Source: Heliocybe sulcata (lineage: Eukaryota; Basidiomycota; Agaricomycetes; Gloeophyllales; Gloeophyllaceae). Taken from it: a DNA stretch of 64,000 nt. Position 1 is the first letter of the stretch; the number at the start of each line of letters is the position of its first letter. Positions 1-64,000 of the stretch are shown here, piece by piece. The stretch is from assembly GCA_004369045.1 (NCBI GenBank), contig ML213517.1, positions 68,757 to 132,756 on the forward strand, in the 5' to 3' direction. The notes beneath the pieces are model-generated. The model was given only the letters and a program-made list of their open reading frames with translations, had not been told where the DNA came from and searched no databases. Position numbers and translations under genes: made by a program.

Positions 1-33
1 TATGCTGTGACTACCACTGCAAACGACATCAAT

Positions 34-2710
34 ATGCCTCTGTCCTTATCAAATGGCCATGCGGTCTGTGTGTCTCTGCGCAACGTCCATATAACGTCTC
101 GTTTTTGGATCGGACGTGCCTCGGCTGTCAGAGAGGGCGCACTAACAGCTATATATCAGCAATTGAAAGATACGGGTAGATGGGACAATCTGAAGCTGAA
201 GTGGAAGGAGGGGGATCCACAAAAGCCGTAGGTATTTTGGTTGTGGTCCCGAGATCTGATTTTTGGAAAGTTGACGCGCACATTGGCGTAGACATCGATT
301 CTGGTGAGCACACTCTTCTGATCTTAGTGGTCTCTGTGAGACTGACCTGGCAATCTCAGGGACTCTGATATTGCGAAGTGGCTGGAAGCAGCTTGCTACT
401 CCCTCATAGACCATCCCGACCCAGCCCTTGCTCATCTTGTCGAGGAAGCGGTCGACCTCATCCGAGGTGCACAGCAGGAGGACGGTTATCTAAACTCGTA
501 CTATACGGTAAACGACTCTATAGTTGCGTCTGCATAAACTGTGAATCATGGTTAAACCTGTATTGATAGGTCGTCGAGCCTGGAAAGCGATGGACAAATA
601 TTGCGTAGGCGCCGACAACTCAGATGCACATTCAGACCTAACGGATAGCCCCGCAGGTGGTCTCACGAGATGTACTGTGCCGGGCATCTCCTGGAAGCTG
701 CATTGGCGCACCACGAATACAGTCCGTCTGTCTCTTCGTGTTTGTCATGTACGGTATGGTGAGACCTACCGGCAGCGCATTCAACGCGACTTCTGGGCCC
801 AATACTCAGCTACATTGAGCATATTAAGACAGTCTTCGGGCCTGATATGCAGCAGAAACACGGGTACGTGCTTGTATAGCCACTACACCGAGTCGTCCAT
901 TCAGTCACCTACCTCATAGGTACCCGGGCCATCAATGCCTCGAGCTTGCCCTCATTCGTGCATATGAGACTACTCAAGATAGCTCACTTTTGTCCCTCGC
1001 TAGCTACTTTGTTGAGGAGCGAGGCCGGAAACAGCCGTACGACAAAAATTCTGAGACAGTAGAGCGACACTACTATGATGTCGAGGCAGACGCCAGAGGG
1101 GAAGATGCTTTCGTAGGCCCCATGAGGAGACGAGGGGACAGATTCGAGTACATGCAGGCAGACAAGCCTATTCAAGAAATGGCCAACGAAGGTATCCGAG
1201 GACACTCAGTCCGAGCCATGTGAGCAGTCTCAGCCTGATAATGTACTGCTATTGACTTCCAGGCTAGGTATTGGTTAACTGCTGTCGCCGGTGTGGCTCG
1301 ATTAACTGGTGACAGTGGTCTAGGTGATGCAGTCCGCAGGTTATGGGAGAACACGACAGAAAAGAGGATGTATGTGACCGTGAGTTGAACTACCTTCATT
1401 CAATATGAACCCATCTCACTCTTGCGCCAGGGCGGCCTCGGTGCGGTTGGTGAATGGGAAGGATTTGGCCCGGATTATTTCTTTCCTAATGAAACTGGTA
1501 AGAGTGGCCACATGTTATTTGACTACAGAGTTGACCTCGTCAAAAGGATACTTGGAGACCTGTGCTGCGGTCGGTCTTGTCTTCTTCGCCCATCAGATGC
1601 TGCTGCTCGACTCCTTCAAACCGATGTATGCGCCCACCACACTCTTTCCTCTATATACCTTCTGAATTACCGTCTGGCGCTGCAGATATGCTGAGGTAAT
1701 GGAGCGGGCCCTCTACAATGGTGTGCTGGTCGGAATGAGCCTCGATGGCAAGGGGTTTTTCTATGACAACCCTCTTGCCACTGTCGAGAAGGACATGCAG
1801 CGAAGCGAATGGTTCGAAGTCGCATGTTGCCCACCCAACGTAGGCATACCCCTATATCTCTCAGACGATCTCTTCATTGATTGCCCGTAAAGTTTTCACG
1901 GCTGCTGGGGTCGCTTGGCAAGTACATATATACCTTGACGTCCAGTGACACCATATACGTCCATCTGTACATTTCCTCTGTCATGGAGTTGAAGGTGTCC
2001 TCTGGTCGCTCCGTGAAAATCAGGCAAGACTCGGATCAGTGGAAGGGAGGGAGTACTTTCACTTTGACAGGTGATGCTAGGGATCTGAAGAGACTCAAGC
2101 TTGGCCTGAGAAGACCGGCTGGTGTGCACAAATGGGAGGTAGGTTTCAATTTAGACAGACATTCTGGTTGACAGACATTCTGGTTTATGGCTCAAGCGGT
2201 ATTCTGCAGATCAAGGTCAGCGGTGTCGACCATTCTAACTATTCAATAAACGCAGCCGCCACGCTTCTCTACCTCGCCTACAATACTGTAGATGCATCCG
2301 CGACAACTCTCTCTGTTACAGTGGCCTACGACTATACACCTAGGATCCTCCGCCCACATCCACTCGACTCCGAGAACCATGGTTGCATTGCTTTCGCCAA
2401 AGGACCCTTCATTTATTGTCTCGAGAGTGTTGATAACTCTGGCATTGCAGACCTGCGCTCAGTACGGGTGGAGCCTAAAGAGGACATCGAAGAATGCTTG
2501 GATGTGGAAGCATTCAAGAAATGGGACTTGCAAGTCGTTACGTTGAGGACAAAGGGCTCTGTAATTCGAGAGGAGGGCGTCGAGCGGGACGTAGAGCTTG
2601 TTTTAGTGCCATACTTCGCGTGGGCGAATAGGGGTAGGAGTGACTTGCGGGTGTGGTTACCGGTTCATAGAGGTGATGGGATGGTGAACTCGTTCGCGAG
2701 CAACACCTGA
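34..2710 (+). CDS. GH127 beta-L-arabinofuranosidase
   Basis: This gene encodes a glycoside hydrolase family 127 enzyme (DUF1680), which removes non-reducing-end beta-L-arabinofuranose. The coding sequence is split by many short introns. The ATG at 34 gives a normal N-terminus with the family segment VHITSRFW. Later exons show [48 protein letters not shown] and ACCPPNV. In characterised GH127 enzymes the catalytic Glu and a zinc-binding Cys lie in the E-x-C motif, and the nucleophilic Cys is in the CC pair; both motifs are present. The C-terminal beta region reads [20 protein letters not shown] and the protein ends at FASNT. No signal peptide is visible at this start, so the product may be intracellular, unless an upstream exon lies outside the window. 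I did not verify every splice site. Confidence 0.83.
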
Positions 2711-3268
2711 CTGGCTGGAGGTACGAGAAGTGATCGATTCATGACTCGACGACGGTCGAAATGACCACCTGCTCATAATCAGCTTGCCGCTATCATCTCC
2801 GTCTGGTTGAAGAGAACGTGGAAGCGCATATAGCACGACGACAGAAGACTTTACACCACAAGCCATCGGTAGCTGAGGAAGATCTGAAGGTCGATGCATA
2901 TGATGGTCAACTGCAGGGTTCCATGCATACACGAGTGAAACACGGCACGATTGGAAATCTATGTTTATTGTGTAATCCAAAGCTATTGCAATTATTGCGG
3001 AAATACCGCTACATCATGAATAAACGTTAAGAGACAACATCGTAATTACCAAGCAAACAGAAGAAACATAACCGAAAACCATAGTATACAGACCCGTAAT
3101 ACAATGAGGCCGACCAGTTCAACTCCGATGTCAATGCGAGGGTAGTGTTGTATGCTTGCGAGGCGAGGGTTTGATGGAAGGAAGGGATATATTGCAGTTG
3201 ACACCGAACTATGATAGGTCTCACTAATATTAGGGGTATGCATACGGATGATTACGGTTTATAGTCGT
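2711..3268. other. Intergenic, no gene seen
   Basis: This 0.56 kb lies between the 3' ends of two convergent genes (GH127 and the H+-ATPase). It holds only short ORFs without recognisable motifs, so it is probably the two 3' UTRs and their polyadenylation signals. Confidence 0.6.
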
Positions 3269-6200
3269 CTATGCGGTGGGTCGAGAGGGGTGGCGGGCCA
3301 AGACCTGACCAGTCTGCTGAGCCTGGATCGAGCTGAAGCGCTGCAGCTCGGCAGGGTTCATCTTGATCTTCTGGCCAAAGCCGACCTTGCGCGCCGCCCG
3401 GCGGATGAATGATACACGGTTGCGGTACAAGGATTCGTGAACGGAGGCAGCACGCGACTGGGTGCGAGTGAGGGGAACACCACCAGTCGCTTGCATCTCG
3501 CGGGCAGCAGCGGCTTGGTGACGCTGACGAAGGCTCTTGATAACGGTGGCCTTCATCGCAAACTTGATCCAGTCGAGGGGAATGAACCAGATGATGTTCT
3601 GGAGGAAGTGGTGTAAGAAACGGCGCTGAAAATAGACGCGAAGGCAAGACTTACCCAGACCCAGACAATACCAATCCAGCCACCTTCAATAGCGTGGATG
3701 CTGGTGAAGCCCCAGTTACCGTAGGCAGCGATGATGGACGAGATGACCTGAGCGACGAGGAAAGCACCCAGGAGAGCGAACGAGGGGCGTTCCATGAAGA
3801 AGAAGCTGTGCGACCGTGTGACGAAGATCAGGGCCTGCGAGATGACTGCAACCTGCAAGTAGACAATCATGTGGAGTTGCGGGTCGTTCCTGTGGTCGGT
3901 CAGGTTGCCGCTGAGCGACACACCAAACTTGTCCTGGAAGAAAGTGGTCTCCAAGATGATGGCGACGAGGGCAACACTAGAGGAAAGAATCAGAAAAGCT
4001 GTATGGAACCATATGGTATAGAGAACTTACGTCGAAGCAGTGAGGTACAGACCGTAGGCAACGGCGTACGCGAAGATCTCAGCTAAGTCCCAACTATCCG
4101 GAGTGTTCGAGGGCAGGACACGGTCGACGGACAGGGTCATGATGGTACCGTCGTTCAGGAGCGCAATGATCAGGACCATGAAGGGAGGGAAGTCGAACTT
4201 CCACGCGAAAGCAAGGATGGCGAAGCAGACGACAATACGGATCGTGACGGCGCAGGCATAGATGGAATAGTTACGCATGCGCTGGAAGATGACACGAGAG
4301 CCGCGAATGGCGTGGACGATGGTAGACAGACCGGGCTCCGTCAATACGATGTCAGCAGCGCCACGAGCTGCGTCGGTGGCACCCTCGACAGCGATACCAA
4401 CATTAGCACGAGACAAGGCGGGAGCGTCGTTGGCACCGTCACCAGTCATGGCGCAAAGGTGGCCAAGGGCCTGGAGACGCTTGACAATCTCGTACTTGTG
4501 CTCAGGGAAGACTCCAGCGAAACCATCGGCGTCCATGATCATCTCGTCGAGATTGGCGTGCTTGCCACCTGCAGCGGGACCCTCCTTCAACACCTTAGAG
4601 GGGTACATATGGTCACCCAGGCCGAGACGACGACCGGTCTCCTTGGCGATGGCGAGCTGATCACCCGTAACCATCTTGACCTTGACACCGAGGGCAAGCG
4701 CATCGTCGATAGTCTGCTTGGTGTCCTCACGAGGGGGATCGAAGATGGCGAGCAGACCGATCAGCTCGAAGCCGTTGCCCTCACCCTCATGATCCTGACC
4801 ATCGAGCTCCTCGTACGCGACAGCGAGGGCACGGAGACCACGAGTAGCGAACTCCTCGACATCAGCCTCAAGACGGTTCTCTTGATCTTCAGTCTTGTTG
4901 CGGGAGCAGAGCTCGATGATGATACCAGTCATACCCTTGGTGACACGCTTAAGCTTGCCGGACGACTCCTCGCGGTAGGTGATCTCAGTGCGCTTGTCGA
5001 CGGGGTTGAAAGGCTTGAAGTCGAGGAGGGTGATGCCGGCACGAGCGCGGGATGTGTCACCGAGGGCACCGACAACACACTGGTCAATGGCGTCCTGGTT
5101 CTCGGTACGCGAAGCGTAGGCAGCGAGAAGAATGACGTCCTCGCCCGAGAAGGGACCGTAAGTCTTGACAAGGTTGCGGTCAATGGTGAGCTTGTTGGTG
5201 GTCAAAGTACCAGTCTTGTCGGAGCAAAGGATCGTGACACCCGCCAACTCCTCAATGGCAGTGATACGGGTGACGATAGCCTTGTGCTTAGCGAGTTGCT
5301 GTGCACCGACGGCGAGGGTGACGGACAAGACAGTGGGCATAGCGATGGGGATACCACCGATCAACAGGACTAGGATGTCGTCGAGACCGCGACGGTAGTT
5401 GTAGCGGAAGCCGGCGTACAGGACGAGGATCTCGGCGATGACGAAGATACCGATAGACACAAGACAGAAGGAGCCGATTTGGGCAAGGATCTTCTGCAAG
5501 TGACCGGTGGTGTCGTCGTCCTGACCGACAAGGGAAGCGGCACGGCCAAAGAAAGTGTTGGCACCAGTGGAGATAACAACACCCTCCGCCTCACCCTGCT
5601 TACAAGTGGAACCACTGATAGATGGTCAGATTATGTATATCAGGCACGCATACAGCGGGACTCACGAGAAACACTGGTCACCGAGCTTCTTGCTCTGGGG
5701 CAGGGACTCTCCAGTAAGGGCAGCCTGGTCGATGGAGACGTTGATGGCCTCAGTCAAACGGCAGTCGGCAGGAACGATGTCACCAATCTTGAAGGAGATC
5801 ATATCACCGGGGACGAGCTCGGAGGACTCGATCTCGCGCCAAGTACCGGCACGCTTGACCTTGGCCTTGGGTGCGAGGGAGTCCATGAGGGCCTTGACAG
5901 CGTTACCAGCGTTACGCTCCTCGTAGAAACCGATACCGGAGTTGATCAACAGAAGGGCGACGATACCGACAAAGTCCTCCCAGTCAGGGGGACGATGTTC
6001 ACCGTTGGACAGAACGATAGCAACCAGGGCGGCACCCTCCATGACCCAGGACAGGGGATTCCACATGAAACTCAGAAACTAAACGCGATGGTTAGTTTTT
6101 CATATCACGCGGCACGCTCAAGACATACCTGCAGGAACGCGTTCTGCTCCTCCGACTCGAGCTTGTTGGGACCGAATATCTCAAGACGGCGTTGGGCCTC

Positions 6201-6520
6201 GTCATCAGACAAACCGGCTTCATCGCATTGAAGAAGCTTGAAGACATCCTCGATGACGATAGTTTCCAAGTCCACCTTCTCCTTGTCATAGAGATCCTCC
6301 GCCTTCAGCTCAATTTGGGACATGTCGACGTTGGCATCTGGCCAGCGCGTATTAGGAAACCTATGACGTATAAGATACTCGAGAGCGACATACGGGTAGG
6401 CTTCTCCTCGTCATGACCAAAATCCTTGTACTCCCTTTTCTTTTTCTCCGGCTCAGCGGCATCGGGCTGCTCGTTGGTGGGAGCAGGCCCGGCCTCCTTT
6501 TCAGCGATAGGGTCTGACAT
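3269..6520 (-). CDS. PMA: Plasma-membrane H+-ATPase, plant-type P3A
   Basis: This is a complete P3A-type proton pump, which exports H+ at the plasma membrane at the cost of ATP. It begins [11 protein letters not shown] with an acidic, Lys-rich N-terminus and is interrupted by about five short introns. The core shows the actuator motif TGES, the phosphorylation motif [13 protein letters not shown] and the hinge [11 protein letters not shown]. The membrane region after the hinge reads [14 protein letters not shown] and [19 protein letters not shown]. That wording matches plant pumps rather than ascomycete Pma1, which has a different M5-M6 segment. The last exon is a basic C-terminal tail (RRAARKVG, ending RHPSRPTA) that could be regulatory; I infer this from position only. 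The gene is transcribed away from a long upstream region without genes, which fits a large promoter. Confidence 0.95.
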
Positions 6521-9500
6521 CGCGAAGTGCAGGGGGTGTGAGCGGTGTTGAGCAGAAGAGCGCGAGCGGGCTGCGACCCTAGCGGGTACTTGGTAGCGCT
6601 AGCGACGGAGCGGGAACGGCTACAACGACGACGACGAAGAAGAGGTGGTTGGGGTGAAGAGAGTTCGGCGACAGGAGAACCGCTTGCCTTTTATTATGGC
6701 GGACCGGCCAATCATCACGGCACCAAACATGAGCAAATAATGGTAGCCGCGCTTCGGCCGGATATCATTTCAAACTTCCCGAGCGAGGGGATTCCTCTTC
6801 GCGTGCGTTTGGCGTGAGATCATTCGCCCGGCTGTTCCTCAGGAATAAGGCAAAAGTTCGCTGCGGGGAATACTGCATGCGAGTTCCTCCAACCTCCCGC
6901 TAATGCCGTATACGTTCGCTCAAACGCCGTAGGGTTACTCCCGCCGTCCATTAGAGACTCGATGTACCGAAATGTTTCGCCTTGCAATAATAGGCCATCT
7001 TCTCAGCGCCAGCCCGAGTTTGCGGAATTCATCAGCGATGCTGTGTGGCTCGACAGCTGCAATAGCCGTCCATCTTAGCAGATTCATGATTTCGACTGAG
7101 GCTAGGAGACATCGTGATTGGATGATAATCACGCTTCTGCTTACGGTAGGGCCTGTAACGATGTGGCAACGCGACAACGCCGCAACACCACCCCAGAGTC
7201 CCCCACATCGCACTCTTGCATCGAATAAGAATCGGGGGTATCTTCGAGCCAAGTCCTGCCCAAGGCCGCCTCTGAGCCCTCCGCCCGTTTCGTTCGGTCC
7301 ACCGGACCCACGTTGAAGCTTTGAAACCGCTGCCGAATGTTGCTATGTCATCCGTGCTTCTCCTGCACACGACTGCGACGAGGGAAAACTCCCTTTCGAT
7401 CGTATCAAATGGTCGGATTGTATCCCTTGAGCTTTTTACGCTGTACGCTCTGAACGGGACAGGCCCGGCTGTCTCGCTCAGCCGGCGACATCGCAGTTTG
7501 TTGCTTAGACGATTCCGTCAGGCCCGTCTTGCTGGAAGGTCGGAGCGCGCGGCACCAATCAAGGTCGGCATCGGCCTGTTTCGGCCATGCAGAAATCCTT
7601 CATATCACTGCAGTTCCCTTCCTTTACCTGCGCAACTCTTCATACACGTTGCGATAATAAGAGGGTGCTCCGGTGCAGCTGCCCGTGCCCCGCATCTTCG
7701 TCCGAAAAATCGCCACTTGCTGAGGGGCAGGAACCAAGCCTTTGACCGCCCGTTGCAAACATAGAACTTCGCGTAAGTACGAAGGTGTAACCATTCGACG
7801 GGCTCGGCGGCTCGGGAGGCCGGCACGGACATCCTCACATAAGCCGGCGGCATCCTACTAGCAATATGTGCTCGCCATGCCGTCCGTCCTTGAAACTTCC
7901 GTTCGGCGCTGTTCTCTATGTCGGCGACGACACTCGGCATTCGGGTGGGTGGTCAATGATGCGACGGCGCTCGGCGACTCTTAGAAACGATATGCTTGGC
8001 CGGCGTTCTCAGCTACGGGGATGTATTACCTCTTGGATCTGATCGCCGGTCTGATACTCCTCCGACGTCGACGCTTGGCCTCTTGGAATGCGCGAAGTGA
8101 AGCTTCGACCAGGTTCGCTCGGGACTTGCTAACTGGACATCCATATACGGCTTCGGGCTGCACTTGCCAGCAAGCCTCGAGATTCCATGCTTCAGCTTCA
8201 AGCTTCAAGCTTCAAGCCTCACGCGCCGAGCAAGTGTAACGATTTGCACTTCACGCCGCCGGATGTCCATTGGCACGTAATGAAGAGGATCTGTCTGGCT
8301 ACTGGCACTCGCCTTCTTCAACAGGCGCAGAATTTCCCTAGTGTTTATCACGGGCTACTACAACGAGTACGCACATCGCACATCTTAGTAACCTCGGATA
8401 GTCCTCGGCGGGGTATATCATTGAATATGTCATAGCCAGCTGGTTTCTTCTCATTGGGATGCGCCACCGTGGCTGGTACACGACGTCAAAGGAAGCGAAG
8501 GCCCGATACAATCGTCACTAGAAGGTAAGGATCTACGTCGTGGATCCAGGGGAAGATAAGACTTGGTGAGGAGCGTCGGTGTAAGGAAACACCTAGCGAT
8601 TGGGTCTTCAGCCTCTTGAAGAAGGGCGGTGGCGCTAAGTAGGTTTAACATACCATCTCGTGCGTCTGGGCGACTTCCACCAGACGTAGGATGCGAATCC
8701 ACATCCTGCCATTTGATTATACCGGGCTCAGGCAGCTCTTACTGCCTTCTAGGTCATAGTCTTTGCCCTCGGTGCGGAAGCTGCTTCTGCTTCGATTGGA
8801 TCTGCTCCCTGTAACGGCCCGGTACTAATGCTATCGCTATTCGTCTCTGGCACGGAAGGCATGGCCTCCTTTGTCTGATTCTGGCTCGCTGCTTGCTTGT
8901 GCTACGTACTGGTCCTGAATATAAGTACCCTAGACCGACTCCCAGGTGTAGCACGCGCTGAGAATTCACGTAAGCATTCCCCCGCTATATCGAGGGACCG
9001 TCCCTACTTCTGCAGGCGTTAAGGGGAACTAATCTCGTTCTCGTGATCAACTGCACTTGTCGCATGGTTATCAGATATTTGCATGGCTGTTCACCTGTGT
9101 TGACTTGACGCTGTGCGGGTCAGGTCGGGCTAGCCTTGACAGTGACATGGGATCCTGATGTGTGCCATTGCGAGCGTGCCAAAGATACACACGTATATAT
9201 ATATATCAACAGACGGCAATGAGGCCGTGTGTGACCAACGCCTCTATGCCCTGCGGCCCCATACTATGCTCCCGAGCTGTCCTTACAAGCTCTGATCGGT
9301 TTGGTGGCCTTGTTTGCCGCCGTACGGTCGACCTGCCATCAGACAGGGGACCTCGGTTGCGGCAAGAGAAACCCTAGGTCCTGACACAGATGGCGGCGGT
9401 TATGACGAGGTTCGCCATAGCATACGCATGGTCTCTGGATGTTCCGTACCTTGCAAGACGAAAGAGGAATTATTTTCAAACATGAGGGACGCACTACCCT

Positions 9501-10726
9501 CGGTCCGAAGTAACCACGCTCGACTCTCCCATCTCAGCCACTGGCGTATTGGGATCACTAGGATACGGTGAGGTTAACTTCGAGCATATACGGTGCATTA
9601 TTCAGGGTTGACTCAGCTGCGATAGCATATGCGAATTATGCGGATTGATGCATGCGCAAGCGTCGAGGATATTGAACTTAGCGAATTCGAGGGTTATCAT
9701 GGCTGGGACCCCAAATACTGCCATCAAGTGTCTATGACAGTCGAGTCTCAACTGCTTCGTATCTCTTGTTGCCTACCGTATTGCTCCTTTCTAGCTGCAT
9801 GTCAAAGGAGCTTGGATGCTTGATGAATATTCTTCGATCTGTTTACGATGAACGAAGGAGCGTATTTTGCAATCAGTTTCGTAACTGGATCCGACTGCGA
9901 CGGAGGTAGTAAACAACGGAGGTATTAACTCTCTTACGCCACTCAAGCACCCTCGCAGTTAGACCCGAGCATTAAAGCAAGTACAAGTTTATACCATCTC
10001 ACACTGTCCGCTGATACTGCACAGGGTAACGCTCGCCTCCGACGCCTAGCGTAATTCACTCTTCGGCCGGACACACGCACGGAAACTCACGGGAATCCGC
10101 TAGTACATATGCTCGAGCCCTGGACATGAGTATGCTTAGCCCGAATATCTCGACGCTATTCGGAGGTCAGTGCGTTATCCCTTCCAACATGCAATATAGT
10201 TCACCGGTCACGTCAGAGTCCCCGTCGCCAAGTATTCAAGAAGTCGGCTCTCAGATCATATCTCGGACCTATGCACATCCACTCCTCATCCCGTCCTCGT
10301 CTCAAACACGAGAAGCTTGTTACTGCGGCGAATGCCTGCGTCCCTGTCCGCATGAGATGTGCGGTTCATTCCGCGTGTCACGCGTCCTAGGGTACGTCGC
10401 CGAATATATTTAATGTTCGGATAGGAATGACTCTGCCAATATTGAAGCTTGAAGAGACGACTCTCATGGTTACTATCCAGCCTCGACGCTGCTTTCAATC
10501 CTCTTCATTATTCTGGACCAACTTCGTGTCCACAACTGAGATGGTGACTGGGGTCTCACTACTCCGTAAGGACCGTCGGTAACTAGCCGATGACGTTTTG
10601 CCGCATTGTGGCGAGCTCAATCAGGCATTTCCGGCACGTGAATAGGGGGAATTATACCGCACCTTACATTTGCAGCATGCTGGTAACGGCGCTCGCCTTG
10701 CCCGAGGACTGTTCGTATCTCGGACC
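6521..10726. other. 4.2 kb gene-free interval
   Basis: This stretch separates two divergently transcribed genes, the H+-ATPase and the RING-H2 gene. No ORF here shows a recognisable domain, and none chains into a plausible spliced product by eye. Its left part should hold the H+-ATPase promoter and its right end the RING gene promoter. There is a short AT dinucleotide run near 9195. I found no transposon ends, tRNA or rRNA. It may hold unrecognised non-coding RNA or decayed sequence. Confidence 0.5.
8194..8218. repeat. Short CTTCAAG tandem repeat
   Basis: The heptamer CTTCAAG is repeated about three and a half times, creating overlapping AAGCTT palindromes. It is a small simple-sequence repeat in the gene-free interval with no clear function. 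Confidence 0.7.
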
Positions 10727-13700
10727 ATGTCGCACTCGTCCTCGTATCGCCCAGAGTCGACATCGCGGGCGACGCATGTTGCGCCGTACCTGACGCATGT
10801 CGTCGCCCATCACGGCCAGCTGACGCTAATCCCGCCCGACAACGCGGGGAGGATGCGCAAGGCCAGGACAAAGAAGCACAAGACAAAGGAGGGCAGGAGA
10901 AAGACGGACGCGTCGGACGCGTCTGATGTGTCTGTCGTTTTGACTGCCGCGTCGGCTAGGCTTGCGCAAGACGCTGAGCCCGAGCCGGTCCCGAGGCCCT
11001 CGAGCCGGTCTGTCGAGGAGAGGAGACAAATCCGCCATTTCGTGGATAGTAAGTCGACTATTCGTATTCATCGGTTGTTGATCGGTAGATGAATTGGTGT
11101 TGGCAGGCATAGCTATCCCGGACTTTCCGCCCCCTTCCTTCCAGGAGGCCATCGCGACAGGGTCGAGTTACCAGCCGTTCTCTCCGTCGGGAAACGGATC
11201 GTCCGCTGTCCTTTCTGGACAGTATATGGCCATGCCCTCCACGTACTCCCTTGCGACCACCTTGCATGCCATGCACCCTTATGGACCGCAGTTCTCGCAA
11301 GCCACCCCACCGCCATCGCCGTATTCCGCTCGCGACAATGAGGGAGACGATTACGATTCGGGATCCGAGGCATCTGAAGAGTCTATCGAGTATCTGGGTC
11401 CGTCAGAGACTCACTGGGACGAAGATCGCAGGCTGGGTTTTAGCCTCGAACAACGCGTCGAGAGGGAAAGAGAAAGACGCGTGGTCACGGAAGAAACTCC
11501 ATTGTCACCTGCGACGCGTTCGCCGCCTTTGAGTCCTCTTCGCCTTCCAAATTCGCCCATCAGCGAACGGTCCTGTGAACACAGCGAAGTTGACGAGCAT
11601 CCAAGGGCGAGAAGCCCCACGCGGGAGATCTTGCGCGACAGGTCCCCTTCGCCGACGCGTGAATCAAGCGAGATGCGACGACTTGCTGGCGCCTCTGTCA
11701 CGACACTCTTCTTGTCGAGGCGAGTTCGTGGAGATGCTCACCAGCATGAACGACCCGCATCGCCGACCGACGAAGCTGGGCGATTCACGACCAGCAGACG
11801 GCCCTCTACCTCCAACTTACTATCCAGATCCCGCCGCGCGGAAACTGAACCCTCGCAGGACAGTGCGAGTTCACCCAATGGCGATGAAGCCGATCCCAAG
11901 CGGATCGCTGGCTCTTCCATGTCGAATCTCTTGTTTAGGCGTCTGTTGAGCAGGTCCAAAAAGGGTCCATCGCCTCTAAAGACGTCGAGTGGCCCGCATG
12001 ACTCGTCTCCTCCCCTTTCGTCTCCTTCATCATTTTCTCTCTCCATATTTAACACAAGCCAACCATCGTCTCCAACTGGCGCTCATGGACATGCGCATGT
12101 CGAACGCGCTCAAAGCCCCACCTTGACTACCAAATCCCTACCTCTGGCTAACGGGCGAAGACGCAGCATTCCGTCCCTCCAAGTTTTCTCTTCGTTGAAG
12201 GGGAAGCGTCGCGGACACGAGAACCGGAACTCTGAGAGTTCCTCTGGCGAGACCCTTGACTCATGGCACATCGTGGACGACGAGGAGATACCTGACACGG
12301 ATACTCCATCACTGGAGATTGATCTGTGTGCGGAATTTCCAGCCCCGCCTGACCACATTCCCATCCCCGGCGACCCGAACCCACCCAGAACCCAGTCGCC
12401 GACTAGTCCTATCTTGGGACCTGCGTCTCCGAAGGATAAGTCTGGGCTCGCGAAGATTAGAAAAGCGCTTGCGTCGGCGTCGACTTTAAATCTGAATTTG
12501 ATGTCGAAACAGGATTTGACTTCGAGGCCATTTACGGGCCAGCCTACCGCTGTTGATGTCGACCAATCTCCTTCGTCATCGACGCGTGTTGGGCGTGGTT
12601 CGTCTTCTACGCGGGCTGAGACTCAATGTCGCTATCCTCATCCGTCCCCACCCGAAAAGTGCAGGAGTCCGCCGGGCTCTCCAATCTCGCCCATATACAC
12701 GCAGTATTCTCTCCCGATTTCCCCTGTCTCACAAGACCATTCAGAGTGTATCCATCTCGGCTCCCCAGTATCTGTACATCGTTCTCAGCGCAGTCGCCCA
12801 GGCTCTCCGGTGTCTGCACATAATCCTCAATCTCCTCGCTCCATTTCTCCGACGCTGTCGAATAACTCTCAAATTCCTCCTCACCTTTCTCCCACCTTTC
12901 CGAAACCAAAGCACCAAGTTTACTTACCTCGTCCTGCCTCTCCAGTGTCGTCTTCATTTGCGGCTGGCACCGCACCGAGTCCTGCTATGGCTAGTCCTAG
13001 CAAACCGAAGAGGAGACCTCCTCCACCACCTCCACCACGCCGAGCAGCGCACAAGCAAAATGCACCTGCCTCGGTGTCCAAGTCCTTCAATGCCCAAACC
13101 CCGAATAATACTGCCTCTTCGTCGGGTATATCCGGTCAGCTTGAAGCTACCACAGCCGCGAGTTCGGCTGCGACAGAAAGCACAGACTCGTTAGACTCGA
13201 AGGTGTTCAGTTCCGTGAGCTGCACTGACTCGTCCTCCTCATTGCCGAGAGCATTTGCTTCGGACCGAGGCTCTGGTCCTGACGAGAGAACAGCTGCTGC
13301 AGAGAGCTCCAGTCCATTCAGAGCTCCTTCGCCCGATGCCAACGGGTTTGATCGTGAAATCCTAACCCCGAGGGCTGCTCCAGCCGGTCTTCCTACGCAG
13401 ACCAGTTCGAGGTATAGCGAAGAGCTTGCGCGAGAGCCTCGTAGTCCTTTGTCACCTTCCGCCCACCAGCCCTCGCGTAACCAACCTATGAGCCCGCTCG
13501 CGAGCCGACATCACTATCCTGGCAGGCCTCTGCCTGTTCCTCCTTCTGCACGCCCCCCTACCACTAGTGGCTTCCCTATCTCGCCGAGCGACACTGGCTC
13601 GTGGAGGGAGAAGCAAGCATTGCTTGCGCAATCTCAACAAGCTGAGCGTGACGGTGCTGGACCGTCTAATGTCTTCACAGCGCCTCCGCCAAGTTACACT

Positions 13701-14400
13701 GCTAGTCGGGGACAGATTCCTGATCATACACCTTCACCGCCTTCCTCAACCTTTCGCAACCAACCGCCTCTCTCTCCTGTACGTTCTCCTGTTGTGATCA
13801 CGCAACATGCGGTAGCTCCTGCTGCGTCTCCGCTATCTGTCGCTCAGGGTCTGCCATCTTCGCCTGAGTTCTCGCCGTACACGGACCTAGATGTCCTTCT
13901 GTCGCGCGTGGAGAATGGAGATGGCGCCGATGGCGCTAATTACGAGGTTTGTGGTCCATCTTCTCATACTGAAATTTTCTCAAACCTGACCTTTCTATCG
14001 CACCTAATAGGATCTTCTGCTCCTTTCCGAGATGGTCGGACCGGCCAGATCCGGGCCAGCCTCAAGAGCTACTGATGAGAAGGAGAATATGCCTCTGCTC
14101 GGGCGGATAGAGGTGGAACGTCGTCGCATTACCAAAGACGGCCGAGTGAAGCTCAAGCTCAGTCTCATCGGCGTTTCCGTCGACAAGTGTGGCATTTGTC
14201 TCTCACAATTCAAAGAAGCACAGTGGGCAGCACTCGGGGCGGAATGCCAGCACGCGTAAGTGACGCTGTTGGTCGTCTCCTGCTCGCGGAGAAGTCTGAC
14301 TATATCGAACAGGTTCCACGAGAAATGCTTGCGACCTTGGCTCGCCCGCAAGCGAACTTGTCCTATGTGCCGTAGCTCTCTTTCTGTGGATAGCTCTTAG
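10727..14400 (+). CDS. Long disordered RING-H2 protein, probable E3 ubiquitin ligase
   Basis: Four exons (10727-11048, 11107-13946, 14011-14255, 14313-14400) join in frame into 1,164 residues. Residues 1114-1155 form a C3H2C3 RING-H2 finger: C1114, C1117, C1133, H1135, H1138, C1141, C1152, C1155. The wording FHEKCLRPWL is typical of RING-H2 E3 ligases, which recruit E2 enzymes to ubiquitinate substrates. The preceding ~1,050 residues are low-complexity and rich in Ser, Pro and Arg, with dozens of SP dipeptides, a polyproline run and a segment PDFPPPSFQEAI near the N-terminus. SP sites are candidate CDK or MAPK targets, which is inference. No transmembrane segment is evident. The first ATG that joins correctly through intron 1 was chosen as start. 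The substrate is unknown. Confidence 0.85.
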
Positions 14401-14697
14401 ATATGTTTCGTAGCAAATGTCAGGGTTCTTTGCATTTCACAATTGTACTGGACTATATGGGCACACGGTCATCTCAGTTGCATCATCTGTAACATCTATC
14501 CACTCTTACTTGTAGCACTAGTCGTCTAACTCTCCCTGCCACCACTAGCAATAGCTCTCGGATGTAGCATGCCTCGTTGTTTTCATGTGTTCGCTTGTAT
14601 GTAGCGTGTACGGTCGTGTAAAGCTAGTTTCATGATGATTGGCCCTTATCAAAGGCCTCTTTGACCTAAAGAAGTTTAGGAGCATTGTGAGAAGTCG

Positions 14698-16819
14698 TCA
14701 AGCGACCACGAGGCGGTACGTTGGACGCACTTCACCGTAGAAGCCTTCGTCGTCGACGACCCTGAAGCCTATCATCGCAAGAGCCTTGGATATGGTGAGA
14801 GCGGCATCGTGCGCCTTCTTCGTCGCTGCAGCATCGCGGAAGCCAGGGGTATGCGCAACTATACTAGGGTCATCGATAATAGCTGTGGTTGATAACTATC
14901 ATTATTTGGGTTACATGACTTGGGCGAACTTACCGAAATGCGGATGCAGGGCGGGCATCGCTGCGGGAATATCATGTTCAACTTAGAATCCTGATCGAAG
15001 TCCAAGCCGAGCCTGGAAGGGTGCATGCGTGACGTTACCGAAGTCCGTCGAACCGCCCGATTGACCTTCCAACGTCTGCCATTCGAATTCGCTATCCAGA
15101 ATGGAAGCGAGTCCGCTCTCTAAGTTTTCGCAATGGATTATCCGTAGATATGTTGCGAAGCAGACGAACACGCACGCAGGATTGGGTTCTGGCGCAGGTC
15201 GTACTGCGCTCTGCCAAGGCTTATCTTGACCTTGCACGATGAGGCGAGAGCGCCAGCCCTGTCCTCCAGGCATAAGCTTCGGACGACCTCCTGGTAAATA
15301 GGCACGCACTCGATGCACGACTCGACTCGCTTCCGAAGGACCTCGAGTTCGGTCCAGCTCGGAGCTCGGACAAACCACGACATGCTGGTGTAGTCCGGGA
15401 TAACTAGAGACAATCGTGTATTAATGACTACCACCAGGTTAATGAAGAAATAGCGATTATATTGAGGTGAAACGTGGGGTACGGCATTGTCGTTCAAATT
15501 AAGCACTTACCGTTGGCAGCAAGGTTCGACGGGCCCTTGATCACCCCATGCACACGATGAGTAGGCTTGATCTGTTGTCGTAGGACGGAGATGGCGCTAT
15601 AGGTTAGGAATGCTGCGTCCAGCGCGTTCTGCCCCTCCCAAGGCGCTGCAGAGGCATGAGCGCTACGAAGTCGTGGAAAATGGTATCAGATCGATGCCTC
15701 ATCTTGAGTGATCGTGTATGCCCACGTTCTTCCAAAAAATTCGACATCGATTGTCTGAATAGCCAGGGATGTGCCCACTTGGGCTGAGTGGGGTGGGCCA
15801 ACAAGCGGGTGAGTCCTGGGGACTGTAAGAGCAGGAAAAAGTCATGATAACGCAGAACTTGCATGATGCACGCGTGCATGCCATCATATCCGCCCCGCTC
15901 CAGGAGCATAACCTTACCAGCTCCTCCTTCCTCAGCTATCGTACGCTTCGATTAATTTGCAGATCACAATGCCAGTACTTAATAACAAACCTGGCGTGCC
16001 CAGCAAGACAATATGGCCATCCACATGATGCTGGTCCAGCGCCGCTTTCACTCCCAGGGCAATCGCTACGCCGGCCATAGCAATCAAGTTGTGGCCGCAT
16101 CCATGGCCGATTCCAGGCAGCGCATCCATCTCAGAGTTTATCCCAATGGTGCGGCCGCCGGTGCCACGCTTGTACTCGGCGCGCCAGGCAGTGGGAAGGT
16201 CCAGGTAGTGGCGAGTCACGGTAAAACCGTGGGCGGAGAGGAAGGTTGTGAGGACATCATGGGCGTGCCTATATATGGCTGGTTATCAGAATTGTATGCG
16301 ATCCAAGTGAGAAGGACTGGGGCGTACCTCTCCTCAAACATGATCTCTGGATGGTCTAATTGCGTTGTGAGCTTCAGCCGCTCAAGAAGAAGTAGATTTC
16401 CCACCGTGTATGTCCATACTCAATTTCCGCAAGTCGTCACTGTACTTGTCCACTGCGTCCCGGATGGTCTTGAGCGCGGTTGGCTCATGAGTATGGGCCA
16501 GCTCTGAATATGCCGGAGGAGCCTCAAGAGCGTGGGGAGGATCCAGTGGGTGGTGGCAGCACCAGCATTGGTACGTAGTCGCTGCCTATATGACATTGGG
16601 TACGACGCGGTAAGCTAGCAAGATATTCCGCGACTGGGATACTTGACTTACTAGATCGTCGTCGCGCAACGGAGGTTTTGGCGGACTTAGTTTGTCGTAT
16701 AATGAGGTCCGCTCCGATGACCCAGGTCTCTTCCTTGTGCTGCTACGAAAGCTGTTACGCAGTCCGGCAAAGCACCCAGTGTGATCCGGTTCAATGGCCA
16801 TCCTTACTGCTGTAGACAT
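14698..16819 (-). CDS. M20-family amidohydrolase / dipeptidase (PM20D2/ACY1L2-like)
   Basis: This is a metal-dependent peptidase of the M20 family, closest in wording to PM20D2/ACY1L2, which hydrolyses dipeptides or N-acyl amino acids. Motifs in order are [48 protein letters not shown] (metal-ligand Asp and His), AEEGGAGK (Glu-Glu pair), [18 protein letters not shown] in the dimerisation domain, GPSNLAAN, a TDFGNVTH metal-site motif and MPALHPHFG. It ends with a 40-50 residue C-terminal exon finishing RLVVA. Introns are 50-65 nt; the junction between VEFFGRT and AHASAAPW and the junction before AEEGG both restore frame, so the gene looks intact. The start at 16819 gives an unusually long, unconserved N-terminus of about 80 residues that contains a Cys/His-rich patch. 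The substrate is not predictable. Confidence 0.85.
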
Positions 16820-17609
16820 GCTTCAGCGATGAAGGGAACGGCCGGCTCTCGTGAACGTCTGGCTGCTTGGGATTATATGCCACTCGAACTCGGTATACTC
16901 ACCCTTTCTTATCATATCAGCAGGTCCATGATGCATATCACGTAGCTGAGTAGCTTATCTGCCTTGAATGTAACTTCGAATCCCGGGTGAATTCCAAGGA
17001 GCCTCAGTTCTCATGGTCACGAGAAGATATAGCACAATCGAGAGTCGCAAATCCGTTCCGACGCTCAGAATAGTCAGAGGACACTGTATGCTGAGCGCTG
17101 ACAGTTGGGTGAGAGTCTTCTCTTCGCGAGAAAATGGAGCGAAGTGCAGAACAGCATACGAGAGGGACAAGAACGTTGGCGTATAGGACGTACTTTCTGT
17201 TCCGCAATGTAACTCATGTACAGACAAAGATGGCATCAACCTTACAGTGTTCAGCGCTCAGGAGGCAGTAGATATATAACTTCAGGGAATACGCCGGCGC
17301 CTATTATATGCAGTCCGGCCCGGGTGCCGCGCCCAACCAACTAGAGGCTTCAGACGGTCCTGTCGGTCGTTCAGGCTGTATACCACACTACTTATAAATG
17401 CTATAGACTTCTGGGCGTAAAGCTAAAGTCCAGAATGATGATTTTACCCCTTCGTTGAAGAGCAACATCGATGATCCGGTGTTAATGGTTGTGCGGATGA
17501 TGTACCTCGCAAAACGCAGATACCGACACACTTGTGAGCGCTTATATTACTGAGAACTATCGCCCAGCAGTGCGTAAGGTACGCTCGTGCACCCAAAGTA
17601 CTGGATCCT
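16820..17609. other. Intergenic, M20 promoter and SDR1 3' flank
   Basis: Both neighbours are on the minus strand, so this interval should hold the M20 gene promoter and the SDR1 3' UTR. Short ORFs in it lack motifs. A tRNA-like B-box near 16975 was examined and dismissed. Confidence 0.55.
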
Positions 17610-18597
17610 TCACCACGGAATGGCCTCGCCCTGGTTATTGAAGAATTTGCCCGACCGCTCCGGGCCTGCATCTGGGATCCAGCTCAACAAATTGTTAATA
17701 CACTCCGTTGCATCGATATGTGCACCAGGGCCACCCATGTCTAGATAAGTGCCGTTACAGATGACGGATGTTCAAATCCGAGCATGGAAGAGTGGCACTT
17801 ACCCGTCTTGACCCAACCAGGATCGACGACGAATGCAATTAAGTCCGGTCTTTGCGTCGCTTGCTTATACGTCTGTGAAGATCAGACGACCATTCGATGC
17901 GACAGCCAGTCAGTCAATTAAGCTTACACACCGATCCCGATCAATGGAAGCTCGCCACGTACCAGCATGTTCAACGCCGTCTTGCTGATACTGTACGTCG
18001 CATTCTTGTCACCAAAGTTCAAGCCAATGGATGCGAGGCCACTCGTGACATTCACGATGACACGTTTCTTGCTCTTCTCGAGGTAAGGAAGGAGCGCCTG
18101 AGCGAGGAGTGCTGGACCGAGGACGTTGACTTGCATAGATTGCATGAAGCCGGAAGGAGAAAAGGAGAAGGCTTTGTCGTCGCCTTCCGTCTAGATGCGT
18201 TGATCACATGAGCCACCATTCTCGTGCTCGTGAATGCGGGACTTACAATGGCTGCCATATTAACAAGGTAGTCGATCGGGCGGTCCTTCAGGAAGTTCTT
18301 TATCGTCTCTGGGACAGCCTTGATCGCTTCCTCGTCGCTCGTATCGAGTGTGACGATGAGGAGCTCTGCCTTCGCGGACTTCTCTACCTGCTGGAGCTTG
18401 GGAGAGCCCTCTGGGTTGCGGCATGCTGCGATGACGACGTTCGAGCTCGATGCACTGAGGTGTTTGACGAGTGCGAAACCGATGCCACGGGAGGCTCTGA
18501 CATTGGCATAGAAAATTAACTACTCTTCTACAATAAGTCATCGAAAGAGGACTACTTACGCGGTAACGAACCAGACGGACTGTTCGCTAGCGGGCAT
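17610..18597 (-). CDS. Short-chain dehydrogenase/reductase, copy 1 (SDR1)
   Basis: This is a classical SDR of about 250 residues, an NAD(P)-dependent oxidoreductase of unknown substrate. It starts MPASEQSVWFVTA and has four or five exons. The nucleotide-binding motif reads TAASRGIG, with Ala at the first Gly of the usual TGxxxGIG. NMAA replaces the usual NNAG, and the catalytic YxxxK is present in YSISKTALNML. Further on are VVDPGWVKT, a DMGGPGA segment near the C-terminus and the end GEAIPW. It is roughly 84% identical by eye to SDR2 at 32397-33354. It lies just outside the outer end of the left inverted-repeat arm and is co-directional with that arm's genes. All key residues other than the noted Gly are intact. 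Confidence 0.9.
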
Positions 18598-18678
18598 GTT
18601 TGTATATCCAAGGTGCTGAGAGCGAGCGAACAACGTTGACGCGGGCGGACGTCAGTGAGTCGGTACACCCCATGGCAT

Positions 18679-18812
18679 CCATTATATACGCCCGGGTTGG
18701 AGTCGCTTGCATGACAAAGCCTGGGTTTCCGGTTCGGTCGCTGGACTGTCCCTTAGCCTCGCTGAATACTCGGAAGGTCAACCCGACGTTCAAAGATAGT
18801 ACCAACATATCG
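18679..18812 (-). promoter_or_regulatory. SDR1 promoter, conserved with SDR2
   Basis: Read on the minus strand, this region contains CTTCCGAGTATTCAGCGAGG, then CTTTGTCATGCA, then a TATA element (TATATAATGG) about 90 bp before the ATG. The same blocks in the same order precede SDR2. The duplication therefore included the promoter, and these blocks have stayed conserved while intervening bases drifted. Confidence 0.7.
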
Positions 18813-19155
18813 GCCTCCGCACAGCTTCCAATCACCCTCTATCTTACGATGCTCCACTAAGAATAGCATAGCAGGAGGACGCACTGACGTGGGTGGCTGG
18901 TTGACCAGCATTCTACCTCTTCGCACTTCCCACGTAGCTATCAGGTCCCAGTTTGTTTGTCAAGCAAGGAGGAGCAAGAAGAAGAACAATTAGCGAGTGC
19001 ATACTTCGTACCTGTAATATTGACCCTCGTGCGTGTATCTGGGGAGGATTCCAGGATGAGAGTCACGTATAGAAAGGCGGAAGAGCTTGCCCACCCTATT
19101 CCTGTTTCGTACTGCCCCGGGAGCCTAGCGAGGCTCATAGTGTGGGACGTTTAGG

Positions 19156-22100
19156 TGAGAAATGCATGCAGTTGAGCGAACAAGGACGATCACGTGCATT
19201 GGTGATATACTGGCAGTATATGATGTTACTACCCTTCGTCCAGGACCGTCGCCCCAGCCGTATAACCTGGTTGACGGGCTCATAACCAAGCACTGAGTAT
19301 TACAATACAAAATGGAAGGTATAAATACACCGGATGCTTCCTAGATACAGTCAAAAAGAACTGCAAACATAATACAGGCCATACCAGTCCTCCGCGGATA
19401 ACACGTACGGCAGGGGATACGTAGCAGCAGTGACACAAGTAGCGAGCGGGAGATGGAAGCATCATGTCTGGGAGGTCGAAACATAGGTCCTGATTCAACC
19501 TGAGGACGCGCGGAGGAAGTCCCCACAACCTATCTGTCTCGAGACTTCGAGTGAGACCCTTTCACCCTCTTCACCTTTCTAGCCGCCACAGACACATTAG
19601 CTGCCGGCTCCGGCTCCGGCTCCTGCGAAGCAGAACGCTTGTTGCTGTGGACGGAGCTGTAGGAGTACGAAGTAGAATGGAATCTGGGGTTGGCCGACGC
19701 TACTGGTTCATGGTGCTGCTCCACCGGCTCAGGCGAAGCTCGGCCGCTGGCAGGAGCAGATTCTTCGGCCGTATCTTGTATTCCCTCCTGGTTGCCACCA
19801 AGAGCAAGGTCGCGCTCTTCGTTAGACTCCTCGATGGCATGATTAGAAGGGCCAGCAACCTCGACATGGTCTCGAGGGTCGGTGGATTGCGACATTTCCC
19901 TCATAATGGCTGCGTCTATCATATTCAGGATCTTCATATAATGCCTCTTGGCCGCAATCGTCAACCAGTCGTTACAATCTTCAGCTGAGGCGATAAGATA
20001 TTCATCAGAACGCGGAACAGACGACTCGAATTTAATTGCTACTCACTGGAATCAAGCTCTGGCAGGGGTACGCTACTGAGCGTTTCTTTCATTTGATTGT
20101 CCGTCATCTCTTTGAGCATCTTTCGCTCGTCATGAGACAGCTCTGCGGTCAATGCCTCTCGCTCCACGGAGAGATGATTGACGCGGGGAATTGCGATTTT
20201 CGCGAAAAACGACTGCAATTCGGCCAATAGTAACCGCGCACTCATTGGCCAGCCTGATAATTTCCAATTCAAGCTCGTGTCCAGCAAGAAACTCTGTTTG
20301 CTATCTCTGGCCGCCTTCGCGTCTCCTGATTCCCAGGGCACCAGAAAGTCAGGTAACTCAGCCACAGGCTTGCCAGGGCCCTTAAAAGCGAAGAGCAGCC
20401 AAGCAAACACGTAGAAGCACGATTCCATCTCATCAAAGTGGTCGTGAGTACCCAGATTGTGGAGCACCTTCATCGATTGGAAGGCTCGAGTCCCCTGTCT
20501 CCAGTGTCAGACATGTTCGCAATCATGTTCGTAAGAGTCAACTCACCGTACGAAAATCCGTCTTAACCTGACTCTACTCCCTGTCCAGGAATATGGCCAT
20601 GTCGAAATCGATCAGTATACCCCAGCCGCCGTCTTCGTTTCCTTCTCTGTGATCTAAGAGGATGTTGCGCAAACTGATGTCCCGGTGCACGATACCAATT
20701 CGCAGTAACTCCATACTCGCTGACAGCCCGTCATTCTCCTGTCAAAATCTGCCATCATGTAAGGTGACGTACCCGAAACAGCGTCGCGAAAGGCGCGATA
20801 CAGTTGCAACACCGACCGGAACTCCTCCAATGGTGATCCATAGTGAGTCTGCATAGTATAGTAGTACTCGCGGTCGTGAAATTTCTCCTTGCGATCGAGA
20901 CCGACAACGCCGTGACGGAGATCCGACAGCTTCTGAATGACTCGATAGCTGTCCATGGTGCCGACGTGTTTGAGAGGCGGATTTGCACTCTTGATACGTT
21001 CAAGGTGCTCCCACTCCCCCACACGATCGATGGTTTTCCATGAAAACTTGAGCATGTACAGATGCCCAAGGTCGTCTTCGACCGTCCAGCAAGTTGTCCC
21101 CCTTCCGCGAATTGTGCGCCTGCGGAACGGACTGTCTGGGTTTATGATCTTGTAACGCTTGGGCTCATCCGCCTGCGGATCCTCGAAGTAACGCTCGTCC
21201 CCGATCCAGCGGATACGAGTATCGAAACCTATCTGGCTTTCGTCCTCTGAGGCGATCGCAAGGATGATCTGGACGAACGTGACAGCTGAAGTCCCGATAT
21301 CATACCATTGAGAGTACAGGACTCCGCCGCGGTCGAATTGGTACACCCGGACCCTCTTCTCCGTAAGGAGGAGAGCGTACACAAACCGCCTGTTGGGCTG
21401 CCGGACAAAGCACTCCCGCGCGTAGACCGCGAGCTGCCTCTCGTCCCGCGCAGTTTTCAGGCCTCTCTCGATCTTCATCTCAACAGGAGCAGCGCAGTGC
21501 TCGTACGTCGGTCTATCAGGGAAGTCTTGTAACTTGTTGAAGGCCTCGCCGTGTCCGACGAGGAGGATGTCAGGCCTCGTCGAGACCTTCTTCTCGTAGG
21601 CCTCATGCTGGTGGGAAATCACCCTGTTATAGGCGAGGCTGGCGCGCCGCTTCTTAATATGAAAGTAGTTCAGAACAGCGTTCATAATGTTGATCATCGG
21701 AAGGTACACGGTCGTGTCTTCGGCCGCCGGATTGTCGGGCAACGCGACCCACTTCATCGTAGCGTTGTTATACCCGGAATACCACCTCAGGAACTCGTTG
21801 ATCCTGGACGTCCTTGGCATACCGGGCGCCTTGCGAAAGTCCTTCGTGATCGCTCCCTCATCTTCCATCCACGCCCCGTCGAGCTCGAGCCCCACCGCCT
21901 CCTGCAGTTCGCTGGCTTTCTTCGTTTTATAAGAGTCGGAGCTATGTTTATACGGTGTTCCCTGGACCGCTGCTTTATGAAGAGGGGCGTGGCGTGGTGT
22001 CTGAGGGAGTGGCGTCGGATTCTCGGAGCGATAGGCGGGCACACGAATCTCCCCAGAGGTGTAAGCAATGCCCTCGCGCAAGCCCCCACCGGCACCGTCC

Positions 22101-25049
22101 GATGCGCCCATCGGCGCTACGGCGACAGGATCGGGCTGCTTGGATCGTTTCTGTCTGCGATCATTCTTGTGCTTCGGGGGTGGTTTGCTGGTGGAGTCCA
22201 TTGTGAGCGAGCGAGACATGTTATGAGAACCGCTTGAATCTAACGTAGGAGCCGCGTCTCGCAGTCGGGTCTTGGACTCGACGGCGACTGGGACAGCCCT
22301 TCCTTTGCCTTTCCGATTTGGCGCGCTTTCAGGCGAGGGACTTGTGCTGCGCTCTGCGGTGGGCGCTGGGGTCGGAGAAGGAGCTTTCTCTTGCACGAGC
22401 TCGACCTCCTCCTGATCCGAAGCGTCTGCTGGAGAACCTGCGGCGGATGGGCCACTGTCTTGGTCGGACATATTGGGTCGTGGTGGTAAGAGAGCAAGAG
22501 ACGAAGGCTCGCTTACCGCAAGTCCAACATGAACCGTGCCACGGAACACGCGCTGCACCTAATCGAGAGAACAATGCGCGGATCTAGCCGCGATCGAAAA
22601 ACACGATTCAAAACGGTCACGTGTGCCACGGTCACAGTCACAATACAGGCGCGTTGACCGTCGCGGCCACATTTACTGGAAATCGGATGGGCGCCTGCCA
22701 TTCCACTCCAAATTAGAAGTGGTAAATTGTTAGTTTTAGTTTACACAGTATTCAAGGCGGCGCTGTAGTCCTAGTAGATGATATACCGATTGGGGAAAGG
22801 AGCTTACGCTATGGAGACCCGATGACGGTAGGGCAGATCGCATAGACATCTCCCTGAGTAAGCAGGTCAAAATTGAGACGTAGATATATATTTTATAGTC
22901 CTCCCGTCTTCATACATCAAGCATATAAAGGGCGGACCCGTAATAGAAACTATACCTATACTAGAATCTCAGGCCGTCCAACACCCTGCCACTCGCGCCA
23001 ACAAGGACACCTCCAACCCACCGCCCTACCCGTCTCCATTGGTGCCTTCCTGCCTCGTCTGGCACCGCGCGCACGCCGTACACGGCCATCGCCACGCCCA
23101 GCACTAGCACCGCGCCTGCTACCATGTGCCGTCTCTCCACAACCACTCCCGCAAACCGTACACTTCTCAGGGGCTTCCTTAGTCGTCTCCTCTTCCTCCT
23201 GCTCTTTTCTTCCTTCTCTTCGTCCGACTCAGGTGAGGGTGGCGGTTCAGGGAGGACAACAAGCTCCGGGCGGAGGACCATCGCTTCTGCTTCGTCGTCG
23301 TCTGGAAGCTGAGCTGGGACGTCGGACCATGTGCTCACGACAGAATAGGGACCAAGAGTGGTCTTGACACCGAGTGAGGGATGCGTAGGTGGATACAGAG
23401 AGTAAAGCGCATCGGCCTGTGCGAGGAGGAAGGTTAAAGACACACGGGCTTTGCGGACACGGTGGGTGGATGCAGAGGAGACGGGAGAGGGCGGGGCTGA
23501 CTCTGCCAGATGAGAGTGTTCCGCAGGCGGAGAAACGAGGACCTCCTCGCAAAGCTGTGTTTCCGTGTCTAATTGGGCAGCTTTGTCGCTCAAGTCTTCC
23601 GCAGTATCAAGGTCCTCCCGCGATGCAGACCCATCTACTTCCGTCTCTTCCACAGGTTCCATCTTCCCGTGTGGCTCCTCTTCTTTCATAACAGCAGTAG
23701 CAGTGTCTTTCGGGTCTTCTGGTGGTGGAGAGCTAGCGACTAGCGTCTCTTCGCGAGAGAATTCCGTCTCCGCTTCAGATGACTGCTCGTGCAGCGTCTC
23801 TTCAGGATCAATGTCCATACATTCTCCCCTGTCGGCCACTATGAACTCCTCCTCATCAGACACCGCCGTCTCAACCGTCGGTATCTGTTCCACAGACGGG
23901 ACATTATCCTCCTCGGCCGTCCCTTCCTGTTCGCTCGTCTCCGTAGCGGCCTCGTCAAGGTCAATCGCGGTCGCAGATCGAGTTTCATCTGGGACAGACT
24001 CTTCGTCCGCCTCTTGCTGCTTCGGTCCCGGTTGCGGCTCGGATTGATCATCCCACTCCTCGTACATATCCGGCAAACTGCTCAGTAAAGAATGTAGCAT
24101 TCCGTCTTCGCCTTCCTGTTCTAGCCAAAAGACCTCTTCCTTCCTTGAAAGCAGGACCTATCCGAAGACATCATCAGTAATCAGCCCAACCCCGATTGAA
24201 CACAAGGGGAGAGGGAAGACGCACAGCTGCGGCGAGATACACCGAAGCTATTGGCGGGCGTGTGAGGAGATAGTCGAAGATATGCTGGATGACTGGAAGG
24301 GTTGGGACATCATGCGAGAAGAGGGTCAGCAGGTTGGAGAGGGCGAAGTAGGGGAGAGGGGAGTTGCTGCATACGGTGGGGTTAGGAATGGGAGAAAGCG
24401 AGAAAGGGGAGTATGATACATACTTGTCTAGGATAGAAGCGTATTTGGGGTCAGCCAGGTGAAGGAGACGCTGCAATATCCGTAATTGCCCGAGCACTGG
24501 CTCAAGGCTTGAGCCCATCGAGTCGCGCAGGCGGTGGAGGCTCAGCTTCTCGGCGCATACGAATTGCAGTTCTTTTGGCAAAGTGAGGAACAAGACCGTG
24601 ACAATATCATGATAGCCCTTGTGTAACACGATCAGGCGGGAGTGCTCGCTACATTTGAAGCCTTCGTACCTGGAAATAGCTCAGCTTCCTCCGTTTCCGG
24701 AAGATGGACACGAGCAATTCATGGAGGTCTCCTTGAAGAGCTTCCCGGTTCTTCAGGTTGGCATTCTCTGCGGTCTCTACGAGAATCGTAAGACTCGGTT
24801 ATGCACCGTGGTCGGAGGTGACAGTTCACCTACTGGGTACAGGACGAAGCTGCGCTCGGTGTCGAGCTTGATCTGCCGCTCGTCTTGGTGTACCTCGGAA
24901 TCAGGTTCGGAGGCGGAGGCAAAGGATGTAGTATTAACGCCCAGGAGTTTGGGCCTAGCACAAATAATGAGATACAAGTGTTTACTTCGCTCGGCATGCT
25001 AGAAATACCATATTGTTACCCGCTCCTCTCCAAACCCTCCAGGTCCAAC
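19156..25049. repeat. Left arm of a ~5.9 kb inverted repeat
   Basis: The reverse complement of this arm matches 33679-39620. In the inner part, paired coordinates sum to a constant 58728 from 25049 down to about 22380, so there are no indels, and every segment compared there is identical, coding or not. Across the kinase gene the arms diverge clearly, with indels. Around 19280-19530 they return to about 99% identity, then fade out near 19156. A roughly 50 bp segment near 39515-39570 is present only in the right arm. Confidence 0.93.
19530..22471 (-). pseudogene. FunK1 fungal kinase, copy 1, interrupted
   Basis: This is a FunK1-family protein kinase, a fungal-specific expansion common in Agaricomycetes. 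The start MSDQDSGPSAAGSP matches copy 2. The disordered N-terminus is followed by HPDILLVGHG-type and QLAVYARECF segments, then IVHRDIS (catalytic loop) and LIDFDMA (metal-binding motif with DFD in place of DFG). Thirteen bases' worth of codons later, where copy 2 has Ala615 in LDREASQV, this copy has TAG at 20574-20576. The frame downstream stays open, with recognisable C-lobe text (THDHFDEMESCFYVF) and a Ser/Glu-rich basic tail ending SKSRDR. A product would stop in the activation segment and lack the C-lobe and tail. The stop is thus probably recent, or the truncated product has some role. The C-lobe is only about 65% identical to copy 2. Confidence 0.85.
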
Positions 25050-25136
25050 AGACAGCGTGCGGAGAGTCTCCCAATCAACCTGTTCCTGACCTCCTGATTT
25101 CTCTTGCGAGCCAGTAGAGTCCAGTTCTGTTGACAT
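22961..25136 (-). CDS. TBC-domain RabGAP, TBC1D20/Gyp8-like
   Basis: This gene encodes a Rab GTPase-activating protein of the TBC1D20/Gyp8 type, which acts on ER-to-Golgi Rab1/Ypt1 in characterised members. It starts MSTELDSTGSQ. Exon joins give RTLSVGPGGFGEERVTIWPK, then HQDERQIKLDTERSFVLYPV, KRRKLSYFQGYHDIVTVLF and LPYFALSNLLTLFSHDV. The C-terminal part of the TBC domain reads FDYLLTRPPIASVYLAAAV. A long acidic region follows, then a hydrophobic segment (VAGAVLVLGVAMAVYGV), the likely ER membrane anchor seen in this family. The first 29 codons lie outside the inverted repeat and the rest lies within its left arm. The gene shares a 293 bp divergent upstream region with the UGGT gene. It is the only copy with a normal start. 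Confidence 0.88.
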
Positions 25137-25429
25137 CGTCAAACGGATACTAACGGCCAAGAGAGCGTCCGAAACAGCAGGTGCATTCGCCTGGCAGAAC
25201 AGTGGTGGTGTGAACGGGCGTGTATACGTAGCCAGTGTAGAACGACTACGAAGTGACAACGATTACTTCGCGAGTTAGACGCCCATAATGTACGTGTCAA
25301 GCCACTTCACTCCATGATTCAAGCTCAAGTGCTGCACTAAGCTCTCAGATTTGCCTGCGATTTCACCTGCAGTTACATAGCTTGGGATCTTACTGACAAC
25401 GGCTCTCTGAGGTTTCCTTTTGGGCCGCC
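25137..25429. promoter_or_regulatory. Divergent promoter region of RabGAP and UGGT genes
   Basis: Only 293 bp separate the ATGs of two divergent genes whose products both act in the early secretory pathway. A shared bidirectional promoter is the natural reading. I did not identify a TATA box or an unfolded-protein-response element. Confidence 0.55.
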
Positions 25430-28400
25430 ATGAAGCCTGCCTCGGCCTTATGGACGGTAGCGGCCTGTTTGACCTCTGTATTGGCGGTATTGAGTCCGCC
25501 TGTGAAGGTCTCACTAAGGACATCATGGTCTGCGCCTTCTATACTTCTAGAGATTATGTACGTATTCACTTCGCTTGCGCTGGATGCTCCCTGAAGCCCT
25601 TGATATCGCTCTAGAGAGACGGTGTCCCTGGAAAACCCCAACGCCTTCTTCCCTTTGCTAGACGTCCTTACAAACGCCAAAATTTCGTCGCTTCCATCCG
25701 ATGCAACGCCTCAGGCGACATACGAATATGTCCTTTCGACCGCTATTTCCGAAGGCCTGCTCCTGGACCCTTCATCAAAAGCAATTGTCCAGATGAACAC
25801 AGCGCTGCACGCGGCTACGCCCAAAATTGAAGCAGCATACCAATACTACCTTGACCGCCACGGGAAGGAGAAGGCTGACACGGACAATGATGGATGCCGG
25901 TCCTGGGTCGATTGGCATAGTCAAAAAGTGTACGACGTAGAGACATTGGCCCACCTCGCGGGGCACGAAACTATCGATTCCTCCCACCCCATGAACGAGA
26001 CCACTGCGCCACTGTGAGTTCAGCGTCTGAATCATACGACATGGTACGTGTCTGATGTGCCTTTCTTACTCGCGCGGGCAGGGCTCGCCCTAAACTCCTG
26101 CCCTTCGACCACGTCCACCCCGCTCGTTCACAGTTGCGAGACCTCCCTCCGCATACAGCTATTTTCTATGCATCTCCGATCACTGATAACTTCAGGGAGC
26201 TGCACGAGTACCTGCTTTCCCTCGCCAGGAAGCCCAACGCGGCGAACGTGGAATACGTGTTCCGCCACATGCCTCCCTGCGAGTCTCGGCAGGCAAAGGA
26301 AATGAGTTACTTGTCTGGATACGGCGTAGCTATGGACTTGAAGAAGATGGATTATTTGGCCTTGGATGACAGGCGCGCCACTGCTCATAGCCAAAATGAA
26401 GTTAGTGATATTGAGCGTGAAAAGGAGGGCGCTATTGCGGATGCTATTGCTGCAGACCCTATAATCACCCTACTGCAACACCACCCAGAAAACACCACGG
26501 CAGACGCCAATGCCCCGCTGAACGAGGACGAGCTTCTTGGTATGCCCTTCTCCTCACCCGTTCCTTGCTGACTATTCATCTACACCTCACCAGAGATCGG
26601 TGTGAAAGCGACCCAACTGATCATGTCCTCCCCAAATCCTCTCGCTACCCTGCAGCACCTCTCGCAGAACTTCCCAAAATACGCTACCGCTCTCGCAAGG
26701 CGGGTAGTTGTGAACGAGAGTCTGCTGGAGGAGGTCGGGAATAACCAGTATAAAGCCCAGCCCGGTATTAGTGCCGTGTGGCTAAATGGCAATCCTGTTT
26801 CGGAAGTTGACTTGAATCCTTTTGGGTGAGTCCGCTCTCTTCCTCCAACCCGCGAGATGACTGGACTTCACTTCTAATTTTATATGGTAGATTGTTGAAA
26901 CTTGTCCGGAAAGAACGCACCCTCGTTGCTTCGCTCACCTCGCTTGGTCTCACACCCCCACAAGTGGTGGACTTGCTCACGCACCGCGCGATCGCGGCTG
27001 CCCAAGGGGGCGGGGACATCCTCGATGGAATGGTGGATGCGAGCGATAGGAGCGAAGGTGGGGATGTAGTGGTTTGGTTTAATGATTTGGAGAAGGATGC
27101 AAGGTACGCAAGGTGGAGCCCAGTCCTTCGTACTGTAAGTGTCTTATCCTTACCTGTGTTATGCTCGTTGTTCGTCACGATCCTATCTAATGGCGTGCAG
27201 CTCCTTCGGCCCATCTACCCCGGCTCGTACCACAACCTCAAACTCAACCTCTTCAACGTGGTCCTCGTTTTGGATCTCTCCCGAACATCCAGCCTGCACT
27301 TCCTTACTTCCACCATATCTCAAATCATACAGCGCAGCTTTCCCTTTCGGTTCGGTGTAGTACCGATCGTAGAGGGAGATGATGGTGAGTAGGATCTCCG
27401 TGATATGCGTTAACGTCGGAGATGCTGACGGTGAGGCACGGTGGTACGTTGAACTTGGATTGGCGGATAATCACAACGAAGGAATGAGAATGGCGAAGTT
27501 GGTGTATTGGTGCGCGAAGACGTATGGGAGGGCCGGAACAATGAAGTTCCTTAAAAACGTATGTGGTTTGTGTTTACAGAGCTTTCTTACATGTTGGGTG
27601 GCTGGCGACTGACCTTGCTTTATGCAGGTTGTGCAACTTCAGACAGCGCCGATCGTCGACTGGCGTACAGTGCGCACAGCGTTTGAAAGTTTCGTGGCGA
27701 ATGAGGAGCCCCCTACAGAAGAGTTCAGTGCCCCAGATTTGGACGCGATGGTGGGAAGCGAGAGCGGCAGTGAGCTGGAGATGAATGTGAAGGGTGTGGC
27801 ACAGTATGCTAAGCGCCTTGGCGCGACTCTCGCGGCGAGCCCATCGGGGCATGCGTTCGTGAATGGAAAGCATTATGATTTGGACGATGTGAGCATAAGT
27901 CCGCTCGTTCGACTGCGCGCACAGTAGCGTGGGCACCGACTGAAGTACTCGGATAGGAGTTCTTGCGGAATATGCAGGTGGAAATCAGCGCGCAGTTGCA
28001 GCATATACAGGAAAAGGCGTGTCTCCACTCCGCACTCCCATCTTAATCGCTCCTAAAATTATTGATTGCACAGGTGTATATGGGTGAGATCAGAGATGAA
28101 GACGCTGACAAAGTCTCCACCTACTTCTACGACTTACCTAGCACTGCGAAGCGTCGTCACCCCCTCATTGTTCCTTCGTCTTCTGGGAGCTTGCAGATTC
28201 GCAGCTTGCCAGAGGTATTTAGCAGGGTTGGGAGGGGCCTGGGCGTCGAGGGGTATCTGCTTCCGCGTGAGCGTGCCGGGTGTTCTGGATGTTGGAGATT
28301 TGATTGACCAAGGAGCTTGGGTTGGTAGCGGGTGATAGGCATCTGCCGTTGACTACATATGCTGTTGCGGATTTTGATACGCCCGAGGGGTTGTGGTTGG

Positions 28401-31400
28401 TCAAGGAGTTGCTGGAGACTATGGTATGGCTTTGCTTGTGCTTCCAGAAGCAGGAGATGTCTCACGATTGTTGAGCAGGACGAGGAATCCCTCTCCCGTA
28501 TCACGTTCTCTCACAATCCTATCATCCCCAGCACCCCCTCATGGACCGAGTCCCCGGTATCCACCCTCTTCGCTCATCTGGTCCAGAACGGTCTGTTGGA
28601 CAAGGCTACTCCAGAGAGGCTCTTGAGGATCCTTGGTTTTGGGGCTGCTGCCGCTCAGAATGGACACCCGCAAATCGTTATATCCAACGAAGACGATCTG
28701 CTTAGTGAACTCATTGGTGGAGTGGATGCGGAGGTGACTGCGCAGACGTACGATGAGTATCTTGGGTTCGGGCAGTTGTTTGCGAAAGAGCTCGGATTGA
28801 AGCCTGGGGAGCAGGCATTGGTGGTGAACGGCCGGGTGCGTCCGAAATGCATGCTCGCTTGCTTTTGGTGGACTGACGATGGCACAGATTATAGGTCCAA
28901 TGAAGAATGCCCAGTTCCTGGCTGGCGATCTTAGGGAGCTCTATACATATGAGATGCGTAAGCGGGTCGAGCCTGTCTTCCAGGCATTGCAAGAGATCGT
29001 GCCGGATATGGCTACTTTTGATAGGTAGGCTAATACTGCCAATTAATACCTACGTATTTCTGAAGAACGTTATACAGAGGTACCTTCGCGGACGTCGTAT
29101 CCCTTTCATCGTCCGTGGTGTCGGCTATGCAGATCCCGGATCCGAGCGAAGCAGGCCTGTTCAATGCTGCGTATAAGCCTCGTACGCGCAATTATAGACT
29201 GATGGAAGGCAATTTTACGTGAGTGATCGCGATAAGTTGTACTCCTCGGCAGTGACTTACTCAGAATAGTCGTTTTGAGGTGGGCGAGCTCGGATCTGCG
29301 CTTCACCAGTTCGGAGTTATATTGGACCCGCTGAGTGAGGCGGCTCAGAAGTGGTCGAGTCTGTTTGAGGTTGGCAGCGTTAAGTTTGCGTTGATATTTG
29401 CTTATCCTCTCGCTCTAGTGGTTGTCGAATGCGGGAAACGTCTATTTCGAGATCTACCTGCATCCCGCAGGTTATCGTGAAGTCCGATCATGATGCCAGG
29501 ACTCTCGTTCTCAAGCTGATTCAACTGTCGTAGATTCCTCTGAAGCGGTTCTACCGTTATAACCTGCTGCCAAAACTCTCGTTCGATGCCGATGGGTGAG
29601 CAACCATCACGTCTGCAATCATGCAGTCCCTTACAACATCCATCCAGGAAGGAACTGCAGTCCACGACCGTCTTCCAGAATCTTCCATTAGAGCCCATTT
29701 ATACCCTAGGGATGGATGCTCCACCGGCTTGGTTGGTCAGGCCGCGAGAAGCTCAACACGACCTGGACAATATCCAGCTAGGAATTATCACAGCTAAGGA
29801 ATGGTTGCTGGGAGTAGAAGCAGTCTTCGATCTGGACTTCCTTGTGATCGAAGGACACGCACGCGACACAATGACCAACGCCCCGCCGAGGGGTCTCCAG
29901 CTGCAGCTGACTTCTGGTACAGGCAACGCGACTATCCCGGTAGCGGATACACTGGTAGTAGCGAACCTGGGATACTCGCAGTTCCGGGCGAAGCCGGGTG
30001 TCTTCCAGCTGGAGATCCGGGACAGCCGGGGAAGAGAGATCTTCGAGACAGAAAGTGTTGGGAACGAGGGATGGGACAGCCCTTCTGTAAAGGAAGTGGG
30101 GAATGAGGTCGCGTTGACTAGCTTCGAGGGTTTGACATTGTATCCGCGATTCGCGAGGAAACCTGGTATGGAGCGGGCGGATGTTCTCGAAGAGTTGGAT
30201 GACTCTTCGTCTATCAGCTCTGTTGCTGAGGAGGTGCTCCACAAGGCTTGGTCAATGTGAGTACATTTTTGCCTGTTTCCTGATGACCAGGGTCATCATG
30301 AACCTCCCGTTCAGGGTTACTTCCTTCTTTGCGCCTAAAGCGGAGGCCCCGAAGTCACAAGAATTACAGACTCGGCAGGCGGAGATCAATATCTTCACTG
30401 TAGCGTCCGGGCTTCTGTACGAGGCAAGCTTAGGAACTTTGGTCGTACCGAGATCGAATGGCTCACATAGTGTCCTTTCAGAGATTCTTGTCCATCATGG
30501 TCCTCAGTGTTCTTCGTAACACAAATAGCACCGTCAAATTCTGGTTCATAGAGAACTTCTTGTCACCCTCCTTCCTAGTGCGTACTTCGCCTTTTCACCA
30601 CCCGAGGCCAACACGCCATAACCGACTGAGGATGTAGGAGTTTATCCCTCACTTCGCACAAGCATATAACTTCCAATATGAGCTGGTGACCTACAAATGG
30701 CCGACTTGGCTCAGAGCTCAGAAGGAGAAACAGCGCATCATCTGGGCATACAAGATCCTGTTCCTCGATGTACTCTTCCCCATGGACCTGAAGAAGGTCA
30801 TCTTTGTCGACGCAGACCAGATTGTTCGGGCGGACCTCAAAGAACTCGTAGACTTGGACTTGCATGGGGCTCCATATGGGTATACGCCTATGGGAGATGA
30901 TAATGTTGATATGGAAGGGTTCAGGTTCTGGAAGACCGGATATTGGAAGGAGTTCTTGCAAGGGAGGCCATACCATATCAGGTTTGTTCGTTCGATTGGC
31001 ATTCGGAGTCCGATCTCATTGAGCGAACAGTGCGCTGTATGTCGTGGATCTGGTCCGCTTCCGCCAGGTACGTCGCCCGTAAGTGCTGAATGTGGTCCAA
31101 TATTGATAGAGAGTCTATGTAGATGGCTGCTGGGGTGAGATCCTGGACGTATACTCCTTGGTCACAACTAATCATCACATGCAGGACATCCTGCGAGGCC
31201 ACTATCAACAACTCTCTGCCGATCCTGGCTCGCTAGCAAACTTGGATCAAGATCTGCCTAATAACTTACAGACGCAGGTTCCAATAGTACGTCAACAGTG
31301 CTGTCCAGGCTCTTCAGCGTCTGAGTGTTGTTTTCAGTTCTCGTTGGACGAAGATTGGCTATGGGTACGTGTTGCCTAACTCTTTCCTGGGATTGCGCTT

Positions 31401-31855
31401 AGTTGGGCAAACTTTGCCAGTGTGAAACTTGGTGTAGGTATCTCTGTGTGAAGCACAATGCCGGATGTCTTACCTCTACTTGCTCGCAGGCAGCAAAGAT
31501 CGTTTACCCAGAGCAAAGACTATCGATCTATGCCAAAATCCTCTTACGGTCTGTACTTGCGCACATAGCATTGCGATTGGTCGATCTCACAAATGTATCG
31601 CATCGACAGAAAGAGCCTAAGCTCGCCAGAGCTCGTCAGATCCCTGAGTGGGAAGAGTATGACTCTGAGATCTCGAGATTCGCGCGAAAGCTCGCTGAAG
31701 ATGGGCTTATACATTCTGAAATTACTGCAGCTGGTGCCGATGTGCTGGCGAGTGTGGCTGCAGGTGCGGCAGCCCCTGCAGTAGGTACTGCTGATATTCC
31801 CGAGGAAAGATTGGATGCGGAGTCGGAGGGTTCCAGGGTTCATGAAGAACTCTAG
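25430..31855 (+). CDS. UDP-glucose:glycoprotein glucosyltransferase (UGGT)
   Basis: UGGT is the ER folding sensor that re-glucosylates misfolded N-glycoproteins so they re-enter the calnexin cycle. The ATG at 25430 opens a signal peptide, [20 protein letters not shown] short first intron (donor GTACGT) then restores frame into [15 protein letters not shown]. Thioredoxin-like and beta-sandwich regions follow over many exons, including [20 protein letters not shown]. The C-terminal GT24 catalytic domain shows FENFLSP-like text, [32 protein letters not shown] (DxD motif), [23 protein letters not shown] and, across the last intron, [20 protein letters not shown]. The protein ends HEEL, a KDEL/HDEL-like ER retention signal. 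The gene lies inside the spacer of the inverted repeat. Splice junctions checked at both ends are intact; internal ones were only sampled. Confidence 0.92.
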
Positions 31856-32180
31856 CTTCCCGGACTGTCTGATGTTGGACTTCTGGAATTTGTATTGTCT
31901 AGGGAAAGTATCTAATGCGGCAGTCGAACGTAACCAATCTTTCCTCGTTCTGCCTGCTACTGCTCAAGGAGACATATAGAAGCTGTGTTGCTGAATTCCA
32001 AGTGTGGCATGTCCATTCTTCTTCGCCGGTGGCCACTTGATGTGAAGAGTCAACCGACTCCGAGTCCTACTATTCCGCGATCATCGAGTGCATGTTCATC
32101 CCCCGCACCAGTGCCTACTCCTTGTATACTATTCTTGGCGGGAGCATCACAAGACGCGGAATGAGGGGAAGCGGTGGGCC
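31856..32180. other. Intergenic, UGGT 3' flank
   Basis: This 325 bp follows the UGGT stop and precedes the conserved SDR2 promoter block. I see no gene in it. Confidence 0.55.
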
Positions 32181-32325
32181 AATATGATAGGATTATCTTT
32201 GAAACGTCGGGCTGACCTTCCGAGAATTCAGCGAGGCTAACAGGCAGTCGAACTATCGTATCGGCCACTCAGACTTTGTCATGCATCAAAGGGACGATGT
32301 CAAGAGGGGCATATATAATGGCCAC
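32181..32325 (+). promoter_or_regulatory. SDR2 promoter, conserved with SDR1
   Basis: The region shows ATTATCTTTGAAACGTCGGG, then CTTCCGAGAATTCAGCGAGG, then ACTTTGTCATGCA and a TATA element (ATATATAATGG) at about 32311, 80 bp before the ATG. The order matches the SDR1 upstream region. Confidence 0.7.
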
Positions 32326-32396
32326 CAAAGGGCGTTGCGACGCATCGACGTTCACCCGTCTTTACACCGTTTAACGCAGAGTCTCAGTTAACCGAG

Positions 32397-33354
32397 ATGC
32401 CCTCCACTGACCAATCTGTGTGGTTCATCACCGCGTGAGTGAATGTATTATTGCACGAGGCAGTGATTGACACCTCACTCTGACTTCAGAGCCTCGCGAG
32501 GCATCGGCCTTGCACTCGTCACACAGCTCAGTGCATCGACCTCAAACGTCGTCATTGCAGCATGCCGCAATCCAGAAGGTTCCCCAAAACTTCAGCAGGT
32601 AGAGAAGACCGCGAAAGCAGAGCTACACATCGTCACGCTCGACACAGGCGACGAGGAAGCGATCAAGGCTATCCCAGAAGCGATAAAAGACTTCCTGAAG
32701 GACCGGCCGATTGACTATCTTGTTAACATGGCCGCTCGTGTAAGTTCATATGTTCCACAAGTGTGAGATGGATGGCTAAGGTGATCAACGCATGCAGACG
32801 GAAGGCAACGACCAAGCCTTTGCATTCTCCTCTTCAGGGTTCATGCATACCATGCAAGTCAATGTCCTCGGCCCCGCTCTGCTGGCGCAAGCCCTCCTTC
32901 CCTTTCTCGAGAGGAGCAAGAAACGGGTGATCATAAACGTGACGAGCGCTCTTGCCTCTGTGAGCCTAAACATCGGTGCCAAGAGCGCGACGTACAGTAT
33001 CAGCAAGACGGCGTTGAACATGCTGGTACGTTGGGAGCTTCCCATCGACCCGAATGTTTTGCTGAGCTTGACGGGCTGTCATGTCGAATGATGATATTAG
33101 ACGTATAAGCAAGCGACACAGAGGCCGGATTTGATTGCGTTCGTCGTCGACCCAGGTTGGGTCAAGACTGGTAAGCGCCATCTCCAGCGGGTTTGAGTCA
33201 ATCATAATGCGTGCCATATGTAGAAATGGGCGGCCCTGGCGCACTGATCGAGACCACAGAGTCTATCAACAATTTGCTCAGCTGGATACCCGACGCGGGC
33301 CAGGAGCGTTCGGGAAAGTTCTTCAATAACAAAGGCCAGCCACTTCCATGGTGA
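32397..33354 (+). CDS. Short-chain dehydrogenase/reductase, copy 2 (SDR2)
   Basis: This is a paralogue of SDR1 with the same exon layout. It starts MPSTDQSVWFITA and ends GQPLPW. The cofactor motif is TAASRGIG and the catalytic motif is YSISKTALNML. The segments SRGIGLALVTQLSAS, FMHTMQVNVLGPALLAQALL and VVDPGWVKT are present, followed by EMGGPGALIETTE. Introns are short, and the first uses GTGAGT. No break is seen. The gene lies in the inverted-repeat spacer, immediately upstream of and co-directional with the right arm. SDR1, in contrast, lies outside the left arm and downstream of its genes. Substrate unknown. Confidence 0.9.
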
Positions 33355-33678
33355 AGCTGGCACCTGCGGGATGACACGCGCTATCGTGCAGTCTCGAGCT
33401 GTACGTGTATCTGAAAGCTTGCGACATCTAGTAAGGAGACGCTGCGGGTAGGTCGGATCTACATACGTCCTGTGCAGAGCGTGGAATATGGTTTAAAAAT
33501 CCGTACGCGGTGGTGTGCTCGCAGTAAAAGATCTTGCGCAGAAACTGCTCGATCATTAGTACGAAACCGGATCCGAGTCAGATTGTAAGAGGACTCCAGC
33601 AGGTAATCTGAGAGCGTTCGAGAAGACTACGAAGCAGGAATTGTACAGTCCTCCGCGCTTGCATGGAAACATCCGCCA
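33355..33678. other. SDR2 3' flank up to the arm junction
   Basis: This 324 bp separates the SDR2 stop from the abrupt start of the right arm. It shows no clear similarity to the SDR1 3' flank or to the RabGAP upstream region. No in-frame ATG is evident that could give the truncated RabGAP copy a new start. Confidence 0.5.
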
Positions 33679-35767
33679 GTTGGACCTGGAGGGTTTGGAG
33701 AGGAGCGGGTAACAATATGGTATTTCTAGCATGCCGAGCGAAGTAAACACTTGTATCTCATTATTTGTGCTAGGCCCAAACTCCTGGGCGTTAATACTAC
33801 ATCCTTTGCCTCCGCCTCCGAACCTGATTCCGAGGTACACCAAGACGAGCGGCAGATCAAGCTCGACACCGAGCGCAGCTTCGTCCTGTACCCAGTAGGT
33901 GAACTGTCACCTCCGACCACGGTGCATAACCGAGTCTTACGATTCTCGTAGAGACCGCAGAGAATGCCAACCTGAAGAACCGGGAAGCTCTTCAAGGAGA
34001 CCTCCATGAATTGCTCGTGTCCATCTTCCGGAAACGGAGGAAGCTGAGCTATTTCCAGGTACGAAGGCTTCAAATGTAGCGAGCACTCCCGCCTGATCGT
34101 GTTACACAAGGGCTATCATGATATTGTCACGGTCTTGTTCCTCACTTTGCCAAAAGAACTGCAATTCGTATGCGCCGAGAAGCTGAGCCTCCACCGCCTG
34201 CGCGACTCGATGGGCTCAAGCCTTGAGCCAGTGCTCGGGCAATTACGGATATTGCAGCGTCTCCTTCACCTGGCTGACCCCAAATACGCTTCTATCCTAG
34301 ACAAGTATGTATCATACTCCCCTTTCTCGCTTTCTCCCATTCCTAACCCCACCGTATGCAGCAACTCCCCTCTCCCCTACTTCGCCCTCTCCAACCTGCT
34401 GACCCTCTTCTCGCATGATGTCCCAACCCTTCCAGTCATCCAGCATATCTTCGACTATCTCCTCACACGCCCGCCAATAGCTTCGGTGTATCTCGCCGCA
34501 GCTGTGCGTCTTCCCTCTCCCCTTGTGTTCAATCGGGGTTGGGCTGATTACTGATGATGTCTTCGGATAGGTCCTGCTTTCAAGGAAGGAAGAGGTCTTT
34601 TGGCTAGAACAGGAAGGCGAAGACGGAATGCTACATTCTTTACTGAGCAGTTTGCCGGATATGTACGAGGAGTGGGATGATCAATCCGAGCCGCAACCGG
34701 GACCGAAGCAGCAAGAGGCGGACGAAGAGTCTGTCCCAGATGAAACTCGATCTGCGACCGCGATTGACCTTGACGAGGCCGCTACGGAGACGAGCGAACA
34801 GGAAGGGACGGCCGAGGAGGATAATGTCCCGTCTGTGGAACAGATACCGACGGTTGAGACGGCGGTGTCTGATGAGGAGGAGTTCATAGTGGCCGACAGG
34901 GGAGAATGTATGGACATTGATCCTGAAGAGACGCTGCACGAGCAGTCATCTGAAGCGGAGACGGAATTCTCTCGCGAAGAGACGCTAGTCGCTAGCTCTC
35001 CACCACCAGAAGACCCGAAAGACACTGCTACTGCTGTTATGAAAGAAGAGGAGCCACACGGGAAGATGGAACCTGTGGAAGAGACGGAAGTAGATGGGTC
35101 TGCATCGCGGGAGGACCTTGATACTGCGGAAGACTTGAGCGACAAAGCTGCCCAATTAGACACGGAAACACAGCTTTGCGAGGAGGTCCTCGTTTCTCCG
35201 CCTGCGGAACACTCTCATCTGGCAGAGTCAGCCCCGCCCTCTCCCGTCTCCTCTGCATCCACCCACCGTGTCCGCAAAGCCCGTGTGTCTTTAACCTTCC
35301 TCCTCGCACAGGCCGATGCGCTTTACTCTCTGTATCCACCTACGCATCCCTCACTCGGTGTCAAGACCACTCTTGGTCCCTATTCTGTCGTGAGCACATG
35401 GTCCGACGTCCCAGCTCAGCTTCCAGACGACGACGAAGCAGAAGCGATGGTCCTCCGCCCGGAGCTTGTTGTCCTCCCTGAACCGCCACCCTCACCTGAG
35501 TCGGACGAAGAGAAGGAAGAAAAGAGCAGGAGGAAGAGGAGACGACTAAGGAAGCCCCTGAGAAGTGTACGGTTTGCGGGAGTGGTTGTGGAGAGACGGC
35601 ACATGGTAGCAGGCGCGGTGCTAGTGCTGGGCGTGGCGATGGCCGTGTACGGCGTGCGCGCGGTGCCAGACGAGGCAGGAAGGCACCAATGGAGACGGGT
35701 AGGGCGGTGGGTTGGAGGTGTCCTTGTTGGCGCGAGTGGCAGGGTGTTGGACGGCCTGAGATTCTAG
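33679..35767 (+). pseudogene. 5'-truncated RabGAP (TBC1D20/Gyp8-like) copy
   Basis: This copy equals the left-arm RabGAP gene from codon 30 to the stop, including introns, with no difference found by eye. The promoter and the first 29 codons (MSTELDSTGSQ onward) are missing and are replaced by unrelated SDR2 3' flank. The remaining reading frame is undamaged and the TBC domain is nearly complete. An internal or read-through start could in principle yield protein, but I see no good start. Total identity with the functional copy implies very recent duplication or ongoing gene conversion. Confidence 0.85.
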
Positions 35768-36256
35768 TATAGGTATAGTTTCTATTACGGGTCCGCCCTT
35801 TATATGCTTGATGTATGAAGACGGGAGGACTATAAAATATATATCTACGTCTCAATTTTGACCTGCTTACTCAGGGAGATGTCTATGCGATCTGCCCTAC
35901 CGTCATCGGGTCTCCATAGCGTAAGCTCCTTTCCCCAATCGGTATATCATCTACTAGGACTACAGCGCCGCCTTGAATACTGTGTAAACTAAAACTAACA
36001 ATTTACCACTTCTAATTTGGAGTGGAATGGCAGGCGCCCATCCGATTTCCAGTAAATGTGGCCGCGACGGTCAACGCGCCTGTATTGTGACTGTGACCGT
36101 GGCACACGTGACCGTTTTGAATCGTGTTTTTCGATCGCGGCTAGATCCGCGCATTGTTCTCTCGATTAGGTGCAGCGCGTGTTCCGTGGCACGGTTCATG
36201 TTGGACTTGCGGTAAGCGAGCCTTCGTCTCTTGCTCTCTTACCACCACGACCCAAT

Positions 36257-39190
36257 ATGTCCGACCAAGACAGTGGCCCATCCGCCGCAGGTTCTCCAGC
36301 AGACGCTTCGGATCAGGAGGAGGTCGAGCTCGTGCAAGAGAAAGCTCCTTCTCCGATCCCAGCGCCCACCGCAGAGCGCAGCGCGAGTCCCTCGCCTTCC
36401 GTTGCTGAAAGCGTGCAAGGTCGGAAGGGCAAGGGACGGGCTGTCTCATTCGCTGTCGAGTCCCAGACCCGACCGCGACACGCGGCTCCTACGTTAGACT
36501 CAAGCGGTTCTCATATCATGTCTCGCTCGCTCACAATGGACTCCACGAGCAAGCCTCCCCCGAAATATAAGTATGGTCGCAGAAACAGGGGATCCAAGCT
36601 GGCCAATTCTGTCGCCATAGGGCCGAAGGGCGCGTCGGACGGCGAGGGCTTGCGCGAGGGGATTGCCTACAGCTCTGGGGAGGTCATTGTGCCCGGCTAT
36701 CACTCCGAGAATCCGACGCAGCTCCCTAAGACGCCACGGCAAGCGCCTCTTCACAAAGCAGCGGTCCAGGAAACACCGTATAAACATAGTTCTGACTCTT
36801 ATAAAACGGAGAACGCCGAGCAGCTGCAGAAGGCGGTGGGGCTCGAGCTGGACGGGACGTGGATGGAAGATGAGGGGGCGATTATGGAGGACTTTCACAG
36901 TGCGCCCGGTACGCCAGGGATGTCCAGGATCAGCGACTTCCTGAGCTGGTATTCCGGGTATAACAACGCTACGAAGAAGTGGGTGGCGATGCCCGACAAC
37001 CCGGCGGATGAAGATGCGACCGTGTACCTTCCGATGATCAACATTATGAACGCTATTCTAGGCTACTTTCGTCTTAAAAAGCGGCGCGCCGACCTCACCT
37101 ATAACATGTATATTCCCCATCAGCATGAGGCCTACGAGAAGAAGGTCTCGACGAAGCCTGACATCCTCCTCGTCGGACACGGAGACGCCTTCAGCAAGTT
37201 ACAAGGCTTCCCTGATAAACCAACATACGAGCACTGCGCTGCTCCTGTTGAGATGAAACTCGAGAGAAACCTGAGTATTGCGAACGATGAGAAGCAGCTC
37301 GCAGTCTACGCGCGGGAGTGCTTTGTTCAGCAGCCCAACAGGCGGTTTGTGTACGCTCTCCTCCTTACGGAGAAGAGGGTCCGGGTGTACCAATTCGACC
37401 GCGGCGGAGTCCTCTACTCGCAATGGTATGATATCGGGACTTCAGCCATCACATTTGTCCAGATCATCCTTGCAATCGCCTCAGAGGACGAAAACCAGAT
37501 AGGTTTCGATACTCGTATCCGCTGGGTCGGGGAAGAGCGTTACTTCGAGGATCCGCAGGCGGATGAGCCCAAGCGTTACAAGATCATAAACCCAGACAGT
37601 CCATTCCGCAGGCGCACAATTCGCGGAAGGGGGACAACATGCTGGAAGGTCGTAGACGACCTCGGGCATCTGTACATGCTCAAGTTTTCATGGAAAACCA
37701 TCGATCGCGTGGGGGAGTGGGAGCACCTCGAACGTATCAAGAATGCAAATCCGCCTCTCAAACATGTCGGCACCATGGACAGCTACCGAGTCATTCAGAA
37801 GCTGTCGGATCTCCGTCACGGCGTTGTCCTTCTCGATCGCAAGAAAAATTTTCACGACCGCGAGTACTACTACACTCTTCAGACTCACTACGGATCGCCA
37901 CTGGAGAAGTTCCGGTCGGTGTTACAACTGTATCGAGCCTTTCGCGACGCTGTTTCTGGTACGTCACCTTACATGATCGCAGATTCTGGCAGGAGAATGA
38001 CGGGCTTTAAGCGAGTATGGAGCTACTGCAAATTGGTATCGTACATCGCGACATCAGTTCGCGCAACATCCTCTTAGATCGCAGAGAAGGAACGAAAGGC
38101 GGCGGCTGGGGTGTACTGATCGATTTCGACATGGCAATATTCCTGGACAGAGAGGCGAGTCAGGTTAGGACAGATTTTCGTACGGTGAGTTTACTCTTAC
38201 AAACGTGGTTTGTGAGCACGTCTGACATCAGAAACAGGGTACTCGAGCCTTCCAATCGTTGAAGGTGCTTCACGGTCTGGGTACTCACGACCACCTCGAC
38301 GAACTGGAGTCGTGCTTTTACGTCTTTTCTTGGGTGCTCTTCACCTTCCAAGGTCCTGGCGCTCCTGTCGCGAAGTTGCCAGACTTTCTGGAATCATGGG
38401 AAAGCGGCGACCCCAAGATCGCTAGCGCCGGCAAGCGGAGTTTCCTGATTGAACGGAGTCTGAGACTGAAACTGTCGGGTTGGCCGGCGAGCGCGCGACT
38501 ACTGTTCTCCGGACTGCAGTCGCTGTTTGCACAAATCGCCATTCCGCGCGTGACGCATCTCTTGGAAGAGCAAGAGTTTGAGAAGATGAATCTGTCCGAG
38601 GACGAGAAGAACGCACTCAGAGAGGAGGCCGAAAATGTCATCAAAGATGCACTCGGTACCCTGCCTGAGGTTGATTCCAGTGAGTACCGTTCACATCAGT
38701 CGGCTTGCTTCCCCTTTCTGATAGAGACCCTATCGCTTCAGCTAATGACTGTAATGACTGGCTGACGGTCGAGGCGAAGAGGCATTATTTGAAGATCCTC
38801 AATTTGATAGACACAGCCATTATGAGGGAAATGTCGCAGTCCACCGACCCTCGAGACCACGTCGAGGTCGCTGGCCCGTCTAATTATACTATCGAGGAGT
38901 CTGACGAAGAGCGCGACCTTGCTCCTGGTAGCACCCAGGAGGGAATACAAGATACGGCCGAAGAATCTGCTCCTGCCAGCGGCCGAGCTTCGCCTGAGCC
39001 GGTGGAGCAGCACCATGAACCAGTAGCGTCGGCCAACCCAAGATCCCGTTCTACTTCGTACTCTTACAGCTCCGTCCACAGCAACAAGCGTTCTGCTTCG
39101 CAGGAGCCGGAGCCGGCAGCTAATGTGTCTGTGGCGGCTAGAAAGGTGAAGAGGGTGAAAGGGTCTCACTCGAAGTCTCGAGACAGATAG
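36257..39190 (+). CDS. FunK1 fungal kinase, copy 2, intact
   Basis: Four exons (36257-37958, 38012-38184, 38238-38679, 38742-39190) give 921 residues in frame. The first ~100 residues are Ser/Pro-rich and disordered. A FunK1 N-terminal region follows, with YLPMINIMNAILGYF, KPDILLVGHGDAF, QLAVYARECFVQQPNRRFVY and VRVYQFDRGGVLYSQWYDIG. The kinase core shows KRYKIINPDSPFRRR, a lysine-bearing strand LYMLKFSWKTID, HRDIS at 578-582 with NILL after it, and DFDMA at 604-608. The GTRAFQSL segment begins the C-lobe, which has HDHLDELESCFYVFSW. The tail is Ser/Glu-rich, repeats PEP-type residues and ends in a basic SKSRDR. FunK1 substrates are unknown. A 5' UTR intron is likely upstream of the ATG. This copy is presumably the active one of the pair. 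Confidence 0.9.
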
Positions 39191-39620
39191 GTTGTGGGGA
39201 CTTCCTCCGCGCGTCCTCAGGTTGAATCAGGACCTATGTTTCGACCTCCCAGACATGATGCTTCCATCTCCCGCTCGCTACTTGTGTCACTGCTGCTACG
39301 TATCCCCTGCCGTACGTGTTATCCGTGGAGGACTGGTATGGCCTGTATTATGTTTGCAGTTCTTTTTGACTGTATCTAGGAAGCGTCCGGTGTATTTATA
39401 CCTTCCATTTTGTATTGTAATACTCAGTGCTTGGTTATGAGCCCGTCAACCAGGCCATGCGGCTGGGGCGGCGGTCCTGGACGAAGGGTAGTAACATACT
39501 GCCAGTATATCGCTTAATAAGTCTAGTAGTGGTGGCTATTTTGCGATATTTGATATTAACACCAATGCACGTGATGGTCCTCGTTCGCTCAACGTTTCAA
39601 CGCCAGCCTGCATTTCTCTC

Positions 39621-40253
39621 TAGTCTTCAGTGTAATCGCCCTCATCCTCGACGAGGCTATAGGAGGAAGCTCCTACTTTGCACCTGGTGTAGAGCGATCA
39701 CTTGGCCTCCTCGATCCTCGCAAATTTAGCACCTGAAGTATATAGGCATTCGTATTAATATGACATGGAAACAACAGGAGCGAGAGCCTGAGCCTGGTTC
39801 TAGGGATGCTGCAAACCACCGCTTACTCAACGGCGGCATCTTTTGAAATGTCGCTCACACAGGAAATAGTACTCGGTGAGTAATATCCGTAGTATTTTGC
39901 TGGCTAACGGTCTCGCTGCCAGGTCTTCAAGTATTTGTGGCACGAGGGAGAGGTCCAACGAACCGCTGATTTTCAGAAGTAACCAAGTCTCTCAAGCTCA
40001 GGTGCGACACGGCAGCATGCCGCGAACCTCAGAACCTAGCATCAGTCGCCCGAGGTGCTATAATAATAGCATCTTGCTGCCGCACTCAATTCCTTGGGCT
40101 CTATATGACGATATTTTGGGCAGTGTCTATTTTCTTGTCGGGAAGTAGAAGAGACACGTGGATATTGACGTTCATAGCCCATCGGATAAGGCGACTGCTA
40201 CGGGTACTCCGTTACCCATCCATCTCTTCCGGTAATATTAACGGCTCGGGATC
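39621..40253. other. Intergenic, no gene seen
   Basis: This stretch follows the outer end of the right arm and leads to the HET gene start. It has no counterpart beside the left arm and no recognisable ORF. It should contain the HET gene promoter. Confidence 0.55.
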
Positions 40254-42361
40254 ATGGTGAGTACTGATGTTAGTTCCGATCTGCAGTCCCTTGTCTGCGA
40301 GGCCTGCTGGAACACCATATTTTCCACCGCTGGCTGGCAAGCAGTGCTCGCCGCTAAAGAAGTACCCGGTCGGAGTGGTTTTTCGAAAGGATTCTCCTAC
40401 AAGACAACATGGTCTGCCATCCAGACGTCATGTGCCAATGGCTGCAACTGGTGTCGTCTCCTCAAACCTCCTGAAGTGGACTCAGGCCAGGATGGGGAAG
40501 TAGAGGTGTGGGCTGCATGTGACGAGGACTCGGATCATACTCCCGCCGGTGACAAGAAGCTGAGGCTCGTCGTTGACAGCAGTCGTTCAGCTTACCGCCC
40601 GTTTTATGCGACTTCGCGTACTACTGCAGGTGCACAAATTGGCACAGTCAGTGGGTACGGATCGCATCAACAGTTCTATATGTATACTCGTCCGGGTAAG
40701 TGGCGTTCCAGCACTTGCGGTTTGCACTGAAGCGCACGTATTCAAATTATTGACTAGACGATGACGCTGCCAGATTCGTGGCAGCGCGTCAGCGCATCAC
40801 AAACGTTTCATCGCAAGAGAGCTATCAACTCGCGCTGCAGTGTCTCGACCACTGTATCCACACCCATCACGCGAACTGTCCTCCACCTCAGGTGGATATC
40901 GTCCTCCCTGATCGGGTGATTGATTGCTCTGATGTCAAAAGGCCCCGGATCGTGCTCACTGGAGGCGCCCAGCGAGGGTTCTATGTCACGCTCAGCTACG
41001 TCTGGGGAGGACCTCAGCCGCTGACAACGACTGAGAACATTGACGACTATGTCAATAGTGGACTGGATATGTCCAAATTTCCTCAGACCATCCAGGATGC
41101 GGTAGTTGTCACCCATAACATTGGCCAGCGCTACCTGTGGATCGATGCACTGTGCATCCTCCAAGACTCGAGTGAGGATAAGCAGCGTCAGCTGGGGAGA
41201 ATGCAGTACATCTACCGGAACGCCTACCTATGCATCAACGCCGCCTGTGCCTATAGTAGCCGGGAAGGCTTTCTTGGCCGGCCTAGGCCGCAGAAACACT
41301 TCGAAGGGCGAATCCCGTACCGTTGTCCTGACGGGACCGTCGGCTCAGTTTGGATTGCCAACGGCCAGGACTGGGTTCCTGGTGCTGCACATTCATACGG
41401 GGACGAATTAGATCCTGTGACGTACCGCGGCTGGTGTCTGCAGGAGAAGATGCTCCCAGCTCGGAGCCTTGTCTACGCGTCTGACACCCTGAAGTTCCAC
41501 TGTCAGACCGAGACGGTGAACATTGGGAACGCACTCTGCGAGCCGAGCACCGGACTGCGTCTGCCCAACGCTATTTACCAACCTGTTGGACCAGGTGGGA
41601 CGCCGCTGTCTGGACCGGAACAGGTCACCTATCGACAGGCATGGCTCGCTGTGATATTTATGTACACGCTCCGTGAGATATCGGTTCCGTCGGACAAGCT
41701 CGTTGCACTTGCAGGCGTCGCCGAGCAGTTTCACCTAGTGTACCGCGACAAGTATCTCGCCGGACTGTGGCAGAAGACGTTGTTGCTTGATCTCCTGTGG
41801 AGCAGATCTACCACTGACAAGCGTCCACGCCCCAAGAGATATCGCGCCCCCTCCTGGTCTTGGGCGTCCATTGATGGCCTTGTCAGTGCTGTATACCTAG
41901 AGGGCGAACTGGGAATAGCACCATCATCATCGCAGCCGTCATCCTCGGGTTCAGCTCGCATGCAAATCCGGCAGGTGGAAATCCTAGACTGCCAGGTGAC
42001 ATTGTCCAGTAAGGAAGTGGCGTTCGGTGAAGTGAATGCTGGCACGCTGAAGCTGAAGGGATACAAGGAGAAGGCTGTTCTGGACTCAGGTAAAGTCCTG
42101 ATAGAGCTGAGACCACCGCTTCACGGTCCAGTAGAGATTGGGCTTATAATCGAAGATGCCGATGAAGAGCTACGCGGACAAGTTTTCGTTATTCCACTCG
42201 TATGGGACCCGTTGGGTTCGTACTGTATTGGTCTTGTCGCGATCTATGCCGGCGAGGAACAATCTGAGTATAGACGGGTCGGCAGATTCGAGAACAGTAC
42301 TGGCTCTAAGGATACCGAGTGGCTAAAGGGATTGACGGAACAAGATATTGTACTTGTATAG
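40254..42361 (+). CDS. HET-domain (heterokaryon incompatibility) protein
   Basis: Two exons (40254-40695 and 40758-42361) encode 681 residues. The N-terminal 150 residues include a Cys-rich patch (LVCEACWNT, NGCNWCRLL) often seen ahead of HET domains. The HET domain (PF06985) starts around residue 220: YVTLSYVWGG, then FPQTIQDAVVVT, YLWIDALCILQDSSEDKQRQ and MQYIYRNAYLCINAA, followed by GFLGRPRP. Further on come YRGWCLQEKMLPARSLVY and, near the end of the conserved core, YRAPSWSWASIDG. HET proteins mediate vegetative incompatibility and cell death after non-self fusion in ascomycetes; in basidiomycetes their role is less clear. No STAND or TPR partner domain is present. The gene sits beside the kinase-bearing inverted repeat, which may or may not be meaningful. 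Confidence 0.92.
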
Positions 42362-42810
42362 AGTATTCCGTAACTCAGCTGCGAGTTCGGTGACATGGCA
42401 AGGCATGATACTTCCTATGCGTGACTAGCCTGTTCCCCTTGCACTAGGTGATGTGTCTCTCGAGTGGGCAATGCTCATCACAAACATTCTACGGACATGC
42501 TACATGATTCCATAATAAGTCAATACTTTAATGAGCGAGAGTTACATCAACAACGAAGGAACGTAGTACAACAAACTGGTTTTCGAAGAAACGACATGAC
42601 ACGACCCGATTAAGAGTACAACAAGGAACGAACGATTTGGCGGGTGTACAAGGTATCCACAAACTGACGTATACAGCGGACGCGACAACCAGCACATGGA
42701 GTGTCCCCTGGAGAGATCATCTACCAGAAGATGAAATATAGTGAGCGACAGAGGTAAATAGAAGGCTCTTGGTTGGACGTAGCCCTGCATCTGAAATGAT
42801 CATACGATGA
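42362..42810. other. Intergenic between convergent genes
   Basis: The HET gene (+) and the F-box gene (-) converge here. The interval shows only short motif-less ORFs and is probably 3' UTR. Confidence 0.55.
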
Positions 42811-44154
42811 TTAGTCCGACGATCCTGTTTCCACGCTCAGATGTTGCCACAGATCCTGGGCTCCATCTCCACTTTGAGACCACAAGTGCAGCTCCTCTAT
42901 CCCTCCATGCAGCTTCAAGAATGTCTTCAACATCTCCAGTTGTGCCCGCAGCTCCTTCCCTCCAGGAATGTGGTAGAGTAGAAACGCCAGATCACGCAAC
43001 TTAGGCATCCATGAAGTGCTCATGATCTTGGACATCCGGATGCTCGAGATTAGGGTAGTGAGCACAGCCTCCAGCTGGTAGTCGCCCCCAAAGTGCAGAT
43101 GTGTAAGCGATGGGAAAAGGCGGATAAACGGGATGCTGATCCGGCCGCAAAACTCGCAGACGGTGCAGCGGTGGATGAAGACCAAGGTTTGCAGATTGGC
43201 GTAGCGTTCAGGGATGACTTGTGCGTACGACCAGCCCAGGTCGGGCATGTGGCTCAGGTGCAGCCGCTCCAGCTTCGGGTACGAGACATTGCCAAGCATA
43301 ATTCGCATAGTAGACTGAGAATCTGGGAAGTGGCAGCAGCCGAGGAACAATTCGAGCGTCTGAAGGGTACGGAGGACAAGGCCTACCAACGGTCCTCTGA
43401 AGGGACGAACAGCTGCAATCGGCGCGGCGATCGTCAAGTGCTCCAGATGAGTGCATAGCTTCAGCACGAGCGCAAGTTCTTCCCATATCAGAGGATGCTG
43501 AAGGCGCGAGTCGTAGCTGAATACCAGCTTCGTGAGCTTAGGCAGGGCGAAAAAGCGGTACCATTTCGGAGGAAGCCTCAGACCTATATGAAGCTCCGTC
43601 AAGGCGGGCGCTAGCCATGCCCTTGACTGCTCCAGGATCGCCAAGAAGGGCGGGCAAGGCTCGTACTCGCCGGGTTGCAGCGAGCCCCATATGGGAAGCA
43701 CATCCAAGCTCTTGAGGCTATCGAGACACGCGCCGAAAGGATAAAGAAACCTCAATGCCAAGCACGCCGTGATGAAATCGCATTTGAGCACGAGTCGGCG
43801 CCATTTCTGGACATGAGATGTGAGGATGCGCATGTTCGTGTCCATCTTCCACTGCGCCGTGTTCCAGGGCTGCGTTCCGTGCAGAAAGAGGTTGACGGGG
43901 AACATCTTGGAGCGCAGCAGGTGCATGTACAGGAGGTTCCCGTGGCCTGGCTTGGAGTTGTAGAGATCGCAGCCGACGTTCACCCATAATCGTGGGCTTT
44001 CGAGAGCGGCGACGCGCCACTGGCCGCAGACAGCTGAGACAGAGAGCAAGAACGACGTTTGGGTGTATGGCGCTGGGTCGATGGTGTCCAGCGCGAGGCT
44101 GAAGATGTACGTGAGGATCTCTGTCGGCAGGCTGTTGAAGGCAAACGCAGCCAT
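42811..44154 (-). CDS. F-box protein with LRR-like region
   Basis: This single-exon gene encodes 447 residues from the ATG at 44154. The N-terminus, MAAFAFNSLPTEILTYIFSL, is an F-box, the Skp1-binding module of SCF ubiquitin ligases. It continues VSAVCGQWRVAALESPRLWV, the usual F-box-like wording in Agaricomycete families. The remainder is Leu-rich, with repeated LTELHIGL, LTKLVFSY and LERLHLSHM units suggesting degenerate leucine-rich repeats for substrate binding. Such proteins are greatly expanded in mushrooms and the substrate is unknown. An alternative start at 44208 would need a 33 nt intron, which is too short to favour. Confidence 0.88.
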   Translation of the reverse strand: MAAFAFNSLPTEILTYIFSLALDTIDPAPYTQTSFLLSVSAVCGQWRVAALESPRLWVNVGCDLYNSKPGHGNLLYMHLLRSKMFPVNLFLHGTQPWNTAQWKMDTNMRILTSHVQKWRRLVLKCDFITACLALRFLYPFGACLDSLKSLDVLPIWGSLQPGEYEPCPPFLAILEQSRAWLAPALTELHIGLRLPPKWYRFFALPKLTKLVFSYDSRLQHPLIWEELALVLKLCTHLEHLTIAAPIAAVRPFRGPLVGLVLRTLQTLELFLGCCHFPDSQSTMRIMLGNVSYPKLERLHLSHMPDLGWSYAQVIPERYANLQTLVFIHRCTVCEFCGRISIPFIRLFPSLTHLHFGGDYQLEAVLTTLISSIRMSKIMSTSWMPKLRDLAFLLYHIPGGKELRAQLEMLKTFLKLHGGIEELHLWSQSGDGAQDLWQHLSVETGSSD

Positions 44155-44973
44155 GGGTACTTGATCTGAGACGAGCAAGGCTCAATTGAGATCCTTACCA
44201 AGGGACATCTTCCATATACCAATCTTCAATCATCCTGGGTATACGCTGGTCTTCAGCTCAGCAAGATACCGGCGAGGCCACCGGTAAGTGAGCAGCTAGG
44301 GCGAGCTAGACGCGTTTGCTGTAGCCTTGAGTTGACACAGAGATCTCAAACGATATGTCGTGTAGACGCACAATAAGTCGCCCAAGCCCAATAAATGCTA
44401 GGCCAGCCGCCCGACCCGACTCAAAGCGTTTGACTGAGAAGATGGCTGTGAGAGCAGTGAAGGCGATGGCGGACGAGCACCCCGCCGTTGTGGCCGAACA
44501 TCACTCTTAGCGAGAGCCAATCGGAATAGGTCCCGCAAATGCACCAATTCAGCAAAAGATCGGCAGAGCCTTGCTTCAGCATAAAAGAAACTGCAAGCAC
44601 TCCGATTACTCTGCGTGCATATTAACAAGGTATCCTACACACTAGATACATACGGGTATCCATCCATTTTGTAGTCCATCGAGGTATGAGACTAACCAAA
44701 AGTCTACCGCCCGCAAGGAAGACATCCAGAGAAGGCCAACGACCACCACGTCCAGAAAGAAAAAAAGCACAGCCGCAGCCAGTTGGACAATTAAACAAAC
44801 GAATTATACGCCAACTGTGTGAGTGCCCCGTCCTCCGTCCCCTGATGAGGCGAATAGGCCGAGATGGTAGGAGTCATCGCCGCCTCGGAAATAATCAACG
44901 ACATTCGGCTTCTACAACGCGCATTACTTTTAGTAAGCAATATTGCATTATAATGTATTCAGAAGAGGAGCGA
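44155..44973. other. Intergenic, F-box promoter and transporter 3' flank
   Basis: Both flanking genes are on the minus strand. The interval holds no recognisable coding sequence and should contain the F-box promoter and the transporter 3' UTR. Confidence 0.55.
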
Positions 44974-46591
44974 TCACGCCAACCTCTCCTCTGCAGACAA
45001 CGGCGGCTCGTGCGGTTGCTGGCGCTCGACGCGGGGGAGGACGACGCTACCGGTCATGATTGACGAGAAGGCAAGCATGAGGGAGGAGGCGGTGAGGACT
45101 GCCTGGCGGGCGGAAGAGACGCCTGTGAGGAGGGAGACGACGACGAAGATGTTGAGGGGGACTCGGAAGAGTGAGGAAAGCTGCGTTACCAAGAAGTCGA
45201 TTAGACGCAGTGAAGGAAAGAATAAAGGAGGAGGAATGCTTACGGTCGCGCGATGCTCGTTCGATATCAGCGTCCCACGGAGCATGCCCTGCACGGGATA
45301 GTACATCCCGACACACGCCTCGAACGCACAGAATGCCCAGAACCGTACATGTTCGTCGTGGCTCTTCACGCTAATAGCCAACGCCAGCGCGCTGACTGCG
45401 CAGACGAGGCTGCTGAGTTTTGCGTGTATCGCAATCGACGAGTCAGCATGTAGAGAGTACGAGGTGATGCTGGTGTAGAGGAGGGAGCCGAGCATCATCG
45501 AGACCATGAAGCAGGAGAAGATGTAGCCGAGGGGAAGGGGCGGCGATAAGGATGGTTTGGATTCTTGCAGGGACGGGACCCAGAGGAAGACGAAGAGATA
45601 CATGGAGCCTTCGAAGCAGGTCTGGGTGAGGCCGAGGACCAGCAGAACGGGGTCTGTGGGGCAAGTTAGAATGGAAAGCTGGTAGTGAGGGTAGACGCAC
45701 CTTGGCGGACAATCTTCCAAGCTTGACCGAGCCGCGTAACTTGGAATAGGTCAGAATCTGAACTTGTCCCGCCGCCAGCGCCGTAGTTCTCAGTCCACAG
45801 CTTCCCAATGACAAACCAAGCCAGAACAAGTAATCCACCACTTGTGACGAAGGGCGAGGCAAAAGACTCGGTGGACGAGACGAGCTGGTTGCTCGCCACG
45901 CCCGCAGCAGTGGCGACGAAGCCGTTCACGAGCGTCGCGCGGCCCATTATGTTAGACAGGTCGGCTTGTGGGATGTTTTTCGACGAAGAGTCCGAGATCA
46001 GCCATGACTCGAAGGCAGAGAAGAGGATGGATGTGGAGACGCCGCCCATAAGGCGTCCTAGGAAAAGGATAGGTAGGGACGGGATTAGGATGCAGACGCA
46101 AGCCAGTGTGTAGCTTATGCAGAATATCATACACATCCGCTTCCGCCCGCTAAATGGCCTGTCAAACACTCGCTTCTGCAAATGAAGTCGAGCACGTACT
46201 GCTTGTCCGCCCATGCCCCGATCAATGGTGCTGCCAACCCCGCCGACATGAACCCGGTCACGAACAGCACAGCGACGATCCTCTCTGGAAAGCCATACTG
46301 CTCCCTGTACAGCGAATAGACATAGGGACCTTGCAGCCAGTCCGCGCCTGGCAAACGAAGCGCGGTCGGATCGGAACCTTCAGCAAGAGACTAGGAGATC
46401 GACTCGCCCATGACAATCGCGTATACGATCAAGTACTGCTTGGTGAGTGCTGCGACGGCGGCCGACGTAGCGCCATGGCCAGAGCCTGCTTGGTTCTCCT
46501 TCGTCTTATTGGAGACGTGTCGTTCTAGTAACAGTGAGATGACACAGAAGACGGTGAGGATGGTGAGCTGTAGCTCATAGTATGGAGCCAT
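44974..46591 (-). CDS. MFSD5-like molybdate-anion transporter (MFS)
   Basis: This is a major facilitator protein of the MFSD5/MOT2 family, which imports molybdate in characterised members. It starts MAPYYELQLTILTVFCVISL (TM1). Exons then give YAIVMGADWLQGPYVYSLY, LFVTGFMSAGLAAPLIGAWA and, after a join, DKHGRKRMC. Next comes LGRLMGGVSTSILFSAFESW, then the helices GLTQTCFEGSMYLFVFLW and MVSMMLGSLLYTSITSY, then YYPVQGMLRGTLISNEHRAT and VPLNIFVVVSLLTG. It ends LSAEERLA. About 12 hydrophobic segments are evident. The intron between YAIVMG and ADWLQ (46348-46407) fits only as a GC-AG intron. The gene looks intact. Confidence 0.88.
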
Positions 46592-47201
46592 CTTGCGAGA
46601 CTGGCCAGTTTATGTCGTGTATAACGTGTGTTGTACAGTGCCAGCCGTATCTCAGTATTGTCGGGACTTCCCAAGCTGGGCAAGAACCCCCGTTGGCTGG
46701 GATGTCGATAGCACCGCTGGTGATATTAGTCCAGCGTTTCTGGGGCGCCTATGTCGAGATTAACCGTGGTCCGTGACGCCTACCCGAGGCGAGGCAATGC
46801 GGGGAAATGGTTTGTTATAATTAATAGACCCGGAATACCTGGCGCCACAATGCCAGGGAATGCTGTAGCACGAAAGGTGGTTAAAATTATTATAAATTCT
46901 CGTGGTTGTCATAAATTATGCTGATTACAAGAAAGCTAGTATCAAATCCAAAGGGAACAGGCTATCGATACTTGGTTATGAGAGGCGGAGGTTCTGACAA
47001 TCATCCGAAAGGGGCGTGTTACAAACCATATTTGGACGAGAACTCAGAAGGTGCGCTGAAATTCCCACGCATCACTTCGCGTGCGGGGTGGCGGGGTGTC
47101 GATCGTCTCGAGAAATTACAGGGGCACGCAGCATACCTCAAGTCAAAACACCAGTACTGGCCTCTTTCTCTCTGAATACCGTAAGAACGTACAGAACCGA
47201 A
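46592..47201. other. Divergent intergenic region with AT-rich patch
   Basis: This interval lies between the divergent transporter and ALDH genes and should hold both promoters. A patch near 46810-46920 is unusually AT-rich for the window. No gene is seen. Confidence 0.55.
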
Positions 47202-49749
47202 ATGTCTCACTATACTCCGGTGGATGAGATTGAACCGGTAGGTCATTATCACTTCCTTCTCTCCAAGTGACCGATACCCAGCCGGGATTCCCACTTGGTT
47301 TAGATCTATTCGACCCTGGACAAAGGCTTCCGGTCTGGCAAAACCAAATCCATAGCCTACAGAAAACAACAGCTCGTGAACCTCGGGTACCTCGTCAAAG
47401 ACAACGCCGAACGGTTCCAGGAGGCGTTCAAGGCGGATCTTGGGAGACCCGTCCTCGAGAACTCTTTGTGAGTCGTGCCTCTTCCTACGCAGCACTGGCT
47501 GAATGACAAGTAATGGAGTAAAGCTTGGAACTCGACTCGACAATAACCGAGATCAAACAGGCTATTAGCGGGGTCGACAAATGGGCCAAGACGGAGCGGC
47601 CACCGTTCAGCTTGACATGGTCGCCTATGCGCCCTGCTATCCGCAAGGAACCAAAGGGCGTCTGTCTGATTATTGTTCCCTTTAATTATCCGCTGTGGCT
47701 TGCTATGAGTCCCTTGGTGAGCTGTCACTCTGCTGGTTCTTCGCGTATGGCGATTAACCGGCGCGTAGGCTGGCGCTATAGCGGCAGGCAACGCAGTGGT
47801 GCTCAAGCCGTCCGAGTTGACCCCTGCAATTGGTGTTTTGCTCGCTGAACTCTTCCCAAAATATATGGATCCTGAGCTGTACCGCGTCGTGAACGGAGCA
47901 ATTCCGGAGACTTCCAAGGTGACCTTCTTCCCTTGAGCCTGGTCATGCATCTCATTAATAAAATCAATATCTGTCCCATTGCCGTAGTTGCTCGAACTTT
48001 CGTGGGGTCATAGTGAGCATTGATGGCAGTACTTTGGTTATGACGCTCGCTCTGACACGACGGGCAGTCCTCTACACAGGTACGGCAGTCAAACTCAAAT
48101 GACGGATCGACTATTGACTCTCCCTGAAGGTAGCGGACGAGTAGCTAAAATCGTTGCCGCAGCAGCAGCCAAAACTCTCACTCCCGTATCACTGGAGGTA
48201 AGAGCCTTCTTCGTCTTGCATACAATTCCCACTGACATTGCCTCCTCCAGCTCGGAGGTACCCCATGCCCCATCACTTTGGTTGACCATCACTCACCATC
48301 CATTAGGCAAAAGCCCTGTCGTCGTCGACTCCAAATGTGACCTGGCATCCGGTGTCAAGCGGCTTTTGTGGGGAAAGGTCGCCAACGCTGGTCAGGTAGG
48401 CGGATCATGCATGCCAGGCTCTGGGGTTATAGTCTTACCTGGTGTTCCAGACTTGTGTAGCCCCAGATTACGTCCTCGTACAAAAGGACTTCCAAGATAC
48501 GTTCATTAACGCGCTGACGGAGGCGTACGTCCTCTCCCTTTCTCTCCCTCTCCGTATGTTATGCCTCATATTATCTCCAGCTATAACTCCTTCTATCCGG
48601 AAGGGCCCGCCCAATCCGACTCCGTCTCGCACATCATCTCGACCGGGCACACTGAGCGCATCAAGCGGCTCATCGACAATACCCAGGGCACAGTTGTACT
48701 CGGGGGCCAAGTTGATATAGAGACCAAGTTTGTAGCGCCAACGGTGGTGAGGGATGTGAAGGGGGACGATTCGTTGATGAGCGAGTGCGTCTATATCGTT
48801 TTCGAGTACTGGGATTGTATGAAGAGGGATTGTGTGGCTGACGATCTCGACTGGACAGGGAGATTTTTGGGCCCGTGTTGCCAGTTGTGCCTGTGGATAA
48901 TGTGGAAGAGGCGATTGCATTTATCAACAGTCGGTGCGTTCACCTCTACATCTTCTTTTGGGCAGTCAGCTCAAGCTCGAGCTCGTCCATAGCGATCATC
49001 CCCTTGTGATCTACATGATGTCGCAGGACTCGGGATTCAAATCGAAAGGTACAAGGTCCAGCAGTAGGCTTGAGCGACCCTTACTGAAACCTCCCTATAG
49101 TGTTGGATAATACGCAGAGCGGAGCTGCTGTCGCGAATGAGTATATTCTCCACTGCGCAAGTGCGTATTCCTTCTACGTCACCCTCCCCCTCTCTACTCA
49201 TGCGTGGTTTTTCTTCACTTGCGGTAGCGGAGAACTTGCCCTTTGGAGGGCTTGGCCCAAGCGGAAGTGCGTACTCTCCTCGAAGTCAATGTGTGATTCT
49301 GACGGATACTGGGTATGATAGGTGGAGGATATCATACGGGCAAGTTCGGGTTTGATATGTTTACCCACCTACGAGCGACATTGGATTCACCGAGCTGGTG
49401 CGCCTCCTCTTCAGTATCCCTACTCGCTGCAACGAATGCCTAACATCCGCATTTATGTAGGATCGACTTGCTCCTGAGCAACCGGTACCCCCCATATAGC
49501 GTACGTTGCCTCCTCTCCTTCCCTCCTTCCCTCCCTTGTCGTGCTCACCTCCGCTTATACATGTAGAGCAAGAAACTCAAAGGCCTGCAATCAACTATGA
49601 ACACGAAGCTGCCTGCGCGCAACGCCTTCTCGGGGGCGGCGAAGTCGAGGTGGGGACGCTGGCTCCTTTTTGCACTGGCTGTGGCCGTGTCGTCGGCCGT
49701 GCTGACTCGCAGAGGCCGGCTTGGGCTGGGATTGCAGCAGTTGAAGTAG
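47202..49749 (+). CDS. ALDH3-type fatty aldehyde dehydrogenase, tail-anchored
   Basis: This is an NAD(P)-dependent aldehyde dehydrogenase of the ALDH3/Hfd1 type, which oxidises long-chain fatty aldehydes at ER or mitochondrial membranes. It starts [12 protein letters not shown] and is split by about a dozen short introns. Exons give [14 protein letters not shown], then [58 protein letters not shown] (catalytic Glu), [12 protein letters not shown] (nucleophile Cys), [11 protein letters not shown]-like text and [14 protein letters not shown]-terminal hydrophobic helix, [18 protein letters not shown], is followed by RRGR, a probable tail anchor. The LGG of SLELGGK is encoded by a 7 nt microexon at 48251-48257. 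All catalytic residues are present. Confidence 0.9.
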
Positions 49750-50068
49750 ATTCGTTTGCGAGCGGGCAACTGGAAGTAGTGCGAGGGTGCGGTGCTTGGA
49801 TGCGGGATAGAGACCAGGGTGAAGAGTGGGAGACGGAGAGGCGATGTCATTGTGTTTACACCTTATCGACCGGGCGAGGCTCGATGTCGTCTCAGTGCTC
49901 ATCTTGCAACACATACTCTTGGAAGAGAAAGATATCTTGATGGGCATCCGGGATACGCTCAGCAGACAAAGGAGTTCCCGACTAGCAATGCGAAGGTAGG
50001 ATTATAAAGAAATAAATAGTACACTGGTGGTACAGAAAGCAAGAGGACGAGAAAGCAGAACCACGCGT
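49750..50068. other. Intergenic between convergent genes
   Basis: The ALDH (+) and H2A (-) genes converge here. Nothing beyond 3' flanks is recognisable. Confidence 0.5.
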
Positions 50069-50645
50069 CTAGACCTCAACACCCTCCTTCTTGCCCTTCT
50101 GCGTTTTACTTGGTAGGAGCTTGAAAGCAAAGTCAGCACTAATCGAATACAAAGTATTGGCCGTGCTTACTTCGGGCTGGATGAAAGGTACAACGCCACC
50201 CTGAGAAATGATAACGGTGCCGAGGAGCTTGAAGAGCCTAGAGGACATGGGTTAGAAGGGATGGTAGAAGGATAGAATATGGAACTGACTCTTCGTCGTT
50301 GCGGATGGCGAGTTGGAGGTGACGGGGAATGATACGCTGCTTCTTGTTATCGCGCGCTGCGTTGCCAGCGAGTTCGAGAATCTCGGCGGCGAGGTATTCG
50401 AGGACGGCCGCGAGGTACACTTTAACAAGACGTCGGACTTCGCCCCGAGTCAAATCGAGCCAAGGAGACGTACCAGGTGCGCCTGCGCCGACACGCTGGG
50501 CGTAGTTACCCTTTCTCAGCAGACGGTGGATACGGCCGACGGGGAACTGGAGGCCCGCTTTCTGAGAGCGGGTCTGGGACTTGGAGGAGGCGTCGCCGGA
50601 GGCTTTGCCGGACTTGGACTTGCCGCTGCTAGCTTTGCCAGACAT
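50069..50645 (-). CDS. Histone H2A
   Basis: This is core histone H2A of the nucleosome. It starts [14 protein letters not shown], and exons then give [20 protein letters not shown] and [11 protein letters not shown]. The next exon begins [20 protein letters not shown] and continues [20 protein letters not shown]. The last two exons supply [10 protein letters not shown] and [16 protein letters not shown]. It is canonical H2A, not H2A.Z, which would have a different docking domain. It has introns, so its mRNA is probably polyadenylated. The C-terminus lacks the SQE/SQEL phosphorylation motif seen at the end of many fungal H2A proteins. It pairs divergently with H2B over a 330 bp shared promoter. 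Confidence 0.95.
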
Positions 50646-50975
50646 TGTAGTGGATGTGGCGGTTGTGTTGAGAGTGGGTCGAGGTTGAGAGCGGCGGCGA
50701 CGACGACGAAGGGCAGAGAGGTGACGGCATGGCGAAAGCAAGAGACGAGCTTTATAGCGACGCGCGACGCGGGCTGTTGATCCAAACCTTATCTCGCGTC
50801 TCGCGCGCGGCGAATAAGGTTCAGATCAACAGAGCGCGCCTGCTCACGTGATCTTTCCCATATATAAGCCCGCGGCGTGCGACTCTGCTCTGCACCGTAT
50901 CTTCCACCGGACCACTTCCACTCGCCCTTCCCCCGTCGCCAGCGAGCCACCAAACCAAACCGCCTACCTATTGCA
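50646..50975. promoter_or_regulatory. Divergent H2A/H2B promoter
   Basis: This is the shared 330 bp upstream region. TATA boxes serve each side: CTTTATA at 50750-50756 (TATAAAG for H2A) and TATATAA at 50861-50867 (for H2B), 105 and 115 bp from their ATGs. At the centre are two near-perfect inverted arms, TTGATCCAAACCTTAT (50777-50792) and ATAAGGTTCAGATCAA (50814-50829), matching at 14 of 16 positions around a CG-rich core. A CACGTG E-box is at 50845-50850. The symmetry suggests one element driving both genes equally. Confidence 0.75.
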
Positions 50976-51586
50976 ATGGCCCCCAAACCCGCTTCCACTG
51001 CCGGCAAGGCCCCTGCGTCGACTGCGTCCAAGGCGCCGGCAAAGACTACTGAAGGCTCGAAGGCTGCGAAGAAGACGTCGGCCAAGTCTGCTGAGGGCGG
51101 CGAGAAGGACAAGAAGCGCAGAAAGGTCCGCAAGGAGACGTACTCGTCTTACATCTACAAGGGTGAGTTACTTTGCGGTTGGGCTTTTGGGCAAGCCGTG
51201 TTGACGCGTCTGCGTTCAGTCCTCAAGCAGGTCCACCCCGATACGGGTATCTCGAACAAGGCTATGGCCATCTTGAACTCGTTTGTTAACGACATCTTTG
51301 AGCGGATTGCCACGGAGGCATCTAGTGAGTCTTATCAGGCCACTCGCGCGGTTTCGGCGCTCATCGTGCACTTTCCGTCAGAGCTCGCTGCGTACTCCAA
51401 GAAGTCGACGATCTCGTCGCGAGAGATCCAGACAGCCGTCCGTCTCATCCTCCCTGGTGAACTTGCCAAGCACGCTATCTCTGAGGGTACAAAGTCGGTG
51501 ACCAAGGTGCGCTATCTCAACCGTGCCGTGCATCTTCAGCCTCTCATCGCCTTTACTTTCAGTTCTCGAGTGCGGGTGCCAAGTAG
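50976..51586 (+). CDS. Histone H2B
   Basis: This is core histone H2B, the partner of H2A in the nucleosome. It starts [16 protein letters not shown] with a Lys/Ala-rich tail. Exons join as [51 protein letters not shown] and [20 protein letters not shown], then [17 protein letters not shown]. The last exon gives FSSAGAK and the stop. Three short introns were checked by eye and restore frame. The C-terminal AVTK-type lysine that is ubiquitinated in fungi has its counterpart in SVTK. A divergent pair with H2A is the usual arrangement. Confidence 0.96.
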
Positions 51587-52803
51587 ACGTCTTTCCGTTG
51601 TATCTTGTTGTATTTTATACTTGTATCGGTTTCTTATTTATAATCTATTTCTTTGTTTTCTCTCCCTCTCTTATCACGTACGCTACGGACGCACATTGAC
51701 GCGTCGAAATGAATGATGTCAAGCGCCGACCACTGAGCCCTTTGTAATGTCCGGGTGATGAAATGGCCTGAACGCGTGCGCAGGCCGCATGGACTTACGT
51801 TGGAACCCGGCTTGCCTTTGGATAGCATCTGAGCTGCATTTTCGTCCTATCCGCTGGTGGGTATGCTGGCACGATATTCAGGATCTTACATGTCGCATTG
51901 TGGAAGGCCTGAGGACCTGCCGGGCACCCATCACCCAGGACTTTAGCAAATCTTGTCGCGGTCTGCCAACCCGGTCTAGAGCAGTACCGATTGTTCCGTC
52001 CATCGCTAGCTCTTCGCTGAGCTCTACTTGCGAGGTTCGAGGATCGACGATGGGACCGCTCAGACTTAGTATTGTCTGGTTAGATGAGAAAGACATGCGC
52101 ACGGGTGCGGAGGTCTGCCTTGATTGTCGTGAGCTGGTAGGCTCAAGGCCACAATGCCCGGGTAAGTGATACTATCATCTGCATCCCTGCATGACCTGAC
52201 AAGCCTCATCTTCTGGTCCCAGCAGCCTTTCGTCTGCGGTTGGCGAACTGTATGGTCTCGTAGCCGCGTAGGAAAGCTTGAGCTGGTGTCGGACATGCGT
52301 GATGTGGTCGCATACAGGTGTCTCATACCGGTTATGAGCGGCTTCCTGTCTACCGAGCGTGCATGGAAGGGATTGCAAGGCGCACTTCCAGGGTTGTCGG
52401 TGTGTTATAACTTATGGGGAAGCACTGAGGGCCTGCGCATTTCAGAGTTCGTGCAAGATGGCAGGCAAGAGGAGGAACGTTGGTGCTGCGTTTAGTGTCT
52501 CAATACCCCATCCAACCCATGGAGACGATCGTATGGGGCGCAGTTGATGGATGGCTTTCTTTCGAGACGTTGGAATAGACCAAGTTGTGTTTTAGGCGCG
52601 AAAAGAAGACAACGAGACGAGCGCTAGGGTCTTCGGATGATTGACAATGATACAAGCAATTGGTAAAAACAATACATAAGTGAGTGCGAAAGGGCATTAT
52701 TGTTACATAAAGGTCAAGTTGACAAGTACACAGTAGGCCGCTGGTCCGAAATGTACTGTACAAGAGCAATGGATACAAATGCAATAGTCGAGAAACAGAG
52801 TTC
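51587..52803. other. Intergenic, possible unrecognised small gene
   Basis: The interval separates the convergent H2B and Nis1-like genes. An ORF from 51789 can be spliced at 52161 by a good-looking donor, but it ends soon after and has no recognisable domain. I do not call it a gene. Confidence 0.4.
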
Positions 52804-53377
52804 TTAAGCGTCGGAAGTGGTCATATTCGCGACGGTGCCATTGGCATTCGCCACATTCACAGTCGTGTTCACGATCTCCAAGTCTGGGTACGGGCCAGCC
52901 TGTGCGAAGATATCATCAATATTTCGACCCACTCACAAGAGACGCATTGCTTACCCCGATCAACGCCAGGTGACTCGCACTCAGCGTCGCGGTGCCGTTC
53001 TGCAAGCTATCCGGAACCTGAACGGTGAAGTTCTGGTGGGGCGGCAGCGAGCTCGACGTGTTGCTGTAGTCGGGCTGCCATTCGCCCATGTAGAGCACGT
53101 TGCCCAAAACGTTCGAGGGCGATTGGCAGCCGCCGTCTGAGCAGGAGTTGATGGCGAGGATGAGGGAGACTTCGGTCGAGCCCGTCAAAGAGTTCTGCGG
53201 ACGGAGAGGCGTTAGCAGGGTGAGAGGGAACGGAGATGGGGGACGTACGGGTTTGAAGACGGAGACGGTGATGTTACTGCCTGCGGTGATTGTCTCTCCT
53301 GCGGCTGGTGCGCCGATTTGGATGGACTGCCCGTAGGCGAGAGCTGCCAACGAGGAGAGGATGAGGGCGGAACGCAT
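52804..53377 (-). CDS. Nis1-like secreted protein
   Basis: This small secreted protein of about 150 residues has the wording of the Nis1 family, named for a Colletotrichum necrosis-inducing effector but widespread in saprotrophs. The signal peptide is MRSALILSSLAALAYG, and the mature chain begins QSIQIGAPAAGETITAG. Exons continue with NSLTGSTEVSLILAINSCSD, GNVLYMGEWQPDY, a QNFTVQVPDSL segment and, across the last intron, LIGAGPYPDLEIVNTTVNV. It ends MTTSDA. Two Cys in SCSDGGC could pair. Several N-glycosylation sequons (NFT, NGT, NMT) are present. No GPI signal is visible. The function in this fungus is unknown. Confidence 0.75.
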
Positions 53378-54868
53378 GTTAAGCAGAGGAGATATTGGTG
53401 ATGGTGTTGTCGTCGGTGAGGTGAGTTGGATGGAGGTATAAGGCACGTCTACAAAGACTTTATAGTGAAGGAACACGCGCAGGTCATAGGTGGCCTGCGC
53501 ATCAACTCAATGAATCGCTGGCGCTGTGGAGCTTCCGATGACATGAGTCCGGCTAGGATGCCACTTGCGCATGGGAGGTCGAAGCCGACAATCTCTGCTA
53601 GAAGCAGGAGCGTCGCCCGTTGGACTTTGATAGTTTTGATCCCGTGGCGGATGAGCGTTACCGAATATTAATTGGGCCTGTCGAACGTCGTCCAGGAAAT
53701 TTGTGGCCCCAGAGACCGCAGCTGGACTGGTGAAGGACCCGCTTCTGTCGGATGCTGGCCTGCTCTGGTGAGTGGCTTGCTATTCGCACATCTCAGCTGA
53801 CCAATGACGGAACGCTAAGGATGGGGTCGAAGCACCGGAAGCATTCGGCATGGTGGCGTTGCACTGCCACCAGCTTTGGTTCCGTTGACGGAATGACGGC
53901 GTGTGGGAAAGTCGTGTCGTTCACCGGCATCAACAACGTTCAGGACAATATTGCGCAGTTCGCTCCGTTTCTTTCAACTTTCCACCCTTGCCACGTTAAT
54001 TTGCTCTGTCGGCAACAACTCTAGGCCAATTGTGAGCACCTTATTCTAAGTCTCGATTAGCCCGAAACGAATTTACGCGTTCATAAGTACTGTCTTCTCA
54101 AGGGTCCTCATCGCAGCAGCAGCATATTGGATCCCTTACTCAGACCAACTGAACCGGAGGAAGTGCCATAGTAGCAGCACGTCGAACCAACAATATTGAA
54201 TGACAGTGCAGCCATGATAGCCGTTGACGGCTTTTCGAGACAGCTCGAGCATGCGTTGATGCCAGTCGCACCACACTCGTGTGAGTTACAGTATACAGGT
54301 CTGTGTGAGATTGTTGCGGAAGTCAGTGATAGGTACTGTGGCGTATGCGTCCCTGGTCTCAGATGACAGTCTGCCAAACTCTACTTGACAGCGCATCCCG
54401 AGGTGGTATTCCGCAGGGCGCCGGCTCCTTCCTCCCTCCTTCAGCAAGAACGAATCCTTATGAGATGTTTGCGCGAGACTAGGGTGAATGTTGTTGATGG
54501 GTGTGCCTTAGATCTCTCGCCGCTGCCTGGCGATCTCATATAGCTCAGGTCTAGGAACCGTTCATCACGCCTGCTACATACTGTCGTGATGCCACAATTG
54601 AGCTGGCTAAAGATTGCCGATGTCGTGGTCAAAAATCCGATGTCCATCGACGGGAGGCAGCCATCCGCTATCGTTATGTTTAATTCCACCGGACTCTCAT
54701 TCATCCCGCCTGTCTCCCTATCAATCGAACTGGACGATATTTAAAAGCCGAGTCGTGAGCCTGTTAGATCGATGGGTGAACACAGGACCGAAGTCGTACG
54801 TTTCTACTAAGCATATTACCATTGTGAGCACTCATAAGACGGCTCTTGGATCTAATAATTAGACCTAC
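53378..54868. other. Intergenic, no recognised gene
   Basis: This 1.5 kb lies between two genes for small secreted proteins. Short ORFs on both strands carry no domain and mostly lack ATG starts. The Nis1-like gene promoter should be at its left end. Confidence 0.5.
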
Positions 54869-55084
54869 CTAGCAGCGATCCGCACATTCAGCCGCAGTTG
54901 GCGCAGAGCAACAGCAAATCTCTTCCCCTCTGCCCATCATCTTCGCGTCGCGGATCATCAAGCGACCCTTCCGAGGACAGTTAGCCGTGGTCGAAGAGCA
55001 GCAGTAAGCTGCGTTGGCGACTGTCATGTTGAGGAAGAGGAGGAGCAGGGCGGCGATCAGAGTTGTGTTGATAGTAAGTCTCAT
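54869..55084 (-). CDS. Small secreted cysteine-rich protein
   Basis: A single exon encodes 71 residues. The N-terminus MRLTINTTLIAALLLLFLN is a strong signal peptide, with likely cleavage after ANA. The mature part of about 46 residues holds eight Cys, including a CC and a CCC run, and ends ADRC. This composition is typical of small secreted Cys-rich proteins of fungi. I do not recognise a family. The short length makes a chance ORF possible, but the signal peptide followed by clustered Cys argues for a real gene. Confidence 0.6.
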   Translation of the reverse strand: MRLTINTTLIAALLLLFLNMTVANAAYCCSSTTANCPRKGRLMIRDAKMMGRGEEICCCSAPTAAECADRC

Positions 55085-56863
55085 CTTGAGTTTGGCTCGG
55101 GGGGTGCGACAGTACCAGACGTATATTAATACTGTAAGCTTTATACTGCTCTCTTGACGTCCTCCTTATCGAGTATTATTTCCCGCAGCTGTCTGCATGG
55201 GAACTGCCTGCTAAAGTATGACTCTCAGGGGTTTTTTGGCTGTCACAATAACGAGCTGTAAGCAGACTATCTCTCAGACATCTTGCTGCTCCATCAGACA
55301 TGTTGATACCGATTACGCAGGGTCAGGTTCGTGCGATGTCTACGGGTTCCTAGATGTGCCTTGGTCCATCGCAGATATGGCAATTGTACCTCCCACAAAG
55401 AGACGCTCAGAGTCTTATCAATGTTATTCAATATGAAGGTTGCCTAGCATGTCAACAGTACCCTTCGCTATTTTACGGCAAAGGTACGAGTTCCACAGCC
55501 CCACATACCCGGGCTCCGATTTCGTCCACAAGTACTAGGTGATTCCATCTACACGGTGAGAGAATAGGCTATTATGGTGCGCTGTCCTCATCACTGCGAG
55601 TGTTCGCAACGAGATATGGCCCGCTGTTGTGGCTTATAGCGTAACGCGTCCCGCGCTCATCCGCAGTCGCCGCTAAGCAGCGGCAGACAGCCTATCTCGC
55701 TCTTCCTGACATTCCAACTTCACAGCTCATCAAACGGTCCTTGCGCTTGCGTTTGCTGAAGCCCATGGTAGCCGCGGGCGCGTCCGGGCAAGCGTGGCCG
55801 TGATAGCAAGGAGTCTATCTCGCCAATGTCAGGGTGTCTCCGAGTGGCGCTTTGGTCGTCACCACGCGAGATGGTTGAGTTGCTCAGGTTCTTCTTGACG
55901 TTGTTCTATGGCATGTCTTCGGCGATGATACTGTCTTTCGTGAAGGTCTAGGAACAGCTGAAGGTCAAATGTAAGGGGGCTTTCCTCTGTCTCTGGTGTC
56001 ATGAAACGCCGACAGTGTGCTGCGGAGAACCTCATCCTGTGGGATGATATGCGACTCGATCCCTGGTACCCAACGTACGGCCGGCAGATAATCTTGTAAT
56101 TACTCCTACGACACTCGGGCCCGTGTCTCCTCAATACCTCGCCGCCTATGCCCTACTGTCAGTAGATGAAGCTCCTGGAACCTGAGCTGCGTAGTAAGCC
56201 GTCATCTCCGCCTCATGGGTCAAGACCATCCTCACCGGACATAAGATCAAGGAACCACCGTAAAAATGCAGAATCACATCCGGCTCACCTTGTCATCACG
56301 CTCCTCATACTCGAAATACCATCTCATCACGACTAACCACCTCGCAAAAGCTTTGCGACATGGCCACTCGAGAGGAGATGGCATCCGAGAAGCTGGTCGC
56401 ATGCTTCTCCACAGCTCTGATGTCCCAGCTAAGTCCCGCTTCTGTCGAGTGCCGGCAACAGCCCCATGCGTGGGAGATGGTGCGGCCACCATCGTGGAGC
56501 TCTCGCCTCGCATAGAGGGGTAGCTAAGGATGGATGTGGCGTACAGAGACATGGGCATAACCAGGTATCATCCTACATCGCATCCCGAAGTCGAAGTTGG
56601 GTCGGTGAGCTTAACGTCCAGAGGGCTTGAGCGCCCGCGACAGCGGCGTAGCATTGATCTTCAACCCGTGTAATGCTGTTGATCGACCTGGGTAGTGTTG
56701 TTGCCCGATTGGTATACGGGGCCCATCCAGTCTGGTCTCTTCGTGTCCTAGGTCAATCGCGCTTCGTATTATCTAGGTTCGCTAACCGCCGCCGCCACCA
56801 GGTTGAGGTTGAGGTCGAGCGGCGGTAGTGATGCAGAAGGCGCGGTATGGCGGCAGGCTGCCA

Positions 56864-56915
56864 GCTATGCGCTGAATGAAGCGTGAGTAGGCACTAGTCT
56901 CATTCAGCGCATAGC
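56864..56915. repeat. Perfect 16 bp inverted repeat (hairpin)
   Basis: GCTATGCGCTGAATGA at 56864-56879 is followed after 20 bases by its exact reverse complement at 56900-56915. It could fold into a stable stem-loop in RNA or be a small foldback relic. A related degenerate GAAGCG-GAGTA motif recurs just downstream. Confidence 0.85.
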
Positions 56916-57318
56916 AGGTGCCGGATGAAGCGCGAGTATGCCCTGGGTGAAGCTGGGTCTCTAGCGCCGCCCTTCGATATTTGTCGGTAGAAGGGGCGTC
57001 ACGGCCTGGACAGAGGGCGATACTGGAGTCTGGAGGTGTTCGATGATTCTGACGCTCGGTAGAGCGGGATGGCGGTAGATTGGTGGGTCGTCCCTGTAGT
57101 ATGTATGGTGTCAATGATCAGCGTTGACGTATACGAGAAGGGACGTACATTTTTGGCAGGGACGACGAGGGGTACTTTGTATGGAGAGCTCTGGAGGTGA
57201 GGCAGTTGCAGACGAGAGGTGGGAGGCGATGTTGAGAAAGGACTGGAGGGGGCACCGAGGGTTTTATACCCGAGTGGTCCTTCTCCGAGTAAGTGCGGCA
57301 GGGGGGGCGCCACAGGGT

Positions 57319-57395
57319 CGTGAGTGGCGTAGCGACTCTGTGGGTCCAGGGTTGTCAGGGACGTGAGTGGCATAGCGGCTTTGTGGGTCCAGGGT
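57319..57395. repeat. Two-copy direct repeat, 43 bp period
   Basis: Units of 34 bp at 57319-57352 and 57362-57395 differ at three positions. Each contains GTGAGTGGC and TGTGGGTCCAGGGT. Confidence 0.75.
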
Positions 57396-58663
57396 CTCAG
57401 AATCGCGTGAGTTGCCACTAAGCGTAGCGATGTTTCCATCGTATCTCCGCCCATGCCAAACAGCAGCTATATAGGCGAATCGTGCACATAGTGCGCGGCT
57501 GACTTACCCTCCTTCACCGCCAACCCGTCCTCCGCTGGGAAAGGGAGTGCGGAGGGAGGTCACGTTGTGGGTGCTGTTGGATATGTCAGCTTAGATTCAG
57601 GTGCAAAAGGAGGACAAGGGCGCATTGTGTCAATGATGAGACATGTAGTGCATGGCCTTGGCGAGACAAAAACAAGGGGTCCTTTAGTATTAATCCGGTA
57701 TGATAGACGGAGTACCTGCCCTCCCTCTAGCTTTACCTAACGGCAGCGGTAAAGGAAAAGCTTCGTGAAGTGGATGTTCGCATGTTCCATCATGTATACG
57801 AGGCCAGATGCCTACCAGTGCCACAGAGAAGGGGCACGATCTGAGACGAGCGGGGAATGTCTCTGAGATACAAGGATCCCATCTCCGTCCAACCAGCACA
57901 ACAAAGGCTGAGAGCCCATATGAGTACGCACCGTAAATAGAAGGCATCTAAAATCTGATGCTCAGTCGGCTCCCTTTTGCTTCCTCCAACATTGCGTCCA
58001 GTAACCATAGGGGAAGCGAAAGAGGTGCTGCCTGAGAATTAGAGGGTTCTGCGAGGAGCGCACGGACACCAGACTACATGGCCAGCGATTGAGTGGACAG
58101 AGGGACAGGGCCGAATTGGTAGGACAGTACAGGGTATTAATGATGAGCTGCCTCGGTGCCTGGGCTCCTCAATGGGCTGAAGGAGGTCCCTCTTCTTGTC
58201 TTCGTAGCCACGAATAGAAACGGGGCCGGATTTGAAGGGCTTGGGAATAGTATAATCCTCAAAGTGTGAGGAAGAGCTTTCCTGTGTTTTCCCGCGACAT
58301 GCAAGGGAAAAGGAGAAGGAGAAGGCAGTTGGCGAGGAGTATGGGATGCGAGATTCACCTTGGATGCGCAGACGCTCTGCAGACTGACCATATCAACATT
58401 CCTTGAGGAGCACAGAGCTCACGTCTAGAGGGTCTAATGTGCATCATCGGTATATAGGTCTTCGAAACATGTACTTAGGTCTTCGAAACAAGACTGGGTG
58501 CACTGACGCCACCAGAAACGGAAGTCCGATTCAAAGGCCGACGAACGACGCGTCTGACGAACGTCACACGCCATCGAAAATCCCTAGTGGTTGTAGTATA
58601 CCACCATCACCCCTCCCTTTCCACGGCGTTTAGCACCTGCCTGGCTCTCCTAGGTCGCCCATC

Positions 58664-61032
58664 ATGGATGTTGACATGAAGAACAAGGACGATGCTGAGG
58701 AGAAGCCGAGGGATAGAGACCGGGACTATGAAAGAGATAGAGAAAGGGATCGCGAGAGGGAAAGAGACAGAGACCGCGACAGGGATAGGAAGGATCGCGA
58801 CAGGGATAGGGACCGTGATAGACGAGAGTCTGGTTCGTAGTTGCGACTGTATCGTAGCCTACGTTCTGTACTGATATCATGGGATACTTTCTAGGTAGAA
58901 GCCGTCGCGGTACACGAGATGGTGACCATTGGGAGCCGGAAAGGCGTAACGGTGATGTGAGTACCCGTACAGTCGCGATAAGAGTACCGTTCGGTTTTGT
59001 CCTAAGAAATGTTAAATAGCGTCGGCGGCACTCCCGAAGCCGCTCTCGATCTAGGTCGCGTCGTTCCAGGTCTCCCAGGCGTCGTCGTTCACGTTCATCG
59101 CGATCCCGTTCGCGGTCTCGCAGTCGGTCACGGAGCAGGGATAGGAAGCCTGCTGATCCATTTGCGCGTTCTTTGGGTGGACCGATGAATGCACCACATG
59201 AGGAGGCTGTCGAATTTGCCAAACAGAGCAAGAGAGAAAACCGGGTCTACGTCGGCAACCTCAGCTACGATGTCAAGTACAGGGACCTGATCGAATTCAT
59301 GAGGGGAGGTGGGTTGGGAGATCTCAGTTTAGCTGTTTCTGTCAGTTTGGAGAGCGGGAGGTTATGGAAAAGGCCAAAGGCGCAGGCGATTCGCGGATCA
59401 CTCAGAGTTCGCTCGGAGAGGAGTGGTTTCGTCAGCTGTGGGGGAAGACGCTGCTTCGATTTTGGTTTTACTGATGGATGGCGAGCTGAGAGGATGGTTT
59501 ATTAATGGGAGTTTTCTTTTGGGGTTATTAGCTGGTGAGGTCCTGTTCGCCGAGGTTCTCGTAACTCCTACCGGAGTTTCGAAGGGATGCGGGTGAGCTG
59601 TTTCTCCCTTTCAAGGCAGACGTGATGCTAAGACGAATCGTCATAAAGAATTGTGGAGTTTGCCTCCCAGGAGGACTCTCAACGATCTATTCGCGAACTG
59701 TCCGAAGTGCCGCTGCTGGGCCGGCCTGTCTTCATTCGTGAGGTGCGTTTGCAAGTCATGTCATTCCACACCTCGAGACACGATCAACTCTGCAGGACCG
59801 AGAAACTGAATCCCGGTTTGGCGCGACCCCGGTCCCGGGCAAAATAGGTATGGCAATGGCCGGGCAAGGGCTGAATGCCGCGCCGCCGCCTCGTCCTCCG
59901 CACCACAACCACTTTGGTCACGAGAACCCGGGCAACCAGCTATACGTCGGCAATGTACGTTGTGTCATCTACCTTTGACCCTCTGGCCCTCACGAATTTG
60001 CCTTCTAGTTGCCTTACCAAGCTGGCTGGCAGGACCTGAAGGATCTCTTCCGGTCTGCGGGAAATATTGTCCGCGCCGATATCAACATTGGAGCGGATGG
60101 CCGTCCCAAGGGTTCTGGAACAGTTATCTTCGAGACGGCGAAGGACGCCGGCAATGCCATTCGTACGTCTAGAGAGCTTGTCTCACCGCTGTTGTCGGGT
60201 TTGCTCATTAATCACTCAGAGATGTATAATGGGTTCGATTGGTACGGTCGTCAGCTGGAAGTCCGCTTGGTAAGTATAGTCTGATTGACGTGCTAAGACC
60301 TGCGTTAACGCTCGGGTTAGGACCGGTATGCTGGTCTGTCTGGACCAGGTACTTTCCGTGGCGGTTTCAGGGGTGGACCCCGAGGTGGTGGCGGATTCCG
60401 GGGAGGCCTCCGGGGCGGTGGCTTCAGAGGTGGTTTCCGCGGCGGCTTCCAGGGCGGAGGCGCTGGTGCTGGCCGAGACTTCTCGCAGGATCTGTACGCC
60501 GACTACTCTGGTCCTGATCAGCAAGTCGGCGGCGGTTTGAGGATGGACAACTATGGTGGTGGATTCGGCAATCAAGGATTCGGTGGCGCTGCTGCTGCTC
60601 CCTTCCCTGACGCGGAACCTAGCCAGCAGATTATGGTCCGCAATGTAAGCACGATCAGTTACCGTGTTGTCCATGGAAGTTCATTCTTCTGCGTCTTAGT
60701 TACCTTGGTCTACGGCGAACGAAGATCTCGTCGAGCTCTTCGAAACTACCGGTCAGGTCGAATTGGCCGAGATCCTGTTCGAAGGAACGAGATCCAAAGG
60801 CATGGGTGTCGTCCAGTTCTCGACGGTCCCGGAGGCGGAAACTGCCATTGCCAAGTTTCAAAATTACATGTACGGCGGTCGGCCCCTTGGTAAGTATAGC
60901 TTCATCATAGTCCGGGAGATCCATCTCATTCATCTCTTTACAGATGTCCGCTTCAATGACCGCTGGCACACGTTCACGCCTACCGCTGCGAAAGGAGGTC
61001 AGGCCGTTGCCATGCAACCGGACGCTGCATAG
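58664..61032 (+). CDS. SR-like RNA-binding protein with three RRMs (Gbp2/Hrb1-like)
   Basis: This nuclear mRNA-binding protein resembles yeast Gbp2/Hrb1, which couple splicing surveillance to export. It starts MDVDMKNKDDAEEKPRD, with an RD/RE-repeat region and then an RS-rich region (SRSRSRS). RRM1 contains NRVYVGNLSYDVKYRDLIEF and, after an unusually long 220 nt intron, VLFAEVLVTPTGVSKGCG and IVEFAS. RRM2 contains NQLYVGNLPYQAGWQDLKDL and GSGTVIFETAKDAGNAI. An RGG-type region rich in GGFRGG follows. RRM3 contains IMVRNLPWSTANEDLVELFE and MGVVQFSTVPEAETAIAKF. It ends AMQPDAA. The RS, RRM, RRM, RGG, RRM order matches the Gbp2/Hrb1 architecture. Confidence 0.88.
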
Positions 61033-61329
61033 GCGACTTGTCAAGGTCAGGTATCTTCTCCGCACTTTCCTGCTTCTCGTCCCTTCTTGGGCTTGGGCTG
61101 CTTGCACTGATGAAGTTAATCGTTTATTGATGTATGTGTATGAATGGTACATGAAAAAAAATGAACTTCTTTCTCTTGCTTCCCCTCTAACCAGATGATA
61201 CTCTATATCGTGAATAGTAGCTGGGTAACCGCCGTGAATAATTAACCAGATCAGAATGCTAAATCATTAGCCCGTGACGTTATAGTCCTCGTCTATGGTA
61301 GAATATGGATAGAGGAACGGATAAGGAGA

Positions 61330-63938
61330 TCATAGGTTGGCCTTGACGTCGTTGACGATGTTGAGCATACTTTGGACGACTTCCTCGGGCGTCGTGACGT
61401 GCCAGCTGGCCAGCGTCTTCTTGCTGCTGTGGCCGACGGCGGTGGTGAAGATGGCTTCAGAGGGGAGAGCGAGCTCCCGCGGAGGGTGCTGCGACTTGTC
61501 CTTGGACGCGAGGGTCACGGACAGCGGCGCCTCCATTGTCCACTTGGACTCGCCGGTCGGGAACAAGAGCGCGCGGAACATGTCCTCGTCGGTCTGAGAA
61601 GCATAGAATGAGCTAATCTGCACCCAAGTCCACCGACGAATCCCTCACCTTGTCGTCGCCCGCGCAGAACACAAACTGGGCATCGGGATGGAGGTACAAT
61701 ATCCGCTTCACAATCTCGCCCTTGTTCACCGCGATCGGGCGCACCTCCAGGTTCTTCTTGCCGACCAGCACTACAAACACGGCGATGAACGTTAACATCC
61801 ACACTCGAAACACGCGCACAAAGCCCACTCACCCTCGATCGGCCGCTTGTGCACGAGGTTGTTCTCGAGCAGGTCCTGGCACTGCCTGCACTGGAACGCG
61901 CCCCACTCCGGGTCGCTCGCCCGGTAATGCCACGTAATCGAGCTCTTCTTCACCTCAATATGGCTCCCCGTCGTCCTCTACACCCAATCAGCCCCCGCAC
62001 AAACCCCACTACAGCAACCACGCACCTCCGTATAATACTTGAAAATCTCATGCACCTCATTCATCCAGCTCATATCCAAGCTCTCCGTAAAGTTCGTCCA
62101 CCCCGCCTGCCCCGGCTCGCGGATGAACCCGCCGTGCTCCGCGCTCATGCCCAGCTTCCCAAAGTGCCCGAGGTGCGTCTCCAAAAACTCCTGGTCCCGC
62201 CCCGAGATAATATACACCACGTTCCGCTCATCCCCCGTCAGCTTCTCCAGCGCCTCCAGCGTCGGCTCGCTCGGCACCGCCATACTCGGCGTCTTCACAA
62301 TCGGCGTGAGCGTGCCCTACACCCCACCCCGTCAGCCCACCAACAACCAGCCCGCAGAACACGCAGGGACCACGCACATCATAGTCAAACAAGAACAACC
62401 GCTTCCCCGCCTTCTTATACCACTCCTCCATCATCTCCAACGGCAGCGGCGGCGTCTGCCTCGCCATCCCCGCCGCCCCCACGCGCTCGAGCAGCATCTG
62501 CACCAGCATCGCCGCCCACGTATGACTCGTATGCGTCGTCACTTGCTTATACAAACTCTCGTGTCTCCTGGTCTTCTCCTCGTCGCTCATCAACAGGCCG
62601 TGGTGCATCGCAGCCGCGACCTCCTATATATACGTGTCACGTCAGCAGTGTCATCGAGGCACAACAGCGAATTGATGTGTGTCAGCGATCAGGGCGCTTC
62701 CAGAAGACAACGGAGCCGAAACACGCTTATCTCCCCGCGCCCGTCTCCGTCTCCACGCATCAACGACTCCGAGATCCCCCAATCTGAGCCGCTCACCACG
62801 CTCATAAATCACGTGCCTCGGCTGACAGGCCACTGGCAACACCCGGACGCCAGCCACCCACGTCACCCACGAGCCTCCGCCACACCCATCTCGCCGGCAC
62901 ACACCAAACAAACAAAACCCCACTCACCCCCAAATTCCACGGATTCGTCAACATCGCCTCCCCCATCTCCCCACTAATCCCCATAAACTCACTCAACACC
63001 AACGGGCTCCTCTTCGTCTTCTCCTGCGCAATCACAAACTCCATGCTCGTCGTGTTCATCCCGTCCCGCAAAGGCGTCACCACACCCAGGTCAGCCACAG
63101 ACAGCAGCGCATAGAACTCGTCCTTCTTGATCGTTTGGTGGCTACGGGGAGGCGTTAGCGGGGCAGAAGATGTCGATCAAGAAGCCCGTCACGCCTCGAA
63201 ACACGGAAATCAAAGAAGACGATTAAACACGTCTTTCCAGCCGCCGAAGAGAAACACGTCCCCGCATCTCGCCACGGGTACATGAAGTCTCCGCGCCCGA
63301 GTGCACGAACTCCAGAATCACGGTACCCGACCGCAACCACACGAGCCAAAAACCAAAACCCAACCGCACCCGCCCGAGCCAAAAAAACTAAAACAACGAA
63401 CACTCACTAATGATGCACAGGAATAAAATCCAAACTCCCATACTCCCCATTCACATGGCTCACAATCTCGCTCACCTGCCGCTCCAGCTTCGGCGAGTCC
63501 GTCAGCGCAGGCGAGGTCACCTAATCCAGCAGTCAGTGATTGGGAAGTGGAACAGCGGGTGGGGAGGAAGTAGGGAAGTGGGGAGTGAAAAGGTGGAGTG
63601 ATGAAGAAAGTGAGGCAGAGGCAGGGAGCGCCCAAAACCAAAAAAAAAAAAAAAACGAGCAACAACCACCAAAACCAGAATCCCAACGCACCTGTATCAA
63701 CACCACATTCCCAATCCACTCCGGATAATCCTGCAACAGCTTCTCAAACGCCCGCATCTATCCCATCCATCAGCCCCTCCCCATGTCAAACCACACAGCA
63801 CGCACCTTCTGCACAACACCCTTTACCACATCCAGCTTGTCCCGCCCGACGATGATCTTCTTGCCCTGGTACAGCGCGCGCAGCGCCTCCAGTTTCGGCT
63901 GAATACCTGGGCGCTGGCTGGAGGGAGTTAGCGTTGGT
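61330..63938 (-). CDS. TPS2: Trehalose-6-phosphate phosphatase, Tps2-type (5' end missing)
   Basis: This protein dephosphorylates trehalose-6-phosphate in the trehalose synthase complex. Its visible part starts at the gap within a GT20-like domain: KIIVGRDKLDVVKGVVQK, then RAFEKLLQDYPEWIGNVVLI, HVNGEYGSLDFIPVHHYH and TPLRDGMNTTSMEFVIAQ, then SPLVLSEFMGISGE. The phosphatase (HAD-type) domain follows: KRLFLFDYD, the nucleophile-bearing motif, then VVYIISGRDQEFLETHLG, MSAEHGGFIRE, KKNLEVRPIAVNKGEIVKRI, a FVFCAGDDK motif and DEDMFRALLFP. It ends NDVKANL. TTSMEF in the GT20 part is typical of Tps2 rather than catalytic Tps1. The N-terminus lies beyond the N run, so the gene is partial here. Introns are short; one holds a 16 bp homopolymer at 63640-63655. 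Confidence 0.9.
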
Positions 63939-64000
63939 NNNNNNNNNNNNNNNNNNNNNNNNNNNNNNNNNNNNNNNNNNNNNNNNNNNNNNNNNNNNNN
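63939..64000. other. Assembly gap (run of N)
   Basis: The last 62 positions are N. The gap truncates the trehalose-phosphatase gene. Confidence 1.

Follow-up and report, generated by a model that had tools for sequence, protein, structure and literature searches.

A mosaic of old and recent tracts in an inverted FunK1 kinase pair of Heliocybe sulcata points to patchy ectopic gene conversion

The window analyzed here, a stretch of 64,000 nt, lies within contig C15 (781,007 bases) of the 31.6 Mb genome of Heliocybe sulcata, a wood-rotting mushroom. Domain matches and gene models yielded the following gene order:

17608..18890, minus strand: SDR1, short-chain dehydrogenase gene, outside arm A
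19533..22471, minus strand: FunK1-A (NCBI OE88DRAFT_1663180; public model mapped by script), exons 22471-20773, 20719-20621, 20484-20047 and 19984-19533 in the public model
22961..25136, minus strand: TBC-A, complete TBC1D20/Gyp8-like gene (hand model, 628 aa, six exons)
25604..31855 (approximate extent), plus strand: glycoprotein glucosyltransferase-like gene in the spacer (Thioredoxin_12 and Glyco_transf_24 matches, ORFs)
32109..33356, plus strand: SDR2, just inside arm B
33679..35767, plus strand: TBC-B, 5′-truncated copy (NCBI OE88DRAFT_1663187, "601 aa, partial"), beginning at the junction
36257..39187, plus strand: FunK1-B (NCBI OE88DRAFT_1663188), exons 36257-37958, 38012-38184, 38238-38679 and 38742-39187
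40754..42361, plus strand: HET-domain (heterokaryon incompatibility) gene, directly adjoining FunK1-B (domain match)

Both kinases score above the cut-off for the Pkinase_fungal domain (PF17667) and hence belong to FunK1; they point away from each other, with ~14 kb between their start codons. The spacer gene is presumably, by its domain make-up, a UGGT. SDR1 and SDR2 are inverted relative to one another and 74% alike, each being the sole genome match found for the other. As they sit on opposite sides of their arms, the two SDR genes were not duplicated with the kinases as a mirror unit. The contig also carries an 80-N run (C15:132695-132774), probably a scaffold gap, the start of which occupies window positions 63939-64000 and which extends past the window end.

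Aligning the window to itself with BLASTN revealed one long inverted pair, 19204-25049 versus 39511-33679, at 93.1% identity. Its parts are:

19171..25049 (main alignment 19204-25049), minus strand: arm A
33679..39593 (main alignment 33679-39511), plus strand: arm B
22372..25049, minus strand: identical inner block of arm A (kinase codons 1-33, upstream region and TBC gene body)
33679..36356, plus strand: identical inner block of arm B, with 0 differences from arm A
20000..20399, minus strand: trough of arm A (kinase C-lobe), 63-67% nucleotide identity to B
38333..38726, plus strand: trough of arm B
19266..19791, minus strand: outer near-identical tract of arm A (kinase tail and 3′ flank), 98.8% identical to arm B
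38935..39454, plus strand: outer near-identical tract of arm B
19171-19207 / 39593-39557, inverted: outlying 37-bp patch at 92%, a weak extension of the outer edge

Over the inner block (22372-25049 / 36356-33679), introns and upstream region included, none of 2,678 bases differs, whereas the longest identical run obtained by placing the 419 differing columns at random (2,000 placings) was 170. The block thus combines the two features expected of a gene-conversion tract, namely identity far beyond chance and homogenization of synonymous and non-coding sites. Most of the layout drawn in the initial annotation was reproduced: the arms are alike at both edges (identical inner 2,678 bp, 98.8% at the outer edge) around a divergent kinase middle, paired coordinates in the inner block sum to 58728 with 0/2,678 differences, and divergence sets in abruptly near kinase codon 34, with the first difference at 22371 falling in that very codon. 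The arm alignment with sliding identity and synonymous profiles, which had been proposed as a check, returned non-uniform divergence with the expected hump. Only the two-step outline of the middle (85%, then 65%, with 90% in the tail) did not hold, as 50-residue windows resolve its divergence into several layers.

Amino-acid identity between FunK1-A and FunK1-B in these windows is 62-82% at residues 51-350, 86-96% at residues 351-600 and 60-66% at residues 651-800, followed by 88-100%. Synonymous divergence (dS) is 0.03 in codons 1-50 and 0.07-0.34 in codons 51-650, rises to 1.59 and 1.42 in codons 651-750—nearly the distance of either kinase to a third paralog, C14—and falls again to 0.44 in codons 751-800 and then to 0.16, 0.05 and 0. 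To correct for local constraint, we divided A-B divergence by A/B-C14 divergence; the quotient ranges from 0.03 to 0.93 along the gene, and its variance of 0.062 lies far above the codon shuffles (maximum 0.024 in 2,000), so that varying constraint does not explain the A-B profile. Nor is the trough simply a fast-evolving segment, since A and B are nearly as distant from each other there as from C14. Judged by a dN/dS of ~0.15-0.23, the trough core (codons 651-750) is under purifying selection. Across codons 751-800 dN/dS reaches ~0.5, and on these two sets of values we rejected diversifying selection for the trough; elsewhere, codons 101-150 and 201-300 show 0.8-0.9.

Against the FunK1 relatives compared, A and B were reciprocally each other's best match in all five larger segments tested. 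Neither the FunK1 loci compared nor the protein matches listed contained a donor for the kinase middle; C14, considered as a donor for the trough, was dismissed with neither A nor B clearly nearer to it there. At residues 101-150, B is 71% identical to C14 and only 62% to A, a closeness that two-way conversion alone does not explain. Judged by their sequence profile, the two kinase genes are mosaics in which no fewer than three classes of divergence can be told apart.

FunK1-A additionally carries a premature stop:

20574..20576, minus strand: in-frame TAG of FunK1-A, in the activation segment, 3′ of the DFD motif

The public model skips the TAG-bearing stretch and thereby loses the DFD; with either gene model, the encoded kinase is probably inactive. 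Amino-acid changes specific to A and to B are similarly frequent (42 vs. 30, p = 0.19), which speaks against a long-dead pseudogene and makes the stop look recent, although it may also be a sequencing error.

The inner end of the repeat falls within the TBC gene. Compared with the publicly deposited partial protein, our hand model of TBC-A has a two-residue difference at one splice, and its relatives (284 proteins at E ≤ 1e-20) include, among the 120 whose names were listed, mushroom entries annotated as TBC1 domain family member 20 and as gyp8. Arm A, read on the minus strand, runs past 25049 into TBC exon 1. The homology of arm B ends inside that exon, its first 29 codons and the upstream region being gone, and no in-frame ATG occurs between an upstream stop at 33604 and the junction. 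The TBC 5′ end is single-copy in the genome, at either inner edge the tested flank segments are unique except for the repeat itself, and a genome search found no third copy of the 2,678-bp block. Since TBC-B is truncated, a third copy of the block is absent and the TBC 5′ end is single, the fragment was evidently copied from the glucosyltransferase-facing side. One boundary of the block (22371) lies in kinase homology and the other (33679) in TBC exon 1 and unique flank, as expected of a one-ended event. If the identical arms later crossed over, 25050-33678 would be inverted and the TBC 5′ end transferred to the opposite arm; the donor is therefore known by its flank, not by its kinase, and a copy direction from A to B is valid only without such a subsequent inversion. 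FunK1-TBC adjacency was not seen in Neolentinus, as judged indirectly from N. lepideus, whose TBC gene and nearest FunK1 relatives are listed on contigs of different length.

The two edges are unequally preserved. Identity of the inner edge extends up to the last homologous base, while the outer edge frays into indels, scattered substitutions and the 37-bp patch, and the 520 bases compared in the outer tract contain six substitutions and one 6-base indel. With 0/2,678 substitutions in the inner versus 6/520 in the outer tract (Fisher p = 1.8e-5), the homogenized edges differ in age. Homogenization of both edges was already proposed in the initial annotation, which missed this age difference and also that the inner block ends inside exon 1 of a TBC gene, only one side of which holds a full copy.

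We propose, with a probability of roughly 0.7, that an old inverted FunK1 pair was patchily overwritten by ectopic conversion and that the newest event was one-ended. The trough dS of 1.4-1.6 implies an old original kinase duplication; the C-lobe trough would retain near-original divergence, most of the remaining sequence having been homogenized later and both gene ends recently, by separate events. The mechanism would be ectopic gene conversion between inverted paralogs. In the newest event, a break at the SDR2-side kinase may have been repaired by invasion of the other kinase's 5′ end, with copying proceeding 2.68 kb through the upstream region into the TBC1D20/Gyp8-like gene and halting in exon 1. 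The copied end would then have been joined to the non-homologous flank, through either break-induced replication or synthesis-dependent annealing plus end joining, leaving one complete TBC gene, one 5′-truncated copy and a common upstream sequence for both kinases. The earlier suggestion of uneven divergence by gene conversion, with an old C-lobe difference surviving, is thus borne out by the trough dS, the length of the identical run and the ratio shuffles.

A PF17667 profile search of the genome returned at least 114 matches, counted exon by exon, which were hand-grouped into ~57 loci. A preference for inverted order among FunK1 pairs was not supported, opposite orientation being found in 13 of 21 neighbor pairs <25 kb apart (p = 0.38). 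From this search, two further groups were chosen as close pairs rather than sampled at random. At C6:24001-40000, an inverted FunK1 pair is identical for 1,443 bases spanning the kinase core, and its flanks drop to 55-87%, the opposite of the layout on C15. C35:122001-140000 contains three FunK1 genes, the third of which alternates in its affinity to the other two (K1 and K2). Most of 134489-135675 is 82-95% identical to K2 (one 100-base window, 75%) and 49-78% to K1, whereas 136033-136827 is 83-95% identical to K1 and 59-81% to K2. Neither neighbor is near in between (~135675-136033; 57-77%); past 136827, K1 and K2 alike show 69-78% identity until homology stops. The best split, at 135716, gave a chi-square of 208 versus a maximum of 20 in 500 shuffles, and the third kinase is likely a chimera of relatives of K1 and K2, as far as the identity profile tells. 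Mosaic structure was hence present in 3/3 FunK1 groups inspected, two of them hand-chosen. Further similar FunK1 pairs are mostly on separate contigs. The pairs C27:217773/311720 and C42:90161/C50:25779 agree exactly or almost exactly in their match coordinates, score nearly equally and are possibly recent copies.

Alternative histories have to account for the same edges and the same trough. A single recent duplication of the entire 5.9 kb arm, after which a third FunK1 gene or divergent allele supplied a new middle to one kinase, would fit the near-identity of both edges, the abrupt inner boundary and the greater closeness of B to C14 than to A at residues 101-150. However, a single recent duplication sparing the kinase middle would age both edges alike, and their ages differ (p = 1.8e-5); moreover, A and B are mutual best matches in 5/5 segments, a donor is absent among the loci and proteins compared, and the several divergence levels in the middle make a single tract insufficient. 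We therefore consider this history unlikely. An assembly artefact, in which haplotypes or repeat copies were misjoined or one consensus was written into both arms, is improbable: the 80-N run in the contig and the complete lack of differences in the identical block would be in keeping with it, but window positions 1-63938 are free of N, neither arm edge continues into matching flank, the inner-edge flanks tested are unique, and a divergent middle separates the arms.

The initial annotation had likened the locus to an idiomorph or switching cassette, with alternative kinases held between recombining arms and swapped to alter function. Arms in inverted orientation that agree wholly or almost wholly at their edges and differ in the center do resemble such a device, in which the promoter would lie outside the exchanged part or expressed and silent copies would coexist. 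Here, both kinase start codons lie within the inner block, and the 2.58 kb upstream of them are identical. With both promoters in identical sequence, inversion of the spacer would change neither kinase and only relocate the TBC first exon from one of two identical gene bodies to the other. Together with the purifying dN/dS of ~0.15-0.23 in codons 651-750, the stop in the FunK1-A activation segment and the reversed layout of the C6 pair (identical core, divergent edges), this renders the cassette highly improbable, and we do not retain the idea. Scarcely credible, finally, is uneven constraint or mutation rate acting alone, without conversion; the kinase C-lobe is indeed variable relative to C14 too, but the identity also spans introns, upstream region and 3′ flank, and the heterogeneity remains far beyond shuffles after C14 normalization.

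Patchy conversion of an old inverted pair, our preferred reading, has parallels in known repair systems. Ectopic recombination between inverted repeats in yeast likewise involves closely linked inverted copies with possible inversion of the spacer, as outlined in PMC8748988; unlike that system, the C15 locus consists of natural paralogs with tracts of several ages, one of which extends beyond the shared homology. Break-induced replication and other one-ended repair, in their general description, share with the C15 event homology at one end and copying into unique flank, whereas the C15 tract is short, lies within a chromosome arm and is deduced from sequence alone. FunK1 expansions have been described, in outline, as lineage-specific duplications within a functionally uncharacterized fungal kinase family (PMC3203195, PMC6001611). 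Searching PMC3203195 for the terms gene conversion, nuclease, inverted and chimer- gave no occurrence in the text covered, and literature listings, mostly at the level of titles, showed no link between FunK1 and gene conversion, Spok or chimeras. The best reading of the layout is that known repair processes acted on an expanded gene family.

Within the N-domain of FunK1, we noticed a nuclease-like motif:

37154..37309, plus strand: PD-ExK-QxxxY motif, FunK1-B residues 300-351

P-D, E-x-K and Q-L-A-x-Y are invariant in 9/9 hand-chosen FunK1 N-domains; in an alignment of 24 sequences, counted by eye over rows with letters, D is present in 18/21, (D/E)xK in 20/23 and QxxxY in 17/24. In the C6 and C35 stretches, a loose PD-ExK pattern occurred in scattered frames only and QxxxY gave no match, although the latter pattern lacked a positive control and could be interrupted by introns; these patterns suggest that the motif is not general among FunK1. 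The kinase part weakly matches the Kdo and Bud32 models. No nuclease family was listed in Pfam (E ≤ 5) or NCBIfam scans of FunK1, PF13588 had no match at E ≤ 10 (4/14 control genomes do match), a PDB search returned no nuclease and a single unrelated match at E 1.3, and the best 60 of 320 matches in a further search, IRE1 entries included, all fell on the kinase part. An hhalign comparison of the N-domain with EcoKI-type HsdR was negative, EcoKI HsdR being a weak yardstick since its residues 151-450 lack QxxxY. Profile-level homology to a PD-(D/E)XK nuclease was accordingly not found in the profile and PDB searches or against EcoKI HsdR.

No killing by FunK1 is known to us. The order of PD-(D/E)XK and QxxxY ahead of a kinase recurs in SPOK-type proteins with different spacing. 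The SPOK spore killers are described as combining PD-(D/E)XK and QxxxY motifs with a kinase that shows affinity to eukaryotic-like kinases (PMC6660238), and the Spok family of Podospora is likewise a multicopy fungal family among whose paralogs gene conversion has been reported (PMC6660238 and PMC9972908). SPOK differs in carrying a coiled coil at its N terminus along with a cysteine cluster, and its PD-(D/E)XK spans 219-240 with QxxxY starting 54 residues on (PMC6660238), compared with ~34 and 13 residues in FunK1. That the FunK1 of this clade might be nuclease-kinase fusions acting like SPOK toxin-antidotes, their parts reshuffled by inverted-copy conversion and the patchwork tracing an arms race among selfish or incompatibility genes of mushrooms, appears quite unlikely to us. 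If the nuclease-like motif is real, the FunK1 family would gain a testable function.

The C15 pair illustrates clearly how conversion between inverted paralogs would preserve an old difference and also drag an upstream region and a truncated housekeeping-type gene elsewhere. The mosaics suggest that the FunK1 kinases, a large family, evolve partly by segmental shuffling.
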